From positions 12,090,832-12,154,831 of the forward strand of contig JABAKD010000026.1 in the NCBI GenBank assembly GCA_012845835.1: DNA of 64,000 bases, in the 5' to 3' direction. The notes under the pieces are model-generated. The model did not search any database. It was not told the origin of the DNA and saw only the letters and a list, made by a program, of their open reading frames with translations. Positions 1 to 64,000 of the stretch are shown here, piece by piece. Numbering within the stretch: position 1 is the first letter of the stretch; each line of letters opens with the position of its first letter. The position numbers and the translations under genes were made by a program. The stretch is from Undaria pinnatifida (lineage: Eukaryota > Sar > Phaeophyceae > Laminariales > Alariaceae).

Positions 1-177
1 GAGCAGGAATTGAATATCTCGAACGGCTTATAGTTACCCCATGGCGCATGCTTTGGTAGGGCTCCATGTATCTACGGTAATGGTAGGAATTTCCGCACTT
101 GTGGAGCTGTATTTCGAACAAACAATAATCAAAGCGAACACAAACATCATGTATCAGGGAAATTGCGGTAATATTCA

Positions 178-420
178 GGTCTGTGTCAGAGACAGATGTG
201 AAACGTTGAAATTACGTCAGAGTTGTGTCTCTGTCCGAGACAAATTCTGTTATTAAAAATGTCTGCGTCCGAGACAGATGGATGTCTAAAACAGCGTCCT
301 TGTTCCGCTGCCCGAAACAGTTGTCTGTGTTCACGAAAAAAGTTGTTTGTGTCCGAGACAGGTCGGAGGGCCAAAAACACAAAAGTTGGAATAACAAGGC
401 GTCTGTGTCGGACACAGATC
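178..420. repeat. Array of imperfect palindromes (TCTGTGTCCGAGACAGA type)
   Basis: Five near-palindromic units with consensus GTCTGTGTCCGAGACAGA lie at about 179, 227, 265, 345 and 399, spaced 40-80 bp apart with unlike spacers. Each could form a short hairpin. Overlapping open frames here read the palindrome (VCVRDR, VSDTD) and are not credible genes. Confidence 0.6.
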
Positions 421-633
421 GGGCCACCAAAGAAATTGCGACATCAGCAGCCATAGTAGGGGGCAGGCGTTTGAAGGACGTGTACTCGTACTAAACAGGT
501 TTATTGCCTTTTAAGGCAATAAATAATCTATGTCTAGGTTTGTAGCTAATATATCTCCAACACACAAAATGGTTTTCCGCCGACATTGGGTAGCTCATCT
601 CGGTTAAAGAGCCTTGTCGGCCACAGATCTGTG

Positions 634-725
634 AGCCCAAAACCTATACAATTTTCGCTGCACGTGACGTACATTTTTCAGCCCAAAACCTAAACAATTT
701 TCGCTGCACGTGACGTACATTTTTT
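634..725. repeat. 46-bp tandem duplication with CACGTGACGTACA
   Basis: Two 46-bp units (634-679 and 680-725) differ at one or two bases. Each ends with CACGTGACGTACATTTTT, which overlaps an E-box-like CACGTG and a CRE-like TGACGT. No gene start was found close downstream, so a regulatory role is only a possibility. Confidence 0.8.
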
Positions 726-1614
726 TCGCGAGATATCTCGCCCCTCGTTGCCGGACTATTTCTTGACGCGCCCTTTTTGATAATCTAGACGCCGCACCCT
801 TCCCCGTCAATACACCGAGCAAGCAAGGGCTGCCAGTCGCAAGGATTCTGCGCGAATTACAGCTGGCTACGCTGCCAAACAGACACTAATACACGGAACT
901 GTCCGATACGTACGTACTGCCATGAATACACCAAACGCGTCTACACACCATAGACTATGTGAAACTAAACCAGTCATAGTTTCAAATCCGTGGGACGCTC
1001 CAGCGAGGTCTTCCGGGTGTGCCTCCGGGGTGACGTACTACCATTCGGAGTCTCAGCCCAATCCGCCCGACAATATGTTTTTGGCGATAGGACTGTCGTG
1101 CCCGGGATGGATAGTGCCGCGTGTTACGTACGGCATGCGGAACTTTGACATAATAGCTTCACCAGTGCTTTTACAGCGCCTCCCCAGGAGGTGCTTTGTT
1201 TTTTACCTCGCATTTCGTGAGTTTTTACATACCAGGTGCCGGTGTAGCTCTTCACGTGTGCACGTCGCTTTCTCCGTTTTGACATTCTGAACCGATTTTC
1301 GAATCATTTTTTCCCTTGCTAATAGTGTGCATCGTACCATCGTCTGCGCCTCGATTCATGTAAGGTTGCTACGAATTTTAAGGATGTTGTACGAGAACGC
1401 CAATACACCGGGTATTCCCTCTCTGTAGCACACAGATCTCATGTGTTGACCTTGGGCGTTCCGGCGACTAGTACATTGTTACTATTCAACTCCGCACCAG
1501 GTCGAACAGATACACTTACTTGTGCGATGCAAAGGATACATGCAGAAAATACCAACTAATAGTTCGCCCCCCGCGAAAAAAAAGTAGAATTAATAGGCGA
1601 AGCTCGTCCCTAAA
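726..1614. other. No gene recognised
   Basis: Only short, unsupported open frames occur (longest 122 codons at 922-1290, without splice context or family motif). No repeat shared with the rest of the window was seen. Confidence 0.5.
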
Positions 1615-1880
1615 AACCTCAAGTATGTTGGTTCGTGTCCCACCGTGTGCATACTCGTTCATGTAGGGGCTTTTTCTTGCATTCAAGTTGACGAGCGGAA
1701 AGTACAAGATTTCAAAAAAATGAAATCTGACGAGCATAAACAGCTCAACAGTCGGAATGCTGGCCCCTTTTCGCGATGTAAAGGCGAATACAGGGGGGGG
1801 GGGGGGGGGAGCAGGAAATAAACCTGTTACCACGACTTGCCCAGAAGGTTGATGAGTTTTAAACTCCCGGCGAGTTAAGC
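1615..1880 (+). mobile_element. Diverged SINE-1 copy
   Basis: It keeps the SINE-1 body order: a B-box-like GGTTCGTGTCCC, GTGCATACTCG, the TTTTTCTTG segment, GCGGAAAGT, a G run (1792-1809) and a 3' part with ACCACGACTTGCCCAGAAGG. The 3' extension (GGTTGATGAGTTTTAAACTC) is shared with the 43.3-kb copy, pointing to a subfamily. Confidence 0.6.
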
Positions 1881-2880
1881 TAGATAGAGGGTAAAATTGA
1901 CGAGTAACAAAATGTCGTATATATATGTCGTTGTGGGCGATGCAGGAAATTAGCTAGTTTGTCGCGTAGCAGTTTGATGGGATAGCAGCGGCGGATGTAT
2001 CCATTGGTGCCAAACATATCTGCAGATGTTTGCTGAAAAAAGAGAAAGGAGCTCGAAACTGAAGGGGAAATGCTAACTAAAACAGCCGCCTGATTTATCT
2101 GTTCAAGTGAGGAGCAGCAGCTACTCCAATACTTCGAAGTATACAATGAGCACACGACCTTGGCTACGGAAGGGGGGTCACTTTTGGGACCTCTTCATTG
2201 CAGTGGCTGGGGGTGACACGTGTGAGGGACCTCACGGTTATGCTGTCGTCTAACCTTTTCGTGCTGTTTTACACTTTTGCGACATGCATCCGCAGTGGAA
2301 TGGTTACCTACGGTGCGCTAAACAAATCGACGGTGTTTTTTTTTTATCGTAAGGTACAGAGTCAACCGCGCTACGAAATGGCTCTGACCCGGCAGTGACA
2401 GAGATTATAAATCATTATGTCCCCCCACAACGTAGCGGCTTGGCCATAAATGGGGTGTTGGTGAACCTCGTAACCTCTCTTCTTCGACCACCCAATATTC
2501 GCGGATGGAGCACGTCGGTAGAACCATACGTGGGTTAGCAGCACCTGTAAGGTTCATAACTGAATTTGCAGCACAGAAAAGCCACTCTACTCTAGGAGGC
2601 GTTCGTATAGCTCGTTGCTCACATCGGAGCAGCAGATAGTCAGTTGTTGTATACCCGGTTTTTTCTTGTATTAGCTAGCAATGCCGAACGCAAGCACTAT
2701 TCCGAGCAGGGGTGCCTGTTGAGGTGGACATCGTGAACATTGACAACGTCACCACTGTGCTTGATCGGACGCCTTACTCTCGGCACGCCTAAATTGGTAG
2801 ACCTCAAAACAGGAAGTCTCAAACTATTTATTGATGTGTCGTACATGTTATATTGGCTGTAGTGTAACGCTCTCGAGGAT
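1881..2880. other. No gene recognised
   Basis: There is no open frame with a family motif and no repeat shared elsewhere in the window. A short T-run and ordinary mixed sequence are present. Confidence 0.5.
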
Positions 2881-2885
2881 TCCTC

Positions 2886-2971
2886 AACCCCTTTACAACT
2901 GGAAACCCGTTTTTGGGGACAAAATTACTTGGATTTATTGTAGGGAGGGGTCTGGGGGCTCTAAAGGGGTT
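2886..2971. mobile_element. 86-bp inverted-repeat miniature element, copy 1
   Basis: The ends are AACCCCTTTA and TAAAGGGGTT. The interior includes CTGGAAACCC near one end and GGGAGGGGTCTGGGGGCTC near the other. A second copy in the opposite orientation lies at 19734-19818. It is too short to code and its class is unknown. Confidence 0.6.
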
Positions 2972-3531
2972 AACGTCAAAGAGATATGCGATGATGGGCA
3001 CAGGCGACGTACACCTGAAATAAACTCGACCCCCTTCCTCAACTAGCGTGACCATGCATCAAAACGTGTACGGCATCGAACATTGTAGGGCTCGTCAACG
3101 GCAACTGTTGCCCGCACTCTACCATGACGCAACATTAAGCAACAAAACCTCGCTGTTCACCGTGGAATATCACAAAACGCAGCGCCTATCGAATACGTGA
3201 AATGTGTGGTGGATAAATATTTTGGAAGGCATTCTTTCAGCACATTCAAATGCCATGTTGCCTTCGCCACTGTTTGATGTTGTTTCGATGCGTAATCTCA
3301 CAGATAAGGGCCGAGCTGGAGTATGTGACCATTCCTCGAGGTTTCCGTGAAAAGCGCCTTATCTCTCCAAGAAAGGCTAAGCGAAGGAGGACAACTTCTT
3401 GCTGTCAACAGCGCGCCATCTGTCACAGATCATAATCGACACCGGTCACCTCATCGTTTCCGGGAATTGCAAAAAGAAATCAAGACGCTCCTGACGACCA
3501 GAGGCAGCCGTGCCGCCAACGCACGGTCTCC
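2972..3531. other. Upstream region of membrane gene A
   Basis: This presumably holds the promoter and 5' leader of the gene starting at 3532, but no TATA element or other site stands out. It shares no visible similarity with the region upstream of copy B, so the duplication did not keep its flanks. Confidence 0.4.
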
Positions 3532-5802
3532 ATGCCTACTTCCTCGAGCAGCACCAGATGGGTTTTTAGCACGCAAGGGGTAGACGGTACGCTCACGATC
3601 GGCGCGTGTTTCGTCTTCCTTGCCTACGTGTTGCACCCCGCCATCGAGTCCGCGTACAAGAGGGTCAGAGCCTACCGCGCATGGCGAGCCATCGAGAAGA
3701 GCCAGTCAGTCGAAGTTACGAACTATCACATGATGGAAGAGGTCTTCGGCGGGCGCGGAAAATGGGATGCAGCGCGAGTGATAACTGTGCTGTTGGCCGT
3801 GTTTTCGCTCGCCTCTTGGGGTCTGGAGCTATCGGTTGACCTGGCCTATTTCGAAGGCGATGCGGACCTCCTCAATCGACCACCGCCAGTGACGGTTAGG
3901 AACGTCAATGGTACGAAGGATTGGCAGGTGAATCCGTGCACGTGGTTTGTGGCTAACCTTTTGATACCAACAGCTGTAGTCGGTTTGATTTCTCACACTC
4001 ACGTTTGTGTGGTCATTCGTTCTCAATATTGAGCATGAGGAACAGGTTCAAGGAATGAGATTGGGTGTTGAGAAGGCTTCGTTTGGCTGCGTCTAACCCC
4101 ACGCCCCGCTGCAAACACACATTTGCATGTTCGTGTTCACCTGGTTGCCTGTCCACCTTTGTGACAGGTAAAATCCAAGGAGATGTTTGACCAAGCCAAC
4201 TGGAGGGATTTGCCTAACATGCTTGAGGATGGCGCAAAGTCGAGGTATTATATGAAGTCCAATACGGGATATGAAGGTCCTGTGAACGGCGCCATCAAGG
4301 TCGCGTATTGGTACACAGAAGCATCAAGAACGCCGAGCCAATTTTACTACATTGGCGGGAGGAACCCGACGGTGAAAAACCTCGAGTGCACCGACAACGA
4401 AAGCCCCGACGTGAAGAACGTGTACCATGGAGACGAGACAAGGTGGGGAAGCGTGTATGAGTGCGTGAGAGGACCCAGCCTGACGAGTGACTTATTAGCA
4501 CAGTACGAAAGGAAAACCATATCCCCCCCCACAATAGTTATGACGAAATCCGACGGCAAAGTTTTCGTTGTCGTCGAGGAGAGCAGCAGCTACCCTAGCT
4601 TTATGTACTCGGTGTGGACCGTCGGAAGCGTAGACGGTGCCTCAACTGAGCTGCAACACGAGTTCCATATCGCGGCCACCATGCGGCTCGCGGAAGCGGT
4701 GGTCACAACAATCGTGCACGGCGAGATAACCGGCGGAGGTTGTTTCGGGTTGCTCAGGAAGTTCAGCGAAACTCTCCAATTTGGAGAAGACGTATTCCTT
4801 CGAGCGTCGCCGTTCGGTGAACACCCGACCGGCGACATCGTCCAAATACAAGAGTTCGAACACATAGAGGTCGGACTGGTGATAAGCGCTAACGCGTTAG
4901 GTTGTTTTGTCTGTCTTATGGTGCTGACGGTGATTGGTATCATGTGGTTGTTCGTGTTGGGCTCCAGCGTAGGAATGGACGTGTACGATCGGGACGAGCT
5001 TATCCGTGCGGTTTCCATGTCCGGGACGACGGGGGGTTGTACCTTACCCTCTGCGATGCGTATTTTTGTTCGAAAGGAGGACTCAGGTGAAATAAAGGTT
5101 GTTATCAAGGATTCACGTGGCGCTCGGACTGGCTGTGAACGATTCCTCAGAAAAGGAAAAAACGTGGTCAAATGCGCCGTCCCTATTTTGAAGACCACTG
5201 CCGTTGCACCGTGCAGCGATGATTTCGCAGATGCTTCCGAAGCGACGGAATCACGGGAGGTCGTGCTGGAAGGAATGCGGGTGCGTCTAAGCAAAGCCGC
5301 GTCGGATCCCAACCGATTTTTCCGCTGTCCGGCATCTGTTTCGTTGATTGCCTCTCCCGTTATTTCGAGTTGCACTTCGTTGCCAGGGGTATCAGCGCGT
5401 TTTCCTTGGCAGCCGGCGTCGGTAGAGCGGGTTGACGGTGGGTACAAAGGGGGAAGAGACGAACCAGTTGTCTTTGACACCTTACATTGCTCAGGCGACA
5501 GAATAGATAGTGTGTCAAATGCATGCGTTTCAGCTGTTGCCGCTCGGCCGGGATCGTCATCCACTTCGCCGATTTTTGGTCGGGGGGGATTGTCGGCACG
5601 CTCCGGAAATGGTCGCCCTTCCGACGTTGCGGTTGCGGAACAGCTGGGCCGTGGTACCGACGTGACACCGGGATTGTCGCCGTTGCCCCCTTTATTGAAG
5701 GCAGATGACCTTACGGTAAGAGCCCCGATATCGGCTCATCTTGCGCGCAGTTGTGATGATAAAGTTCTAGAAGATACTCGATTTCCTGGAGATGCGTGCT
5801 AA
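3532..5802 (+). CDS. Unrecognised three-segment membrane protein, copy A
   Basis: Two exons are inferred, 3532-3927 and 4168-5802, joined in phase 0 (donor CAG|GTGAAT, acceptor GTGACAG), giving about 676 residues. The join is chosen because copy B at 39673-41879 breaks at the same codon and both second exons then open with VK[ST][KR]E. Hydrophobic segments lie near residues 20-38, 82-102 and 368-397. Between the second and third is a domain of about 260 residues with a sequon (NGT, residues 126-128), three cysteines shared with copy B (ECTD, YEC, GGGCFG) and the motif EESSSYPSF. After the last segment comes GMDVYDRDELIRAV and a serine-rich, poorly conserved tail of about 280 residues. The start aligns with that of copy B, eight codons before W-V-F. 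I do not recognise the family. The topology (large outer domain, inner tail) is inference. Differences from copy B fall mostly at third codon positions, which argues that both are real genes. Confidence 0.8.
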
Positions 5803-8364
5803 GAACGAAGTCGTGCGTTATGTCGAACGGGGCCCGTCCGTTGCAACATCAAGAGGTATTGGTTATGGTTATGCTCCTAGCATGGCTGCCTCGTTTGATG
5901 CGGAACACAGCGTGCTGAGAGGTTCACGCTTTGGCAGCGCTATTGTGGTTGCCGTTGCTCACTTTGGCTTCTGCGGGATCGAAGTTGTCACTTGCGAGCA
6001 CACGAGGTGAACGCAACCGGGCTCAAAGGACGCCAGTAGACTTATACGCGTGGTTATTCGCACCGACGGAAGATATTGGGTTGGTAGATTCGCCTCACGC
6101 CCAGTTGAAGACGTGCACGTTCTGGGCGGACGTGCTAACGTTGATGCTCGTGGTACTCTAGTGCTGATGCTGTCCCGATGGACATTTCAGCAGGAACTGC
6201 GGCAATGTTTGTATTTGATCAAAACGGTTCCACCCGATCATGGCTGTACGCCCTTTCATTATTGCTGCAACACTTTGGCTTGACGTGAGAGTTTTTCGTT
6301 TTTGGAGCTTGTTATATGTGCAGAGGGTAGTCCCCATTGGAACATGATTTTCGGCTGGTACCAGCATTTGTTGTTTACTCTCAACAACCTATTTGTTTAC
6401 ACCGTAGTAACGCTGCTTCATGGCACAAGCCGAGGTCGAAAATGGGTTTAGCCCAAAAAACGTTTTGTACTGAGTCGGCACCAGCACGTAGTCGTGTGCA
6501 TAGACACAACAGCTATCGTTTGTTCCTCGGGTGGTTTCCGTTGCGAATTGTCAAACGTCAATCAAAGCGTTGTGTTTGGAGTGGGAAATAACCATGCACA
6601 CCAACCGGGATTTGCCAGTCGCGCGTGCTCATTTGTCGTTGCACCTGGCGTGTTGGAAACGATAGTATTGTGGCAGTATAGAGTTCGAGAGCGCCGACTT
6701 CGTTTGGCTGATCGTAGACAACGGAGGTTATGTTTCCACACGTCGGGGCAATTGCATGGACAGGCGCTGTTACTGTCATATTCACGCTTCGAAGGGGGGT
6801 GTCCCAGGGTTAAGACCAGGGTAGAAATGTTTTGAGGAGGGACGTAAAGAATGGTTAGGGCCCCCTTCGGCAGCACGGTGATGGCATGCATCCACGAATG
6901 GTTGATCCAGGTTTGGTTGAGGTGTTTACACTGCTCAGTTTAGGAGCTGTATCGTGGGAGCACGATATTGTGTACTTGCATTGGAAGAAAAGAAGCTCGG
7001 TGAATACTGTAGGAGACGAAACTAAATGTAGTCAATTTCAGAGTTGTTCTAGCTGAATTGGCGATGCCACCAAAACGTTGGAACATTGACACATTTAAGC
7101 CGCATATAAAAAGACGCGGCGTGCATTTCTGCAGAGAGCTGTAGTTTAAATTTAAACGTTAAAACGTACTTGGATTTAGGTGAAATCGTCGGAGCTTGCG
7201 TTAGGCACTGACCCGCAAGCTGTGCATGCGTTCGACTCACTGATTTACTTATTTTTGCAGGTTTGATGTTCACCATTAGCTCTGCGGACGTGCAGATGTT
7301 AGTTGCCAGTGTGGTTGTGAGTCGGCGTACTGCTTTGTTTCTACAGAAAGCATGGTCATATTTATGTACGGTAAGGCTTCGTGTCCTCTAGTGCGCCGGC
7401 GTCTGCATTGCTCCGACGGTTCGAGAGATTGTCCGGCGTTGCTAAAGTGTAGCACCCTGTGAAGCGATTGTTTTACTCAAGGATTTGCAGTGGGGTTAGA
7501 GGTAGTGCATTCTGTCGTGCGTCATATATCCAAGCGATCTGTTTCTTGAGTTGGGGTTCAAACTGCAAGGGAATCGTAAGGAGTTCATCGTGTGATAACC
7601 TATATTTCCCCTGCCAGCGACGACAACACTTGCAGGATGAACCAGGCATTAGGAGTTTTCGGGAATGTTTGTGGAATCACCCTCGGTTAGGTTTTGTGAC
7701 GTTGTCCGAACGTGAAGACAAACGCACCGACGGGGATCTGTTTAGCATAAAACAAACGCATATGCATTTGGTGAATATGACGATCGTGATCTTCGCAATA
7801 GTCTTGAACATCTTGAAACGTAAACCGCCAGAACCCGCTCGCAGGCAGAGCCTTGTGCACTGTTCACACAAGATATGCCCATTAAAAGTGATGCCATGGC
7901 GTACAAACTTTCGACGCCTGATTGTGTCGCGGGCTAAACAGATACGTTTATAGTAAGAACACATGCCTCTCGTTTGAACTGCAATGCTTTGTCAGATGTG
8001 TCACAGCATCACGTATCGCACTCCCAGATAGCAGACCCCGAGATAGCCGTGTCACTGTTGGAGCCAGGAATCGCTCTTCTCGCGAACAAGCGGAGCTTGC
8101 CCAGTATCTGCCGGTCGTATTCTAACTCGAAAATTCCACTAGGGCTATCACGTTAAAAAAACGTAAAGAAATCAGGTCAGCACAACACGTTGCTTTGTAG
8201 CACGTTGCGCCGTTACAGTTGTTGACTTAGCTGTAAAAGGGATGGCCATCCATCATGACAAAAGCGGTAGGGGCTGATATAGACGCATCGACCCAGAGGA
8301 GAAATGGGCTTGTATGCACGAGTAGCCCTGATAAGTGCCATAAGACATGGTTTGGGAAAGCAAT
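5803..8364. other. Gene A downstream region, no gene recognised
   Basis: Open frames reach 164 codons (7459-7953) but show no family motif, and their surroundings do not align convincingly with the region downstream of copy B. Undetected 3' exons of gene A or a divergent gene cannot be excluded. Confidence 0.4.
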
Positions 8365-8660
8365 TGGTTAACCTTTCGCAAGTGGCCAAACGGATTAATA
8401 CCCCAATAGTTCCTTAACAAATGTTGTCGACGACACCGCATGGGTTTTCGGGTCGTGGGTTCGAAGCCCGCCACCGACAACAATAACGAACTTTTGCGAC
8501 TTTCCCCATGTCGAACTTGAAAAAAACACTGCCCGGCATACCCAGGGATTGAAACCGCCTGGACATTGACACGTCCGCCCGTGCGTCCGGCCGACCTGGT
8601 ATCCCGCCGTTTCAGGGGGGAAGAATGCTATGAGGCTTAGTTTGGGCAGGCTTTGATTAA
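8365..8660 (+). mobile_element. SINE-2 copy A
   Basis: A tRNA-like head (A-box-like GTGGCCAAACGGATTA) is followed by GTCGACGACACCGCATGGG and a strong B-box, GGGTTCGAAGCCC (8456-8468), then a body with CATGTCGAACTTG, CGCCCGTGCGTCCGGCC and a 3' end ATGAGGCTTAGTTTGG. Two more copies follow in the opposite orientation. The head resembles a leucine or serine tRNA (GTGGCC-A-A-A-CGG), which is inference. Confidence 0.7.
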
Positions 8661-8880
8661 TCTTCTTTTGTTTGTTAAGGAATTAGTGGAGGGTATTAGT
8701 CCGTTAGACCACTTACTACTCGCGAAACGTTAGGAGAAGGTTAACGGAGATTTGTGAAGGAATGAGTGGGGTAGTAGTCCGTTTGACCACTTGCTAAAGG
8801 TTAACGGTTTGTTAAGGAACTAGTATGGGGTAGTTCAGGTCCGTTTGATCACTCGCACAAAAGGTAAACAACCAATTTCT
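8661..8880 (-). repeat. Three tandem extra SINE-2 heads
   Basis: Read on the minus strand, three successive units contain GTGGTCAAACGGACTA-like A-box sequence and AATTCCTTAACAAA without the B-box body. They start near 8670, 8750 and 8808. They match the head of copy A in reverse and the head of copy B in the same direction. Confidence 0.65.
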
Positions 8881-9185
8881 TAACCAAACTAAGCCTCATC
8901 ATACTCTCACCCCTTGAAAAGGCGGTATAGCGGCCGGATGCATGGGCGGACCGGTCAGTATCCAAGCGGTTTCATATATTTCCTGATTATGTCGGGGAGA
9001 GTATTTTGCAAGTTCGACATGTGAAAATTCGTACGTAGGTTTATTATTGTGTGTGGTGGTATTCGATCCCACTACTCAATAACCCATGGTCTGTCGACGA
9101 CGCCATTTTTAAAGGAATTGGTGGGGGGTATTAGTACGTTTTATCACTTGCAAAAGGTTGACCAATTGCTTACTCAAACATAACT
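8880..9185 (-). mobile_element. SINE-2 copy B
   Basis: A reverse-complement match to copy A covers head, B-box region (GGGATCGAATACC), CATGTCGAACTTG and the 3' end ATGAGGCTTAGTTTGG. With copy A it forms an inverted pair around the tandem heads. Confidence 0.7.
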
Positions 9186-9189
9186 TTTC

Positions 9190-9480
9190 GCTTACCCAAA
9201 CAAATTCAGCCTTACAACACTTTTCACAGGTCAGCCGGATATTCATCCGGACTTATCAATATCCAAGCGGTTTCATCACGTGGGTATACCGAGGAGTTTA
9301 TTTTCCAAGTTCGACATCGGGAAAGCCATAAAAGTTTTTGTAATTGGTGATGGTGGGATTCAAACACGCGACTTAAAAACCCATGGTGTGTCGACGACGA
9401 CATTTGTCAAGTATTTGGGCGGGGACACAGAGTATCTCCTGCAGGTCTGGCTATTGCGCAGGCTATCCACTCGAGTTCTT
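9190..9480 (-). mobile_element. SINE-2 copy C
   Basis: Same orientation as copy B, with recognisable CATGGGTTTT, TGTTTGAATCCC (B-box), CGATGTCGAACTTGG and TGAAACCGCTTGGATATTGA. The head beyond 9430 is much changed. Confidence 0.65.
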
Positions 9481-9999
9481 ATTTTCTTGGCCGTAGTAGA
9501 GAAGAAGCAGTTATGTTATGTCCACCAGAACCCCGGATAGCAACTGACAATCTGACAATGAAGGTGCGTGCCTTGAATATATTTGCTGACTATCCCGAAT
9601 AGAAAACGCTAACCTATCCTACGAAAACGGTCAATTACCTATCAAATCAGATAATTCCAGGCATTTCATAGCCGTACATAATTAGTCCACATTCTTCTTT
9701 CTATATAGCCAGAGTTTAGACTGTGCAGGAGATTTGAAGGAGAGGTGATAGATTTATTTGCAGAATACCAACAAAGAGAAAAACCGGACGTGTTAATAGT
9801 AGTTGGGTGATAGCAATTCTGACTGCGCCACCTTCATCGACGGCGAAGGAGAAATGAACCGTCCGTGAAGAGAATAGAAGTAAGGGCCCAGCAAAAAATA
9901 TTAAATAGTGTACGACTCACCCGTACATACGTAGACTGTTTGTTGCTGTATTTGAACAAACATTACATTGTTGCATACCAGGTACTACATATTAATTAT
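9481..9999. other. No gene recognised
   Basis: AT-rich sequence with one copy of the near-palindrome TACCAGGTA (9976-9984) just before the first R1 copy. Confidence 0.5.
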
Positions 10000-10190
10000 A
10001 AAAATCAAAATATAGTCCAGCTATGAGATCGAATACTTTGTCGAAACTCATCTTTGCAAGTTGTGCGTGATACTCCGATCGCGCGAATTACGGGTTGTGT
10101 GTCGTCATTAAATATATAGGTCGGCGACCCCCCTTGCAATTACAGAGTGACTATCAGGGTCAACAGGGTGATGGTAGGCAGTCTGTGTGC
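10000..10190 (+). repeat. R1 repeat, 5' part
   Basis: R1 is recognised by TGAGATCGAA, CTCATCTTTGCAAG, GTGATACTCCGATCGCGCG, GGTCGGCGAC and CAGGGTCAACAGGGTGATG in that order. This copy stops in the CAGTCTGTG segment, where it meets an inverted copy tail to tail. Confidence 0.75.
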
Positions 10191-10199
10191 AGCACATGT

Positions 10200-10600
10200 T
10201 GGGTTGCCCCGCCCGTTTCCTCCCTTCCCGCTCTCTCTTGTTCAAACCCAGGGCCCCCCACGCCCTAAAAACTCCGCCCTCCGGTTATACGACTTACAGG
10301 ATACACTTGCTTGATAAACTGACGCATTTCGTTCCATCGCTGTCAGATTTTGTCCCCTCAAAAACGGGTTTTACAGTGTTTCCGGGCACAGATTGACTAA
10401 CATTAGTCTAATCTGTTGACCCTGGTACAAGCTAAAGTGTAGTTCATAGGTGAGTCCCCGACCTATATTTACAATTAGGACACACACCCAGTACTACGCG
10501 CGATCGGGGGATCACACATAGCTTGCAAAGATTAGTTTCGACAAAATCATCGATCTCACAGCTGGTTGCAGTGCTTTTTTTTTTTATTATAGACGATAGT
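10200..10600 (-). repeat. R1 repeat, near full length, inverted
   Basis: In reverse it contains the whole R1 order, including the more distal AAACCCGTTTTTGAGGGGAC and the G-rich GGAGGGCGGAGTTTTTAGGGC end. It forms an inverted pair with the copy at 10000-10190. Confidence 0.75.
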
Positions 10601-10687
10601 CTATATTCGTAATACGACTTTAATAAATGCATGGGCATATTGAACACCATTCGATTGTATATCTGGTACTAGGGATTGTTATCAAAG

Positions 10688-10945
10688 ATAAAAATACAAC
10701 CCACCTGTGAGACCGAAGACTTCGTCAAAACTCATTTTTGAAAGCTGTGAGTGATGCTCCGATGGCGCGTACTACTGCTGTGTGTGCTCTCGTTAATAAG
10801 GATATAGGTCGACGACTCCGCTTGGAACTACACGGAGTGTTGTAGCTTTTACCGGGGTCAGCCGGATGCATCATGGTGTGGATCAAAATTTGCGCGAAAA
10901 CCATGAAGTCAGTTTTTGAGGGGGACAGCATTACAGCTAGATGTG
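10688..10945 (+). repeat. R1 repeat, diverged
   Basis: It keeps TGTGAGACCGAAGACTTCGTC, CTCCGATGGCGCG, ATATAGGTCGACGAC and the TTTTTGAGGGGGACA segment with many substitutions. It ends before the G-rich part. Confidence 0.65.
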
Positions 10946-11659
10946 GAATGCACCAGTGTGTTATGCATATCCTATACTAAGTATTGTGTAGTCGTAGTAC
11001 TCAGGGAGGGTTGCGGGGAGAGTATAGGGTGGGTAGGTCGCAAAAACAAATGCGAGCTTGCTGCTTGCGTACTTTTAGTATAATATTAGTAGTATGTGAT
11101 GGTAGGGGCGGCGGGGAAGGGGGCGTACTCTGTTTGTGCATGGCCGTGTAGTCGTATCACCATAGACACTCGCATCACTACCCTGCCGGGACGGAGAACG
11201 TAGGGTTTTCACTGACTAGGGAGGCAGGCGTCAACTTAAAATTCAAGACCATATTAATGAACTGGAGCTGCTACCACATGGGAGACTCGAAAGGTAAAGA
11301 GATGGTATCACCTGTCGCGTAGTGTATGTAACTCTGTCGGATTATGACTTCTGGTGGGGCGGATGGGGAGGAAGGAGGGAGGGAAGGGGTGGAGGTGTTA
11401 TTAGGGAGGGGGGGGGGGGGGGGATTAGGAGGGGGGTGGGGGGGAGCTGTTAGCCGAGAGGGCGGAGGGTTATTAGCCGGAGGGGGGGCGAGCGAAGGTG
11501 GATGGGAGCACAATATTCTACATGTATGTTCAACGCAGATAGATGCCCAATATTAAAGAAAATCTATGACGTGAATGGGAGCAAACTATACGTCGTGTTG
11601 TTTTCCGTTGATGTTATAAATAGTATTGGTTTTTGGTTTCGGTAAAAGACGAAAACCTT
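10946..11659. other. No gene; G-rich tract at 11344-11500
   Basis: The stretch 11344-11500 is almost pure G/A on the plus strand, with G runs of up to about 16, and could form quadruplexes. Open frames across it are low-complexity glycine or proline artefacts. The rest shows no recognisable feature. Confidence 0.5.
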
Positions 11660-11974
11660 TATCTTTATTTTTCTCACACTTCGACTTTACAGCCTCTGGA
11701 CAAGCCGTGGTCACAGTTGTCGTCCCTTCTTTCCCCCCGGTCCTGCCTTCAATTTTAATCGCGCATAGATAGGGTACAGCAATCCTCCGACTGCTCGTCG
11801 ATTTTCCATCGGGTGTTTGTTGCTAACTCACGCTCTCGCACTTTCCGCCAGTCAATTTGTGCTCAAGAAAAAGCCTCAACGAACCAATACACGGATGCAC
11901 TTTGCGGGGCTCGAACTCACGAACCTGACCTATACCAGGCTCGAGGATAACCTGATGCGCCACCGGGGCGACGG
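11660..11974 (-). mobile_element. SINE-1 copy
   Basis: Read on the minus strand, the tRNA-like 5' end has an A-box-like TGGCGCATCAGG and a B-box GAGTTCGAGCCCC, followed by the SINE-1 body (GTGCATCCGTG, GGCGGAAAGTGCGAGAGCGTG, ATCGACGAGCAGT, GACCACGGCTTGTCCAGAG) and an A-rich end. Confidence 0.75.
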
Positions 11975-11989
11975 ATACTATACCATGAC

Positions 11990-12934
11990 GATTGATTTAT
12001 AGTGACTTGTGTGGGGAGCTTGCGAAATACTGCTGCTGTAGTAGCTAAATACATTACTCAACTGTAGTCTAAATGTATATATATATTAATATTATGAATG
12101 TACATGTCGTTCCCCTTCAGCAACAACAGCAGTATTGTGCAAAAATTCGAACCCCTAGAGCTCACCAAATACATTATTAGTGTTTGAATAGTTTACGTTG
12201 CCCCGCTTTCGATATTATTACTCCCCCCCTTTTAAGTCATATTTTCGAATCTTATTATTTTCTAACCCAACTGCGAGTGATAAATGTAAATGTAAGCAAT
12301 ATACGTAGTATGGCATGTGTCACTGTGCCAGTTTTCACCCATTTCGAGTACAGCAGGTAGTGTTAGAGCAAAACTCTGGAGCACTTCTTTTGCGTCTCTG
12401 GTTTTTGTACTGCGACCAACCGAGGCGCGACCAAATACCTTGAAATGCATGACAGCGAAACACTGTACGTATGCAGTAGTAGTAGTGCATCTGTGCGCGG
12501 TAATGTAGGGCAAATGTCTGGGCACTTCACGCTACGCGGATAATGTATTGAATACCAAGCACCAGGTATCATACCAGTTATACCCCACCACAGCAACAAT
12601 TTCCGAGATCTCTGTGTGACAACGGTGTCAAGATGATACGCCGATTACGCATCGTACTTATTGCTCCATGCCGGCGCAGCCTTTCCCTCTAGTACCAGCA
12701 GCAGTGGTGTGACCGGCTGTGGCCCTCCCTGGGGCATGTCTGAATCAACAGTAGAAAGGAGTACTAGTACAACCAGCTATTGATAGCTGTCCGTTCGTGC
12801 TTTTCATGCACCAGACCGGCTGGTAGGCTTCACAGGTGGGTTGCCACTAACAACATTTTCGTCGTCACGCCATCAGGCCGTTGTTAGCGGAGGCAGTGAT
12901 TTTCATTCAGTGAGTGGGAAGGCTGCATATATAT
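11990..12934. other. No gene recognised
   Basis: Mixed sequence with short AT repeats (TATATATATTAATATTATG). No supported exon or shared repeat. Confidence 0.5.
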
Positions 12935-13145
12935 TATAAAAATTAGAATACACTGGACCAGCTGTGAGATCGAAGATTTCGTCGAAACTCATCTTTGCAA
13001 GCTGTGTGTGATACTCCGATCGCGCGCATTACGAGTTGTGTGTCCTCATTAAGGATATAGGTCGGCGACTCCCCTTACAGCTACAGTGTAGCTATCAGGG
13101 TCAACAGGATGATTTTAGTCAGTCTGTGCGCGGAAACTATACATA
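12935..13145 (+). repeat. R1 repeat, 5' part
   Basis: A clean match to the first 210 bp of R1, from AATACACTGGACCAGCTGTG to GTGCGCGGAAACTATA, where similarity stops abruptly. Confidence 0.8.
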
Positions 13146-13424
13146 TATTCTCGTCATCTTCATATTTTATGCCTGGTGGGGCTACACAGTATTTTGTCGA
13201 CGCTACATTCGTAGACGTCGTCCCTACTGCGCGTAAGGACCGTAACGACAACTAGCTACCACCGTGGTCCGCCGACAACCGGGGAATCCTCTCCGTGCGT
13301 TGTCGCTAGGCAGGTCCAAACAGGGAGGGTGCACGAGAGAGTGATTGGGATGGGGCCTCGACGACAAGTCGTCACCGATTAAATATTCGTGTACTAGATG
13401 AATCAGGGGGTTTGACATGGGCCG

Positions 13425-13660
13425 ATTCTCCAGGCCGGGCGAGGCCAGGACGATAACCTAGAAAAGTTGATCGGTTGAGCCGGGCCGGGCCCTGAGAAAT
13501 TGAAAATATGTTTGGCCGGGCCGGGCGGCATCTCAGCATCCAAGAAATTTGATGTTCCGGCCCGGCCTCAACCCATCATCTAGAATAAGGGTCGACCAGA
13601 CTGGGCCGCGGCACATCATGTCGAACCCGGACAGGTCGGGCCGGGCCGCGATCCATGAGA
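13425..13660. repeat. GGCCGGGCC-rich degenerate array
   Basis: Six or more occurrences of GGCCGGGC or its complement are separated by about 30-55 bp, some followed by CGCG(G/A)(C/T)CCATCA-like words. A related block lies at 16090-16265. Open frames here are by-products. Confidence 0.55.
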
Positions 13661-13957
13661 TGTGCAGAACGGAACACAACCCAACAGCGGAAAAAAAGGA
13701 ACAAGCAGTACAAGTGCTACCTGCCTTATGACTACACAAATGTAAATTGTACACAGTGGCTCTCAATTTCTGCTGTGTATACCGGTAGTTATGTACCCCA
13801 ACACAACCTTGATTGACGAGAGGTACTGCAGTATACCTGAACGAGCGCCTCTGCGTGCTGACCTTTCGCCTGTGTCCATTTGCTCCTTCCAGCGCGTACC
13901 AACTTCTACTGGACTTTATCGTCTCCGTGCAAAATGCCTGGTCAAAGCCTTAGTGCC

Positions 13958-14227
13958 GACCAAGGCTACGGTAGAGGGGGTACCCCCATTTTCACTGTTG
14001 TGTTTGAGCCACTCGCACGAGTAGCTCTGTACCCTACGGATGAAGATGTTTAGGCACTTGGTTTGACGCAGCTTAGATCACCTTTGCATTGCGCGGATTG
14101 ATTTCGTCAATGTAAAACATAAAGAAAACGTAAGATTCCATAGGAACAAAGGGGTTACTCGCGCGAGTGACCCCTAGCCACTGAAATAAAAGGCCCAAAA
14201 GGGGACCCCCCTACCGTAGCCTGGGTC
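13958..14227. mobile_element. MITE-1 copy, complete with TGCC target duplication
   Basis: Inverted ends GACCAAGGCTACGGTAG and (reversed) GACCCAGGCTACGGTAG continue into GGGGGT. The element is 270 bp and is flanked on both sides by TGCC (13954-13957 and 14228-14231). The interior has CCACTCGCACGAGTAGCTC and TACTCGCGCGAGTGACCCC. It is nearly identical to the copy at 59699-59967, which has a different 4-bp flank. Confidence 0.85.
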
Positions 14228-14295
14228 TGCCGCTATAGGTGTACAAAGGACAATCGTTTGCGTCTCCGTGAACGAAGACAGCATAGACTAAGTTA

Positions 14296-14640
14296 TAAAG
14301 AATGAAAATACACTCCAGCTGTGAGATCGAATGTTTCGTCGAACCTCATCTTTGCAAGCTGTGTGTGATACTCCGATCGCGCGTATTACGGGTTGTGTGT
14401 CCTCATTAAGGATATAGGTCGGCGACTCCCCTTGCAACTACAGTGTAGCTATCAGGGTCAACAGGGTGATGTTAGTCAGTCTGTGCGCGGAAACTATAAA
14501 ACCCGTTTCTAAGCGGGACAAAATCTGACAGCTATGGAAGGAAATGCATCCGTTTATCAATCAAGTGAATCCTGTAAATCGAATAGCCGGCGAGGGGAGG
14601 GCGGAGGTTTGAAGGACGTCGGGGCCTGAGCATATATATA
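14296..14640 (+). repeat. R1 repeat, about 345 bp
   Basis: It covers R1 from AATACACTCCAGCTGTGAG through CTGACAGCTATGGAAGG to GAGGGCGGAGGTTTGAAGG, stopping just before the variable G-rich end. Confidence 0.8.
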
Positions 14641-14839
14641 TACCACGATTTCGACTTGGTTTGATCCAGGCGGAATCACCGGTGAAAGATTCGTAGTAGG
14701 ATACATCATATTCTGACCCAGAGCTGCAGCGACGGTCACGTTCGTGCTTGTTGTCGTTGTGGAACCGGGAGCAGGTATTTCGATTAATTGCAGCAAAGCT
14801 CACTCAAAAATTTCACTGACGTTCCTGTTGCTCTCTTCG

Positions 14840-14960
14840 GATGGCAGGTAAATTGCGAGCAGGTGTCGCAGCAGCTACTACCGAAGCTGGCAACAGCAGG
14901 TATCGCAGCAGCAGCAGGTGTTGTTGCAGCAGCAGTTCCTAGTTGCTGATGATGTGGTGT
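14840..14960. repeat. Degenerate CAG/GCAG trinucleotide stretch
   Basis: Interrupted GCAGCAGCAG runs with GCAGGTNTCGCAGCAG repeated twice. No convincing exon spans it. Confidence 0.6.
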
Positions 14961-14996
14961 TTCTCATGTCGCTGATGCCGTAGCTTCCGCTGCTGA

Positions 14997-15250
14997 CACA
15001 CGCTACGACAGAGTTGCACCGCTTTTTTGCTGAGGTTCCTTTATTGGGATGTTAATACCTCTTCCCAAAAACTGATTTCGAGCAAAAAAAGGACTACTAC
15101 CGTGTACTGGAGTATGAAATCCCATGGCCTACGTACACAACGAGAATCATGCAGAAAAAATGGCCTATTTCCGACGATATTTGGTTAAAGAGGCCCGTCA
15201 TTCAGAAAATGTTTCATACAAAAAATTCTGCCACTTTGGTAACACGCGTT
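14997..15250 (-). mobile_element. MITE-2 copy
   Basis: The ends are CACGCTACGACAGAGTTGCA and (reversed) ACGCGTGTTACCAAAGTGGC. The interior, reversed, reads ATGACGGGCCTCTTTAACC and GAGAATC..CGTTGTGTACG, as in the 60.6-kb copy. It is diverged. Confidence 0.65.
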
Positions 15251-15571
15251 GCTGCGGCAAGTTCTGCAGCAGCAGCGGAAAAAAAAAACGGTGGTGCAGA
15301 AGCCATTGGACGGATTTTGTTAGTGTAGCAGCATTATGTGGGTACGAGTCGGTAGGTATGCCTCAATGACCGTATGCACCTGGCGCACGGAATCTAGCGG
15401 TGAAAATACACGAAAATATATACGGGTAAACACGGGAACCTTTCAATACGGGACAGAAAATGGGCACGCCCGCGGGCTGGCCTGTCAAGTCCGTGGGCCG
15501 GCACACGAAAATATCGGGCGTGCAATCGATATTATTGGGCCCACGTCTACGCGCCCCGTTGCCAACGTCAA

Positions 15572-15977
15572 CCGCTAACAGGTTTTGGGTAGCGGGACCG
15601 CCGAGTGAGGGGACCGCTAAAGGCAGCGAGGCAGCCGAGTTGACTTCATACTAAAACGTACCGGTACATATTTCCTTTTTTCTACGACGTATACCGTATA
15701 GTCTATATGTTTAATACGCGTTCGGAAAACGAGGCCTTTCCCCTATTATTAGACTAGTCCAGTCTATATAATTCATATAATATGGAAAATCTGTACGTTT
15801 TAGTATAAACTCGGTCCGGATACCTTGTTTTCCGAACGCGAATTGAAGTTATATTCGGTATGGAAAAATTGGAAATCTGTAAGTTTTAGCATGAAGTCAA
15901 ATCGGCTGTCCCGCTGCCTTCCAGCCTTTGGCGGTCCCCTCACTCGGCGGTCCCGCCACCCAAAACCTCTTAGCGGT
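15572..15977. mobile_element. Foldback element with about 160-bp inverted arms
   Basis: The left arm 15572-15736 and right arm 15822-15977 are imperfect reverse complements. They begin ACCGCTAACAGGTTTTGGGT / ACCGCTAAGAGGTTTTGGGT, share TTGACTTCAT(A/G)CTAAAAC, and end at the loop with GCGTTCGGAAAACGAGG / CGCGTTCGGAAAACAAGG. The 85-bp loop repeats part of the arm (GGAAAATCTGTACGTTTTAG). The right arm runs on into the 15931-16085 array. Confidence 0.75.
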
Positions 15978-16085
15978 CCCCTCTCCCGGTGGTCCCGCTG
16001 CTCAAAACCCTTTGGCAGTCCCCTTGCCCGCCGGTCCCGCTGCCCAAAAACGCTCTGGCGGTTCCCTCACGAGGCGGCCCCCTAA
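15931..16085. repeat. 47-bp tandem array at the end of the foldback element
   Basis: Roughly four units of the form GGCGGTCCCCTCACTCGGCGG-TCCCGCYRCYCAAAAC follow each other. The first unit is part of the foldback right arm; the others extend beyond its inverted partner. Confidence 0.7.
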
Positions 16086-16089
16086 CGCA

Positions 16090-16265
16090 CTGCACTATGG
16101 GCCTACCGGGCCGGGCCGATGCAATTGGAAGATCTGTTGGCAGAACCGAGCCAGGCCGTGAAATGTTGCAAACGTGATCCGAACAGGGCCGCGCCCGTCA
16201 GGTTAAAATTTTGTAGGCCTGGCCGGGCCGCGGCCCATCAAACGAAATACTAAAGGACGTGAGGT
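16090..16265. repeat. GGCCGGGCC-rich degenerate block
   Basis: GGGCCGGGCCGAT, AGGGCCGCGCCCG and GGCCGGGCCGCGGCCCATCA recur here and match words of the 13425-13660 array. Confidence 0.5.
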
Positions 16266-18960
16266 CGAGCCGCGGCTCCTTTTATGAATACGTGATGGAT
16301 CGAGTCGGTACGGCCTTGCGCAACCCCGGGACGATTTACCAGAGTCGACTCATGGCAAGCCATGAGCTGATAGTGCCAGAAGACATAATCCAACGAGTTG
16401 ACGGAAGCAAAGAGGACTCAGGTACCCCGGCCCCAGTCTAAGTTTTGGCGAATCGCAGCATACCCCGAGCTCCTTGCATACGTAGGACTAGTAATGCGTA
16501 GAGAATATTATGTGTGATGCGTACAAGTATTTTACGATGCGCCGAATCGGGCTACGTAAAGTATTTTGCGATGGCGCGTTACCAGGCTTTGCGATAGTCA
16601 CGAACCCTTCGTTTTTCTATGCCATAGTGGTGATAGATTAAACATTTATTAATAGTTATTATCAATATCTTGATAGTCGCAAAGATTTTGCGTTATGTAC
16701 TTCTGTACTACTACTGCTTCTGTAGCCAAAAGATCATTCACCAGGTGCAACTGGCAAAAAGACAACATCCAAAGTTACCTTGCTAAAAATCTTGAAACCT
16801 TTTTTCGATGGACTCGAAAGTTTGCCCGCCTCTGCCTTATGAAGTACCAACCAGGTAGCACGCGCCAACACGTCCACCCGCCACGCCAGCCTTCAGGTTC
16901 GGATGCATCGTGATTTTCGCGAAGGACCACGTCGTTGGAGGAGGCGAGGGCTGATAGAAAATAACAGCGAGCGGCTATTCAACGGCCCAGGACGACTAAC
17001 GCGCCGTGCGTGGCGATGCGCGACAGGACGGTGTGATTGGTAAGTGGGGTTCTTCTTTCCTCACCCCTCGGGTTTGTTGTGGCCGCCACAGGCCCTGGGA
17101 AGTATAGCTATCGTATCAGGCATCACCGCAGTTGTACGAAACCTAAACACTCGCATCCCGACGGTGCCGCGACGTAGCTCACTTCTGGCTTCGATAGTCT
17201 TGCGCAAGGGCCGATCTGTGCGGTCAAACGAATTGAGACTCGCACGCAACGGAAGGCGCCCGCCACGATGACCTGTGGTTCGGCACGGTAAACACGACGT
17301 TTTACTGATCGTCCTCATTGGTGGAGCCGTATACGAATCTCAACCAACAACGTACGATACCCCATGCACGCAATGGCACGCGCTAAGAGTCCGCCGACAG
17401 CAATGCTATGGTAATACAGTAAGCTATACAGGTTGGAAGGAAAAGTGTTCGGTAGCTCCTCACAGGAGATAGAACAACAATGTTGTCACTGATATTCCCG
17501 CTAGGCTACGTAGGCCCTACTACTGTCGAATGGCTCACCGGCAGCATTGCCTCCACCCGTCGCGCGGCAGCCGCAGGTTCCGCGGCTAGCTCTCGTCGTT
17601 CTATGCATGATCTACAGATTAGAATTCACAGATTCACAGCAACATTATTACCAGCAGAAAATATATAGTCTAGTCCAGTGAACACGAAAAATACATCCTC
17701 TAGACTAAAGCCTCGTGTGTGCTGTTGACTTAAGGCGATAAAAGTGTCACATTATTTCAAACAATATAAGAAGCTCGACGGGTTTAAGTGAAAATACCCG
17801 GAACAAGTGGTATACATATACGAGCACTCCACATTCAATGAGGAGTTCATACTATTATATGTGAATATGTATTATGTACCTGGCAAACGGTAAAGCTGCG
17901 TACTCGCGACCTTGGTAGTAGAGGCTTCTTCTGGACGCTCTAGAGGTCAGCATTATTCTGGAGAATATCCTGAGTACGCTTGCAGACACAATAATAGTGG
18001 GCTGCGTGAAAATATTCTCTAAGACTTGGCGCGATCGAAGCAAGGGGCCGAGCGTGGATATGCCAGCCCTTCTTCCCTCTCCATCCACCACGCGGTTAAT
18101 AAGAGGCGCCACTGGAAACCAGCGTCGTTCTGGCTCTTTTGCCATTCAGAACCGAAAGTCATATTATGTATGTACCATTGATGCACCGTTAAACGACGAA
18201 AAAAATCAGAATATACGAGGTGTTTAATAGGAAAACCATTGGGAACTTGTGCGGATGACGACCTGTGTGGATGACGTCACGATGTTCACCTGCGTGTGCT
18301 CGCTCTCTCTCCCCGTTCTGAAACCCGCTTCATCACGGACTTTTCGAGATATCACATTGCTGGAGTCTTGAAAGCTATTATGTCAACAACAAACATCGTG
18401 ACATGTACAATGTATACATATTATAATGTAGACTATGGCTCGAACGATATGTTCGTGGTAAAATTTGTACGGAGTTAAAAACGCTTTAAGACTTCACAAG
18501 GAAAAATTGATTACAAAATTGACGGTTATGGGATCGGCGAGTGCTTGTTAGCGATGATAAAAGTTCGTGCCCGAAAACAAACGAAGCAAAGACTATCTCG
18601 TACGGGGCGGGCGCAGCGTGACGTTACTCGTTTCTGCCGCGCTCTCACGCTGCTGCTACTGATAGTGGCCGACGCTTGAATATGTATCAGTATTGTCATC
18701 CATTTTTTTGTCGTTAAACACCGGCCCCAAAAGGTAAATATTGAGGACTTCACCCCGGGAGAGTGTCCTGACGATTTAAATAATTGTGCGCACACAGCAG
18801 TGTGTGTTGTGTGTGAAGAAGGTAAAACAACATACATACCTGTAGTGTATACAGGGTAAAACACCGAGCAAAAAGTTTAAGGTCCCGTTATTGTTTTCAT
18901 TGTTTTCCCCAAACTGACATGGACAGCTTGTATGTATGTCAATATAGTCTATGTATGTAG
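16266..18960. other. No gene recognised
   Basis: Short open frames only. The frame at 16695-16860 ends beside a possible donor (CCAG|GTAGCA) but has no identifiable motif. Repeated TAGTCTA/TAGACTA words occur near 17670, 17700, 18430 and 18945. Confidence 0.4.
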
Positions 18961-18962
18961 TC

Positions 18963-19137
18963 TATGTATGCATGTATGTAGGTAGGTAGGTAGGTATGTA
19001 TGTATGTATGTATGTATGTATGTATGTATGTATGTATGTATGTATGTATGTATGTATGTATGTATGTATGTATGTATGCATGTATGTATGTATGTCTGAA
19101 CCAGGTAAGTATGTACGTATTTTTGTATGAATGTATG

Positions 19138-19171
<34 letters not shown>

Positions 19172-19345
19172 TGTATGTATGTATGTATGTATGTATGTAT
19201 GTATGTATGTATGTATGTATGTATGTATGTATGTATGTATGTATGTATGTATGTATGTATGTATGTATGTATGTATGTATGTATGTATGTATGTATGTAT
19301 GTATGTATGTATGTATGTATGATTGTATGTATGTATATATCTATG
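18963..19345. repeat. (TATG)n microsatellite
   Basis: About 380 bp of TATG tetranucleotide, interrupted once at 19081-19140. All six frames give tyrosine-valine-cysteine-methionine or histidine-threonine-tyrosine-isoleucine artefacts. Confidence 0.95.
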
Positions 19346-19733
19346 TACTACGTATTTTTGTATGTAGGCATGTACTAGTGTGTGTTTATGTATGTAATGT
19401 TTTACGTCGCCGAGCTCAACCGTACATCGCACAACGCACACTGAAGCGATCGCGACTTTTTTTGGGGTCGACAAGATGGATAATAAGGAGAATCCGCTGG
19501 TTCAATGCCCAACTCTTAGAGTTTGTAGCGGGAGGTCGATTTGAGGTGGTGTAGGCATGGGGTTAGTTTGGTCATACGGAAATTCGGAGACGCTGGCACC
19601 ACACCGTGCACGGACCTACTATTACTATTCCCCCTTTTCTCGGTGACATATTGTGTCAGTACGCAGCCCAAATTCGCGTTATGTGATGTATGGTGGTTGA
19701 ATGAGCTGTTGTTAGGGAAATGGCACGTACCTC

Positions 19734-19818
19734 AACCCTTTAGAGCCCCCAGACCCCTCCCTATACTAAGTTTGAGTAAAGTTGTACTTAACAAGGGTTT
19801 CCAGTTGTAAAGGCGTTA
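19734..19818. mobile_element. 86-bp inverted-repeat miniature element, copy 2
   Basis: Inverted relative to the copy at 2886-2971. It keeps the terminal AACCCTTTA and TAAAGGCGTT and the internal GAGCCCCCAGACCCCTCCCT. The middle has diverged more than the ends. Confidence 0.6.
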
Positions 19819-19844
19819 AGGCTAAGTAAACAATATTATACAAA

Positions 19845-20365
19845 CAAAAATACACGCCAGCCGAGAGATTGAAGATTTTGTCGAAACTCATATTTTTGCA
19901 AGCTGTGTGTGATACTCCGATCGCGCGTGTCACGGGTTGCGTGTCGTCATTAAGGATAGAGGTCGGTAACTCCCCTTGGAACTATAGAGTGTGACCATCA
20001 GGGTGTAACAGGGTGATGTTAGTCAGTCTGTGCGCGGAAAGTTTTAGAGGGGGACAAGATCTGACCGCTGTGAAAGGAAATGCATTAGTTAATGAAGTGT
20101 ATCCTGTAAGTGGTATAACCGGCGAGGAGAGGGCGGAGTTTTGAAGGGCGTGGGCACATGGGTTTTAACAAGAGGAGACGGGGCGGGGGAGGAACGGGCG
20201 GGGCAACACAATCTGTGCGTGGGAACTGTAAATAAATTTGACGGTTTTGGCAGAAGTGAGGAGAGGTCGGAGTTTTCGAGGAGGTGGGTGGGCGGGGGGG
20301 GGTATATTGGAGCAGCGGCATTGGTAGATAACGAGGTGATTTCGATGTTGAGTGGGGCGCTTGAG
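19845..20365 (+). repeat. R1 repeat, long copy with G-rich end
   Basis: It starts at AATACACGCCAGCCGAGAG and contains the full R1 core and the G-rich end, in which the segment GTGCGTGGGAACTGTAAA-TAAATTTGACGGTTTTGG recurs as an internal sub-repeat. Confidence 0.75.
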
Positions 20366-20934
20366 CAATAAGAGGGGAGCGGGAAAAAAAGTATAGTCTA
20401 TGGACTAGTAATATCATGTATATTGTCCGGTTATTTTTCACTACCTCAGAGAAACATTTGCACATAAAAATATACCCTTCCTGGTGGGTGTTTTCCGGCG
20501 GCATTATTACAAGGATAGGAATGAGGAGCATGACAAAAGCCGCCATCTGGTCAAGCTCCTGACTACAGTAAGCTACTTCGTTAGCGGTTGTTGTATTATT
20601 GGCATGCATGCGTTCTCGTGCTCATCCTGATTCAAGTAGAGCTATAGCTAGCTGCAGTAGTAGTACCTGGCAGTAGTTAGTAATACAGAGTTGTTCAGTT
20701 TTTTATTTTTCATTACAGTATCGATACTCACTCGTCAGCGTAGAAACCATGCATTTATTTTTCCCGGATCATTTTACTACGTACTACATCTCGTACGACG
20801 TGCCTTGCAATTCCTCCACGTACCCTATACAGTGCGCTTTACCGGGTGGCGCCTCCTGTTACGTAACATATGCAGTATATTGTTCTTTCTTTATCGCACT
20901 GTAAATAACAGGCTGGTGAATGTCGTATATATTC

Positions 20935-21540
20935 TAAAATTTGTAATACACTCCAGCTGTGAGATCGAATATTTTGTCGAAACTCATCAGATATCTTTGC
21001 AAGCTGTGTGTGATACTCCGATCGCGCGTATTACGGGTTGTGTGTCCTTATTAAGGATATTGGTCGGCGACTCCCCTTGCAACTACAGCAGTGTAGCTAT
21101 CAGGGTCAACAGGGTGATGTTTGGCAGTCTATGCGCGGAAACTATAAAACCCTTTTCTGAGGGGGACAAAATCTGACAGCTGTGGAAGGAAATGCATCAG
21201 CTTCTCATGTGAATCCTGTAAGTCGAATATCCGGTGAGGGGAGGGCGGAGTGGGGGCCTGATTTCGATCAGAAGGGGGGCGGGAGTGGGGAAGGGGGGGG
21301 AGGGGACGGGTGGGGCAGGTCTATTTGTGCGTGGAAACTATAAAAAATTCTTGTGGGGGAGAGGGAGGAATATGGCGGGGGGGGGGGCGGGGGCGGGGGG
21401 GGGAGGGGGTGGCTGTACGCGTGGTGCTAGTTCTAGGCGATGGTGCGGGTGGTGGGGCGTTGGGGACGGGGGTGGGTGGGAATTGCAGCAGCGGCATGGA
21501 CGGCTTTGAAACGATAACGAGGGGATATCCAGGGCGTGGA
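20935..21540 (+). repeat. R1 repeat, long copy with G-rich end
   Basis: Full R1 core with a six-base insertion after AAACTCATC. It continues into 21230-21480, which is very G-rich on the plus strand (runs of 5-9 G) and holds another GTGCGTGGAAACTATAAA sub-repeat. Confidence 0.75.
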
Positions 21541-23085
21541 AGTGTTTATTACTCAGGCGGATTTCGTATATATAGCAGAACATAATACGAATATAATAGG
21601 TTGGAGAGCGCAGGATATGATATATTAAAGGATGTGTATGATTCATTATCATACTTCAAAGCACTAAGCGAGGGGCGGCTCTTCTTTCCAGAGGGTAAGC
21701 AATGATGTATAACCTATTTCGAAGCGACAGGTGATACGTACTCGTATCTAGAAACCAAACAACACGTACCCTACGTAGTGCGTAATACCTGCTGATACCA
21801 CCTCCTTTTCTCGTAAGCAGTAAAACCCTTTATATTGCTGTTGCGGCGTCGTACCAGTGCGTTTCCTTCTCGTGTAGTGCCCTGTTCCATGTTGTACGAC
21901 GATGAAGATGGTGCTAGGGTTACGGCCGCGCAGCCTTTTTGTGTGTTGATCCGCCGTTCATCGTCTTAGGAAACTCAGCCCGCTCGTTCGCACGTGCCCT
22001 CTTCCTCATCGCCTTAAGTAACCCAGCCCGCTCCTTGGCACATCCGTGCTCTTGTTGACACTCATTATTCACTCGGTTCCCCTTCTCCCCCGATCGCCCT
22101 AAAAACAAAGTTGTCGTCGCTGCTGTTGCGTGCGGTGCCTTTTGGCTTTGATCTGAAGAAACCTTGTTTCCATTATATACACTTTTGCAAAGGGTTTTGG
22201 ATGTGGTCAGAGGTGGACGGATGTCATGATTGGGGGCGTCTGTAGCCGCCCGGCTGGTCGAAATCGGCGCCGGGGTGGTCGGGTTTATTGGGTTTTGAAG
22301 GGCCAGCAGACACACACACAAACACAAACAGACATCCACCTGCAGTAATTCAGCGCAATTAAATGAAGCATACATACCTGGTACATTTTTTCGAAATTTT
22401 TTCTCCCAGACAGCCTCAACACAGCTGACCGTATATACGGATAGACTCCGTCACAGCGCTGTCGCTTCGCTCCTTCGCCTGCTCCTCAGTATTTTTCTAG
22501 CAGGTGGTGCAGTTCATGAGGGACTTTCATCAGTCCCCTTTGTTCTCGCCCTCAGCACGATGGCGTGAGTTGGTGAAAAATATGCCGAAACAAATCCATG
22601 TACCCAGGGAACAAAATGAGGACCCAGCATGTCCGGAAGACAACTAAGTGAGGGTAAAAAGTCCAACGGGCTGAGCTGAAACGTGCAGCGTTGACTATGT
22701 CTCATTCAACGAACAAGCGTTATCACCACATATTATACAATAGCGCCATTATGTTGTTGTTCTCACATTAACCCGCATAACCAAGTCCGTGGTCACAGGA
22801 TAGGCTCCAGTCACTGTGGAGCCGAGGAATATCTCAGGGAAAAACACAAACAACCCAAGTTGGTACACCCAAATATCACAGATGACGCATCACAGCTGAA
22901 GCAATTCGCAATTCATGGCTCCACCAGAAGCATATAAAAGTGAAATCGGGAGTCGGTCTACAATGTGCCAGGTCCATACCGGCGCTCATTACTCGCGCAT
23001 GGAAAAACCGACTATACCGCTTGGTGCCCAAGAAAGACTACCACGTATAGACTATATTATACGTAGTATCTATCACTACGTAGAA
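21541..23085. other. No gene assigned; minus-strand open frame 22375-21920
   Basis: A 151-codon minus-strand frame (22375-21920) starts MYASFNCAELLQ, has a hydrophobic cysteine-rich segment and ends in a basic, repeated ERAxxxKxM region. It has no family motif and no splice support, so it is not called a gene. The rest is featureless, with a TACCTGGTA at 22375. Confidence 0.3.
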
Positions 23086-23086
23086 C

Positions 23087-23375
23087 CGGTCGCCCCGGTG
23101 GCGTATCAGGTTATCCTCGAGCCTGGTATAGGTCAGTTTCGTGAGTTCGAGCCCCGCCGAGTGCATACTCGTATAAATTCGTTGGGACTTTTTCTTGTGG
23201 ACAAATTGACTTGCGGAAAGCGCGAGAGCGTGAGTTAGCAACATTCGATGTACAATCGACGAGCAGTGGGATTGCTGAACCCTATGCGCGATAAAAATTG
23301 AAGGCAAGAACCGGGGAGGAGAAGGGATGACACCTGTGACCACGGCTTGTCCAGAAGCTGGAAAGTGAAAGTGTG

Positions 23376-23414
<39 letters not shown>
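23087..23414 (+). mobile_element. SINE-1 copy with 37-bp poly(A) tail
   Basis: This is the best-preserved plus-strand copy. It has a 5' CGGTCGCCCCGGTGGCG with an A-box-like TGGCGTATCAGG, a B-box GAGTTCGAGCCCC about 50 bp on, then the body and a run of 37 A (23378-23414). The A tail fixes its orientation and its retroposition through RNA. Confidence 0.85.
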
Positions 23415-23415
<1 letters not shown>

Positions 23416-23779
23416 GCACGACAGACGCAAGTCAACTGGAGAACAGAAACAAAGAAAACGAAAGAAGATAGAGGAGAGGAAAGAAAAGAGAAGGGAGAGA
23501 AACACATACAACCAAAATTTGAGAAGGAAACGAAAGAAAAGAAAAGTCAAGAAAAGCAAAAAAAGACAAAACAAGAGGAAGCAAGAAAGGAAAATAGCAA
23601 AGTGATATAAAACCCTGATAAAGTATACTGCAATTCCACAGGGAGTCGCCGACCGATATCCGTTCTGCGAAAGCAACTGAGTTAAATCGACAAACGACGC
23701 GTATGAAAATACGTGGAAGTGTGGTGAGCTAAAGCTTTATTTTTCCCCATCCGCCGGAGGATAAAAAAAAAAAAAAAAA

Positions 23780-23893
23780 AATCCTTCTTGAGGACACACA
23801 CCAAGTAATACGCTCGATGGGAATATCACATATACAGCTTGAAAATATGAGTTTCGGCGGAATCTCTTCGATCTTACAGCTGGAGTGTGTTAG
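23780..23893 (-). repeat. R1 repeat fragment
   Basis: Read in reverse it gives CTCCAGCTGTAAGATCGAAG, a CTCATATTTTCAAGCTGT-like stretch and GTGTGTCCTCAAGAAGG; only the first 110 bp of R1 are present. Confidence 0.6.
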
Positions 23894-23904
23894 TGTGTTC
23901 TTAT

Positions 23905-24217
23905 ATTTTTTTCTTTTTTTTTTTTTCGCGCACTTTTACTTTCCAACTTCTGAACAAGCTGTGGTCACAGGTGTCGTCCCTTCTCCCCCCCCGGTTCTTG
24001 CCTTCAATTTTTATCGCGCATAGGGTTCAGCAATCCCACTGCTCGTCCATTTTTCATCGAGTGTTGCTAACTCACGCTCTCGCGCTTTCCGCAAGTCAAT
24101 TTGTGCACAAGAAAAAATCCCAACGAGTTTATACGAGTATGCACTCAGTGGGGCTCGAACTCACGAAACTGACCTATACCAGGCTCGAGGATAACCTGAT
24201 ACGCCACCGGGGCGACC
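23905..24217 (-). mobile_element. SINE-1 copy
   Basis: Reverse orientation with a T-rich tail at 23905-23926 and the tRNA-like head ending at 24217 (GGGGCGACCG). It is very close to the copies at 23087 and 25336. Confidence 0.85.
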
Positions 24218-25244
24218 GGCTGCATGTATTACAAGGCCTCCGCAAAGATGCCGCATTCACCGGCACTCAGTCTTCGGGTAGGCCATGGAAGAAGTTGGAA
24301 TTGTTCCACCCAACACAAACAAAAAAATTGAAATTGAAAGGAAGGCCAAGAATTTCATCCGAAATCAATAGTTCGGCAGGTGTGCGGTGTGCAGCAGTAC
24401 ACCAAAATCAAGGAGAAATATCGATTGCACTGGCTACGTGTACTGGAACGTATGGGTATACTGTACTGCGTACACACTCGTATAATATGTGGGATCGGTC
24501 GTACTCAGACCGGTGACAATGTAAAGCCGAAAGTTTGAATTCCCGAACATACCAGCCAACCTTTGGCTGGACGGTGGTCGCCTATGGGCCCAATTCTGTA
24601 GATTTTGTTTAGGAACTTTCCATAATTCTGGACAAAATCGATTTCACGCGGCGATGTTGGTCAACATTTCTCAAGCAGATCGTGGATTAGACGCGTCGTA
24701 ATTTCGTGTTCTCCATACACTCTGCTCGACAAAATCAGCGCCAGCGCTGCGAACCCTGAACGTGGTGAGTTCGTCAGGGGCTCCGACCCCCCCTTGGTGC
24801 GCAGCATTCACTCTGCGGCCGGTGATTTGCGGCGGGCGCCGATTAGGCTTCTGTTAAAAACACCTTTGGCGGCTGGTGTGTAGAATACTGAGAGAAGAAC
24901 TCTCCGTCGTCTCCCAACGGGCGAAACAGAGTTTGCTTGAGAGAATGTGACGGAAGACCACAGGACAACACAAGCAACCTTCCGCGCCCTTGGGCATGGA
25001 TTGAGATGAACTCTTCAGCGCTGCCACCTACACGCATGAGCCCTCACAGCGAAGAGCAGTGACTATGGGTTGTCTCTATCTCGAGATCGATGGTCAATCG
25101 TGTTTGTTGGACAACGTTGATCAAATCTTGATGGAAATTGACTAATTGACCTGTTGGACCGCAGGACAAAAAAACAGAGCCAAAAAAATACATACCATGG
25201 TATACCACTGGTATACGTATATTCATCGTTTTCTTATTAGTCTA
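24218..25244. other. No gene recognised
   Basis: No supported exon. The region ends with two adjoining near-palindromes (TACCATGGTA and GTATACCACTGGTATAC near 25195-25216). Confidence 0.5.
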
Positions 25245-25798
25245 CATATTAATCGTTTTCCTCCCATAGCGATGTTTGCCGGAATCTTTCAGCAAAGAAC
25301 TCCAAAAACAAGTTTGGAAACGTTTCGCATGATCTTTTTTTTTTTTTTTGCACACTTTCACTTTCCAGCCTCTGGACAAGCCGTGGTCACAGGTGTCATC
25401 CCTTCTCCCCCCCGGTTCTTGCCTTCAATTTTTATCGCGCATAGGGTTCAGCAATCCCACTGTTCGTCGATTGTTCATCGAGTGTTGTTAACTCCCGCTC
25501 TCGCGCTTTCCGCGAGTGAAATTGTCCACAAGAAAAAGTCCCAACGAATTTATACGAGTATGCACTCGGCGGGGCTCGAACTCACGAAACTGACCTATAC
25601 CAGGCTCGAGGATAGCCTGATACGCCACCCCGGGGCGACCGATCGATCTATCTCCTGCCCACTCTTTTGTGTGGTGAGGCCTATTTTGTTGTACCCCGTA
25701 CGCTATCATTTCACTTGCTTTACCTTGATGAATTTCAACTATTAATACTGTTTTAAGTCTTGTCTAGTCACCGCTGTTTCACTGTCTGTCACCATATA
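25245..25798 (+). repeat. Segmental duplication, copy carrying a SINE-1
   Basis: It matches 26513-26758 along its whole length except for the SINE inserted at 25336-25644. Both copies begin ATATTAATCGTTTTCCTCCC and end near TTTCACTGT(C/T)TGT(C/G)ACCATATA. Confidence 0.85.
25336..25644 (-). mobile_element. SINE-1 copy with GATCT target duplication
   Basis: The T-run at the left is the tail. GATCT stands at 25331-25335 and again at 25645-25649. The sister segment has a single GATCT at 26597-26601 with no insertion, so the target duplication is read directly. Confidence 0.88.
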
Positions 25799-26512
25799 CG
25801 AAAAATGTGTCCCCCCCGCCCCCACACCCCCCACCTCCCCCCCAACCCATCCCAACCTCACCCCCTCGAACACTCCACCCTCTCTTTACTCACTGATTGT
25901 ACGACTTACCCCAGGATATACATGATAAACTGATGTATTATTTCCAAAACCATCACATTTATCCCCTCAAAATAATGTATAGTTTCCAGGCACATATTCA
26001 GCTGCCCCACACGCCCCAACCCCCCCCCCCCCCGCCCCACCCCCCCCCCCCCCGCCCCCAATAATATGCTGGTGCCAAAACCGTCAGATTTATCCCCTCG
26101 AAACGATTTATAGCTTACATGCACAAATTGCCCCCTTCCCCCCCCCCCCCCCCCCCCCCCTCCAAACCCGCTCGCTTTTGATCAAAACCAGGCCCCCACG
26201 TCCTTCAAAACTCCGCCCCACCCCCCTCACCGGTTATTCGACTTACAAGATTCACTTGATAAAAGGATACATTTCCCTTCACAGCTGTCAGAGTTTGTCC
26301 CTCACAGAAACGGGTTTTATAGTTTCCGCGCACAGACTGACTAAAATCATCCTGTTGACCCTGATAGCTACACTGTAGTTGTAAGGGGAGTCGCCGATCG
26401 AGGACACACAACTCGTAATGCACGCGATCGGAGTATCACACACAGCTTGCAAAGATGAGTTTCGACGAAATCTTCGATCTCACAGCTGGAGTGTATTTTC
26501 ATTTTTTATAAT
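25799..26512 (-). repeat. R1 repeat, long inverted copy with C-rich tracts
   Basis: Read in reverse, the R1 core (26512 to about 26180) is followed by a G-rich end made of at least three sub-repeats (each with AAACNATTTATAG, TGACGGTTTTGG or close relatives) separated by runs of up to about 20 G (C on the plus strand at 26012-26055 and 26139-26160). It lies between the two copies of the segmental duplication. Confidence 0.75.
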
Positions 26513-26758
26513 ATATTAATCGTTTTCCTCCCATAGCGATGTTGCCCGGAATCTGTCAGCAAAGAACTCCAAAACAAGTTTGGAAACGTTTCGCATGATC
26601 TATCTCCTGCCCACTCTTTTTGGTGGTGAGGCCTATTTTGTTGTGCTCTCGTACCCCGTACGCTAGCATTTCACTTGCTTTACCTTGATGAATTTCAACT
26701 ATTAATACAGTTTTAGGTTTTGTCTAGTCACCGCTGTTTCACTGTTTGTGACCATATA
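26513..26758 (+). repeat. Segmental duplication, empty-site copy
   Basis: This is the copy without the SINE. CGCATGATCTATCTCCTGCC runs uninterrupted where the sister copy carries 309 bp of SINE plus the 5-bp target duplication. Confidence 0.85.
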
Positions 26759-27133
26759 ATGTGTACCATCTCTCTATTAATAAGATGAAGAATCAGGACG
26801 AACATGATGATATCGTCGGGTAGAAAGAGCTGTTCAATGTAAGGACAACACAAAACACACAGACTGCTTTTTTCTTGGACCACAGCCGTGTGTGGGGCCG
26901 ACATCGCCATCGCCGCCCCAAATTGTGTGTTCTTCAACAATAACCTGACCTTCCATCCATCTATACCCAGCGCAAAACCAGTGGCCGTGCCTATGCCTCC
27001 TAGAGAGACGAGCTTTGTCGTCACAAACTACGAGACAGATACGAATTGCAAAAAATGCAGCGGCATGATTAGGCGATGGAATTAACGGCCATGAACACGC
27101 GGGCAAAAACGTATGCGAGCCAGCGCTCTCAGG
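26759..27133. other. No gene assigned
   Basis: Overlapping open frames on both strands of up to 98 codons occur (minus 27024-26728, TKLVSLGGIGTATGFALGID). No family is recognised, and neither frame is bordered by convincing splice sites. Confidence 0.3.
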
Positions 27134-27919
27134 CCATTTCTTATGCAGTCGGATTTGTCAGTCGAAAACGGCCTTTTTCGACTGAATGAAGCCCAAATCG
27201 GGCTTTCTAGCGCAGTCGAAAAAGGGCTTTTACGACTCAACTTTTTTCGACTGACAATTTCGACAGGCGGAAAACTCGAAAACTCGACTTTTTCGACTGG
27301 ATCCTTCAGTCGAAAAACTCAGTCGAAAAGGTTTTACAAGTGTTTTTTGAACCGATCGCATCGCCCATCCCATCACCAAACACACACCCACACGGCCACA
27401 CGGCCACACACCCATACCAGGTACCACACTGCAGTATCATACAAGGCGCTGACGCTGGCTTGGCTATCATTGCTGTTCCTTCTCGCAGCAAGTCAGCGTG
27501 GCACATTCCTAGTTCCGCTCGCCAGCGGCGTGTATCACACGACGGCAGCAGCCCGCAGCCTCGATCCCATGCTGCCAACAGCGGCTGCGCCTGCTGTAGC
27601 CGTGGTGACTCTCGGCTGAGTGCAAGTCCACGACCGTAGCTTTACCGGCTTTCGGCTACGCCCAAAGCCACCAACTCACTGGGGCGATGGTTCGTCGACC
27701 CCTTGCACGCGGAGACAGCCGGAAGCACAGAGCTGCCAACCGATTTCGCCTGCACTGTACAGCAGTACTTTCTCACACCAACCGCCTCTAGGAAGAGCAC
27801 AAAAACTATAAAATAATCTCGACTGACGATAAGAACAAGGATCAGAAGAATCCAGTTGAAAAAAGTCCAGTCGAAAAGGGCCGTTTTCGACAGGCGGAAT
27901 CCGACTGCATAAGAAATGG
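27134..27919. mobile_element. Foldback-like element with CAGTCGAAAA sub-repeats
   Basis: The ends are inverted copies beginning CCATTTCTTATGCAGTCGG, followed on both sides by GTCGAAAACGGCC and TTTTCGACTG. The left end is expanded (27134-27335) by a dozen direct and inverted CAGTCGAAAA words. The 786-bp interior includes a CCACACGGCCACACGG stretch and TACCAGGTA. No transposase frame or target duplication was found. Confidence 0.7.
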
Positions 27920-28375
27920 ATAAAGGGCAATTTGCAACGAAAAGGAAAGAAACGGATAAAAATGAAAACGGTAATACACAAGGAAAACGCAAAGGAAAAC
28001 CCTTGGAAACAAGGAGGGAAACATGACGGCACGAGAAAAAACGAATCACGCACAACCGTCAGCCTAGCTAGCTCCCACGATGTCAGGAAAGAAGATGACA
28101 GCATCCAATGAACGCAACAGAACAACCATCCAGCAAATATGTATACATACGTAAGACTTTAGGGACAATTTAGGCCAAGCCATCGAACCAACGTCGCGGG
28201 CGGAAAGCATGTTGGGCTTTGGATGGTCGTCCTGATGTTGGAGTAGGAGCATTGCCGCATGGTTGTAGCACCTGCGCAGTTTCTGACCACGGCAGTGTTT
28301 CGCGTACGTTTATCATCGCCGTTACGAAATCGAAGCTATGAAATAAATATAAATCGAAATTTCAGAAAAAATGCA

Positions 28376-28865
28376 GATGACACCACCCAGCCGGCGTTTG
28401 GACAGGACCCAGACTGCGTTCCGGATGCAACTACTAGAGGGCTAGGAGCATTGCCCCCTTGCGTTTCCTCTGGTTGCTCTATCTTCGACGGCGGTAATTG
28501 CATGGATATCATCCCCTCGATAGCCCCTGAAATCACCCAAAAGAAAACAGAAATGGACAAATTAAGGGGAATGACAAAAAAAATAATCAGCGTACATGAA
28601 CACATGAACACAGGGACGATGAAAGCTACTAAGGGGACAAAAAGGAATTGAACAAAACCGGTTCAGCAGCAACCCGCATATCGATGGTGATAGCACCGCG
28701 GTATCGGCTGACACTCACTCCCGAGGCGGATGCAGCAGGCAAAAATAAAACGCACGCACAATATAGTCACTGTAGCTTGACGTTACACGGACAGGTTTTA
28801 CCTACTAGTCGGCCTGGTGCTTTGCTGCCCTGTCTGTCGTCGCCTTGTTTTCTCCAACGGCGATT
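28376..28865 (+). repeat. Diverged duplicated segment, copy 1
   Basis: Collinear blocks are shared with 29859-30605: CACCACCCA and CAACTACTAGAGGGCTAGGA (28376-28465), GATGCAGCAGGC, and GTAGCTTGACGTTAC followed by a thymidine- and cytidine-rich stretch (28771-28860). An open frame (28259-28651) crosses it but does not stay in step with copy 2, so coding is doubtful. Confidence 0.6.
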
Positions 28866-29858
28866 TCACTACCCCCCCTACCGCTTCGTCTTTGAACGTC
28901 ACTCCGGGCTGCGCAACGCCACGACATCTCCTTTTCCTCTTCTATTTGCCAACTAGCCATGAAACGTCCGGCTGCTTCGAGGAATTCCCTGTATCACTTG
29001 CCCGCCATCTTCGCCGCATAAACCCACGGCAGTACGATTTCAACTCCAAACTGACGTGCAGAGGCTTCCCCAGAGCCTTCGGCGGATCGAAAAGCGGCGA
29101 GATCGTCTCTCATGGTTCCGGCCCATTGTTCGGTGGCCCTTCTGGCCCCGTGTTTGTTCCACCGGTTACCTGCGCAAAACATCGTCCTACTGTGTAATCT
29201 ACCATTGTAATATCGTACCATTGCCCCACCGAAGAAGAGCGGCCGTTTCCGTATGGTCGGTTCGATGCTGTCGCATTTCGTCTTCTCGTGGGACTTGGCG
29301 TACGAGAAGTTGTCGTGGTGGACACGATGGTGGAAGCGAAGGAGTCACAAGAGAACTTCGACGTGCGACGTTAGGTGCTCGGGTCATTGTGAGTTGCGCT
29401 GAGTGTCTACGTCACACAACCGGACAGCAAGGTCTCGATCACGTATTCAGCAGGCGGATCTTCAGGCTGAGCCGGACGGCCGGCATATGGTACGAGTATA
29501 GCTCCGCACAGCACCGTTTGGAACACACCCTCTAGAGTCGAACCCGTCACCCTATCGCAACCATGAGGTGAGCGTCCTTTTGGAAAACGCCGCCGACTTA
29601 TAGAAGCACCATGTAGATATGTTTTTGCCTCTAGCACGATGTCTCCATAACAAACGGTGGAGCCTGGGATGCAAGGTTCGGTGTTTGCAGAAGTATGGTC
29701 ACCGTCTTCGTTTTCAAAACCGTGGGGCCTGCTGCTTCGAAGACGGTGACAATCACAGTTGTCATCGTAGCAGGCCTCTCTGCAGACTCAGTACCGAGTA
29801 CAACAACAGTTGGGTCTAACAAATAATGAAGTCTAAAGCGCGGCAAGAAACAACAGAG

Positions 29859-30605
29859 GGCACCACCCACCAGGCGCGAGGGCAGCACCCACACTGGGTT
29901 GCGAAACCAACTACTAGAAGAGCGTTAGGAGCGTTGCTGGCAAGTCTATTCCCTGTTCATACTAGGTCTTGTCGACGTCAGTGTCGGTGTCGATATCGTT
30001 GCCTCGGTCAGGTTCTTCCCACCCACTAGGGGCGCAGCAGAACCTTTTCAACGCGTAACGCAAGAACCTCAGTACCTAGTCCTATATCATCATTATGGCT
30101 TCGAAGACATTCGTTCACGCAAACCGACCAGCATATTTATGCGCTAGTTCTACAGTACTCGTAATAATATCATCTCTTCCACACGTGAGGAGCTCAACCG
30201 GTCACAAGCACCAAATTATGGCCAAAACCGTGCATTCTCTGCCGTTGGATGGTTTCTTGATAGCCTCTAAGAAATTACTCAAGAGTGGAAACCAAGTAAA
30301 GGAGGAATACCAAAAGAAAAAAAGAAAAGAAGTATAAGGGGCGAAGAAAAAGAAACAAAAGAATGAAAGGGAGGCGAGGAAAACCATTTCAGCGAGAACC
30401 CGGACACCGGCGGTTGTAGTAACGCAAGAGATACCGGTTGGCACTTCCTGCTACCGAGAGCGATGGAGCAGGCGACCCAAGCACCGAAAACACAAACAAA
30501 AAACAGGTAATCGTGGTAGCTTGAAGTTACCTTGACAGGTGTTAACTGCTTGTCCGCTGGTGCGTTTCACGTTGCTGTCCTCTCTGCTTTCTCCTCGCTT
30601 TGCAC
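29859..30605 (+). repeat. Diverged duplicated segment, copy 2
   Basis: The same blocks and order as 28376-28865, with about 260 bp more between the first and later blocks. The flanking 28866-29858 shows no gene or shared repeat. Confidence 0.6.
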
Positions 30606-33600
30606 GTATTGTATCCGATACCTCCATTCACCAGCTACGCGCTTTTCTTTCGTGTATTCGCCATCCGACCTTCGTCGTCCGTATCAGTCGCAGAAACGCA
30701 CCCGAAGTACATTGAACCCGGCCATAAAAAATGGAAGCGAATCTCACTTTGTGCGTACGATCCGACGCCATGATGGGGCGGTCACTCTTATAGGGCCGCT
30801 GTTTCCGGCGACTCCCAGCGTGCCACTCGCACCAGTGGTGCCTTGTGCTTTTCGATTCTACGACATGCACCACAGTTGCTGGTTGTTGTTATTCTGCCTG
30901 CGCACGTATTAAAAGCGTGTTTGAAAAGTGAGCAAGTCTGGAACCCGTTTTGGGGCAAGGTACTTAGCCGATCTTTTCTTTCAGGCTGCCTAATTAATTT
31001 CCCCGTCGGCAAATAAGCGCTAAGGGGGGTGGATGCAAGGTGGAATATCGTTCTGAGGGCAACCTTTGAATGAAGAGGGGAAGGGTTGAGCGGTAACAAT
31101 ACCTATAATGTCTACCAAGTATGTAGGGACATGCGCTACTAGAGTGGTGGCACTCTTTTTGGGTTTTCTCGGTTTTGAAAGACTCCGTTCTTTAACCCAG
31201 AACATCGTTGGAATTGCGTTCTTGTTTTTCATCCTGCTGTTTTGTATACCTAGGCCTGCCAGGGCGATGGGTTTGTTGTAGCTGGATGCACTTTCGGTTT
31301 ACTAGAAAATCTGTGTGAGTGATGTTCAGAGCTCCTCAAGCAAAGAACCTCCAAGGGAAAAATGATGCACCTCTATCGAAGTATGTACCGAAGAGATGGG
31401 GTGAAATTTGATGGATTCATGCTACTTCAAAGCGTAAGTCATCAGGTAACGTTTGATGGCGCAGGGAGACAATAGAAACGATGCGGAGGAGACGACAATT
31501 TATTGTGTACTTCGTGAGCTATATTTTTGCAGATAAAATTCGTCTCTCTTGGAGAATATATAAAGACCCTTAGGGGTAAAATTACCTTGTAATGGCGCCC
31601 AGAAGCGGTAGCTAGATCCTACGCGTGCATCACGTACCACATGTATGGAGTACAGAGCACGTGGATACCGTCAACTTCCGACCACACATGTCACCCGTGA
31701 AAATGCGTTAACTAGCGCCGGGTCTATGATATCTGCCTTCAATAATGGATCTTCATAGTTGTTGATGTTGGACCATATCAATCCCGAACACAACCGGGAG
31801 CCCAGGGTCGTCTACGAGAACGACCTAAGCTCCCTCAGGTCACTCTATGAAATCTCCCTTCGGTTGTCGCGAGAGAGGTTTTTCCAGACCACATTTTGAG
31901 CCACGTTTAGCCGGTGCGTGCACCGACTGAGGTGACACCGGGCTCGTCCAACGCAGTCTAGGTTGGCGCCCGACACCCTCGAATACAATCAAGCTTGACG
32001 AGTCACCGTCGAACGCAATATAAACCCTCTAAACGGCCAAACCATTAAAAAACAGTTGGGTGTGCAGTCGTTTCTCCTACCTCGGTTTATCTAGTAAGTT
32101 TTGTTGGTAAAGAACCTGTCGAAAAGGGAGAACGATCTCGCACCGCCCATTTTGTCGCAGGTGGACTTCATACTAAATTTGTTTACACGGTGTTGTTCGT
32201 GCATCAACAGACGTGTGCCTTGCTGAGGGTTTGCTTCTGTCGTCGAGAAATATGATCAAACTGCAAAGTAGACCTGTTGAAACACGATTACGATTAATTT
32301 GAATCGTATAACAATACAGGAAAAGGAAATGAAACCGCACAGGCGTCGCGAAGACGGCGATGTAAGTTCTAATGCATTCTACCATGTTATGAAAGTATTT
32401 TACTCGGATGCGGCCTCAAGCCGGCGGTGCTGGAGACTCTCGCTCCTGATTCCCCTCCCTGAACGGCGCGTTTGACAATGGTGGGGTGCAACAAATCTGG
32501 TGCCAAATCACATGTATTAAAGGTGGTCACGGTGTATTCGAGCGGAATACTAAAGCTGGGAGGGTGGGATGGCCCCCTTCTTATGCTCCTCCTCTTTTCA
32601 CTTCGTGTTTAGAGTTGTTTTTTTTTGCCTATGTTCTCCAGGAGATCTATGTTTCGCGTGACTGTCTTACACCGCCTCTCTTGTTCCAGCATTTCGAAAC
32701 TAACCTGTGTTCTTGTTTGGCTCCTTAAACTCGACTACAAGATACTGGCGTATTCTGTCATCACGTATGTGTTGGGTTGCAATGAGGCTTACAACTAGTG
32801 CCGTTTATCTCCCCCATACTTGGTGTATCTGCAACACCTGCTCTAGTGTATCCTCGTCTCCCCTAGCCCGTCGGAGGCCTCTTGGGGCTCACCCTCGCCA
32901 TATGTTTCTCGAATAGTATGCGCATACTTCATTCACGTTGAAGATCACCTTAGGGGCCATTTTATCGTAATGCTGGGTACGGCTTCGTGAAATCAAACAT
33001 AGTGGCCGGTCCGCGTCCATGTACTCTTGCTCGCGGCACTCTCCCGGTTCTTCCCTTATCGTTGGTTGAGTGGGGAAGCCCCGAGATTCCTCTGGGCTAC
33101 CCCGGCAAACTTCCATCACGCCAGAGACATTATATCCGCTACCACCCTAACGTGCGAAAAAACGTTTCTCAGCCTCTACTACCCTGAAAGAATACGTGGT
33201 ATGTTGCGCGTTAGCGTCTGGGGGTTACGCCTTGTACGGCATAGGTAGCCTTGGGAGTCTCGCCGTCATGGTCACTCGCGCGAGCGACTCCAAGGCACCG
33301 CCGCAGGAGGCCCCATTAGTGACCCCCCTACGATAGGTTTGGTTTGAGATCCACTCGTCGTTCCTACCTGGCTTTTTGCGGTAAGCGTCCGGAGCTTGGC
33401 CATTTGGCCTATTCAAGTGATGCGCAAGCATATCGTTTGAGACAGAAGTTTCCCTTGGGGCGCTGGTCTCTCGTTGCGTCTTAGACCCTGACGCACAGAG
33501 ATGTGTGTACCACTGTGTCTCACGCACCCGCCAACACAGGCAATCGAGCATGCCGGACATCGGTCGCAACTGCCCATCCCAGAGCGCCCTCGGCATGGAC

Positions 33601-35084
33601 GCGCACTAGTGCATCATAACCGTCGGCAATGACGCGCTTCTGTTTCTGTCCCGTTTGGCTTCGTTGTGGTGGCCATTACCTTGTTTCTACGTTCATAAAG
33701 TGCGGTTGCGTTGATTGTTATAGGCTGCGGACTGGGTTGCTCCACTTATGTTGCTCCTACTCTTTCCACCTCGCAGTAGGTTCGCAGAGGCTTTGTTATC
33801 CTGGAAACTGCTGTGCCGTGGGCTGCCTCACATCATGTCTCTTGGTCCAGTGATTCAAACCTAGCTTGTATCCGCATTTGGTTCCTCGTTAACGATTGCG
33901 AGATACTGGTGTGCGCTGCAATCAAACAAATATTGGAGTTGGAAAGACGATACCGATGCCACCATCCGCACTCTCTGTATCTTCACGTGTTTTGGTTTAT
34001 GTTCGTATCGGTCATACCGCCTGGAGCTTCGTGTGGCTCGCGCTCCCCATTTTCTTTTGGGGTTGTACACACGTAACTTTCGCTGAAGTCTACCGTACCC
34101 TAGGGATTTCGCCGTGGACATGCCGTGCACAGTTACGTAAAGTCCGCCAATATGGCTATCCTAGCCCATATACTGTCCTTGGAGGGATGGAGTAGCCTTG
34201 GTGTGCCTCCGGGCGACCCCGGCTAACTCCCAACCCAACACTGATCTGATGTCCGAATTGGCATCAACCCTGAATTAGAGAGAATGTGTCTCATCCAACA
34301 CGGACATTAAACCAGAAAAAAAATCCTCTGTCGCGACGTGGTCTTGGAATTGGTATACCCCTGGATAAATACAGGATGCTGTGTAATGGAATAAAATTGG
34401 AGTGAACTGTTTTCGAAGTTCGGGGAGTCGACAGACATTCCACAACAAAGACGCGATATGCTGCGTAGTTTAGTTAGCTCCGACAAGCGTACTCTTCTGA
34501 ACAGTTACAAAATTAAATATATTCTAGGTCCCGCTTTATATTGGAGAGGCAGTGTTGCATTGCGCACCTCGATGGACGGTGATTTAAGGCGTCTCCAGCA
34601 ACAGCGACAGCAGCATTTGATGAAATCGTCGTCGTCATCTGCCATATCCCTTGAGCCTGCGAATGAATGACAGTGGTGGGGACAGTCGAGTCGTCCCATG
34701 ATAGAGGTTGCACGTTTTGCGCCAAAACGTCCCTGGCCAACTGAGCTCCGCATGTGAGGAACTCCCGGTTAGTGGGGCAATTGCACGAGTACATATTGTT
34801 TCAGGGCTAAGGTATAGAAGCTTGTTCGTGTAGTGCGAACGAATGCCTTCGAAGACATTATTTGAGTGAGATATTGAGTTCCTCATGTGAGGAGCTCATG
34901 GCCTTTATGCTGCACCTCCACCGTGGAGTGGCTCAGTCGTGCACGGCTCCCTGGGCAGCGGTGCTCACCTGGAGTGAACTGGTACGTTGATAAAAACGGA
35001 GCCATAACGCAGAATCTCTCCGTGGAAAGTGCCGCTCAAAAAGACACGACCGGCGTTGCTTCGACTGCTACTGCGTTTGCTAGC
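30606..35084. other. No gene recognised; weak MITE-1 relic near 33230-33340
   Basis: Many short open frames are present, none with a recognisable motif. A MITE-2 3' end fragment is visible at about 31328-31410 (GAGCTCCTCAAGC ... ATGATGCACCTCTATCG). The stretch 33230-33340 has ACTCGCGCGAGCGACTCC and GTGACCCCCCTACGATAGG, recalling the inner box and right end of MITE-1. Confidence 0.4.
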
Positions 35085-35330
35085 TGCTACTGGCTTCTGC
35101 AGGTCTTTGCTGCTTCCTGCTGCCTTCTGCCGCCTGTTGTCGTATGTTGTTGGGTGTGGTTGCTCTAGCTGGCTAAGGTCGGCTCAAAGACTGGGTTTTC
35201 TGCCGGCTGATTCCTGCGGTGGCTGATCTCTGTCTACCGCTGCTGCAGCATCGAGATGCTGCCTGCTCCCTGTCTGCTGCTGCTGCTGCTCCTGCTGCGG
35301 CTGCTTCTGCTGCTGGACGATGTCTTCTGC
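35085..35330. repeat. Degenerate CTG trinucleotide tract
   Basis: Interrupted CTGCTG runs, purest at 35268-35318. They generate leucine-rich or glutamine/serine-rich open frames on both strands that are not evidence of genes. Confidence 0.7.
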
Positions 35331-38300
35331 CCATTACAGGGAACGCCCATCAATCCCGTACTTAATACACAGAACCCCCTTGCCGCTCCGGCCGGGTGTA
35401 GGAAGCAAAGGGAAAGGGGTGCAAGTCCACAACGTGCGATACCCTCGATCGCTTTTGCGCAACAACACATTGAATCCAGGGTATAGCGAAACCCCGACCT
35501 CGTAATTTCTTCGCGCTCATCAAGAACATGGTGATTATGATTTAAGTAGTTTACACGCGGCACTCATGCCATGTTGCCCCATTGCTCTGTGGTACGAGTA
35601 TCACTAACTATATAAATGGTATGTACTGCATGATGACCCGTTACCTCATTTTCAAGACGGGACCCTGACACTGCGGCGAACGGCGTGCACTTCTGCGTAT
35701 TATGAGGACGTGCGACACTCTTTAGTCATTTAATTACTAGTCATTATGTCATAAGGTCGTTTACTAAGCAGTTCTTAGAATGCTCGCGTTAGGGCCTGTA
35801 AGTTGCCATTGTGGGCCGCAATCAATTGCGGTAGCTATCCAAAGCCAACAAAGCAAAGTGTTTCGTGTAGAAAGAAAAGTCTAGGATAGGGAATGAAGCA
35901 CATGTTCAGCGCCGGAAACTACGACGTTGATGGTAGTGGTATGTCATAGCTGGGCGGTTGCTCTTTCATACCTATCCAAAACACCAGGTTTGTGGGAGGC
36001 ATGCTGCCTACACTTGAGTAGGCCGTTGTAGCTGTGAGACAGGAGGCAGGAGGCCGAAGACGGTTATATGTTCGTTGTTACGACGGGCAGCCCACAGCAA
36101 ACAGCATACCGAATATGACGCAAGCAGCAAGGGTGTGCGATAAACCGTTTCCAGTACCTCGACAGCGGCAAGCTGGCAGCAGCAGCCAAGCAGGGCCACT
36201 GCGGTGGCGGCGGCAACTGCACGGCATCCGCGGTGTCTGTGGCGATGGTGTGGCGGCGGGGGCGGTGAGGCAGCCTTGGCGATAGCCGAGAAATTGGGGG
36301 TTGCGGTTTTGGTTGCGGCGCGGGTGGCGGAGGTGGTGCTAGCGTTTGGGGTTGCGGGACAGCCAGCTGTTAGATGGAAGAACCTCGTATGTACGTATCG
36401 AGAGAAAGTACTAAATAAACAGAAAGCTAAACGGCATGCCGTATCGCGAAGCAAAACAACACGCCAGACTATAGTAGAACGAAATTTCGGCGACAATGGC
36501 GGCAGCATATTAACAATGAAGGCGGCGGCAAGGCACGCCAGCAATCGCATGCAGCAGCTTGTACGTGCCTATTCAAGTATACGAACGCCGAAGAAGGAGT
36601 AACGAGTTGATACGCACCATCGCGAAGTTCAGTACCGTACACCATTTGTTACTATCACTAGGCAGAGACACAAAGGCATTCGCGCAAGGGCATCCACAGT
36701 AGTTTGCACAACAGCGGCATCTCCAAATGAAGGGGAAGTCGCATCCTGCATTGGCAGCGTGCTACTGCTGTGCGTTGCTGCATTATATCCGTGTCACAAG
36801 GTGATGCAAAAGTAGTGTTTTAACCAGGGCGTCAGAGGAGCTATACTGTGCACGCTACTGCGAACGTTGAGAACGTCACAGAGACAACCCCCATAGCTGC
36901 TGCACAGCTGCAACCGCAACATTTTAACTAGTGCGAGAGACTCCCAAAGATGCCAGTGCACTAAAAAACAGCTGGCGGTGATAGTTGATCACGGGCAACC
37001 GTTAGCCTACATTGAAAACGACGCACACCGGTACTGTCACACTTTCCGCGACTTCAATCATACTAGGAGTGTACATTCATAAACAACTGCGAGGAGGTGT
37101 GCACGACAAAGAAACGAAGACTTTGCGCTATTCAAGTCCAGAAAATAGAGCCCACGTCACCGTCCATGCTTCAGGCCGACCACTAGACCGGTACTGACCG
37201 AATTTAGCACAACATCTCACGGGAGCTGGTGGCTATCTCGGACGGCGTCAAGCCCGTACAATCCACGCTTCACCATGGAGTGGCCGATTAACGCCAGAGT
37301 GAAGGCAGGACAAGACTCGGAAGCCTACTCCATGGAGAAATCTCTCGCTATCCGATGTCACGAAAGTGGGGTACGACCCGCTGATGTGACCGCAGGTTTA
37401 TGGATATATGTATTCAAGGGTTAATCGCGGAAGAAAAGGCGTCAGGTCAATGTGTACGTAAAGAACAAGCTCACCATCGATCAGACACATGGCGCGTATT
37501 GTATTTCTCATCTGTGGCTTGATGATCTGCCATGTAGCGACGGAGCTAAAGGGCAGCTGGTGTGGCGTGGCGTCGACAAAATAGAGCTGATGTGGAGCTG
37601 CTGCAACTGCGGCGCGAAGGAAGGACACACAGGTAGCTTGTCTGAAGAACGATCAAAGCACGCCGGCATCTCCTTCTCGAAGACCCACGACTGGCAGAAA
37701 AACTTCCAACGGTACAGGTAGAGTATCCACGAGCCCCAATGGAGAAACGTGGTGTCAGTACCCGACACCAACCTCTCACGCTGACGAGAAACACTACGGC
37801 AAAAGAGCTACATGCTCAACAAAAACAGTTTTGTCTCGCGGCCGCTGTCCTAAGCGCTAGCCCACCTTCCTCTATCGATGACAACTTCAACAAGGGATTC
37901 GCGTTCGATGCATGCGATTTGCACCAAGATACAGAAGCCTGCACCTCGACGTTTGACTGCGCAATGCACACAGCATCACGGCAGGAACATTTGATCATCA
38001 TACGTGCTATGCACTGCCACAATTTATAGTTCCGCACGAATACCGCGTATATATGCAATGGCAAAAACGGTTCGGCAAGGTTTTCTGTTGACGACCCATC
38101 GATGGCACCGGTGTATCATATATAGCGTGATAGACTATGTTGTTAACATGATATGTGCCGAATTAAGAGTTTCGGTAGAGACGAAAGCGTTCAAGGTGGT
38201 CATCCTTCGGCATGCACAGGATATCGGACTCCTTTTGAAGATGTAAATGATTCTCCATATTCGTTGCATATCTGCGATATTCCTTGGAAGCAACAATCTC

Positions 38301-39672
38301 TCATCCTCATGCGCTCGGTATGGATGATATAACCCAGCTCGCCACGACTCGCAATACAATGCACAAATTCCGGGAGGTTCCATTTTTCTTGAGTGCTTAA
38401 CGCAACCTTCTTGCGTCATCAACTACGAGTGTGTAACGCAAGTATTCTTGGTCATCGGTTGAGAGGTTTTATAGCAGCCATCTTGCGTCACCGGGTAGGT
38501 CCACCGCAACTGGCACACGCAGTTTCTCTGCCATGGCAGCCGTGCTTCCAAAATCGCGGTTACATCGCTTCACCGACCTGCTTCCGCTGTGAACGCCCCC
38601 ACTTTGGCCTCGGCGGTTGGCTATGATCAGGCAGCTGCTATCTGGGGCACGTCTTGAGGCGTCTCGCGTTACTGGACAGAACGTGTGCGTCGCGTATGGA
38701 GTAAACTCCAAAGGCAAGCCCGGCCCGGGCACTAGTGTCGCACCTCACACTACTGCCGATGTACATCAGTGCGATTAACGCAACCGTAAGGGTAGAAGCT
38801 CCACAGTTCTCATGGAGTTTCCAGCGCCCGAGCAAGCTGTTCTACACCTCATTCCATATCATTGGTGCCTATGGCGACCGTGCACAGCACAACCTACAGA
38901 TGCTTAATACCACTAAAAACCCGGGTGGCCACGTAAGCGATTGCCAGGGTGGTGAAGTGCCTTTGACGATGCAAGGAAGGTCTAAAGCCGGGTCTGATCG
39001 CGAAATAATTCAGGGGCTCGCCGTAGGCGTTTCGCATACAACAGGACGCAGTCGAGTTCTCCTCGAGGCAGTGGCAGTACGTGGCCATGATCGAGGGCGT
39101 TAAATGATGTGGACGATTCATTCTGTCCTCTGAAATGAATGTGGCAACCTCAATCCTGTGGCATAATGTTCACAGAAACCAGATTGATGAAGGGCAACGA
39201 CTCTTTCAATCATTCTATTTCGGGGTAAAAGTCGTGGAACCATGTCCATTCCATGGTTTTGCGCAAGTACTATTACACGCCAAAACGGGGCACAAAGCAT
39301 CATGCTTTCGCACTGTCCACAGCAATCGCCTGCCACACGGATTGAGCTAAGTTGTGGTCGGTGCAGACGGGAAGAAAAATGTTTGCACCACACTAATCTG
39401 TCGTCGTATGCCGGTCGCCTTTTCTCTCTCACGCTGCTTAATCCCAAAGGTAAACAACACCGACAAGCTGGCATCTGTGCGCACGTCTTTTCTTTTCAGT
39501 GCAATAGAAGGCGTAAAGGCAAGAAAGCATAAGGGAGACTGAATTGCCTTCACACAGCAACCACACTGTCAGCGAACTGGTTGATGCCCACACTGCAGAT
39601 CGAGGACAGCGGCACCCAAGCAACGACACCATCGACGACGACAGGAATCCAAGCTTCCTACGAGTCGCCCTC
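35331..39672. other. No gene assigned upstream of membrane gene B
   Basis: The longest frames are 180 codons on the minus strand (36550-36008, hydrophobic start MRLLACLAAAFIV and a proline-histidine low-complexity middle) and 122 codons on the plus strand (38735-39103). Neither shows a known family or supporting splice sites. A stretch rich in GCGG and CAG words at 36165-36270 gives low-complexity frames. Confidence 0.35.
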
Positions 39673-41879
39673 ATGTCTAACTTCTTAAGCAAGGAAATGT
39701 GGGTGTTTAATACCAAAGGCGTAGACGGCACCCTTACGATTGGTTCGTCGTTCGTCTTCCTCGCCTACATCTTGCACCCGGCTATCGAGTACGCCTACCG
39801 GAGGGTACGGGCCTACCGCGCTTGGCGAGCCATTGAGAAGCGCCGGTCCGTCGACGTGACTAACTATCCCATGGTGGCAGAAGTTTTCGGCGGTCGCGGC
39901 AAATGGGACGCCGCGCGAATAATAACGGTACTGCTCGCCTTCTTCTCGTTAGCCTCCTGGGGTCTAGAGCTGTCGATGGATCTGGCATATTACGAAGGCG
40001 ATGCGGATCTTCTCAATCGGCCACCCCCAGTGTTAATAAGAAATGTCACTGGCAGGCAAAGCTGGCAGGTATGCGGCCTGTTCATAACTGCAGGAAATCC
40101 GTCCAAACCTAGTAATCGATCCTTTGTTTCAGGTGCATGACCGATTGGGAATCGATTCTTATGTTCACTAGAGAGGGTCGTATTCCGGATATCAAGTAGG
40201 GTTTTAAGACTGTTTGATTTGGATGAGTATGAGCTCAAGTCTGACGGTACGTCCTTGTCCCTTCGACTTTCATTTTTCATTGTGTATCGCCCCTCGGGTG
40301 GAAGGTAAAAACTCGGGAGCAGCTTGGCGACCAAGACTGGAGAGATTTGCCCAACGTGTTCGAAAACGTTGCCAAGTCGAGATATTACATGGAGAGCACC
40401 ACGAAATATGAAGGCGCAGTCAACGGTGCCATAACCGTTGCCCATTGGTACACAGAAGCAGCGATAACTCCGAGCCAGTTCTACTACGTGGACGAAGCTA
40501 ACGCCACAGTGAAGAGCCTCGAGTGCACTGACGACGATGAACCCAGCGTCATGGACGTACATCTTGGCGACGACATAAAGTGGGGAACCGTTTACGAGTG
40601 CGCAAAAGGACCAAGTCTGACGGACGACTTGAAGTTAGTTTCCGGCCGCAAGACCAATTCCCCACCGACAATAGTTATGACTAGGTATGATGGAAAAGCA
40701 TTCCTCATCGTGGAAGAGAGCAGCAGCTATCCTAGCTTTCTGTACTCGGTTTGGACCGTGGGACTAATTGCCAGTGCATCAATTGAGCTCAAACACGAAT
40801 TCCATATCGCGTCCACCATGCGGCTCGTGGAGGCGGTGGTGACAGGAATCGTGCACGGCGAGATATCCGGTGGAGGTTGTTTCGGGTTGCTCCGGAAATT
40901 CAGCGAGACTCGAGAAGCGTGCGACGACGTACTATTTCGAGCCTCGCCGTTCGGCGAGCACCCTACCGGAGATACCGTGCAAATACAAGCCTTAGAGCAT
41001 GTAGAGGTCGGGCTTCAAGTAGGCCTGAACGCGTTGATTTGTTTCGTGTGTCTAATGGTGCTGGCCTCGATCAGTATCATGTGGCTATCCTCCTTGCGTG
41101 CTAGCATCGGTATGGACGTGTACGACCGTGATGAGCTTATCCGCGCTGTTGCCATGCCCCGTACTGCGGCGGGTTGTAAAGTTCCGTCAGATATGCGTGT
41201 CTTTGTTCGTAAGGAGGACTCTGGCCATATAAGGGTCGTAATTAACGACGCAAGTTGCGGTCAGAGTGGCTGTGCACGGATCCTCCGAAAAGGGGGTGGC
41301 TATGCCACAGACGCAGACCCTACCCCAACGGCCACTGGCGTGGGTTCAGGCAACGACGGCTCCGGGCATCCCGTGGTTCCGATGCAATCACGGACGGTGG
41401 TGCTTGAGGGAGTGCGGCTACGCCCGGGTAGAGCCTTACCAGGCCCCAACGGAAACTTCCGATATCCGACATCTGTGTCACTGACTGCCTCCTGCGTCGC
41501 TTCGAACGCCAGTTCTGTGGCTGGGACGCCAGCCCGTCATCTTTCTCCGCCACTGCCTGCGGCGCAAATGGTCCTGGGGCATAAGGGCAGACGAAGTGTG
41601 TCCGTATTAGTTGACCCCCTGGATACTTCCAGTGGCAGTGAGAATAGAAAAACAGAACACACCGAGGTGAGCTACGGTAAAAATAATTTGGATGATGGTG
41701 CATCAGGCGCATACACCTTGCCCAACGGTGTGTCGGTCATGTCCGAATGTCTGTATCCTTCGGACATAGAGATTCCGACACAGCTGAGTCGAGGCCACGA
41801 GAGTGGGGGGTTTTGGTGCCCCCCGGGTAGAATGTCAGCCGAAGCTACCGAAGGGCTGACGAAACTGTCTCCGTGTTAA
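39673..41879 (+). CDS. Unrecognised three-segment membrane protein, copy B
   Basis: Exons 39673-40068 and 40305-41879 join in phase 0 (donor CAG|GTATGC, acceptor GTGGAAG), giving about 656 residues. The first exon is 132 codons, exactly as in copy A, and is nearly collinear with it through the block YRAWRAIEK. Membrane segments lie near residues 20-38, 82-102 and 367-396. The outer domain keeps the sequon after the second segment (here NVT), adds NAT, and shares the three cysteines plus one extra (REACDD). The motifs RASPFGEHPTGD and GGGCFGLLRKFSET are conserved. The tail after GMDVYDRDELIRAV is similar only in patches (SR.VVLEG, TSVSLTAS). An ATG 43 codons upstream at 39544 is in frame, but the alignment with copy A favours 39673. 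The intron sequences (240 and 236 nt) are not alike although their position is, so the duplication is not recent. The function is unknown. Confidence 0.82.
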
Positions 41880-43269
41880 TTGTGGCGCGACATTTCTTGA
41901 AGACATTCACCATCATGCTGGCTTGCTCACTGGTGTAAGGGGAACGGGAGGGTATTGCATACTTACCTGATGACGTGTGCTAAGGATGGATGACATCTGT
42001 TTTGTGCACGTGTCATGTTTGAGCACAATCATATACTCAGTTACTATTCTCCCGAACGCTTCCCGACCGGTTATTGGCTGAGACCGGCTCCATGAATGCG
42101 GAATATATGGGTAGATGATTTGTTTGCGCGGGGCCGTCCGTGGACATGTATAGCAATTTCACTCAGTTGCCTCTAGGCCACGCTAATAGAATGGTACTCG
42201 TTTCGGTATCGACGCCATGCATTGGCAGGGTAGACATGTCCTGGCGCTGTGCTGGTGTTGCACAGGATTTTATTTCAGGTGCTTATAGCGTTGGTGTTTG
42301 TTTAGGCGTTGACTCTACGGTCCAGATCGCCCCATGGACCAGACCGTTCCGTGAGACAGAGCGACAGTGACTGCGGAACTGCTTATATGAGGAGTGAGTA
42401 TTCCAATTTGACGTCGTCTGCGTATCTTTACGTAATACCTGCACGTGTCTGTCCTCGGGCTAGAGACTCCGTCACATTCAAAATTGGAACCAATCCAACC
42501 GTTCGTGTTTCATCTCCATCGCCAATACGTATGCGACTGGTAATGACGGTGAAAACGTGTACGCTCTACGATCGTGACTACATACACCGTTACCAAACGT
42601 AGCTCGTAGCGCTGAACACCGTTTCTTTGAGAGATCGCCAAGGGATCGCTGTTTCCGGAGGGGCTGTCACCATAGCCTGCACCGGGGTGGTGTTGGCTTG
42701 CTCAAGTTGCAATGCGGTTAGTAGACAAACCGCGGCTTGCCACCCATGCTTTCTGAACTGTGTTTTCGCTCTACATCTCAGGAAATCAAGGATATGTTTT
42801 GTTGCAGGCGTGGAGTTAGCGCTTTTAATTTATTTCACTGTGATGGAGCCAAGATTTGCTTTGGGAGGGGTTCGGTGAGGTTCCACAGTGTAATGCTGTT
42901 AGACGTGTTAATTAGATGGCACAGTCGTATGAGAAAGATACACAATGTCACAAAGGACATGCATGTTGCATGTCGCTAGCGTTCATGCCGTTTGCCGGTG
43001 TAGTTGTGTTTTGCCCTCGTCTGTTGCCGCTGTTGCTGCCACGCAGGTGACCTCGACCCCACCTGGTTCGCGCGCGGCTTATGCGTTGGATTTTTGAGGT
43101 AACAGGCTTTGCTGAACCAACCACTACTAGCTGTGCCAATGTTGCGATATTGTATATATATATTCCTCTCTCAGTACTAGCCTGTGTTGGTTTACCCTTG
43201 GCTGCGGGCTGGAGATTGTGTGTTTTACTACTGTACGTGGGGATATGAGGTATCATATATAGGCATCCC
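41880..43269. other. Gene B downstream region, no gene recognised
   Basis: Frames of 76-97 codons at 42140-42602 and 83 codons at 42627-42878 show no known motif. They do not align with the region after copy A. Confidence 0.4.
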
Positions 43270-43550
43270 CTGCGTGGGATGTGAATCTTGTCCCTAGCAT
43301 ACCCAACGATGCGGGTTCGAACCCTGCCGAGTGCACACTCTTGCTCCTTAGGGACGTTTTCTAGCGTAACAGGTTTAGTAGCGGAAAGTGCGAGATCGTG
43401 ACTTGGCGAAATTCGAAAAATGTTGACCAGCAAAAAAAGCTGAAAAGTGGGAATGCTGTATCGGGAGGGGAGAAGGGAAAACACCAGTGACCACGACATG
43501 TCCAGTAGGTTGCTGAGGGTCAAACCTCCTGCGAGATTAGCTGGAAACTA
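43270..43550 (+). mobile_element. Diverged SINE-1 copy with perfect B-box
   Basis: GGGTTCGAACCC at 43315-43326 is followed by TGCCGAGTGCACACTC and the SINE-1 body (AGCGGAAAGTGCGAG, GACCACGACATGTCCAG) and by the 3' extension GGTTGCTGAGGGTCAAACTC-like sequence also seen at 1850. No cloverleaf could be completed, so it is not called a tRNA. Confidence 0.65.
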
Positions 43551-45134
43551 AAAAAGCATGGTATAATATGTACCTGGTACATGTCGTTTTCAAACACGAC
43601 CCGGAATTTATGTATGGATACGTTTCTTACTCGTGATATCATTGTCTCCTGCTGCCTGCTGTGGTTGCTCCCGTGCGGAAGACCTTAGCCCCCCTGGTTT
43701 GCGTGCAGCCCCGGCATGGGGGTGTTCCGTTCGAGGGATGTGCTGCTGTATCCTCGCGCAGCGCCTGATTTTCTATCACTTAGGTTTTGCCGCTTAGCGG
43801 GTATACCCTTGTACTGGGATGGGGACTGTGGCTACTGGCAGGAAAATTTAGTCGTTCCATACACATTAATGCGACATCGAGCGGTTTAGTTGCCGATCAC
43901 CAGCTTGGCTGGTTGGGCAGTTGTTGCCACACGATAAACATAACAAGACGCCCAGCACCCGTCTGCCTGCCGTACGCTTGATGATATGGCTGTGCCTCTC
44001 ACGGGCTGTGTTTTGGTGTGTTGATTTAGTGGCTCGAATTTTGTGCTTGATGGGTTATTTGGTTTCACGTGAGGAACTTCAAATTGAGAGAGGGGTGTAC
44101 CAAATCAAGCAGACCTCTCGTGAATCGGTGTTTCTCTTGAGTTGGAATGGGAGTTGTCTAGCTCTTTGTAGTCCGTTGGCTAGCCGTTTGATCTCTTTTA
44201 AGTCAGCGATTCTCTCAGATCGAGCTCACTCTAACCGTAGCCATCCCCGTACATCGTTTGGCTACCAGCTTGTGAGTGGTTCAATGTGGTGACGTCTGTG
44301 GTGCTGTTTACTGCTGCGACTACATTTATTCGGATTTTCTTTGTGTCACTACCAAAGTCTATCACGACCTTAATTCCAGTGAATATTAGTGTATATGTAC
44401 ACCCTGTCAGGCAGCTTGCGGGTTTAGGTCGTAGGCTGCCTCAGTATGCTAGGGAATGTTTGCCGCGATTGGACGAGGCTAACTGCAGTAGCTGTAGGAT
44501 GTGATGACTACTACCCTACGCGCTGCCGTCGCCCGATATATGCCAGAGGTGCTCCTTAGTCTCGAGATCAGGGCACGAGTATGATATAACGCGGCGTATG
44601 AGATGGAATCACGTTGTGTGTATAAGTTTCACATACCAAGTTGTACCGTAGTAGTTGACGTACACCGACTGTTTACGAGAACGGGACATTTGTGGGGGGT
44701 TGGTTTTCTCATGCTTGATTTTAGTAAAGTGCCAATAGTGTAGAGAGGGCGCACATTGTTGTAATTCTGTTGATGTGGTAGTCTCAGCAGGCACCGTGAT
44801 GTAGCCAGTTTCTAGAGAAGAGTTTACGGGCGCTTCGGCAAGGCAAAAGGGCCCCAAGCCGTGCGATATGCAGCATGACGCACTTCGAACATTTGAACGT
44901 GATATTGCTGATACGAATTCCGAGTCTAGTACTCGACGCCCCGGGATGTCATAGACAAGCTCACCTCGACCACGTGGTACGTAAGCTGATGTTGACAGGA
45001 CTCGAAACAGTCTTGTTCTAACTCGGCACCCCCTAAGGTTCTTACCGTGCGAAACGAACGTATTGCTCTCCATCATCGGCCAATGTCAATATCGCTGCAT
45101 GCTTTTGTACTTGTTGTTTAGCATCACCATTCTT
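43551..45134. other. No gene assigned
   Basis: A 155-codon minus-strand frame (45076-44609) and a 123-codon plus-strand frame (43921-44292) have no recognisable motif. TACCTGGTA occurs at 43571-43579. Confidence 0.35.
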
Positions 45135-45450
45135 AGTCTCCAGCTCAACTCGCAAGAGGTGTTAACTTCCTTCTGGACAACCATTGGTCATGGGGGTCAT
45201 CCCCGCCCCGGCGCTTGCCTTCAATTTGGTGGTGCATAAGATTAATCATTCCAGCCTTCGGCTTTTTGTGCTCGTCGATTTCCGCCATTTTTGTTAACAC
45301 GCGCCCTCGGGCTTTCCGCTCGTCATTGCTTTGCGGGCCAAAAAAAGTTCACGAACCCGAGAAAGCACTCGGTGAGACTACATGCCACGGCCTTGACATT
45401 AGAAGCGGACGAAGTTTACCTACTACTCCATCGAGGACGACCTGGGCTAG
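45135..45450 (-). mobile_element. Old SINE-1 copy
   Basis: In reverse it shows the 3' half of SINE-1 (GAAGGCAAGCGCCGGGGCGG, GACCAATGGTTGTCCAGAAGG) and the GCGGAAAGCCCGAGGGCG segment. The tRNA-like head is barely recognisable. Confidence 0.5.
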
Positions 45451-46145
45451 GGCGTGTCGAAAGCATCGGGATCCGGCTTCAGTTATCATGCGCCGATCTT
45501 GAGATTCATTGAGGGGCACCCTAACCTTCTAAATGTCATCAATAGCTGTCCTGTCCCACCAGAGTGCCAACGATTCTATGCGATAATGGCGAACAAGTCT
45601 TGGCAGCAGCACAGTTGGAAAACGTCCGGCCCCACGCCATCTGGAACCAAAACCGGTATCACGAAAACTCCTGTGGTTTCCCAAGTGCGATGTAGTATCG
45701 GATTGGCTTTAGATAGGTAATATATTCTGTTATCACAGCCTTGCAAACACCGTTCTGTCGAGCGTTTCCTCCTACTACAGCCTGCAGCACGGAAGAAGAT
45801 AAGTCTGTACGCTTTCTAATCGGTTCGTCATAAATTTTTGTAACTACTCATGGCCGCGCATCTGGCGCATGCTTTCCTAGGATTGCACCTCACACCTCCT
45901 GCACCCCCTGACTAGCAACAACAATGTAAAGTCCAACCCAGTGAACAACCACATGACCTAAGGATGCAAATAAACTGCAGTATCACAATCAAAAATCACA
46001 AAATTACCCCCAAGACATATTTAGGAGACCCCGCATTGAGGAGCCCCGACATCCTGACATATATATGAAAGTGGGGTGACGGATTCTGCGATACCTCCCC
46101 CCCCCCCCCCCCTCCCTGCACACACAAGACAAGCGATATTCCATA
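45451..46145. other. No gene recognised
   Basis: Mixed sequence with a long C run at about 46097-46112. No exon supported. Confidence 0.4.
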
Positions 46146-46146
46146 C

Positions 46147-46400
46147 GAACGTATTATGGCTGGTCAACACAAGGAATGATGCTATGAAGAAGCTATGTCT
46201 TTATTTATCTTCTTTTGTGAGCACAGGACTATCGATCGGTGACGTCGGGATGGCAACGGGCGCCGTATTTCACGACATTCGACCGGGAGCTGGTTTCAGA
46301 ACCGGCGATTTGGTTACAGAAATGTTGGGGGGGGTACACCGCAGAACAACTCTGGTAAAGAGGAATTTTCGGTGTGAGTGCGCGGCAGAAATGTCCCCAC
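46147..46400 (+). mobile_element. SINE-3 copy (tRNA-like, possibly Glu), copy 1
   Basis: It is shared with 58530-58745. It contains an A-box-like ATGGCAACGGGC, a stretch TATTTCACGA where an anticodon arm would lie, and GCTGGTTTCAGAACCGGC in T-arm position. The glutamate assignment rests on TTC in that arm and is tentative. Confidence 0.5.
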
Positions 46401-46575
46401 AACTGCACTAGGCTAATGCGAGCCCATGCGGAAATTGCAGAACCCATTCGTATCGAAATCCCTCCAAATGCTCTCCACAACTTGGCACGGATTCGCGAGA
46501 GCATCGTTTCTCTATAGTTTTCGTGCATGAGACGCCGAGTTCGCCGCGATCGGTTCAGAATACGCCGAAAGCAAT
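46360..46575. repeat. Local duplicated block, copy 1
   Basis: Similar to 46805-46995: GTGAGTGCGCGGCAGAA, the AACTGCACTAGGCTAATGCG region and, at the end, AGTTCGCCGCGATCGGTTCA. It may be the 3' part of SINE-3. Confidence 0.45.
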
Positions 46576-46804
46576 ATGTGTTTGGAGCTCGGCGAGAGGC
46601 ATGAATACATACAGGCAGATGCCCCTTCAACAAACAGATATATGATCAAACCTCAAACGTTTGCCTATGTATTGTGTCTACTTCCTTACTCGCGCGCCTA
46701 TCGCATGCATTTCCATACATGCGCGAACGTATTAGGAAGACAAATATGTGTCACCTCCTCGGCTTCAAACTACTTGTTGCCAGAGAAGTGGGAGCAACAA
46801 CGGA

Positions 46805-46995
46805 TTTTCAGTATGAGTGCACGTCCAGAATTCCTCCCAACCACATTCGGCCAAACTGACCCAACGCAAATCCTACTCAAACCAAGCTTACTCTCCAAAC
46901 TCTCGACGTATTGAACGAAAACCAGCGAGGGGATGTTCTCCCTACCCAGGTTGTTCATCTGGCCCCGGGTTCGCCGCGGCCGGTTCAATGAGAGT
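46805..46995. repeat. Local duplicated block, copy 2
   Basis: Counterpart of 46360-46575, ending GGTTCGCCGCGGCCGGTTCA. It lies about 420 bp downstream of copy 1. Confidence 0.45.
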
Positions 46996-47627
46996 CGTAC
47001 AATGCTCATTTTCGCTCGGCTCAGTTTCGGAAGAAAAAAATAACGTGACCCTTCACATTTCTTTTTCCTTTTTTTTTATTACATTCTGCGCTTCCTATCG
47101 GCTAACGAAAAACAACAACAACAGTGCCACGCCCGTAGTACATTACATCCTCGTGCAGATGCATCACACTAAGACGAAATACCTCATGGTGGCGTCGTTC
47201 GAACCGTGAACGAACCAGATACCACTTGACAAGTGCTGTAACATATTTAAGAATGCCTCCAACGAAGAAACGTTGTTGTTGACCTATCTTTGCTAGGCGG
47301 AAGACTGTTACGCGAACACCACGGGTGACGAACAGTCCCCTTTGTCAACCCCCCTGTGACGCCTTCAACTGCAGAGGTGCACCTGTTGTTTTGTAGCACC
47401 CTCAGATAAGGAGCTCTTTACTTTAACCTTTACCTGTCTATGAGATAGAGCGATAACGCTACCCAGCAGTCCCACGCAATATATCAATAACGACAGATCA
47501 GATAAGGAAACCCCCAAAAGGCACTCCCAACCGTACATTACAATTGGTACACTACACTGTGCAATGGAGGGTCGACGTAATTTAGAAGGTTTTGGCCAAC
47601 CCTGCCATCGCTGTCGTGACACACGCC
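46996..47627. other. No gene recognised
   Basis: The sequence lies 3' of the SLC44-like gene. The minus-strand frame that reads through the 120-bp repeats extends to 47365, but nothing else is seen. Confidence 0.4.
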
Positions 47628-47867
47628 CTACTTGTACATCTATGCGTGAGCCCCGACGTACGCTTCTCCCGTTGTATTTAGCTGCAGCTGCTTCCAGGAC
47701 CTGTACATGCCGCCTTGTAACCAATGGTGGTGACTGGCAGCAAATGCCTCCTTGTACATCTATGCGTGAGCCCCGACGTGCGCTTCTCCTGTTGTATTTA
47801 GCTGCAGCTGCTTCCAGGACCTGTACATGCCGCCTTGTAACCAATGGTCGTGACTGGCAGCAAATGC
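47628..47867. repeat. 120-bp tandem duplication, two copies
   Basis: Two adjacent 120-bp units (47628-47747, 47748-47867) differ at only a few positions. They contain the 3' end of the intact terminal exon of the SLC44-like gene. The period is a multiple of three, so one minus-strand frame stays open through both and on to about 47365 (repeat core VTRRHVQVLEAAAAKYN). Confidence 0.85.
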
Positions 47868-47978
47868 CTCCGGGTCCTGGGTGAAAAAACCGAAGACATT
47901 AGTTACTATCACAGCGCGCGGAGGAAACATTGTTTTGAGAGACTCAGAAAACGTATCGAGAGTTGTCAACACATCCAT
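47760..47978 (-). CDS. SLC44-like terminal exon, intact copy
   Basis: The frame reads VFGFFTQDPEAFAASHDHW and continues to a stop at the 3' end, matching the C-terminal CTL block in which a phenylalanine-rich helix end meets E/Q-D-P-E-A-L/F. The 5' edge of the exon is not certain. This is the only one of three related copies in which the frame runs through the block. Its 3' end falls inside a 120-bp tandem duplication. Confidence 0.5.
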   Translation of the reverse strand: MDVLTTLDTFSESLKTMFPPRAVIVTNVFGFFTQDPEAFAASHDHWLQGGMYRSWKQLQLNTTGEAHVGAHA

Positions 47979-50900
47979 GGCATAGAGGCAGTAGGTACCA
48001 ATCGTACCTGAACGTCAAACCTTTTTTAGATGAGGGTCGAGAAAAGATGGGAAGCCCTCACTTTGAAGTACATGGCCACTAACAACTGCGAATATCACAG
48101 TAATTTTCGTTCCCAGCTTGGTCTTGATATCCACATGATGCCTAGACGGCGAAATACATTATTCCAGTTCACGCACGAGAGTTCCCACGCTAGTCGAGCC
48201 CCATCTATAATGACATAATCCTGTGCCTCTGTGTGTATCAAGTAACAATCAATTGTTGTGAATGGCAGCAAACGCCTCCAGGTCCTGTATCAAATGACCG
48301 AAGACGTTAAGTTTATCACAGCACGCAGAGGAAACAATACTTTGACAGACTCCGAAAGCGCACCGAGAGTTGTCGACACATAAATGGCAGTGTGTACCAA
48401 TCGTGCCTACACGTCGAACCGTTTGTTGATGAGGGCCAAGAAAAGATGGATGGTCCTCACGACAAAGTATCTGGCCACTACCAACGCGAAACGTTACATG
48501 AGTTTTCCTTCCAGCGGGGTTTTGGTGCCCGCATGACTAGACGGCCAAATAGATTAGTACTCCAGTTCACACAAGAAAGATAGAGTTCCCACGTTGGCCG
48601 CGTCCCACCCATGATGATGTATTCTTGGGTCTCTATGTGTAACAAGTAACAACCAGAGGTCGTGACCGGTGGCGAACGCCCCCCGGTCCTGTATCAAACT
48701 ATCGAAGACATTTTTTTTTCACAACACGCAGAGAAAAGAATAGTTTGACAGACTCCGAAATCGTACAGGCCGGTTAAAGTAAGTGTAAATAAATTATCTC
48801 CCCCGCGAATGCCGCTGGCAATATCTAGTCAACGAGTGAACAATTGTTGACATACTGGCCCCCATGGGCCAGTAGTCAAGAGGGTGACATCTGGCCAGTT
48901 GAGTTTTACGGCCTCTGGCATCTGGCCAGTTGAGTTTTTGCTCGACACGATTATTTCAATCATATTCAGGCTTCTTTCCAGGCGGGGGCGAAACAAACTC
49001 CGCCGAATTTGGCACGATCCGATTGTAAGTAGTCTAAGGCATGTCTGCACAAATTTCCGCGCAAAAAATCGAAGAACTGACCTGCCTGTGTTCAACATCA
49101 CGCAGACTCCAGCGAAAAAACCGGATCCTACACTAAAACCAAGTCATTTGAAGGAAATAACGTATCTTACTTTTTTGTACGGACGAACGTGCATATATAT
49201 GTCCACGCCGATTTTAAGAGATAGACCCTGAGTGTTCGCACACGTGTTCTACATACCCATCCTGAGGTCTTCCCTCCGTTCTTTTTTTCGTTTTAATTAT
49301 TTTCGCCCAAAATGTTTGGGCTAATGTGGCCCACATTTTCCGAAAAAATCTTAGCTGACAAATAATCAAGCAAGTATCCACAGAAAAAGCAAGGTCGCCG
49401 CAAGGGCATATATAAGTGCGTGTGCAAAAACTCACGGTACGAATCGGAAAAAAGGCGTGGACATTCGCCGGGGAATACATTTATGTGTTTTAACGTGAAC
49501 CACCCTGTATCGAGAGTAGAGTAGTAAACACATACATGGTATAGAGGAAATATGTTTCAATCGTGCTTGCACGTCAAACCTTCTGCTCATGAGACCGCCG
49601 GAAAGATAGATGTCCCTTACAGTGAGGTTTTTGGTCACTCCCACGCGAAATACAACATTAGTTTTCGCTCCCAGCGGGGATTTGATATACGCATGACTAG
49701 GCAGCTAAATACATTACCCCAGCTCACACAAGATAGTTCCCACGTCAGCCGCGTCCGACCTATTATGATATATCCCGTGCCTTTATGTGTAACAAGTACA
49801 CGAGACAACGACATATATATCAACCACGCGCAATAATATACGCTTGCATGCTTCCGAAAGGAGCTGTCAAGCACAGCGCAGCCAGAAACCTCTCGGCTAA
49901 TGGTCTACATTCTCCCTCGAGCGCTGTGAGGAGCTTGACCAACTGCGACTAGATGGTAGTGATCCCCATGAGGCGTCAGGTCGCCCTGACCATGCGGTCC
50001 TTTTTTTCAGTATCTGAACAAGTCCAGGAGGGCTTATATTCATTTCCCTCGTATAACGTTATGTAGGCGCAGAGCAAGCTTTTCACCTGCCCCTCACACA
50101 AACGTCGGAATTTGCTTGCCCAAATACACCATGTACGAAGTATACCTGGTACTCGCATATAATATATATTTACGTATTCGTGTAATAAATAAATACATAC
50201 ATTTCTTGTCAATTATAGCAAACATCAGCACATGAGATTCCGTAGTACATGGATAAGCGTTTAATGCCACCCCGTCTTCCCGTGTACACAACGCGCGGAC
50301 CCGGCGTATGATGCGTTAGTGGGTTTACCTGCTGCACATGTTCTAGATTCTCCAGTCGGGGAGGCGTCCGCCTCGACAAAAACGAATGAGCAACGCCATG
50401 GCATAGATATATCAAGGACAGTGTTAACACAAAGACGACAATGGGCGGTTATTAGCTTAGGGAGCCCCGCCACGCAGATTGATCCAAAGCCAAACCCTTT
50501 CACGCCTGCCGTGGCAGGCGTCACCCTTCACAGCGTTCGACCTCATTAACCCGTCCCCACGTCGAACGCACCTGAACGAAGAATGCGAAGACCGTTTTAA
50601 GTGCACAAACGATAACTTCGACCGTTGTGCCGATGGTGACAGCCGTTGATCCGTATACAATCGCCAAGCTCAGATGGAGTAGCGACGTTTGGGTTAGAGA
50701 AGACGGCCCCTGGCCAGTTATCCCCCAAGCCAAAATCGCGTAAACCGCTATGTGGAGAAAGGCACTGCCCACGCTTACGACCACTAGCGCTTCGGTATGG
50801 AAATTGGCCAGACCATTTGTGCTGAGCAGCGTCCTGAAACGACGAGCAGCTGCGGCAGCACGATGAACCGGGCGATGTTCCTCAGTAATAAGTAGAAGGG

Positions 50901-53900
50901 GGGTGAGTTTTGTGTTTTTATCGGTGATGAAACAGCCCGAGGCATGGTGGGCGACAGGACCGGTCAACATTCGTGCATTTTTCACAGTGACGGGCCAACG
51001 TGCGGACATTCAACGAATAGTGAGACGTTTTTCATGTCTGCGTTTACCCTTTAATATTGAACAACTGCTCATTCATGTAGTCTGGGCGGCAGAAATTTGA
51101 CGATCTCTACCGTTTCCTTCGTCCATACACACCGATTAAATACGCAAACAGTTTTCTTGTGCCTCCATGGTTTCATCAACTATCATCGATGCATCGTGTT
51201 GCGATTCGTCTGAGCTCAACCGGATATTGATTGTGTATAGTGTACCCTAACTGTGCATAGTCTGAAACGAGCAAGACCTCTCAAAACGTTCAAAAACGAA
51301 ACACTTTCCTGTAGTATTTTCCACGTTCCCGATAGCTCATAAACACATCGCGCTACTTCCACTCATGTTAAACAGTGGGATTGGCCTAAGCACTTGGTAT
51401 GCCAAAGAGTGGGACCGGCCTAAAACTTGATTTCGGGTGGATCGTACCGGCAGCCAGGAATGCAAACACTCAATCGCAACGACGCATGCTATCATAGGCG
51501 CAGAACGTTAAATTAGTTCTATCGTGCTTCCCCCGAGGAGATTTCTACGCACCGACACGCCTCCCGGAGTAACGCAATAAACAACCTCATGCCCTAGGTG
51601 TATAACATGGAACGTTTGGTTCAACGCAGTGGTATTCTACCTGGGCATTGAGATAAACCGTTCAGATGGGGATCACCGTCAGATATGAGGGAAAACAGTG
51701 TTACCCTTACCGCTGCACGCGCGCACCGTCGACATGGATTGATTGCGATTACACAGCAATGCATACATACTCACCTTCATCGTAGTTCCCACGGTACAAG
51801 CTGCTCCGGTAGACAGCGAACTCCAACACGTATCTCTCGACAAGCTGCATGCAGACCAGAGGCAATCGAACCACCCGAACCATGTGTGATGCGAGGACGA
51901 CAACAAAGTGAACCGGCTGGGAAACGCCAACCAGCACGGCCTCCCTGCACAAGGACCTATCGATGGGCAACACATACGTAACGGGCCCAGGCGATGACAT
52001 GGCATACATACGAGCAGGTGTGGCAAGCTACCGCCGGTGGCAGCGCAGTAGCCGAAATTTCACTACGACGGAGGGTGCGGGGATAAGCAGTGAGGGCACG
52101 GCACAACAACTCGTCATGCGGAATCGCGTTGATAAACCGTGTGGTGTGAGGATCTGCTAGAAGCAAAACCGACAACTGCGCTAGCTCAAATGGCGCGAAC
52201 GTTGCGTTGACAACACCTGCAACGGATCCGACCTGCACCTCCAGATTCCTGAGGAGGATAATACCCACGTCGTGTAAACTCGAAACCTCCACGCACGTTC
52301 ACTGTTGCCTACAGAAACCGCAGTGTCGTGAGAAAGAAGATCGGTTATCAGCGCCAGGTCACTACTATCGACAACGTTAACGGACGTGGTCTAGCGTACG
52401 TTTCTATGTTTTGCAGCTCGAAAATGCTTCACAAAAATACAACGGTTACATCACCAATGACCAGCGCAGATCACAAAATTAACATGCAAACAGACCGACC
52501 AAAACTGCGGTGGTTATAATACAATTCCAAACGATCTTCTCACCCGGGTGACTCATGTATCACGCGGTGGAACGACTTCCACAAGGGTTCCACACAACCC
52601 GGCGAAGACCACCAGGACGCAACCGATTCCGCCAATGTCGCGGCCAAGACTTGCGCAGTCAAAGCTGAGCCCCACATCGCACTCATTATCCAGAAGGACA
52701 CCAAGGCAACGTTAGGTTCGCTGAAGCTGCACCCGACGTTGTCGGAGATGACGATCCCGGCGCATTCACACGATCGGCTCGCTGTCATTTGTGGGGATAC
52801 GCTGTGACAATCGATGGCGCGAAATGCCGCACCTCCGACATTGCGGACGGTTTGGAAGGCGACGACCGAGCCAACGCCAGCAACACTGACCACGAAAATC
52901 CAAGCGATTCGAATGCCGATCATGAAGAAGGTCCAGCTACTGACTTGCGGCGTAGCCTTGATGACTAGAGCGGCCACCTGTGAGTGTACGAGTTCAAACT
53001 TTCATGATTATTGTGGTGATGCACACGGGGTGTGCTGACCATTGAACCCAGTGTACTGCGCTCACTTCAATTTCGGTAGGACGTCGATTGACATATGGCA
53101 GTGATGCAGATCAGCAAGAGCCGAATCTGCAGCAACTGAAACTCGGTCGGCTACTATACCTCCATCGATGTTACCACTTCTTGTCGACCAGAAACGTCAA
53201 TGGTACCCGATAGCCTGGTAGCAATTCTGATGCCCGCTCGTTGACGTTCGGTTCGAAGCGCAAACACTTGATGCCAACACTCGAGTTCGCTCTCTTACCG
53301 TGTCACCACATGCGATATCACCTTCAGGTTTGCCGCTGCGAAGTTGATCCGGCCTCGACGAGAGTAGAACAAGTGAACAATGATGAAGAAAATGCCGGCG
53401 AATACCGCTGCGTCGAGAATATCACCAATGCGCCATAAGAAGCACACCACTGCAAAGCTCAATATCACCATCACGACAAACACGACCTGCATGTGGGTTC
53501 GGGTTATATGGTGTCCACACACCGAGATGGTAGAGATGCAGCGGGTTAGTTTTGAGAAGTAGGTGTTGAAACCCGCGGTTTCATAACCGAATGTATCAGC
53601 ATCGTTTAAAAACGCCTGGTACATGAGCTGTCGACGAGAAGCAACAAAGGTAACCGCGTCACCAAAAAGTTTTAACAATGTCGACGAAAAGAGTGGTGGC
53701 GCCCATCGTACTGCGACTTTGAGTTTCGGTGTATATAGTGCACTTTCGAATTAAGTCACCCCGTGCAGGGAACCATTCACAACGGCAAGCACCTACCACA
53801 CGTGACATTCGACGCTTCGAAGGGCACCCGTTCATCGGAGCCCTTATATGGACCCAACTATCGCAATGCTCGCAACATTGGCAGCAGAAAACGAAGTGAA

Positions 53901-56900
53901 GCAAAAACGATGGAATTCGCTATGAACAGGCGGATCGACCTACGCTCATTCCACCCTCCATCGCCGCGTCTCCGTGTTCGTTTCGCACACACAATTTCTG
54001 CGCAGCGTACATCATGTGTGGCACCTTCCATTCAATCTGACTTATCGTACCGTCACACGGGATAATCTAGTACACTGTATTTTCGCCTACCTGTATGATC
54101 CGTTTGGAACCGCTGGCAAGAGTATTCACCATACTCGCCAAAGCTGCGTGTGCCAGTAAAATAATTGCAAGACACATCACGAAAGTGCTGGTCCCTCCAC
54201 TGTCAATGCTAATCAAGCTCCAGCCTCTTGATTTCATTGCGCGGCTCAGTACGGTAAACGCCGTCCCATGAAAGTGCAACGCCTACGTGTGGGCGAGAGT
54301 GTGGGGAGGCGGAAGATGTATCAACAAGCAACAACGGCGAGATTGCGTTCCAATATTTTACCAAAATTTTGATCGAGGACGTCAGCCGTGAGTTCGACGA
54401 ATTTAGGATCAACAAACTCATCTTGGCAAGCTGCGTTGTTGGTACTACACTATGTGGGTGGGTTGTTCTTCATGTGGGAGGAGTCCTATTATTTTGGGGG
54501 GGGGTTCAAAGAAAAAAATTACCTGGCATATTTTATCAAAAATATTTTACGGACGTGAGCCGTGAGTTCGACGGATTCGGGTCATAACTCATCTTTGTAA
54601 GCTGCGTTGTTGGTACATTTACTATACTATATGCGTTATGTTTTCATTAGAAGGGGTCCTTTTTTTATTGTTTAGCTCCACTAAAATGGTTGGTGTCGGT
54701 ATTTTTCTCTACGTCCAATATAATAATATCTATTTTGTAATGTTGTCACTGCAATATTTGTCTGGCGCCGGTGTTGCCAACACAATGCGCTTTTCTTTCG
54801 TACCTGCATCGAATAAGGTGCCGGATGTGCCGAATCAATAGGCCATTTTCTTTCTAAGCGTTTATCATGACTTATCATACATATGTTGTAAGTTACCTGG
54901 TAATAACTTCCCGCTGTTGCTGGTCTTGACGAGTCAACTCGATGCCAGCCAAAACAGCATTTGATTTTTTTTGTCGTGCTTCACACGGACAAGCTCACAT
55001 TGCGTACAACTCGTTTGCTCAACCCGGCGTTGCTCTTAATCCCCAGCCCATTGTGCAAGATCGGCTGGTGTGCACACATGTCCAGGGCTAAACTTTGATA
55101 TAGACGTGCTACGTGAAGTGCATGCATTGAGATTCGTGTAGGGCGAGGGACACCAAAGAACGTCAGAGTAGATTTATGGCGCTGATGCCAGATTTCTGTA
55201 TTTTTCTGCAAAAACCCGTTGCATCCTGGTAGGGGGCAGTCTAAACTCTGTGCCCCACGATAAGCCGTGTGTGACGTATACCATCCGTTTTTAGTGATAA
55301 GGCAGTTTAGGATACGGCAAGATGTGTGAGCAGCATCGGGGAGGCACCCTGTACGATGAAGTCCAGGCCACGGCCGCCGATGCTTCGAGAGGGGTTAATT
55401 CGTAGAAGGCCAGGGGGGGTGAGGGCTGGTGAGAGAGCAATACGATTGGTTGAACTTAGGAGTTACGTATCAGAAACTTCAATATACCCACCCACTAAAC
55501 TGCTCGAACGCAGCGGTAGAAGAGGAGGGGAGCGGGCGGAACACAGATCAAATCATCTCGAGTGTTTACAGTATGTCTAGGCACCGCGTCCTCGATGTGT
55601 GATTGTGATCCTAGGCCTAGTGGCAGTAGCTGCAACACCGGCGAGGGTAATGTGAACAATAGCGTCCTAGCAGGCGTCAGGCGCCCGCTTGAATAGTAGA
55701 GACACAGATCAGGGTAAACGTGTAGCGTGATGTTTGGGGGCGTGAGCGAAAGGAAGATGGATCGAGAACAATGACATTATACGCCATCAGAGGGAGTAAA
55801 GGAAACTTGTCTGGATACCTGACCTTCATAATATTATTTCCTGTTGTACAGCGGAAGAGGCGGCATACAATGTTGCTCTCTGTACGAAGAATACCGATTT
55901 CTTGGCAAGCGGGTGCAGCTGAAAAGGCAAAAATCGCCGCTATTTAAACTACCTTAATTATGTCCTGTAGAATGTCTTACTTTTCTGACTCCAGGCTGCA
56001 ATTGCCATGTATGTATGTACGTACGTGAGGCTGGGTGCGTCCCACACCTATTTTAAATATTACAGCAGAAGAAGCAAAACTCAAGTTTTCGTCCAGAAAT
56101 CAACCTTGAGGAGATTACTTACTGCCAAGTTCTAGAGTGAAGTGCTGTCGCGTGAGAGTGTTCACCACTACAGTGGCACTGTCACAAGTCTAAAGGCTAC
56201 GCAAAGGGTATATTTCCGTATTGCTGCTACGGCGAAGTCCTCCATCTACACTCGCGTCTTACGATTAAGGCCACACTTGTACTGCTACTATTAGTAAACA
56301 AATACTTCGATGTTTTTTTTTTTTTTTTTTTTTTTGATCCTCCTGGCTGGGGATCCGGGTAAAAAAAGCTCAAGCTCCATACACTTTTGTTTGTGTACCA
56401 GTTTTCGTCCATCTGCAGAAGAACGCAGACTTTGTGAACTTCGAAGTATATGCTATTATACTACCCACTACAACTATTTCTACTACAACTATTATACTAC
56501 TACTTCTACTACCACCACCAATACTTCTACGAATACTGCTACTACCACTACTACTACTTCTATTACTACTATTACTACTACAACTACAACTACTACTCCT
56601 GCTACAACTAATACAACTACACTACAACTACTACAACTTCGGGCACAACTACTACAACTACTACTGCTACAACTTCAGTGAGAAAGGGAAAAAACACTGG
56701 TACGAGCCACTAGTTTATACTTCGAAGTATCGATTTCACAGGCTGCGCACTTGACTGCTACATGTAACTCTATCGCGCTGATCAAACCAGCCAACCTTAA
56801 TGCCAGACGTCCGCCACAACAGCCAGCACAGATCTTGCACAGGACATTGCGTACATTTTCTTTTTCCTTACCGAGATCACGGTGACGACGAAATTTACCG

Positions 56901-57114
56901 CGAACGCGACAGCCCATGCCCTGTCCTCCTTGATCTCGTGACGGCGACCAATCGACTCCGATCCATTTCCATCGCTGCAGGAGCTAGGGCGCAAAGTCGG
57001 TGGTATGTCGTTGTCCGCGTCGGACGACAAGCTTTCTTCGTCGTCACTAGCGAGGAAGCGCTGCGCTTCAGAAATGAACTCTGCATAGTTCACCGACTGT
57101 TGCGGCGCTCTCAT
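47760..57114 (-). CDS. SLC44 / choline transporter-like (CTL) family gene, multi-exon, 3' part uncertain
   Basis: This minus-strand spliced gene reads from about 57114 down to 47760. Exons 1-4 (57114-56872, 54282-54091, 53486-53322, 52977-52544) have good splice sites, and the first three junctions are phase 0. The joined product shows the family's order: an acidic N-terminus, a first membrane helix introduced by D-x-A-W-A-V-A-F, three more helices, the RRGRINFAAANLK|VAALVIKA signature (family form RRRI-x-LA-x-x-LLKEA-x-x-A), then VASWW followed by an FGSIC exon, and finally a terminal exon with FTQDPEAF (family form FAEDPEAL). SLC44 proteins are multi-pass plasma-membrane or organelle carriers for choline and related amines; the substrate here is unknown. 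Exon 4 ends in a phase that does not fit the FGSIC exon directly, so at least one exon is missing from this model or the gene is damaged. Introns reach about 2.6 kb and hold repeats. Confidence 0.7.
48253..48388 (-). pseudogene. Second, decayed copy of the SLC44-like terminal exon
   Basis: The DNA is collinear with the intact copy from the threonine-rich start through the QDLEAFAA part, but one base is missing between the conserved ATA and GTCTTCGG, so the frame is lost before the block. Neighbouring sequence on both sides is shared with the other units. Confidence 0.6.
48655..48763 (-). pseudogene. Third, decayed copy of the SLC44-like terminal exon
   Basis: The block is still legible (NVFDSLIQDRGAFATGHD), but two bases are missing relative to the intact copy just before GTCTTCG, where a run of A has formed. 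The copy is cut at its far side by the TA-flanked element at 48766-49507. Confidence 0.6.
48766..49507. mobile_element. Tc1/mariner-type non-autonomous DNA transposon
   Basis: The element runs from CAGGCCGGTTAAAGTAAG to its inverted partner, which reads CAGGGTGGTTCACGTTAA on the other strand. The inverted similarity continues for about 40 bp to a shared GCGAATG. A TA dinucleotide borders both ends. The sister units at 47.9 and 48.3 kb lack the element, and removing it with one TA restores their sequence (GTATCGAGAG). CAGGG-like ends with a TA target duplication suit the Tc1/mariner superfamily. No transposase was recognised inside. It contains a 31-bp direct duplication (CATCTGGCCAGTTGAGTTTT at 48888 and 48919). 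Confidence 0.75.
50329..50505 (-). CDS. SLC44-like exon with FGSIC motif
   Basis: The exon starts after the acceptor CCACGGCAG, reads GVKGFGFGSICVAGLPKLI, and ends at the donor GCAGCAG|GTAAAC. FGSIC followed by small and hydrophobic residues is a well-conserved CTL block that normally comes about 15-25 residues after the V-A-T-W-W block, as it would here. The entry phase does not match the exit phase of exon 4. Confidence 0.5.
50521..51009 (-). other. Candidate exon(s) with two hydrophobic stretches, SLC44 locus
   Basis: An open frame of 162 codons contains two helix-like stretches (around VVVSVGSAFLHIAVYAILAW and SLAIVYGSTAVTIGTT). It lies between exon 4 and the FGSIC exon. A second reading at 51750-51900 ends with a related peptide (TVGTTMK versus TIGTTVE), so this may be another duplicated exon. 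No clear acceptor and donor pair was found, and it could be intronic. Confidence 0.3.
51749..52292 (-). other. Candidate exon region related to 50521-51009
   Basis: Open readings on the minus strand include a stretch ending at a good donor (ATGAAG|GTGAGT near 51770) whose last codons (TVGTTMK) resemble TIGTTVE of the 50.6-kb frame. It lies directly downstream of exon 4. No family motif is clear, and it may be a duplicated, decaying exon. Confidence 0.25.
52544..52977 (-). CDS. SLC44-like exon 4
   Basis: The exon begins after the acceptor ACTCACAG with VAALVIKATPQVSSW, completing the signature, and continues through a long helix (IGIRIAWIFVVSVAGVG), a cysteine-containing loop (CHSVSPQ, SCECAG) and a second helix ending SALTAQVLAATLAESVASWW. 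The last stretch matches the conserved CTL pattern N-V-x-x-x-x-x-A-G-x-V-A-S/T-W-W in position and spacing. The donor proposed is ACCCGG|GTGAGA, leaving phase 2. Confidence 0.68.
53322..53486 (-). CDS. SLC44-like exon 3
   Basis: Fifty-five codons run from the acceptor CCACATGCAG to the donor CTGAAG|GTGATA, phase 0. The exon holds two hydrophobic helices and then YSRRGRINFAAANLK. The basic pair followed by a small-residue amphipathic run is the first half of the SLC44 signature, which is completed across the splice by exon 4. Confidence 0.68.
54091..54282 (-). CDS. SLC44-like exon 2
   Basis: Sixty-four codons run from the acceptor ACACGTAG to the donor ATACAG|GTAGGC, phase 0 at both ends. The exon carries one hydrophobic helix (TFVMCLAIILLAHAALASMV) followed by basic residues, as in the second helix of CTL proteins. 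The acceptor has a weak pyrimidine tract, so the 5' edge is less sure than the 3' edge. Confidence 0.6.
54355..54615 (+). repeat. R2: two tandem diverged relatives of R1
   Basis: Two units about 180 bp apart begin GACGT(C/G)AGCCGTGAGTTCGACG and contain AACTCATCTT(G/T)G(C/T)AAGCTGCGTTG. The wording and spacing match the first 60 bp of R1 (AGCTGTGAGATCGA ... AACTCATCTTTGCAAGCTGTG). They lie in the first intron of the SLC44-like gene. Confidence 0.6.
54650..56430. other. SLC44-like intron 1, no other gene recognised
   Basis: Apart from TACCTGGTA at 54894 and a poly(T) run at about 56311-56334, no repeat or exon is recognised. A missed SLC44 exon may lie here. Confidence 0.4.
56454..56682. repeat. 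Imperfect ACT/ACA trinucleotide microsatellite
   Basis: About 230 bp of CTACTACTA, CTACAACTA and related triplets. It gives threonine-tyrosine-rich or leucine-rich artefact frames. Confidence 0.85.
56872..57114 (-). CDS. SLC44-like exon 1
   Basis: Eighty-one codons begin at an ATG (MRAPQQSVNYAEF). A low-complexity acidic stretch rich in D, E and S precedes the first membrane helix at residues 63-81. The exon ends at CTCG|GTAAGG, a strong donor, in phase 0. The open frame extends upstream beyond this ATG, so an earlier start or a 5' leader exon is possible. Confidence 0.6.
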
Positions 57115-58058
57115 GGTGTCATCTATCTCACGCAAGGAAAGCTGCTTGATTGTAGCACCTTGCGGACATGTGTCCCGCGCGATGCAAGCTGTTAGTTTCT
57201 GCGAAGCACATTTTTTTTGCAAACATTTTGCGCTCGTAAAATAGGTAGATGGTTGAGTACGGAGGGCATACATTTTTTTCCCAGTTTTCTGGAGATAGAG
57301 GGTGTAGAGTGTTTCTTTACACCTCGCGTTTTTTTTTTGCATGTTTTGGCAGACAAGTCAGGCGTGAGTTCGACCAGTGAAATGGTCAAATTCCAACTTA
57401 GCAAGTTGCCTGGCTGGTTCACGGCGAAATATGATCAAACGTTGAAAAAATTGCACGACACAAACACGATTGGAGTGCGCAGAAATTAATGCATTTCGTT
57501 CGTATGCGCCCATAATATGTGTTGGAGGCCAGGAATCGATGTTTCTGCCCGCAGAATATATCCCATCTATTTATTGCTGAACGAAAATTTTGAAGCATGT
57601 TCCAAATATTTTGAAAAAAAAAAGTGAACGAGGTACGCAGGTGGGTGAGGTATTTCGTTCTTCTGCCACTCTCACACAACACATTGCGGCTTTTGACTGT
57701 AGGCCCGCTGTAAATTGTGTCTGCCCGCCGCAAGATGTATTGCTGGACGATATATAATTCTAATAGCACAACCACCAGGGCACCGAGGAGCTTCCGGCTT
57801 GTAACCTTCAGATCCAAATATTGTCAAATGCATTAGGCCGGCACCAGCATGTAGACATTTTTTTTGTTCGACAACGTTGGTAGAGCTACCAGCGGATGTA
57901 CGTGAAACTATAGTGATCAACGGCCACCAGAAGAGGTCAAACATTAAATTAAACACAACAAGTGGGCATTTCTTGAAATATATATAGTCTTAATGAATGG
58001 GCAATGGCTACGTAAAGCTTTGCATGACCAGATAATAAGAAGCTTAGAAACAGGTCGA
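57115..58058. other. Region upstream of the SLC44-like gene
   Basis: The first part would hold the promoter or leader of the minus-strand gene; no clear element is seen. A weak R2-like word (GTGAGTTCGACCAGTG) occurs near 57364. Frames of up to 132 codons on the minus strand show no family motif. Confidence 0.35.
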
Positions 58059-58059
58059 G

Positions 58060-58318
58060 ACGCGTGCTATAATGATAGAGGTAACACTTTTGATCCGAAA
58101 CGATTTCTGAATGGTCTGGGGCTGTTCCTTAGTCCAAAATTGTCGGACATTCACATATATATTTATTTTTGTAAACGTTTTGTTGTGTACCTAGTACAGG
58201 GGATTTTTAATCTGAGAGCGGTTTCTTTTTCTTCTCTCAAGTCAGTTTTCGGGACATGTCTTGAGCTCCTGAATGGGAAGCCTGGTAAAAAAGTGGTGCA
58301 CCCTCTATCGTAGGACGT
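58060..58318 (+). mobile_element. MITE-2 copy
   Basis: Its left end, GCGTGCTATAATGATAGAGG, and its right end (reversed) ACGTCCTACGATAGAGGGTG are inverted partners. The interior holds CAAAATTGTCGGA and TCTTGAGCTCCTGAA as in the other copies. Confidence 0.7.
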
Positions 58319-58529
58319 GAGTCCAACCGGCTATTTACAAATACAGTCGTAAGAGATTGGTTCCTTGCCCTCTACGAAAGATATGAAAGTGTAATAGATG
58401 TAAGCAATAAGGCTCAAACTGGTCAACAAAAAGCTGGCAATGAGAAAATTGGGAGTTTCAGTGATCGACGCCCATACGACTGATTCTACAATAGCCCCCG
58501 CCCAAAACAGGCGATTTCTTTGACGAACG

Positions 58530-58745
58530 TTTCATGGCTACTCGGCACGAGGAAAGATGCTATGAGAAACGTAGCTTCATTTATTTTCTTGTTTGCAAAG
58601 GACTACTAGTACAATCGAACGATGCCGTCGGGGTGGCAAGGGGCACCGCATTTCAGAAGTTACGGCCGGGAGCTGGTTTCAAAACCGGCGATTTCGTTAA
58701 AGAAAAGTTGAGGGGGCTATCGTAGAACGACTAATACGAAATGTG
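58530..58745 (+). mobile_element. SINE-3 copy, copy 2
   Basis: It matches the 46147 copy through GATGCTATGA, TTTATTT(A/T)TCTT, GTCGGGGTGGCAAGGGGC, GGGAGCTGGTTTCAAAACCGG and CGATTTCGTTA. Confidence 0.5.
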
Positions 58746-59087
58746 AATTGAGTTCGCTGCGGGACCGCGGACCGGAAAAAGAAACGTGGACAACATATCC
58801 CGCCTTCATGGAAGTTCCTGGCTGTTATTGTTTGTTCTTCGTTTTTACGCGTTATCTGACGGGATTCATCCGCTTTAATAGCCGGCGTCTTTGCATTGAG
58901 TGGAGGTGTTGCTCCTTCTGTCTTCCCTTCACGACTGTTTCTTGTTCCCGGCCCGACCAACCACGCTGACGACGGATAGTACAGGTGGAATATATAAGGC
59001 ATCATAGCCGGCGGTACGTTGAGAAAAGCTCTGAAAAGTGTGGAAGTTCCGAAGGGCGCACAAGGAACGTTACCCCCTACTGTTGGA

Positions 59088-59335
59088 CACGTGCTACGAC
59101 AGAGGTATCACTTTTCGTCGATTTTTGTTTCTGAATGACGGGACTCCTTGACCCAAAATCGTCGGGAAAAAATACGTCATTTTTTTCAGATCATTCTCGT
59201 GCTATAAGCTAGGCCATGGAATGCTTCATTCAGAGTAGCAGTTTTATTTCTCTCCCAATCAGTTTTGGGGGAGATGTCTTAGGCTCCCAAAGTGTGGAAC
59301 CGCAGAAAAAGTGATGCACGTCTATCGTAGCGTGC
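59088..59335 (+). mobile_element. MITE-2 copy
   Basis: Left CACGTGCTACGACAGAGGTA and right (reversed) CACGCTACGATAGACGTGCA are inverted ends that continue into ATCACTTTT. The interior has CTGAATGACGGGACTCCTTG and CAAAATCGTCGG. It is about 248 bp. Confidence 0.75.
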
Positions 59336-59698
59336 GTTTTGTGGCGCCCTCCCCCGCGAGGGCCGAATGTTTTCTTTTCCCTAGGCATTTCGTGACTCTT
59401 TTCCCTCCCCAGCCTTGGCCTCGCAATGCTAATTCTTGCGTGCTTTGGTTTACTGCACGTAGACGTTATACACACCAATGGATACATTGAGATAATACAT
59501 GCCAATAGATAGGTTGATATACATAGGTTTGAAGTAATAATCTATGATGGGCTGGCGACGCGTGTGGAAGCATGGTGCTTGGAGACAACTTCCCTCCAAG
59601 TTGCCTCAGAACCAAAAACAAAGATTTGCACCTCAAGTGCTTTTTTTCCCGATGCTTCTCAACGCTTCTGCGACAAGTCTACGACAACCTTGGGCGGA

Positions 59699-59967
59699 GA
59701 CCAAGGCTACGGTAGGGGGGGTACCCCCATTTTCACTGGTGTGTTTGAGCCACTCGCACGAGTAGCTCTGTACCCTACGGATGAAGATGGTTTAGGAACT
59801 TGGTTTGCCGCAGCTTAGATCACCTTTGCATTGCGGATTGATTTCGTCGATGTAAAACATAAAGAAAACATACGATTGCATAGGAACAAAGGGGTTACTC
59901 CCGCGAGTGACCCCTAGCCACTGAAATAAAAGGCTCAAAAGGGGACCCCCCTACCGTAGCCTGGGTC
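59699..59967. mobile_element. MITE-1 copy, complete with CGGA target duplication
   Basis: A 269-bp element almost identical to 13958-14227, with CGGA immediately outside both ends (59695-59698, 59968-59971). Different 4-bp words flank the two copies, which confirms the boundaries and the size of the target duplication. Confidence 0.88.
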
Positions 59968-59979
59968 CGGAGGTCTGAG

Positions 59980-60199
59980 CATGACTCGCTTGAGTGTGAC
60001 TCGCCGACTCACCTGACCCCCCCACTTTCTGTGAGACCTTTCGGCGTGCTATGGGGGCTCTGATTTCGTCAGGTTATATCACTAAGAATATGTCAAGACA
60101 GCAGAGGAACGGAGGGGCTGGTCTCGTGCGAGTGACCCCGAGCCCATGCAAAAAAAAACGGGCCCCGAAAGGGGGACCCCCCGTGCCGTAGCCTGGGTC
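59980..60199. mobile_element. MITE-1 relative, left end lost
   Basis: It keeps the inner CTGATTTCGTC, the GTGCGAGTGACCCCGAGCC box and the right end GCCGTAGCCTGGGTC. It directly follows the complete copy, and its left terminus is not visible. Confidence 0.6.
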
Positions 60200-60373
60200 C
60201 AAACCAAAATGCCGGCAAAAGGATTGGACTAACCGTTAGTGTTTCCCTCACTTAGAGTGGTTCAACCATAACATTAACATCAACATTATCGCAAACCTTT
60301 GGGCTCAAGAAGGGCATCCTCAACTACACCGTGGGATGACTACGAGTATGGTACGGTTGTTTTCACCCTCAAG

Positions 60374-60510
60374 ACGCGTGCTACGATAGAGGGTATACCT
60401 TTTTTTTTTGCTAAAATGTTTTTTGATGATTGACGGAGCTCCTTAACCCAAAATCGTCGGAAATGGGCCCTTTTTTTATCTTCGCTGCCCCAAAGAGATC
60501 GCGTAAGTTA
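60374..60510 (+). mobile_element. MITE-2 left-end fragment
   Basis: GCGTGCTACGATAGAGGGTA begins the fragment, and CGGAGCTCCTTAACCCAAAA with TCGTCGGAAAT follows. Similarity stops before the right end. Confidence 0.6.
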
Positions 60511-60569
60511 AGGCATTCTTGTCCGTGAGACGCTGAGCTACCCGCGCGAGTGGCTCACGCCCGGTAGGA

Positions 60570-60846
60570 CACGTGCTACGACATGGAGGCAGCACTTTTC
60601 GTGTGTGAAGACGGTTTCCGAATGACGGGGCTCCTTAAGCCAAAATCGTCGGAAATACGCCATTTTTTGTTGTTTTGCACGAAGATTCTCGTTCCATACC
60701 GAGGTCATGTGGGATGTTTCGTCCGGCAGCAAGTCACAGTTTTCTCCAAATCAGTTTCTGGGAAAGGTTTTTGAGGCTCCTCAAGTCAGGGGTAGTATTG
60801 ACAAAAAAAATGCGGTGCGTGCACCTCTGCGAATCGTAGCACGCAT
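60570..60846 (+). mobile_element. MITE-2 copy
   Basis: Left CACGTGCTACGACATGGAGG, right CTCTGCGAATCGTAGCACGC. The interior is closest to the minus-strand copy at 14997-15250 (GAAGATTCTCGTTCCATACC). Confidence 0.7.
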
Positions 60847-60873
60847 CGTAGTGAAAGTTCGGGTATCCGCCCC

Positions 60874-61170
60874 GACCACAGCCACGGTAGGGGGGGGGGG
60901 GGGGGGTGCCCCAAGGGGGGGGGGGGGGGTACCCCAATTGTTTACTACCGGATTTGAGCCACTCGCACGAGTGACTCCGTATCTCGCGTTCAAAAATAAT
61001 TTACGCGATTCTTGTCGCAGCGTAGATTGCCACTAACTACATCATTGCGGATAGTTTTGATTTTACAAAAATTTAAATGGAACGAAAGCTTAACGCCTCC
61101 ACGGAACAGGGGGGGGGTTTGCTTGCGCGGGTGACCCGAGCCACTGCAAAAGTATGTCCCAAAGAGGGTA
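60874..61170. mobile_element. MITE-1 copy, expanded G runs, right end worn
   Basis: The left end GACCACAGCCACGGTAGGGG is followed by two G runs of about 15 and then the CCACTCGCACGAGTGACTC box. The right box (CGCGGGTGACCCGAGCC) is present but the terminal GTAGCC-GGGTC is not recognised. Confidence 0.6.
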
Positions 61171-61179
61171 CGCGATAGC

Positions 61180-63019
61180 AAACTGAATTCAGAATTTGGC
61201 AGTTGAGAATTTCAGGCTCTAGTGTAAGACGAAAAACAAAAACATATAGACTATACCTGGTATGGCCTTCATGTCTGATCGCTGGTCCCTCATTGGCCGG
61301 GGATCGTACGTGAAGGTTGCGTCATTTGGGGACGATCGGGTCCCATCCCAGGATCATAATCCATCCACACATATATATACAACTCCAACAACTCCAACGG
61401 ATATCAGTAGGATTGATATCTCCCCGCACAGTGTGATAATCCCCAACGTCATCGACCGGCCTATCTCTAATTGGCTGAGGGTCGAATTGAGTCAGTCGCA
61501 CCCGGGGACGATAGGGTGTCATCCCCGGTACAGTGGTCATTCTATATCTGTTAAAGTTTGACAAACCGGGGAACAAAACCAAGTTCTCTCGGGTGGCCAC
61601 CGCCCCCCACGGTGTCGAAACCCCAATTCCGATGGCTAAAATCATTGATTAGTCCGAGCTCCACAGCGCCGCACCACCAGTTCCGTCGCACACGGGGGAG
61701 ATAGAGCCCTATGCACGGTTCAGATATCCTCCAAATCTCTCCAGCTCCAACAACACGGGAACTCTAACCATTGTCTCCCCGGTCGATAATCGATACATCC
61801 CTGCACGGCGTGTTAACCCCGACCCGGGTAGCTCACTCGTGATTGATTGGGTGGCAGGCTCTGAGCCAATATAAGCTCACAAGTATTTAGACCGACGTGG
61901 ATTTTCACGCATACTTGTTGCATACCGCAAACGTTCGCGATGCGCGCGAAATTCAACCAGTTGCTATTTTCATGATAGGTCGCACAAAGAGGCGATTTTG
62001 ACACTATATCAGGTTGGCGAGCCCAGCAAGCATGCTCAAAATGAGGACGAGAAACACTTGTCAACAACAACAGCACCGAACGCAACATAAAAGGACGAAT
62101 AAGAGCGATTTGTATCCTGGATTTAGGGCCCCCCGGGTATAATCGCAATTTCAAACTAAACTGGGATGTTCAACGAAAAACGAGATAAAAATAATAAATG
62201 GAACTTGAGATTGGCACAACTCGCGCATAGTAACCGTGGGAAAAGCCTGAAACGAGGCCAAAGGGTGCATATTTGACTCGCGTAATGGCCGAACAACCAT
62301 GGAATACTTGCCCGAATATAATCACCTCTTTGTCGCTTATGCGACAGGAAAAAAAAATGCTCATAATCTCGATTTCGTTCACGTATGTATGGTAAAAGTC
62401 TACCTGTTTAGCTCGCTAATATTTTCCCGGGTTTTCTTGCACACAACTCGTCTAGGGAAAGTTTTCGCCATACGATCGCGAATCGTACAAAACGCTCGAC
62501 GACAGGATGAGACTATATAGTCGGTAACCATAGCGTCAATGTTAAAGCCATTTTGGACATAAGATCGGTCAAATTACCATGTCCCGGCATACAAACGGCC
62601 ACAACAAACAAGAGAAATGAGCTCACGCTTTGGCTTGTCACAGGATGATCTCGATACGGGGTACCCCCACTTTACTGCTGAAATTACTTGTTGGTGTAGC
62701 TTTTCTGAAGGACAGTTAGTTCTTATATTGTATCAGCTTTTTTTTCCATCCCATGTATTTTCCTTTCACTACTCTCGCCCTCCCTCCCATCAGATCCGGG
62801 GTCACAGGGCCCCACGCCACTACGGTACATGCTTGAATATTTATCGCGAGAGTCCAGCATTTTCTTGCCTCGTCGACTCTCGTCGAGCTGTACCTACCCA
62901 CGCCTCTTGCCTGTAGGCGCTTTCAGCAGTTGTTAGTTGATCCGTTTTCTGCATTTTTCTGCAAATAGAAGAGTCAGTGCGCTCACAACCGTAGGAATTG
63001 ACCTTAAGGACCAACGCTA
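61180..63019. other. No gene; degenerate local duplication at 61280-61850
   Basis: GGGGACGAT(C/A)GGGT(C/G) with CATCCC, and ACTCCAACAAC with CCCCGCACAG-like words, each recur two or three times, suggesting an old tandem block of about 200 bp. TACCTGGTA occurs at 61254. No exon is supported. Confidence 0.4.
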
Positions 63020-63068
63020 GTAGTATTCAAGGGTAACCACTGGACCACCGCGGCGACCGGTTCTATAC
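63020..63068 (-). mobile_element. SINE-1 head fragment
   Basis: GGTAACCACTGGACCACCGC followed by GGCGACCGG matches the reversed 5' end of SINE-1 (GATAACCTGATACGCCACCG then GGGCGACCG). Confidence 0.45.
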
Positions 63069-63169
63069 AACTTACTAGATGGAAATGAGTAATCAGCAAT
63101 CGGCAGCAAGGAGCACCTCAAGTAGGAAGCAACACAAAAATATGTTATAAAATTATCCATACGACCTCG

Positions 63170-63245
63170 GCGGTAAGTTCGACTAAGTATGTGTCGATAC
63201 TCACATTTTTCAAGCTGCGTACTATAATATCGATCGCCCGTCTGT
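63170..63245 (+). repeat. R2-type diverged relative of R1
   Basis: GGCGGTAAGTTCGACTAAG and ACTCACATTTTTCAAGCTGC followed by ATCGATCGCCCGT keep the order of the first 70 bp of R1. Confidence 0.45.
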
Positions 63246-63523
63246 ATTTCTCAGTTGCGTACCAACACGACCGCCTCAGCAACGGAGGCAGGCGCCACAG
63301 CAACAACAACGAAGCACGCTATCCACCCGCTGATGCGATACCGGGACGAATTCATGTCACTTGATTCTTCTGTTGATACCGCTTACCACTACGTACGACC
63401 TTCGCATGACGCAGCCTAATGACAGGAACGATTTCTCCCAAAAAATTTCACGTCGAAGAAGGATTTCCTGTATTTACACACCCTCCCCATACCATGAGTC
63501 AGACAAAAGCGTGTGGTTAATAA

Positions 63524-63705
63524 TATAAAAATCAAAATACACTCCAGCTGTGAGATCGAGGATTATGTCGAAACTCAATATTGCAAGCTGTGTGTGATAC
63601 TCCGATCGCGCGTATTAATGGTTGTGTGTCCTCATTAGGGATGCACGTCGGCGATTCCCCTTGCAACTACAGTGTGGCTATCCGGGTTAACAGGGTGATG
63701 TTAGT
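63524..63705 (+). repeat. R1 repeat, 5' part
   Basis: A clean R1 copy from AATACACTCCAGCTGTGAG to GGGTGATGTTAGTCA, cut at nearly the same place as the 12935-13145 and 10000-10190 copies. Confidence 0.78.
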
Positions 63706-64000
63706 CATTGCGTCATGAGCGTGCATGCTTTTTCTCGTATCTACATGCACGAGTACAAACAATGTCAATGTGCACAACACGTATAACACCACCCTCCTCG
63801 AGACCGGGGACGCAGCCACTCGTAATGCTGATGTGTGTCTTTTTCTGGCGTAGTAATCGTGATCTCTACCTCCTCGTTTTAGTTATGCGTGCGCTTGCCT
63901 CATCTATCCACGTACTTGCGTACGCGTCACCGAAAACCAATAAACAAATGCGCTACTATGATACCTGCCGCGGTACCATGGGGATTTTTTTTTGAGTAAG
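63706..64000. other. No gene assigned
   Basis: A 95-codon open frame (63708-63995) runs nearly to the window edge without a recognisable motif. It could be cut by the edge, but there is no support for it. Confidence 0.3.

What the first reader, a model, noticed from the sequence alone, without database searches (positions are those of the whole stretch)
3532..5802. Unrecognised membrane-protein family: copy A, with a conserved outer domain and a fast tail
The outer domain between segments two and three is almost collinear between the two copies, with shared cysteines and a shared sequon, while the approximately 280-residue tail is alike only in short islands. That pattern suits a sensor or adhesion-type protein whose cytoplasmic part diverges. 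No known family came to mind, so this is the best candidate in the window for an undescribed protein family.
Basis: partly seen in the sequence, partly recalled or inferred. Interest (0 to 1): 0.72.

Follow-up and report, generated by a model that had tools for sequence, protein, structure and literature searches.

The report
Clustered family of unknown membrane proteins
The two genes are real and belong to a set of at least twelve related gene copies in one large genome, probably a kelp's, encoding three-pass membrane proteins that match no family we could search and that most likely sit on the cell surface and pass signals inward.

Summary
Copy A (3532-3927 + 4168-5802, 676 aa) and copy B (39673-40068 + 40305-41879, 656 aa) are open two-exon genes with the same phase-0 intron, and residues 1-456 are under purifying selection (dN 0.19, dS 0.98).

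They are not a pair. The same genome holds at least 12 loci, 11 with open frames and 1 broken: 9 open copies in 0.51 Mb around the window (two with a shortened, chimeric tail), one open and one broken near 15.7 Mb, and one intronless copy on another contig.

Two details change. The sequon is not in the same column. The outer domain is not the slow part: dN is higher there than in the TM1-loop-TM2 hairpin in 55 of 55 pairs of members; the tail is faster still in 55 of 55.

No credible match was found in Pfam, PDB sequences, PHROGs, NCBIfam, or viral or prokaryotic contigs. Two AlphaFold attempts failed (pLDDT 38 and 36), so the fold is unknown. No eukaryotic collection could be searched, so lineage restriction is untested. 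Best reading: a receptor-like three-pass surface protein with a cysteine-bearing outer domain and a docking tail. The family is well supported; the function is inferred.

The parts
3532..3927 (+). Copy A exon 1: N-terminus, TM1 (res 20-38), basic loop (39-82), TM2 (83-101), first 30 residues of the outer domain
   Evidence: donor CAG|GTGAAT
3928..4167 (+). Copy A intron, 240 bp, GT-AG, phase 0
   Evidence: same position in 10 of 10 open two-exon members, absent in L011
4168..5802 (+). Copy A exon 2: rest of outer domain, TM3, juxtamembrane block, tail, stop
4168..4893 (+). Copy A outer domain, exon 2 part (res 133-374); Cys 206, 231, 324
4894..4965 (+). Copy A TM3 (res 375-398)
   Evidence: Hydropathy maximum 2.81
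4966..5139 (+). Copy A conserved juxtamembrane block (res 399-456, motif MDVYDRDELIRAV ... RIFVRKED)
   Evidence: Mean share of commonest residue 0.67 over 11 members, outer domain 0.61
5140..5799 (+). Copy A fast tail (res 457-676)
   Evidence: Identity A/B 65 of 185; mean conservation 0.39 over 11 members, 0.46 without L007 and L010
5254..5361 (+). Conserved island in the tail (res about 495-530; family pattern LEGVR..R.R..PGP.GNFRYPTS..L.ASPV)
   Evidence: Mean conservation 0.59 over 11 members, 0.69 without L007 and L010; alignment
39673..40068 (+). Copy B exon 1
40069..40304 (+). Copy B intron, 236 bp, same phase and position, sequence unlike copy A's; acceptor reads AAG
40305..41879 (+). 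Copy B exon 2

Best explanation
Copies A and B are members of a tandem-expanded gene family that encodes three-pass surface membrane proteins. The N-terminus lies outside, a basic 44-residue loop between TM1 and TM2 lies inside, a domain of about 270 residues with conserved cysteines lies outside between TM2 and TM3, and a poorly conserved tail lies inside. Most likely the outer domain binds something outside the cell (wall polymer, neighbour or microbe). The conserved inner parts (TM1-TM2 loop and post-TM3 block) would couple to a shared partner, and the tail would carry docking or phosphorylation sites that differ by copy. Shown: the gene models at sequence level, the family, the clustering, purifying selection, the conservation profile. 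Inferred: topology, surface location, receptor-like role.
For: Family of at least 12 loci. Open frames and the same intron in 10 of 10 two-exon members. Three hydrophobic segments at corresponding places in 10 of 11 members. Loop 39-82 net positive (+1 to +6) and outer domain net negative (-8 to -33) in 11 of 11, as the positive-inside rule expects. Cys 206, 231, 324 in 11 of 11; a further pair, Cys 166 and Cys 367, present together in the same 3 of 11 members and absent together in the other 8, as expected of an added disulphide with both ends on one side, in an oxidising compartment. Sequons 35 against 22 expected by shuffling in the outer domain, 12 against 13.5 in the tail, summed over 11 members. 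Hairpin slower than outer domain in 55 of 55 pairs, tail faster in 55 of 55.
Against: No experiment and no expression data. The fold is unknown: AlphaFold mean pLDDT 38 (2 rows) and 36 (11 rows). No catalytic or known signalling domain matched. The tail's own charge does not support an inside tail: it is negative or zero in 8 of 11 members. The sequon excess is modest and comes from four members (L005, L006, L009, L011); copy A has 2 against 1.6 expected, and L007, L008 and L010 are below expectation. Three cysteines in all is an odd number, so one would be unpaired in most members; the three members with the extra pair may descend from one event. L011 shows no TM2 at the cut-off used, and a fourth, weaker hydrophobic stretch near residue 298 (six of 11 members, 1.39-1.69) leaves a four-pass topology open. 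Surface versus inner membranes is not resolved.
Confidence: 0.45

Rival explanations
1. A pore-forming or channel-accessory protein in which the outer domain gates or assembles the complex, like the two-pass P2X or ASIC channels with an extra N-terminal helix.
For: TM2 - about 270 residues outside - TM3 - tail recalls the layout of P2X subunits (recalled, not from a call). The best-conserved 20-residue block (301-320, 0.84) lies in the outer part and overlaps a mildly hydrophobic stretch in six of 11 members.
Against: The P2X model PF00864 finds nothing in this genome at E <= 1; that search reads exon by exon and none of its 14 control genomes passed the cut-off, so its power here is unproven. 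Pfam scans of 11 members (exon 2; L011 whole) show no channel family. Only 3 cysteines are common to all members in the outer domain.
Confidence: 0.15
2. A structural or adhesion protein that ties the plasma membrane to the wall, with the tail binding cytoskeleton.
For: Cysteine-bearing outer domain and no catalytic domain matched. Brown algae have integrin-like proteins without the animal partners (passages of PMC8307928).
Against: No integrin, lectin, fasciclin or other adhesion model matches. The slowest parts are the hairpin with its inner loop, which fits signalling or assembly as well as anchoring.
Confidence: 0.2
3. A component of internal membranes (Golgi, ER) that serves secretion or wall-polymer synthesis; the domain faces the lumen.
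For: Lumenal and outer faces leave the same marks: sequons, paired cysteines and charge bias.
Against: No enzyme domain matched in the Pfam scans; copy-specific tails are less expected of a housekeeping part (inference).
Confidence: 0.15

Closest known systems
Leucine-rich-repeat receptor kinases of brown algae
   Same: Membrane proteins with an outer domain; independently evolved in the lineage (passages of PMC8307928)
   Different: No leucine-rich repeat and no kinase match in any of 11 members (exon 2, L011 whole); three predicted passes
Putative transmembrane receptor gametologues of the brown-algal sex-determining region
   Same: Membrane proteins proposed for gamete recognition (passages of PMC12592211)
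   Different: Their sequences were not seen; relation to this family, and whether this contig is a sex chromosome, untested
CHASE / Cache type sensor proteins (TM - outer sensor domain - TM - inner part)
   Same: Layout of an outer domain between two helices with an inner part after the second (recalled)
   Different: No CHASE or Cache match; no kinase or cyclase after TM3; an extra N-terminal helix
P2X / ASIC type two-pass channels
   Same: About 270 residues outside between two helices (recalled)
   Different: PF00864 not found in the genome at E <= 1; extra N-terminal helix
Families of unknown function gained in brown algae
   Same: The Saccharina japonica paper reports 1,240 gained families, most of those newly gained in Phaeophyceae classed as of unknown function (passage of PMC4421812)
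   Different: Whether this family is among them could not be tested

Membership tests
P2X receptor (PF00864) | Profile match of the whole subunit | tested here: not met
   No match at E <= 1 in the own genome, searched exon by exon; no match in scans of 11 members or of whole copies A and B
Receptor kinase | Kinase domain after the membrane helix | tested here: not met
   Pfam scan of 11 of 11 open members (exon 2, with all of L011): no kinase (8 of them also)
CHASE / Cache sensors | Profile match of the outer domain | tested here: not met
   Pfam scan of 11 members, E up to 10: no such match; remote fold similarity not excluded
CHASE / Cache sensors | PAS-like fold of the outer domain | tested here: inconclusive
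   AlphaFold mean pLDDT 38 and 36; Foldseek gave 69 matches, none at E <= 0.001
The family defined here | Same intron position and phase, three outer cysteines, three hydrophobic segments | tested here: met
   By copies A and B. Across the family: intron 10 of 10 open two-exon members (L011 has none), cysteines 11 of 11, three segments over the cut-off in 10 of 11
Brown-alga-restricted family | Present only in brown algae | not testable with these tools
   Only viral and prokaryotic contigs could be scanned; no eukaryotic collection

The most novel reading that the evidence does not exclude
The cluster encodes a previously undescribed class of cell-surface receptors of multicellular brown algae, with a new outer fold and copy-specific tails, used for self, partner or microbe recognition.
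Probability: 0.15. Interest if true: 0.75.

Novelty: new variant of a known kind. Interest (0 to 1): 0.35.

Why it matters
Brown algae became multicellular on their own (recalled), and a review seen in passages (PMC8307928) says it is not known whether their receptor kinases interact with cell wall components. A clustered family with a conserved membrane core and changing tails is a concrete, testable candidate for a surface receptor there, if the genome is indeed a brown alga's. If it lacks that role, it is one of many lineage families of unknown function.

Tried and rejected
Two-copy reading: rejected, at least 12 loci. Pseudogene or chance frames for A and B: rejected by dN/dS and open frames. 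P2X: no match by sequence (with the limits told above). Weak profile hits, taken as chance: UBA_RNF31 0.1, DddA-like 0.046 and 0.035, Nsp2_AV 0.047, MAGI_u5 0.1 (all below the curated cut-off), two PHROGs at 0.34 and 3.8, LubX in PDB from 0.28, GMF gamma 0.45, ubiA_proteo 0.036, conj_TIGR03758 0.14. Four-pass topology with a helix near residue 298: disfavoured because the co-occurring Cys 166 and Cys 367 would lie on opposite sides; not excluded. Viral origin: no relative in viral contigs in 3 scans. Structure prediction: two jobs, both too poor to use; Foldseek on the second: 69 matches, none at E <= 0.001. Mixed exon-1/exon-2 alignments A5-A8 misplaced rows and were dropped; A9 was used instead, without exon-1 rows. 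Neighbouring open frames: 10 scanned against Pfam, one chance-level hit. Seven literature searches and passages of four papers showed no description of such a family; they were keyword searches of one open-access library and prove little. A search of the genome with exon 1 alone and with the post-TM3 block alone did not complete; L011, which contains both parts, found only the family.

Full report
What was checked. Copy A is an open gene of two exons, 3532-3927 and 4168-5802 (676 residues), and copy B is 39673-40068 and 40305-41879 (656 residues). Both introns (240 and 236 bp) start GT, end AG and lie in phase 0 at the same codon; they do not align with each other, whereas the exons do. Over residues 1-456 dN is 0.19 and dS 0.98 (NG86), so both copies have long been kept as proteins; over the tail dN is 0.66 and dS 1.39 on an uncertain alignment.

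The outer domain is collinear without a gap (187 of 272 identical), the tail is alike in islands (65 of 185 aligned residues), and the cysteines at 206, 231 and 324 are shared. The sequon is not the same column: A has N126 and N209, B has N124 and N198. Against the whole family the outer domain is not the slow part. Mean share of the commonest residue over 11 members is 0.72, 0.79 and 0.80 for TM1, loop and TM2, 0.61 for the outer domain, 0.67 for residues 399-456, 0.39 for the tail and 0.59 for the island 495-530. Gaps count against a column, and without the two tail-less members the tail is 0.46 and the island 0.69. dN is higher in the outer domain (131-374) than in residues 1-130 in 55 of 55 pairs, and than in residues 399-456 in 44 of 55 (35 of 55 if TM3 is included); the tail exceeds the outer domain in 55 of 55.

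The family. The window lies in a genome of 511,146,479 bp in 68 contigs, at C33:12090832-12154831. Six-frame searches of that genome with copy A, L011 and L008 give at least 12 loci (the tool says counts are lower bounds). Nine open genes lie between 11.85 and 12.36 Mb on C33, eight of them on the same strand; two of the nine (L007, L010) have a shortened exon 2 that runs into an exon-1-like piece. L008 (open) and L012 (broken, with stops) lie near 15.7 Mb; L011 lies on C26. The 10 open genes on C33 have the same intron (236 to 10,962 bp) and no internal stop; L011 has no intron. In a tree of 11 proteins A and B are sisters (98/97), L004/L005 and L007/L010 are close pairs, and L011 is far out on a long branch (midpoint root; 3 of 8 inner branches well supported, 3 open). 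Pairwise dS runs from 0.04-0.10 (L007/L010, by region) through 0.13-0.42 (L004/L005) to saturation, so duplication has gone on for a long time.

Topology. Hydropathy gives maxima near residues 20, 83 and 378 in 10 of 11 members; in L011 the 1.3 cut-off shows the first and last but not the second. A weaker one near 298 (1.39-1.69) appears in six members, and copy B has one at 276 (1.33). The loop 39-82 is net positive and the outer domain net negative in 11 of 11; the tail is negative or zero in 8 of 11, so it gives no support of its own. Cys 166 and Cys 367 occur together in L006, L008 and L009 and in no other member, which suggests a further disulphide and puts both on one side, against a crossing helix at 298. 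Sequons are 35 against 22 expected in the outer domain and 12 against 13.5 in the tail; the excess comes from L005, L006, L009 and L011. On balance this favours N-terminus out, loop in, domain out, tail in. It does not tell plasma membrane from Golgi.

Relatives. Pfam at E up to 10 over 11 members (exon 2; L011 whole) gives three chance-level names, and whole copies A and B one each. NCBIfam, PHROGs (exon 2 of A and B only) and PDB sequences give nothing credible. Viral contigs (3 scans) and prokaryotic genome contigs (2 scans) hold no relative confirmed by tblastn at E <= 1e-3. P2X is not found in the genome at E <= 1; that search reads exon by exon and its 14 controls included none over the cut-off, so it is a weak negative. 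No eukaryotic collection could be searched, so these negatives say only that no relative was seen among the prokaryotic and viral contigs and the curated libraries scanned. AlphaFold with 2 rows reached mean pLDDT 38 and with 11 rows, L011 from TM2 as query, 36. Both are unusable, and the Foldseek result on the latter carries no information. The second model was mostly strands followed by helices, which I do not lean on.

Organism. Not established. The total length is close to the published Undaria pinnatifida assembly (511,280,173 bp in 114 scaffolds, GC 50.14%; passages of PMC7058681); 133,694 bp and 46 scaffolds fewer would fit an assembly stripped of its smallest pieces. The window has GC 48.7%. 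That is an inference from size alone; marker searches did not complete (Tried and rejected).

How it may work. I think it most likely that the outer domain binds an outside partner, that the conserved inner loop and post-TM3 block couple to a common inner partner or hold the helices together, and that the tails (P, G, S, T and N make up 0.31-0.53 of the last 200 residues, against 0.30-0.38 in the outer domain), with one conserved island, carry docking or phosphorylation sites that set the copies apart. The steps from binding to signal are inference. Channel, anchor and lumenal-factor readings remain open.

Novelty. As a kind this is a clustered, multi-copy family of multi-pass membrane proteins, which is common (recalled). 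As a family it matched none of the libraries searched. The Saccharina paper (passages) reports 1,240 gained families, with most of those newly gained in brown algae of unknown function, so an unnamed family there would be expected rather than startling.

Noticed in passing
window 52540-53001 (-), perhaps 50521-53750 (-): Exon of a choline-transporter-like protein (PF04515, E 3.2e-8, above the cut-off; no PDB sequence match at 0.01); two neighbouring minus-strand frames look like further membrane exons but have no credible match.
   Followed up: partly
L010:1510-2703 and L007:1474-2679, with remains downstream (L010 about 4200-4876; L013 about 3835-4425): Two young copies whose frame runs from a shortened exon 2 straight into a second exon-1-like piece (residues about 87-133); a degenerate exon 2 lies downstream in both, so a gene plus a decayed neighbour seems to have been duplicated as a unit.
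   Followed up: partly
C26:14221674-14223488 (L011): Intronless member on another contig, most diverged; either a retrocopy or the state before the intron was gained.
   Followed up: partly
window about 9985-10927, 12918-13141, 14274-14628, 19832-20218, 20921-21344, 26107-26516, 63512-63707: Interspersed repeat family of about 200-400 bp, both orientations, about 72-91% alike (that listing was cut short).
   Followed up: no
window 11658-11980, 23081-23419, 23885-24219, 25335-25643: Second interspersed repeat of about 310 bp, 82-95% alike.
   Followed up: no
window about 18962-19554: Long simple-repeat tract that reads as YIHT/CMYV repeats on the two strands.
   Followed up: no
window 4590-5735 (-): Open frame of 381 codons antisense to copy A exon 2; probably a shadow of codon usage.
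   Followed up: no
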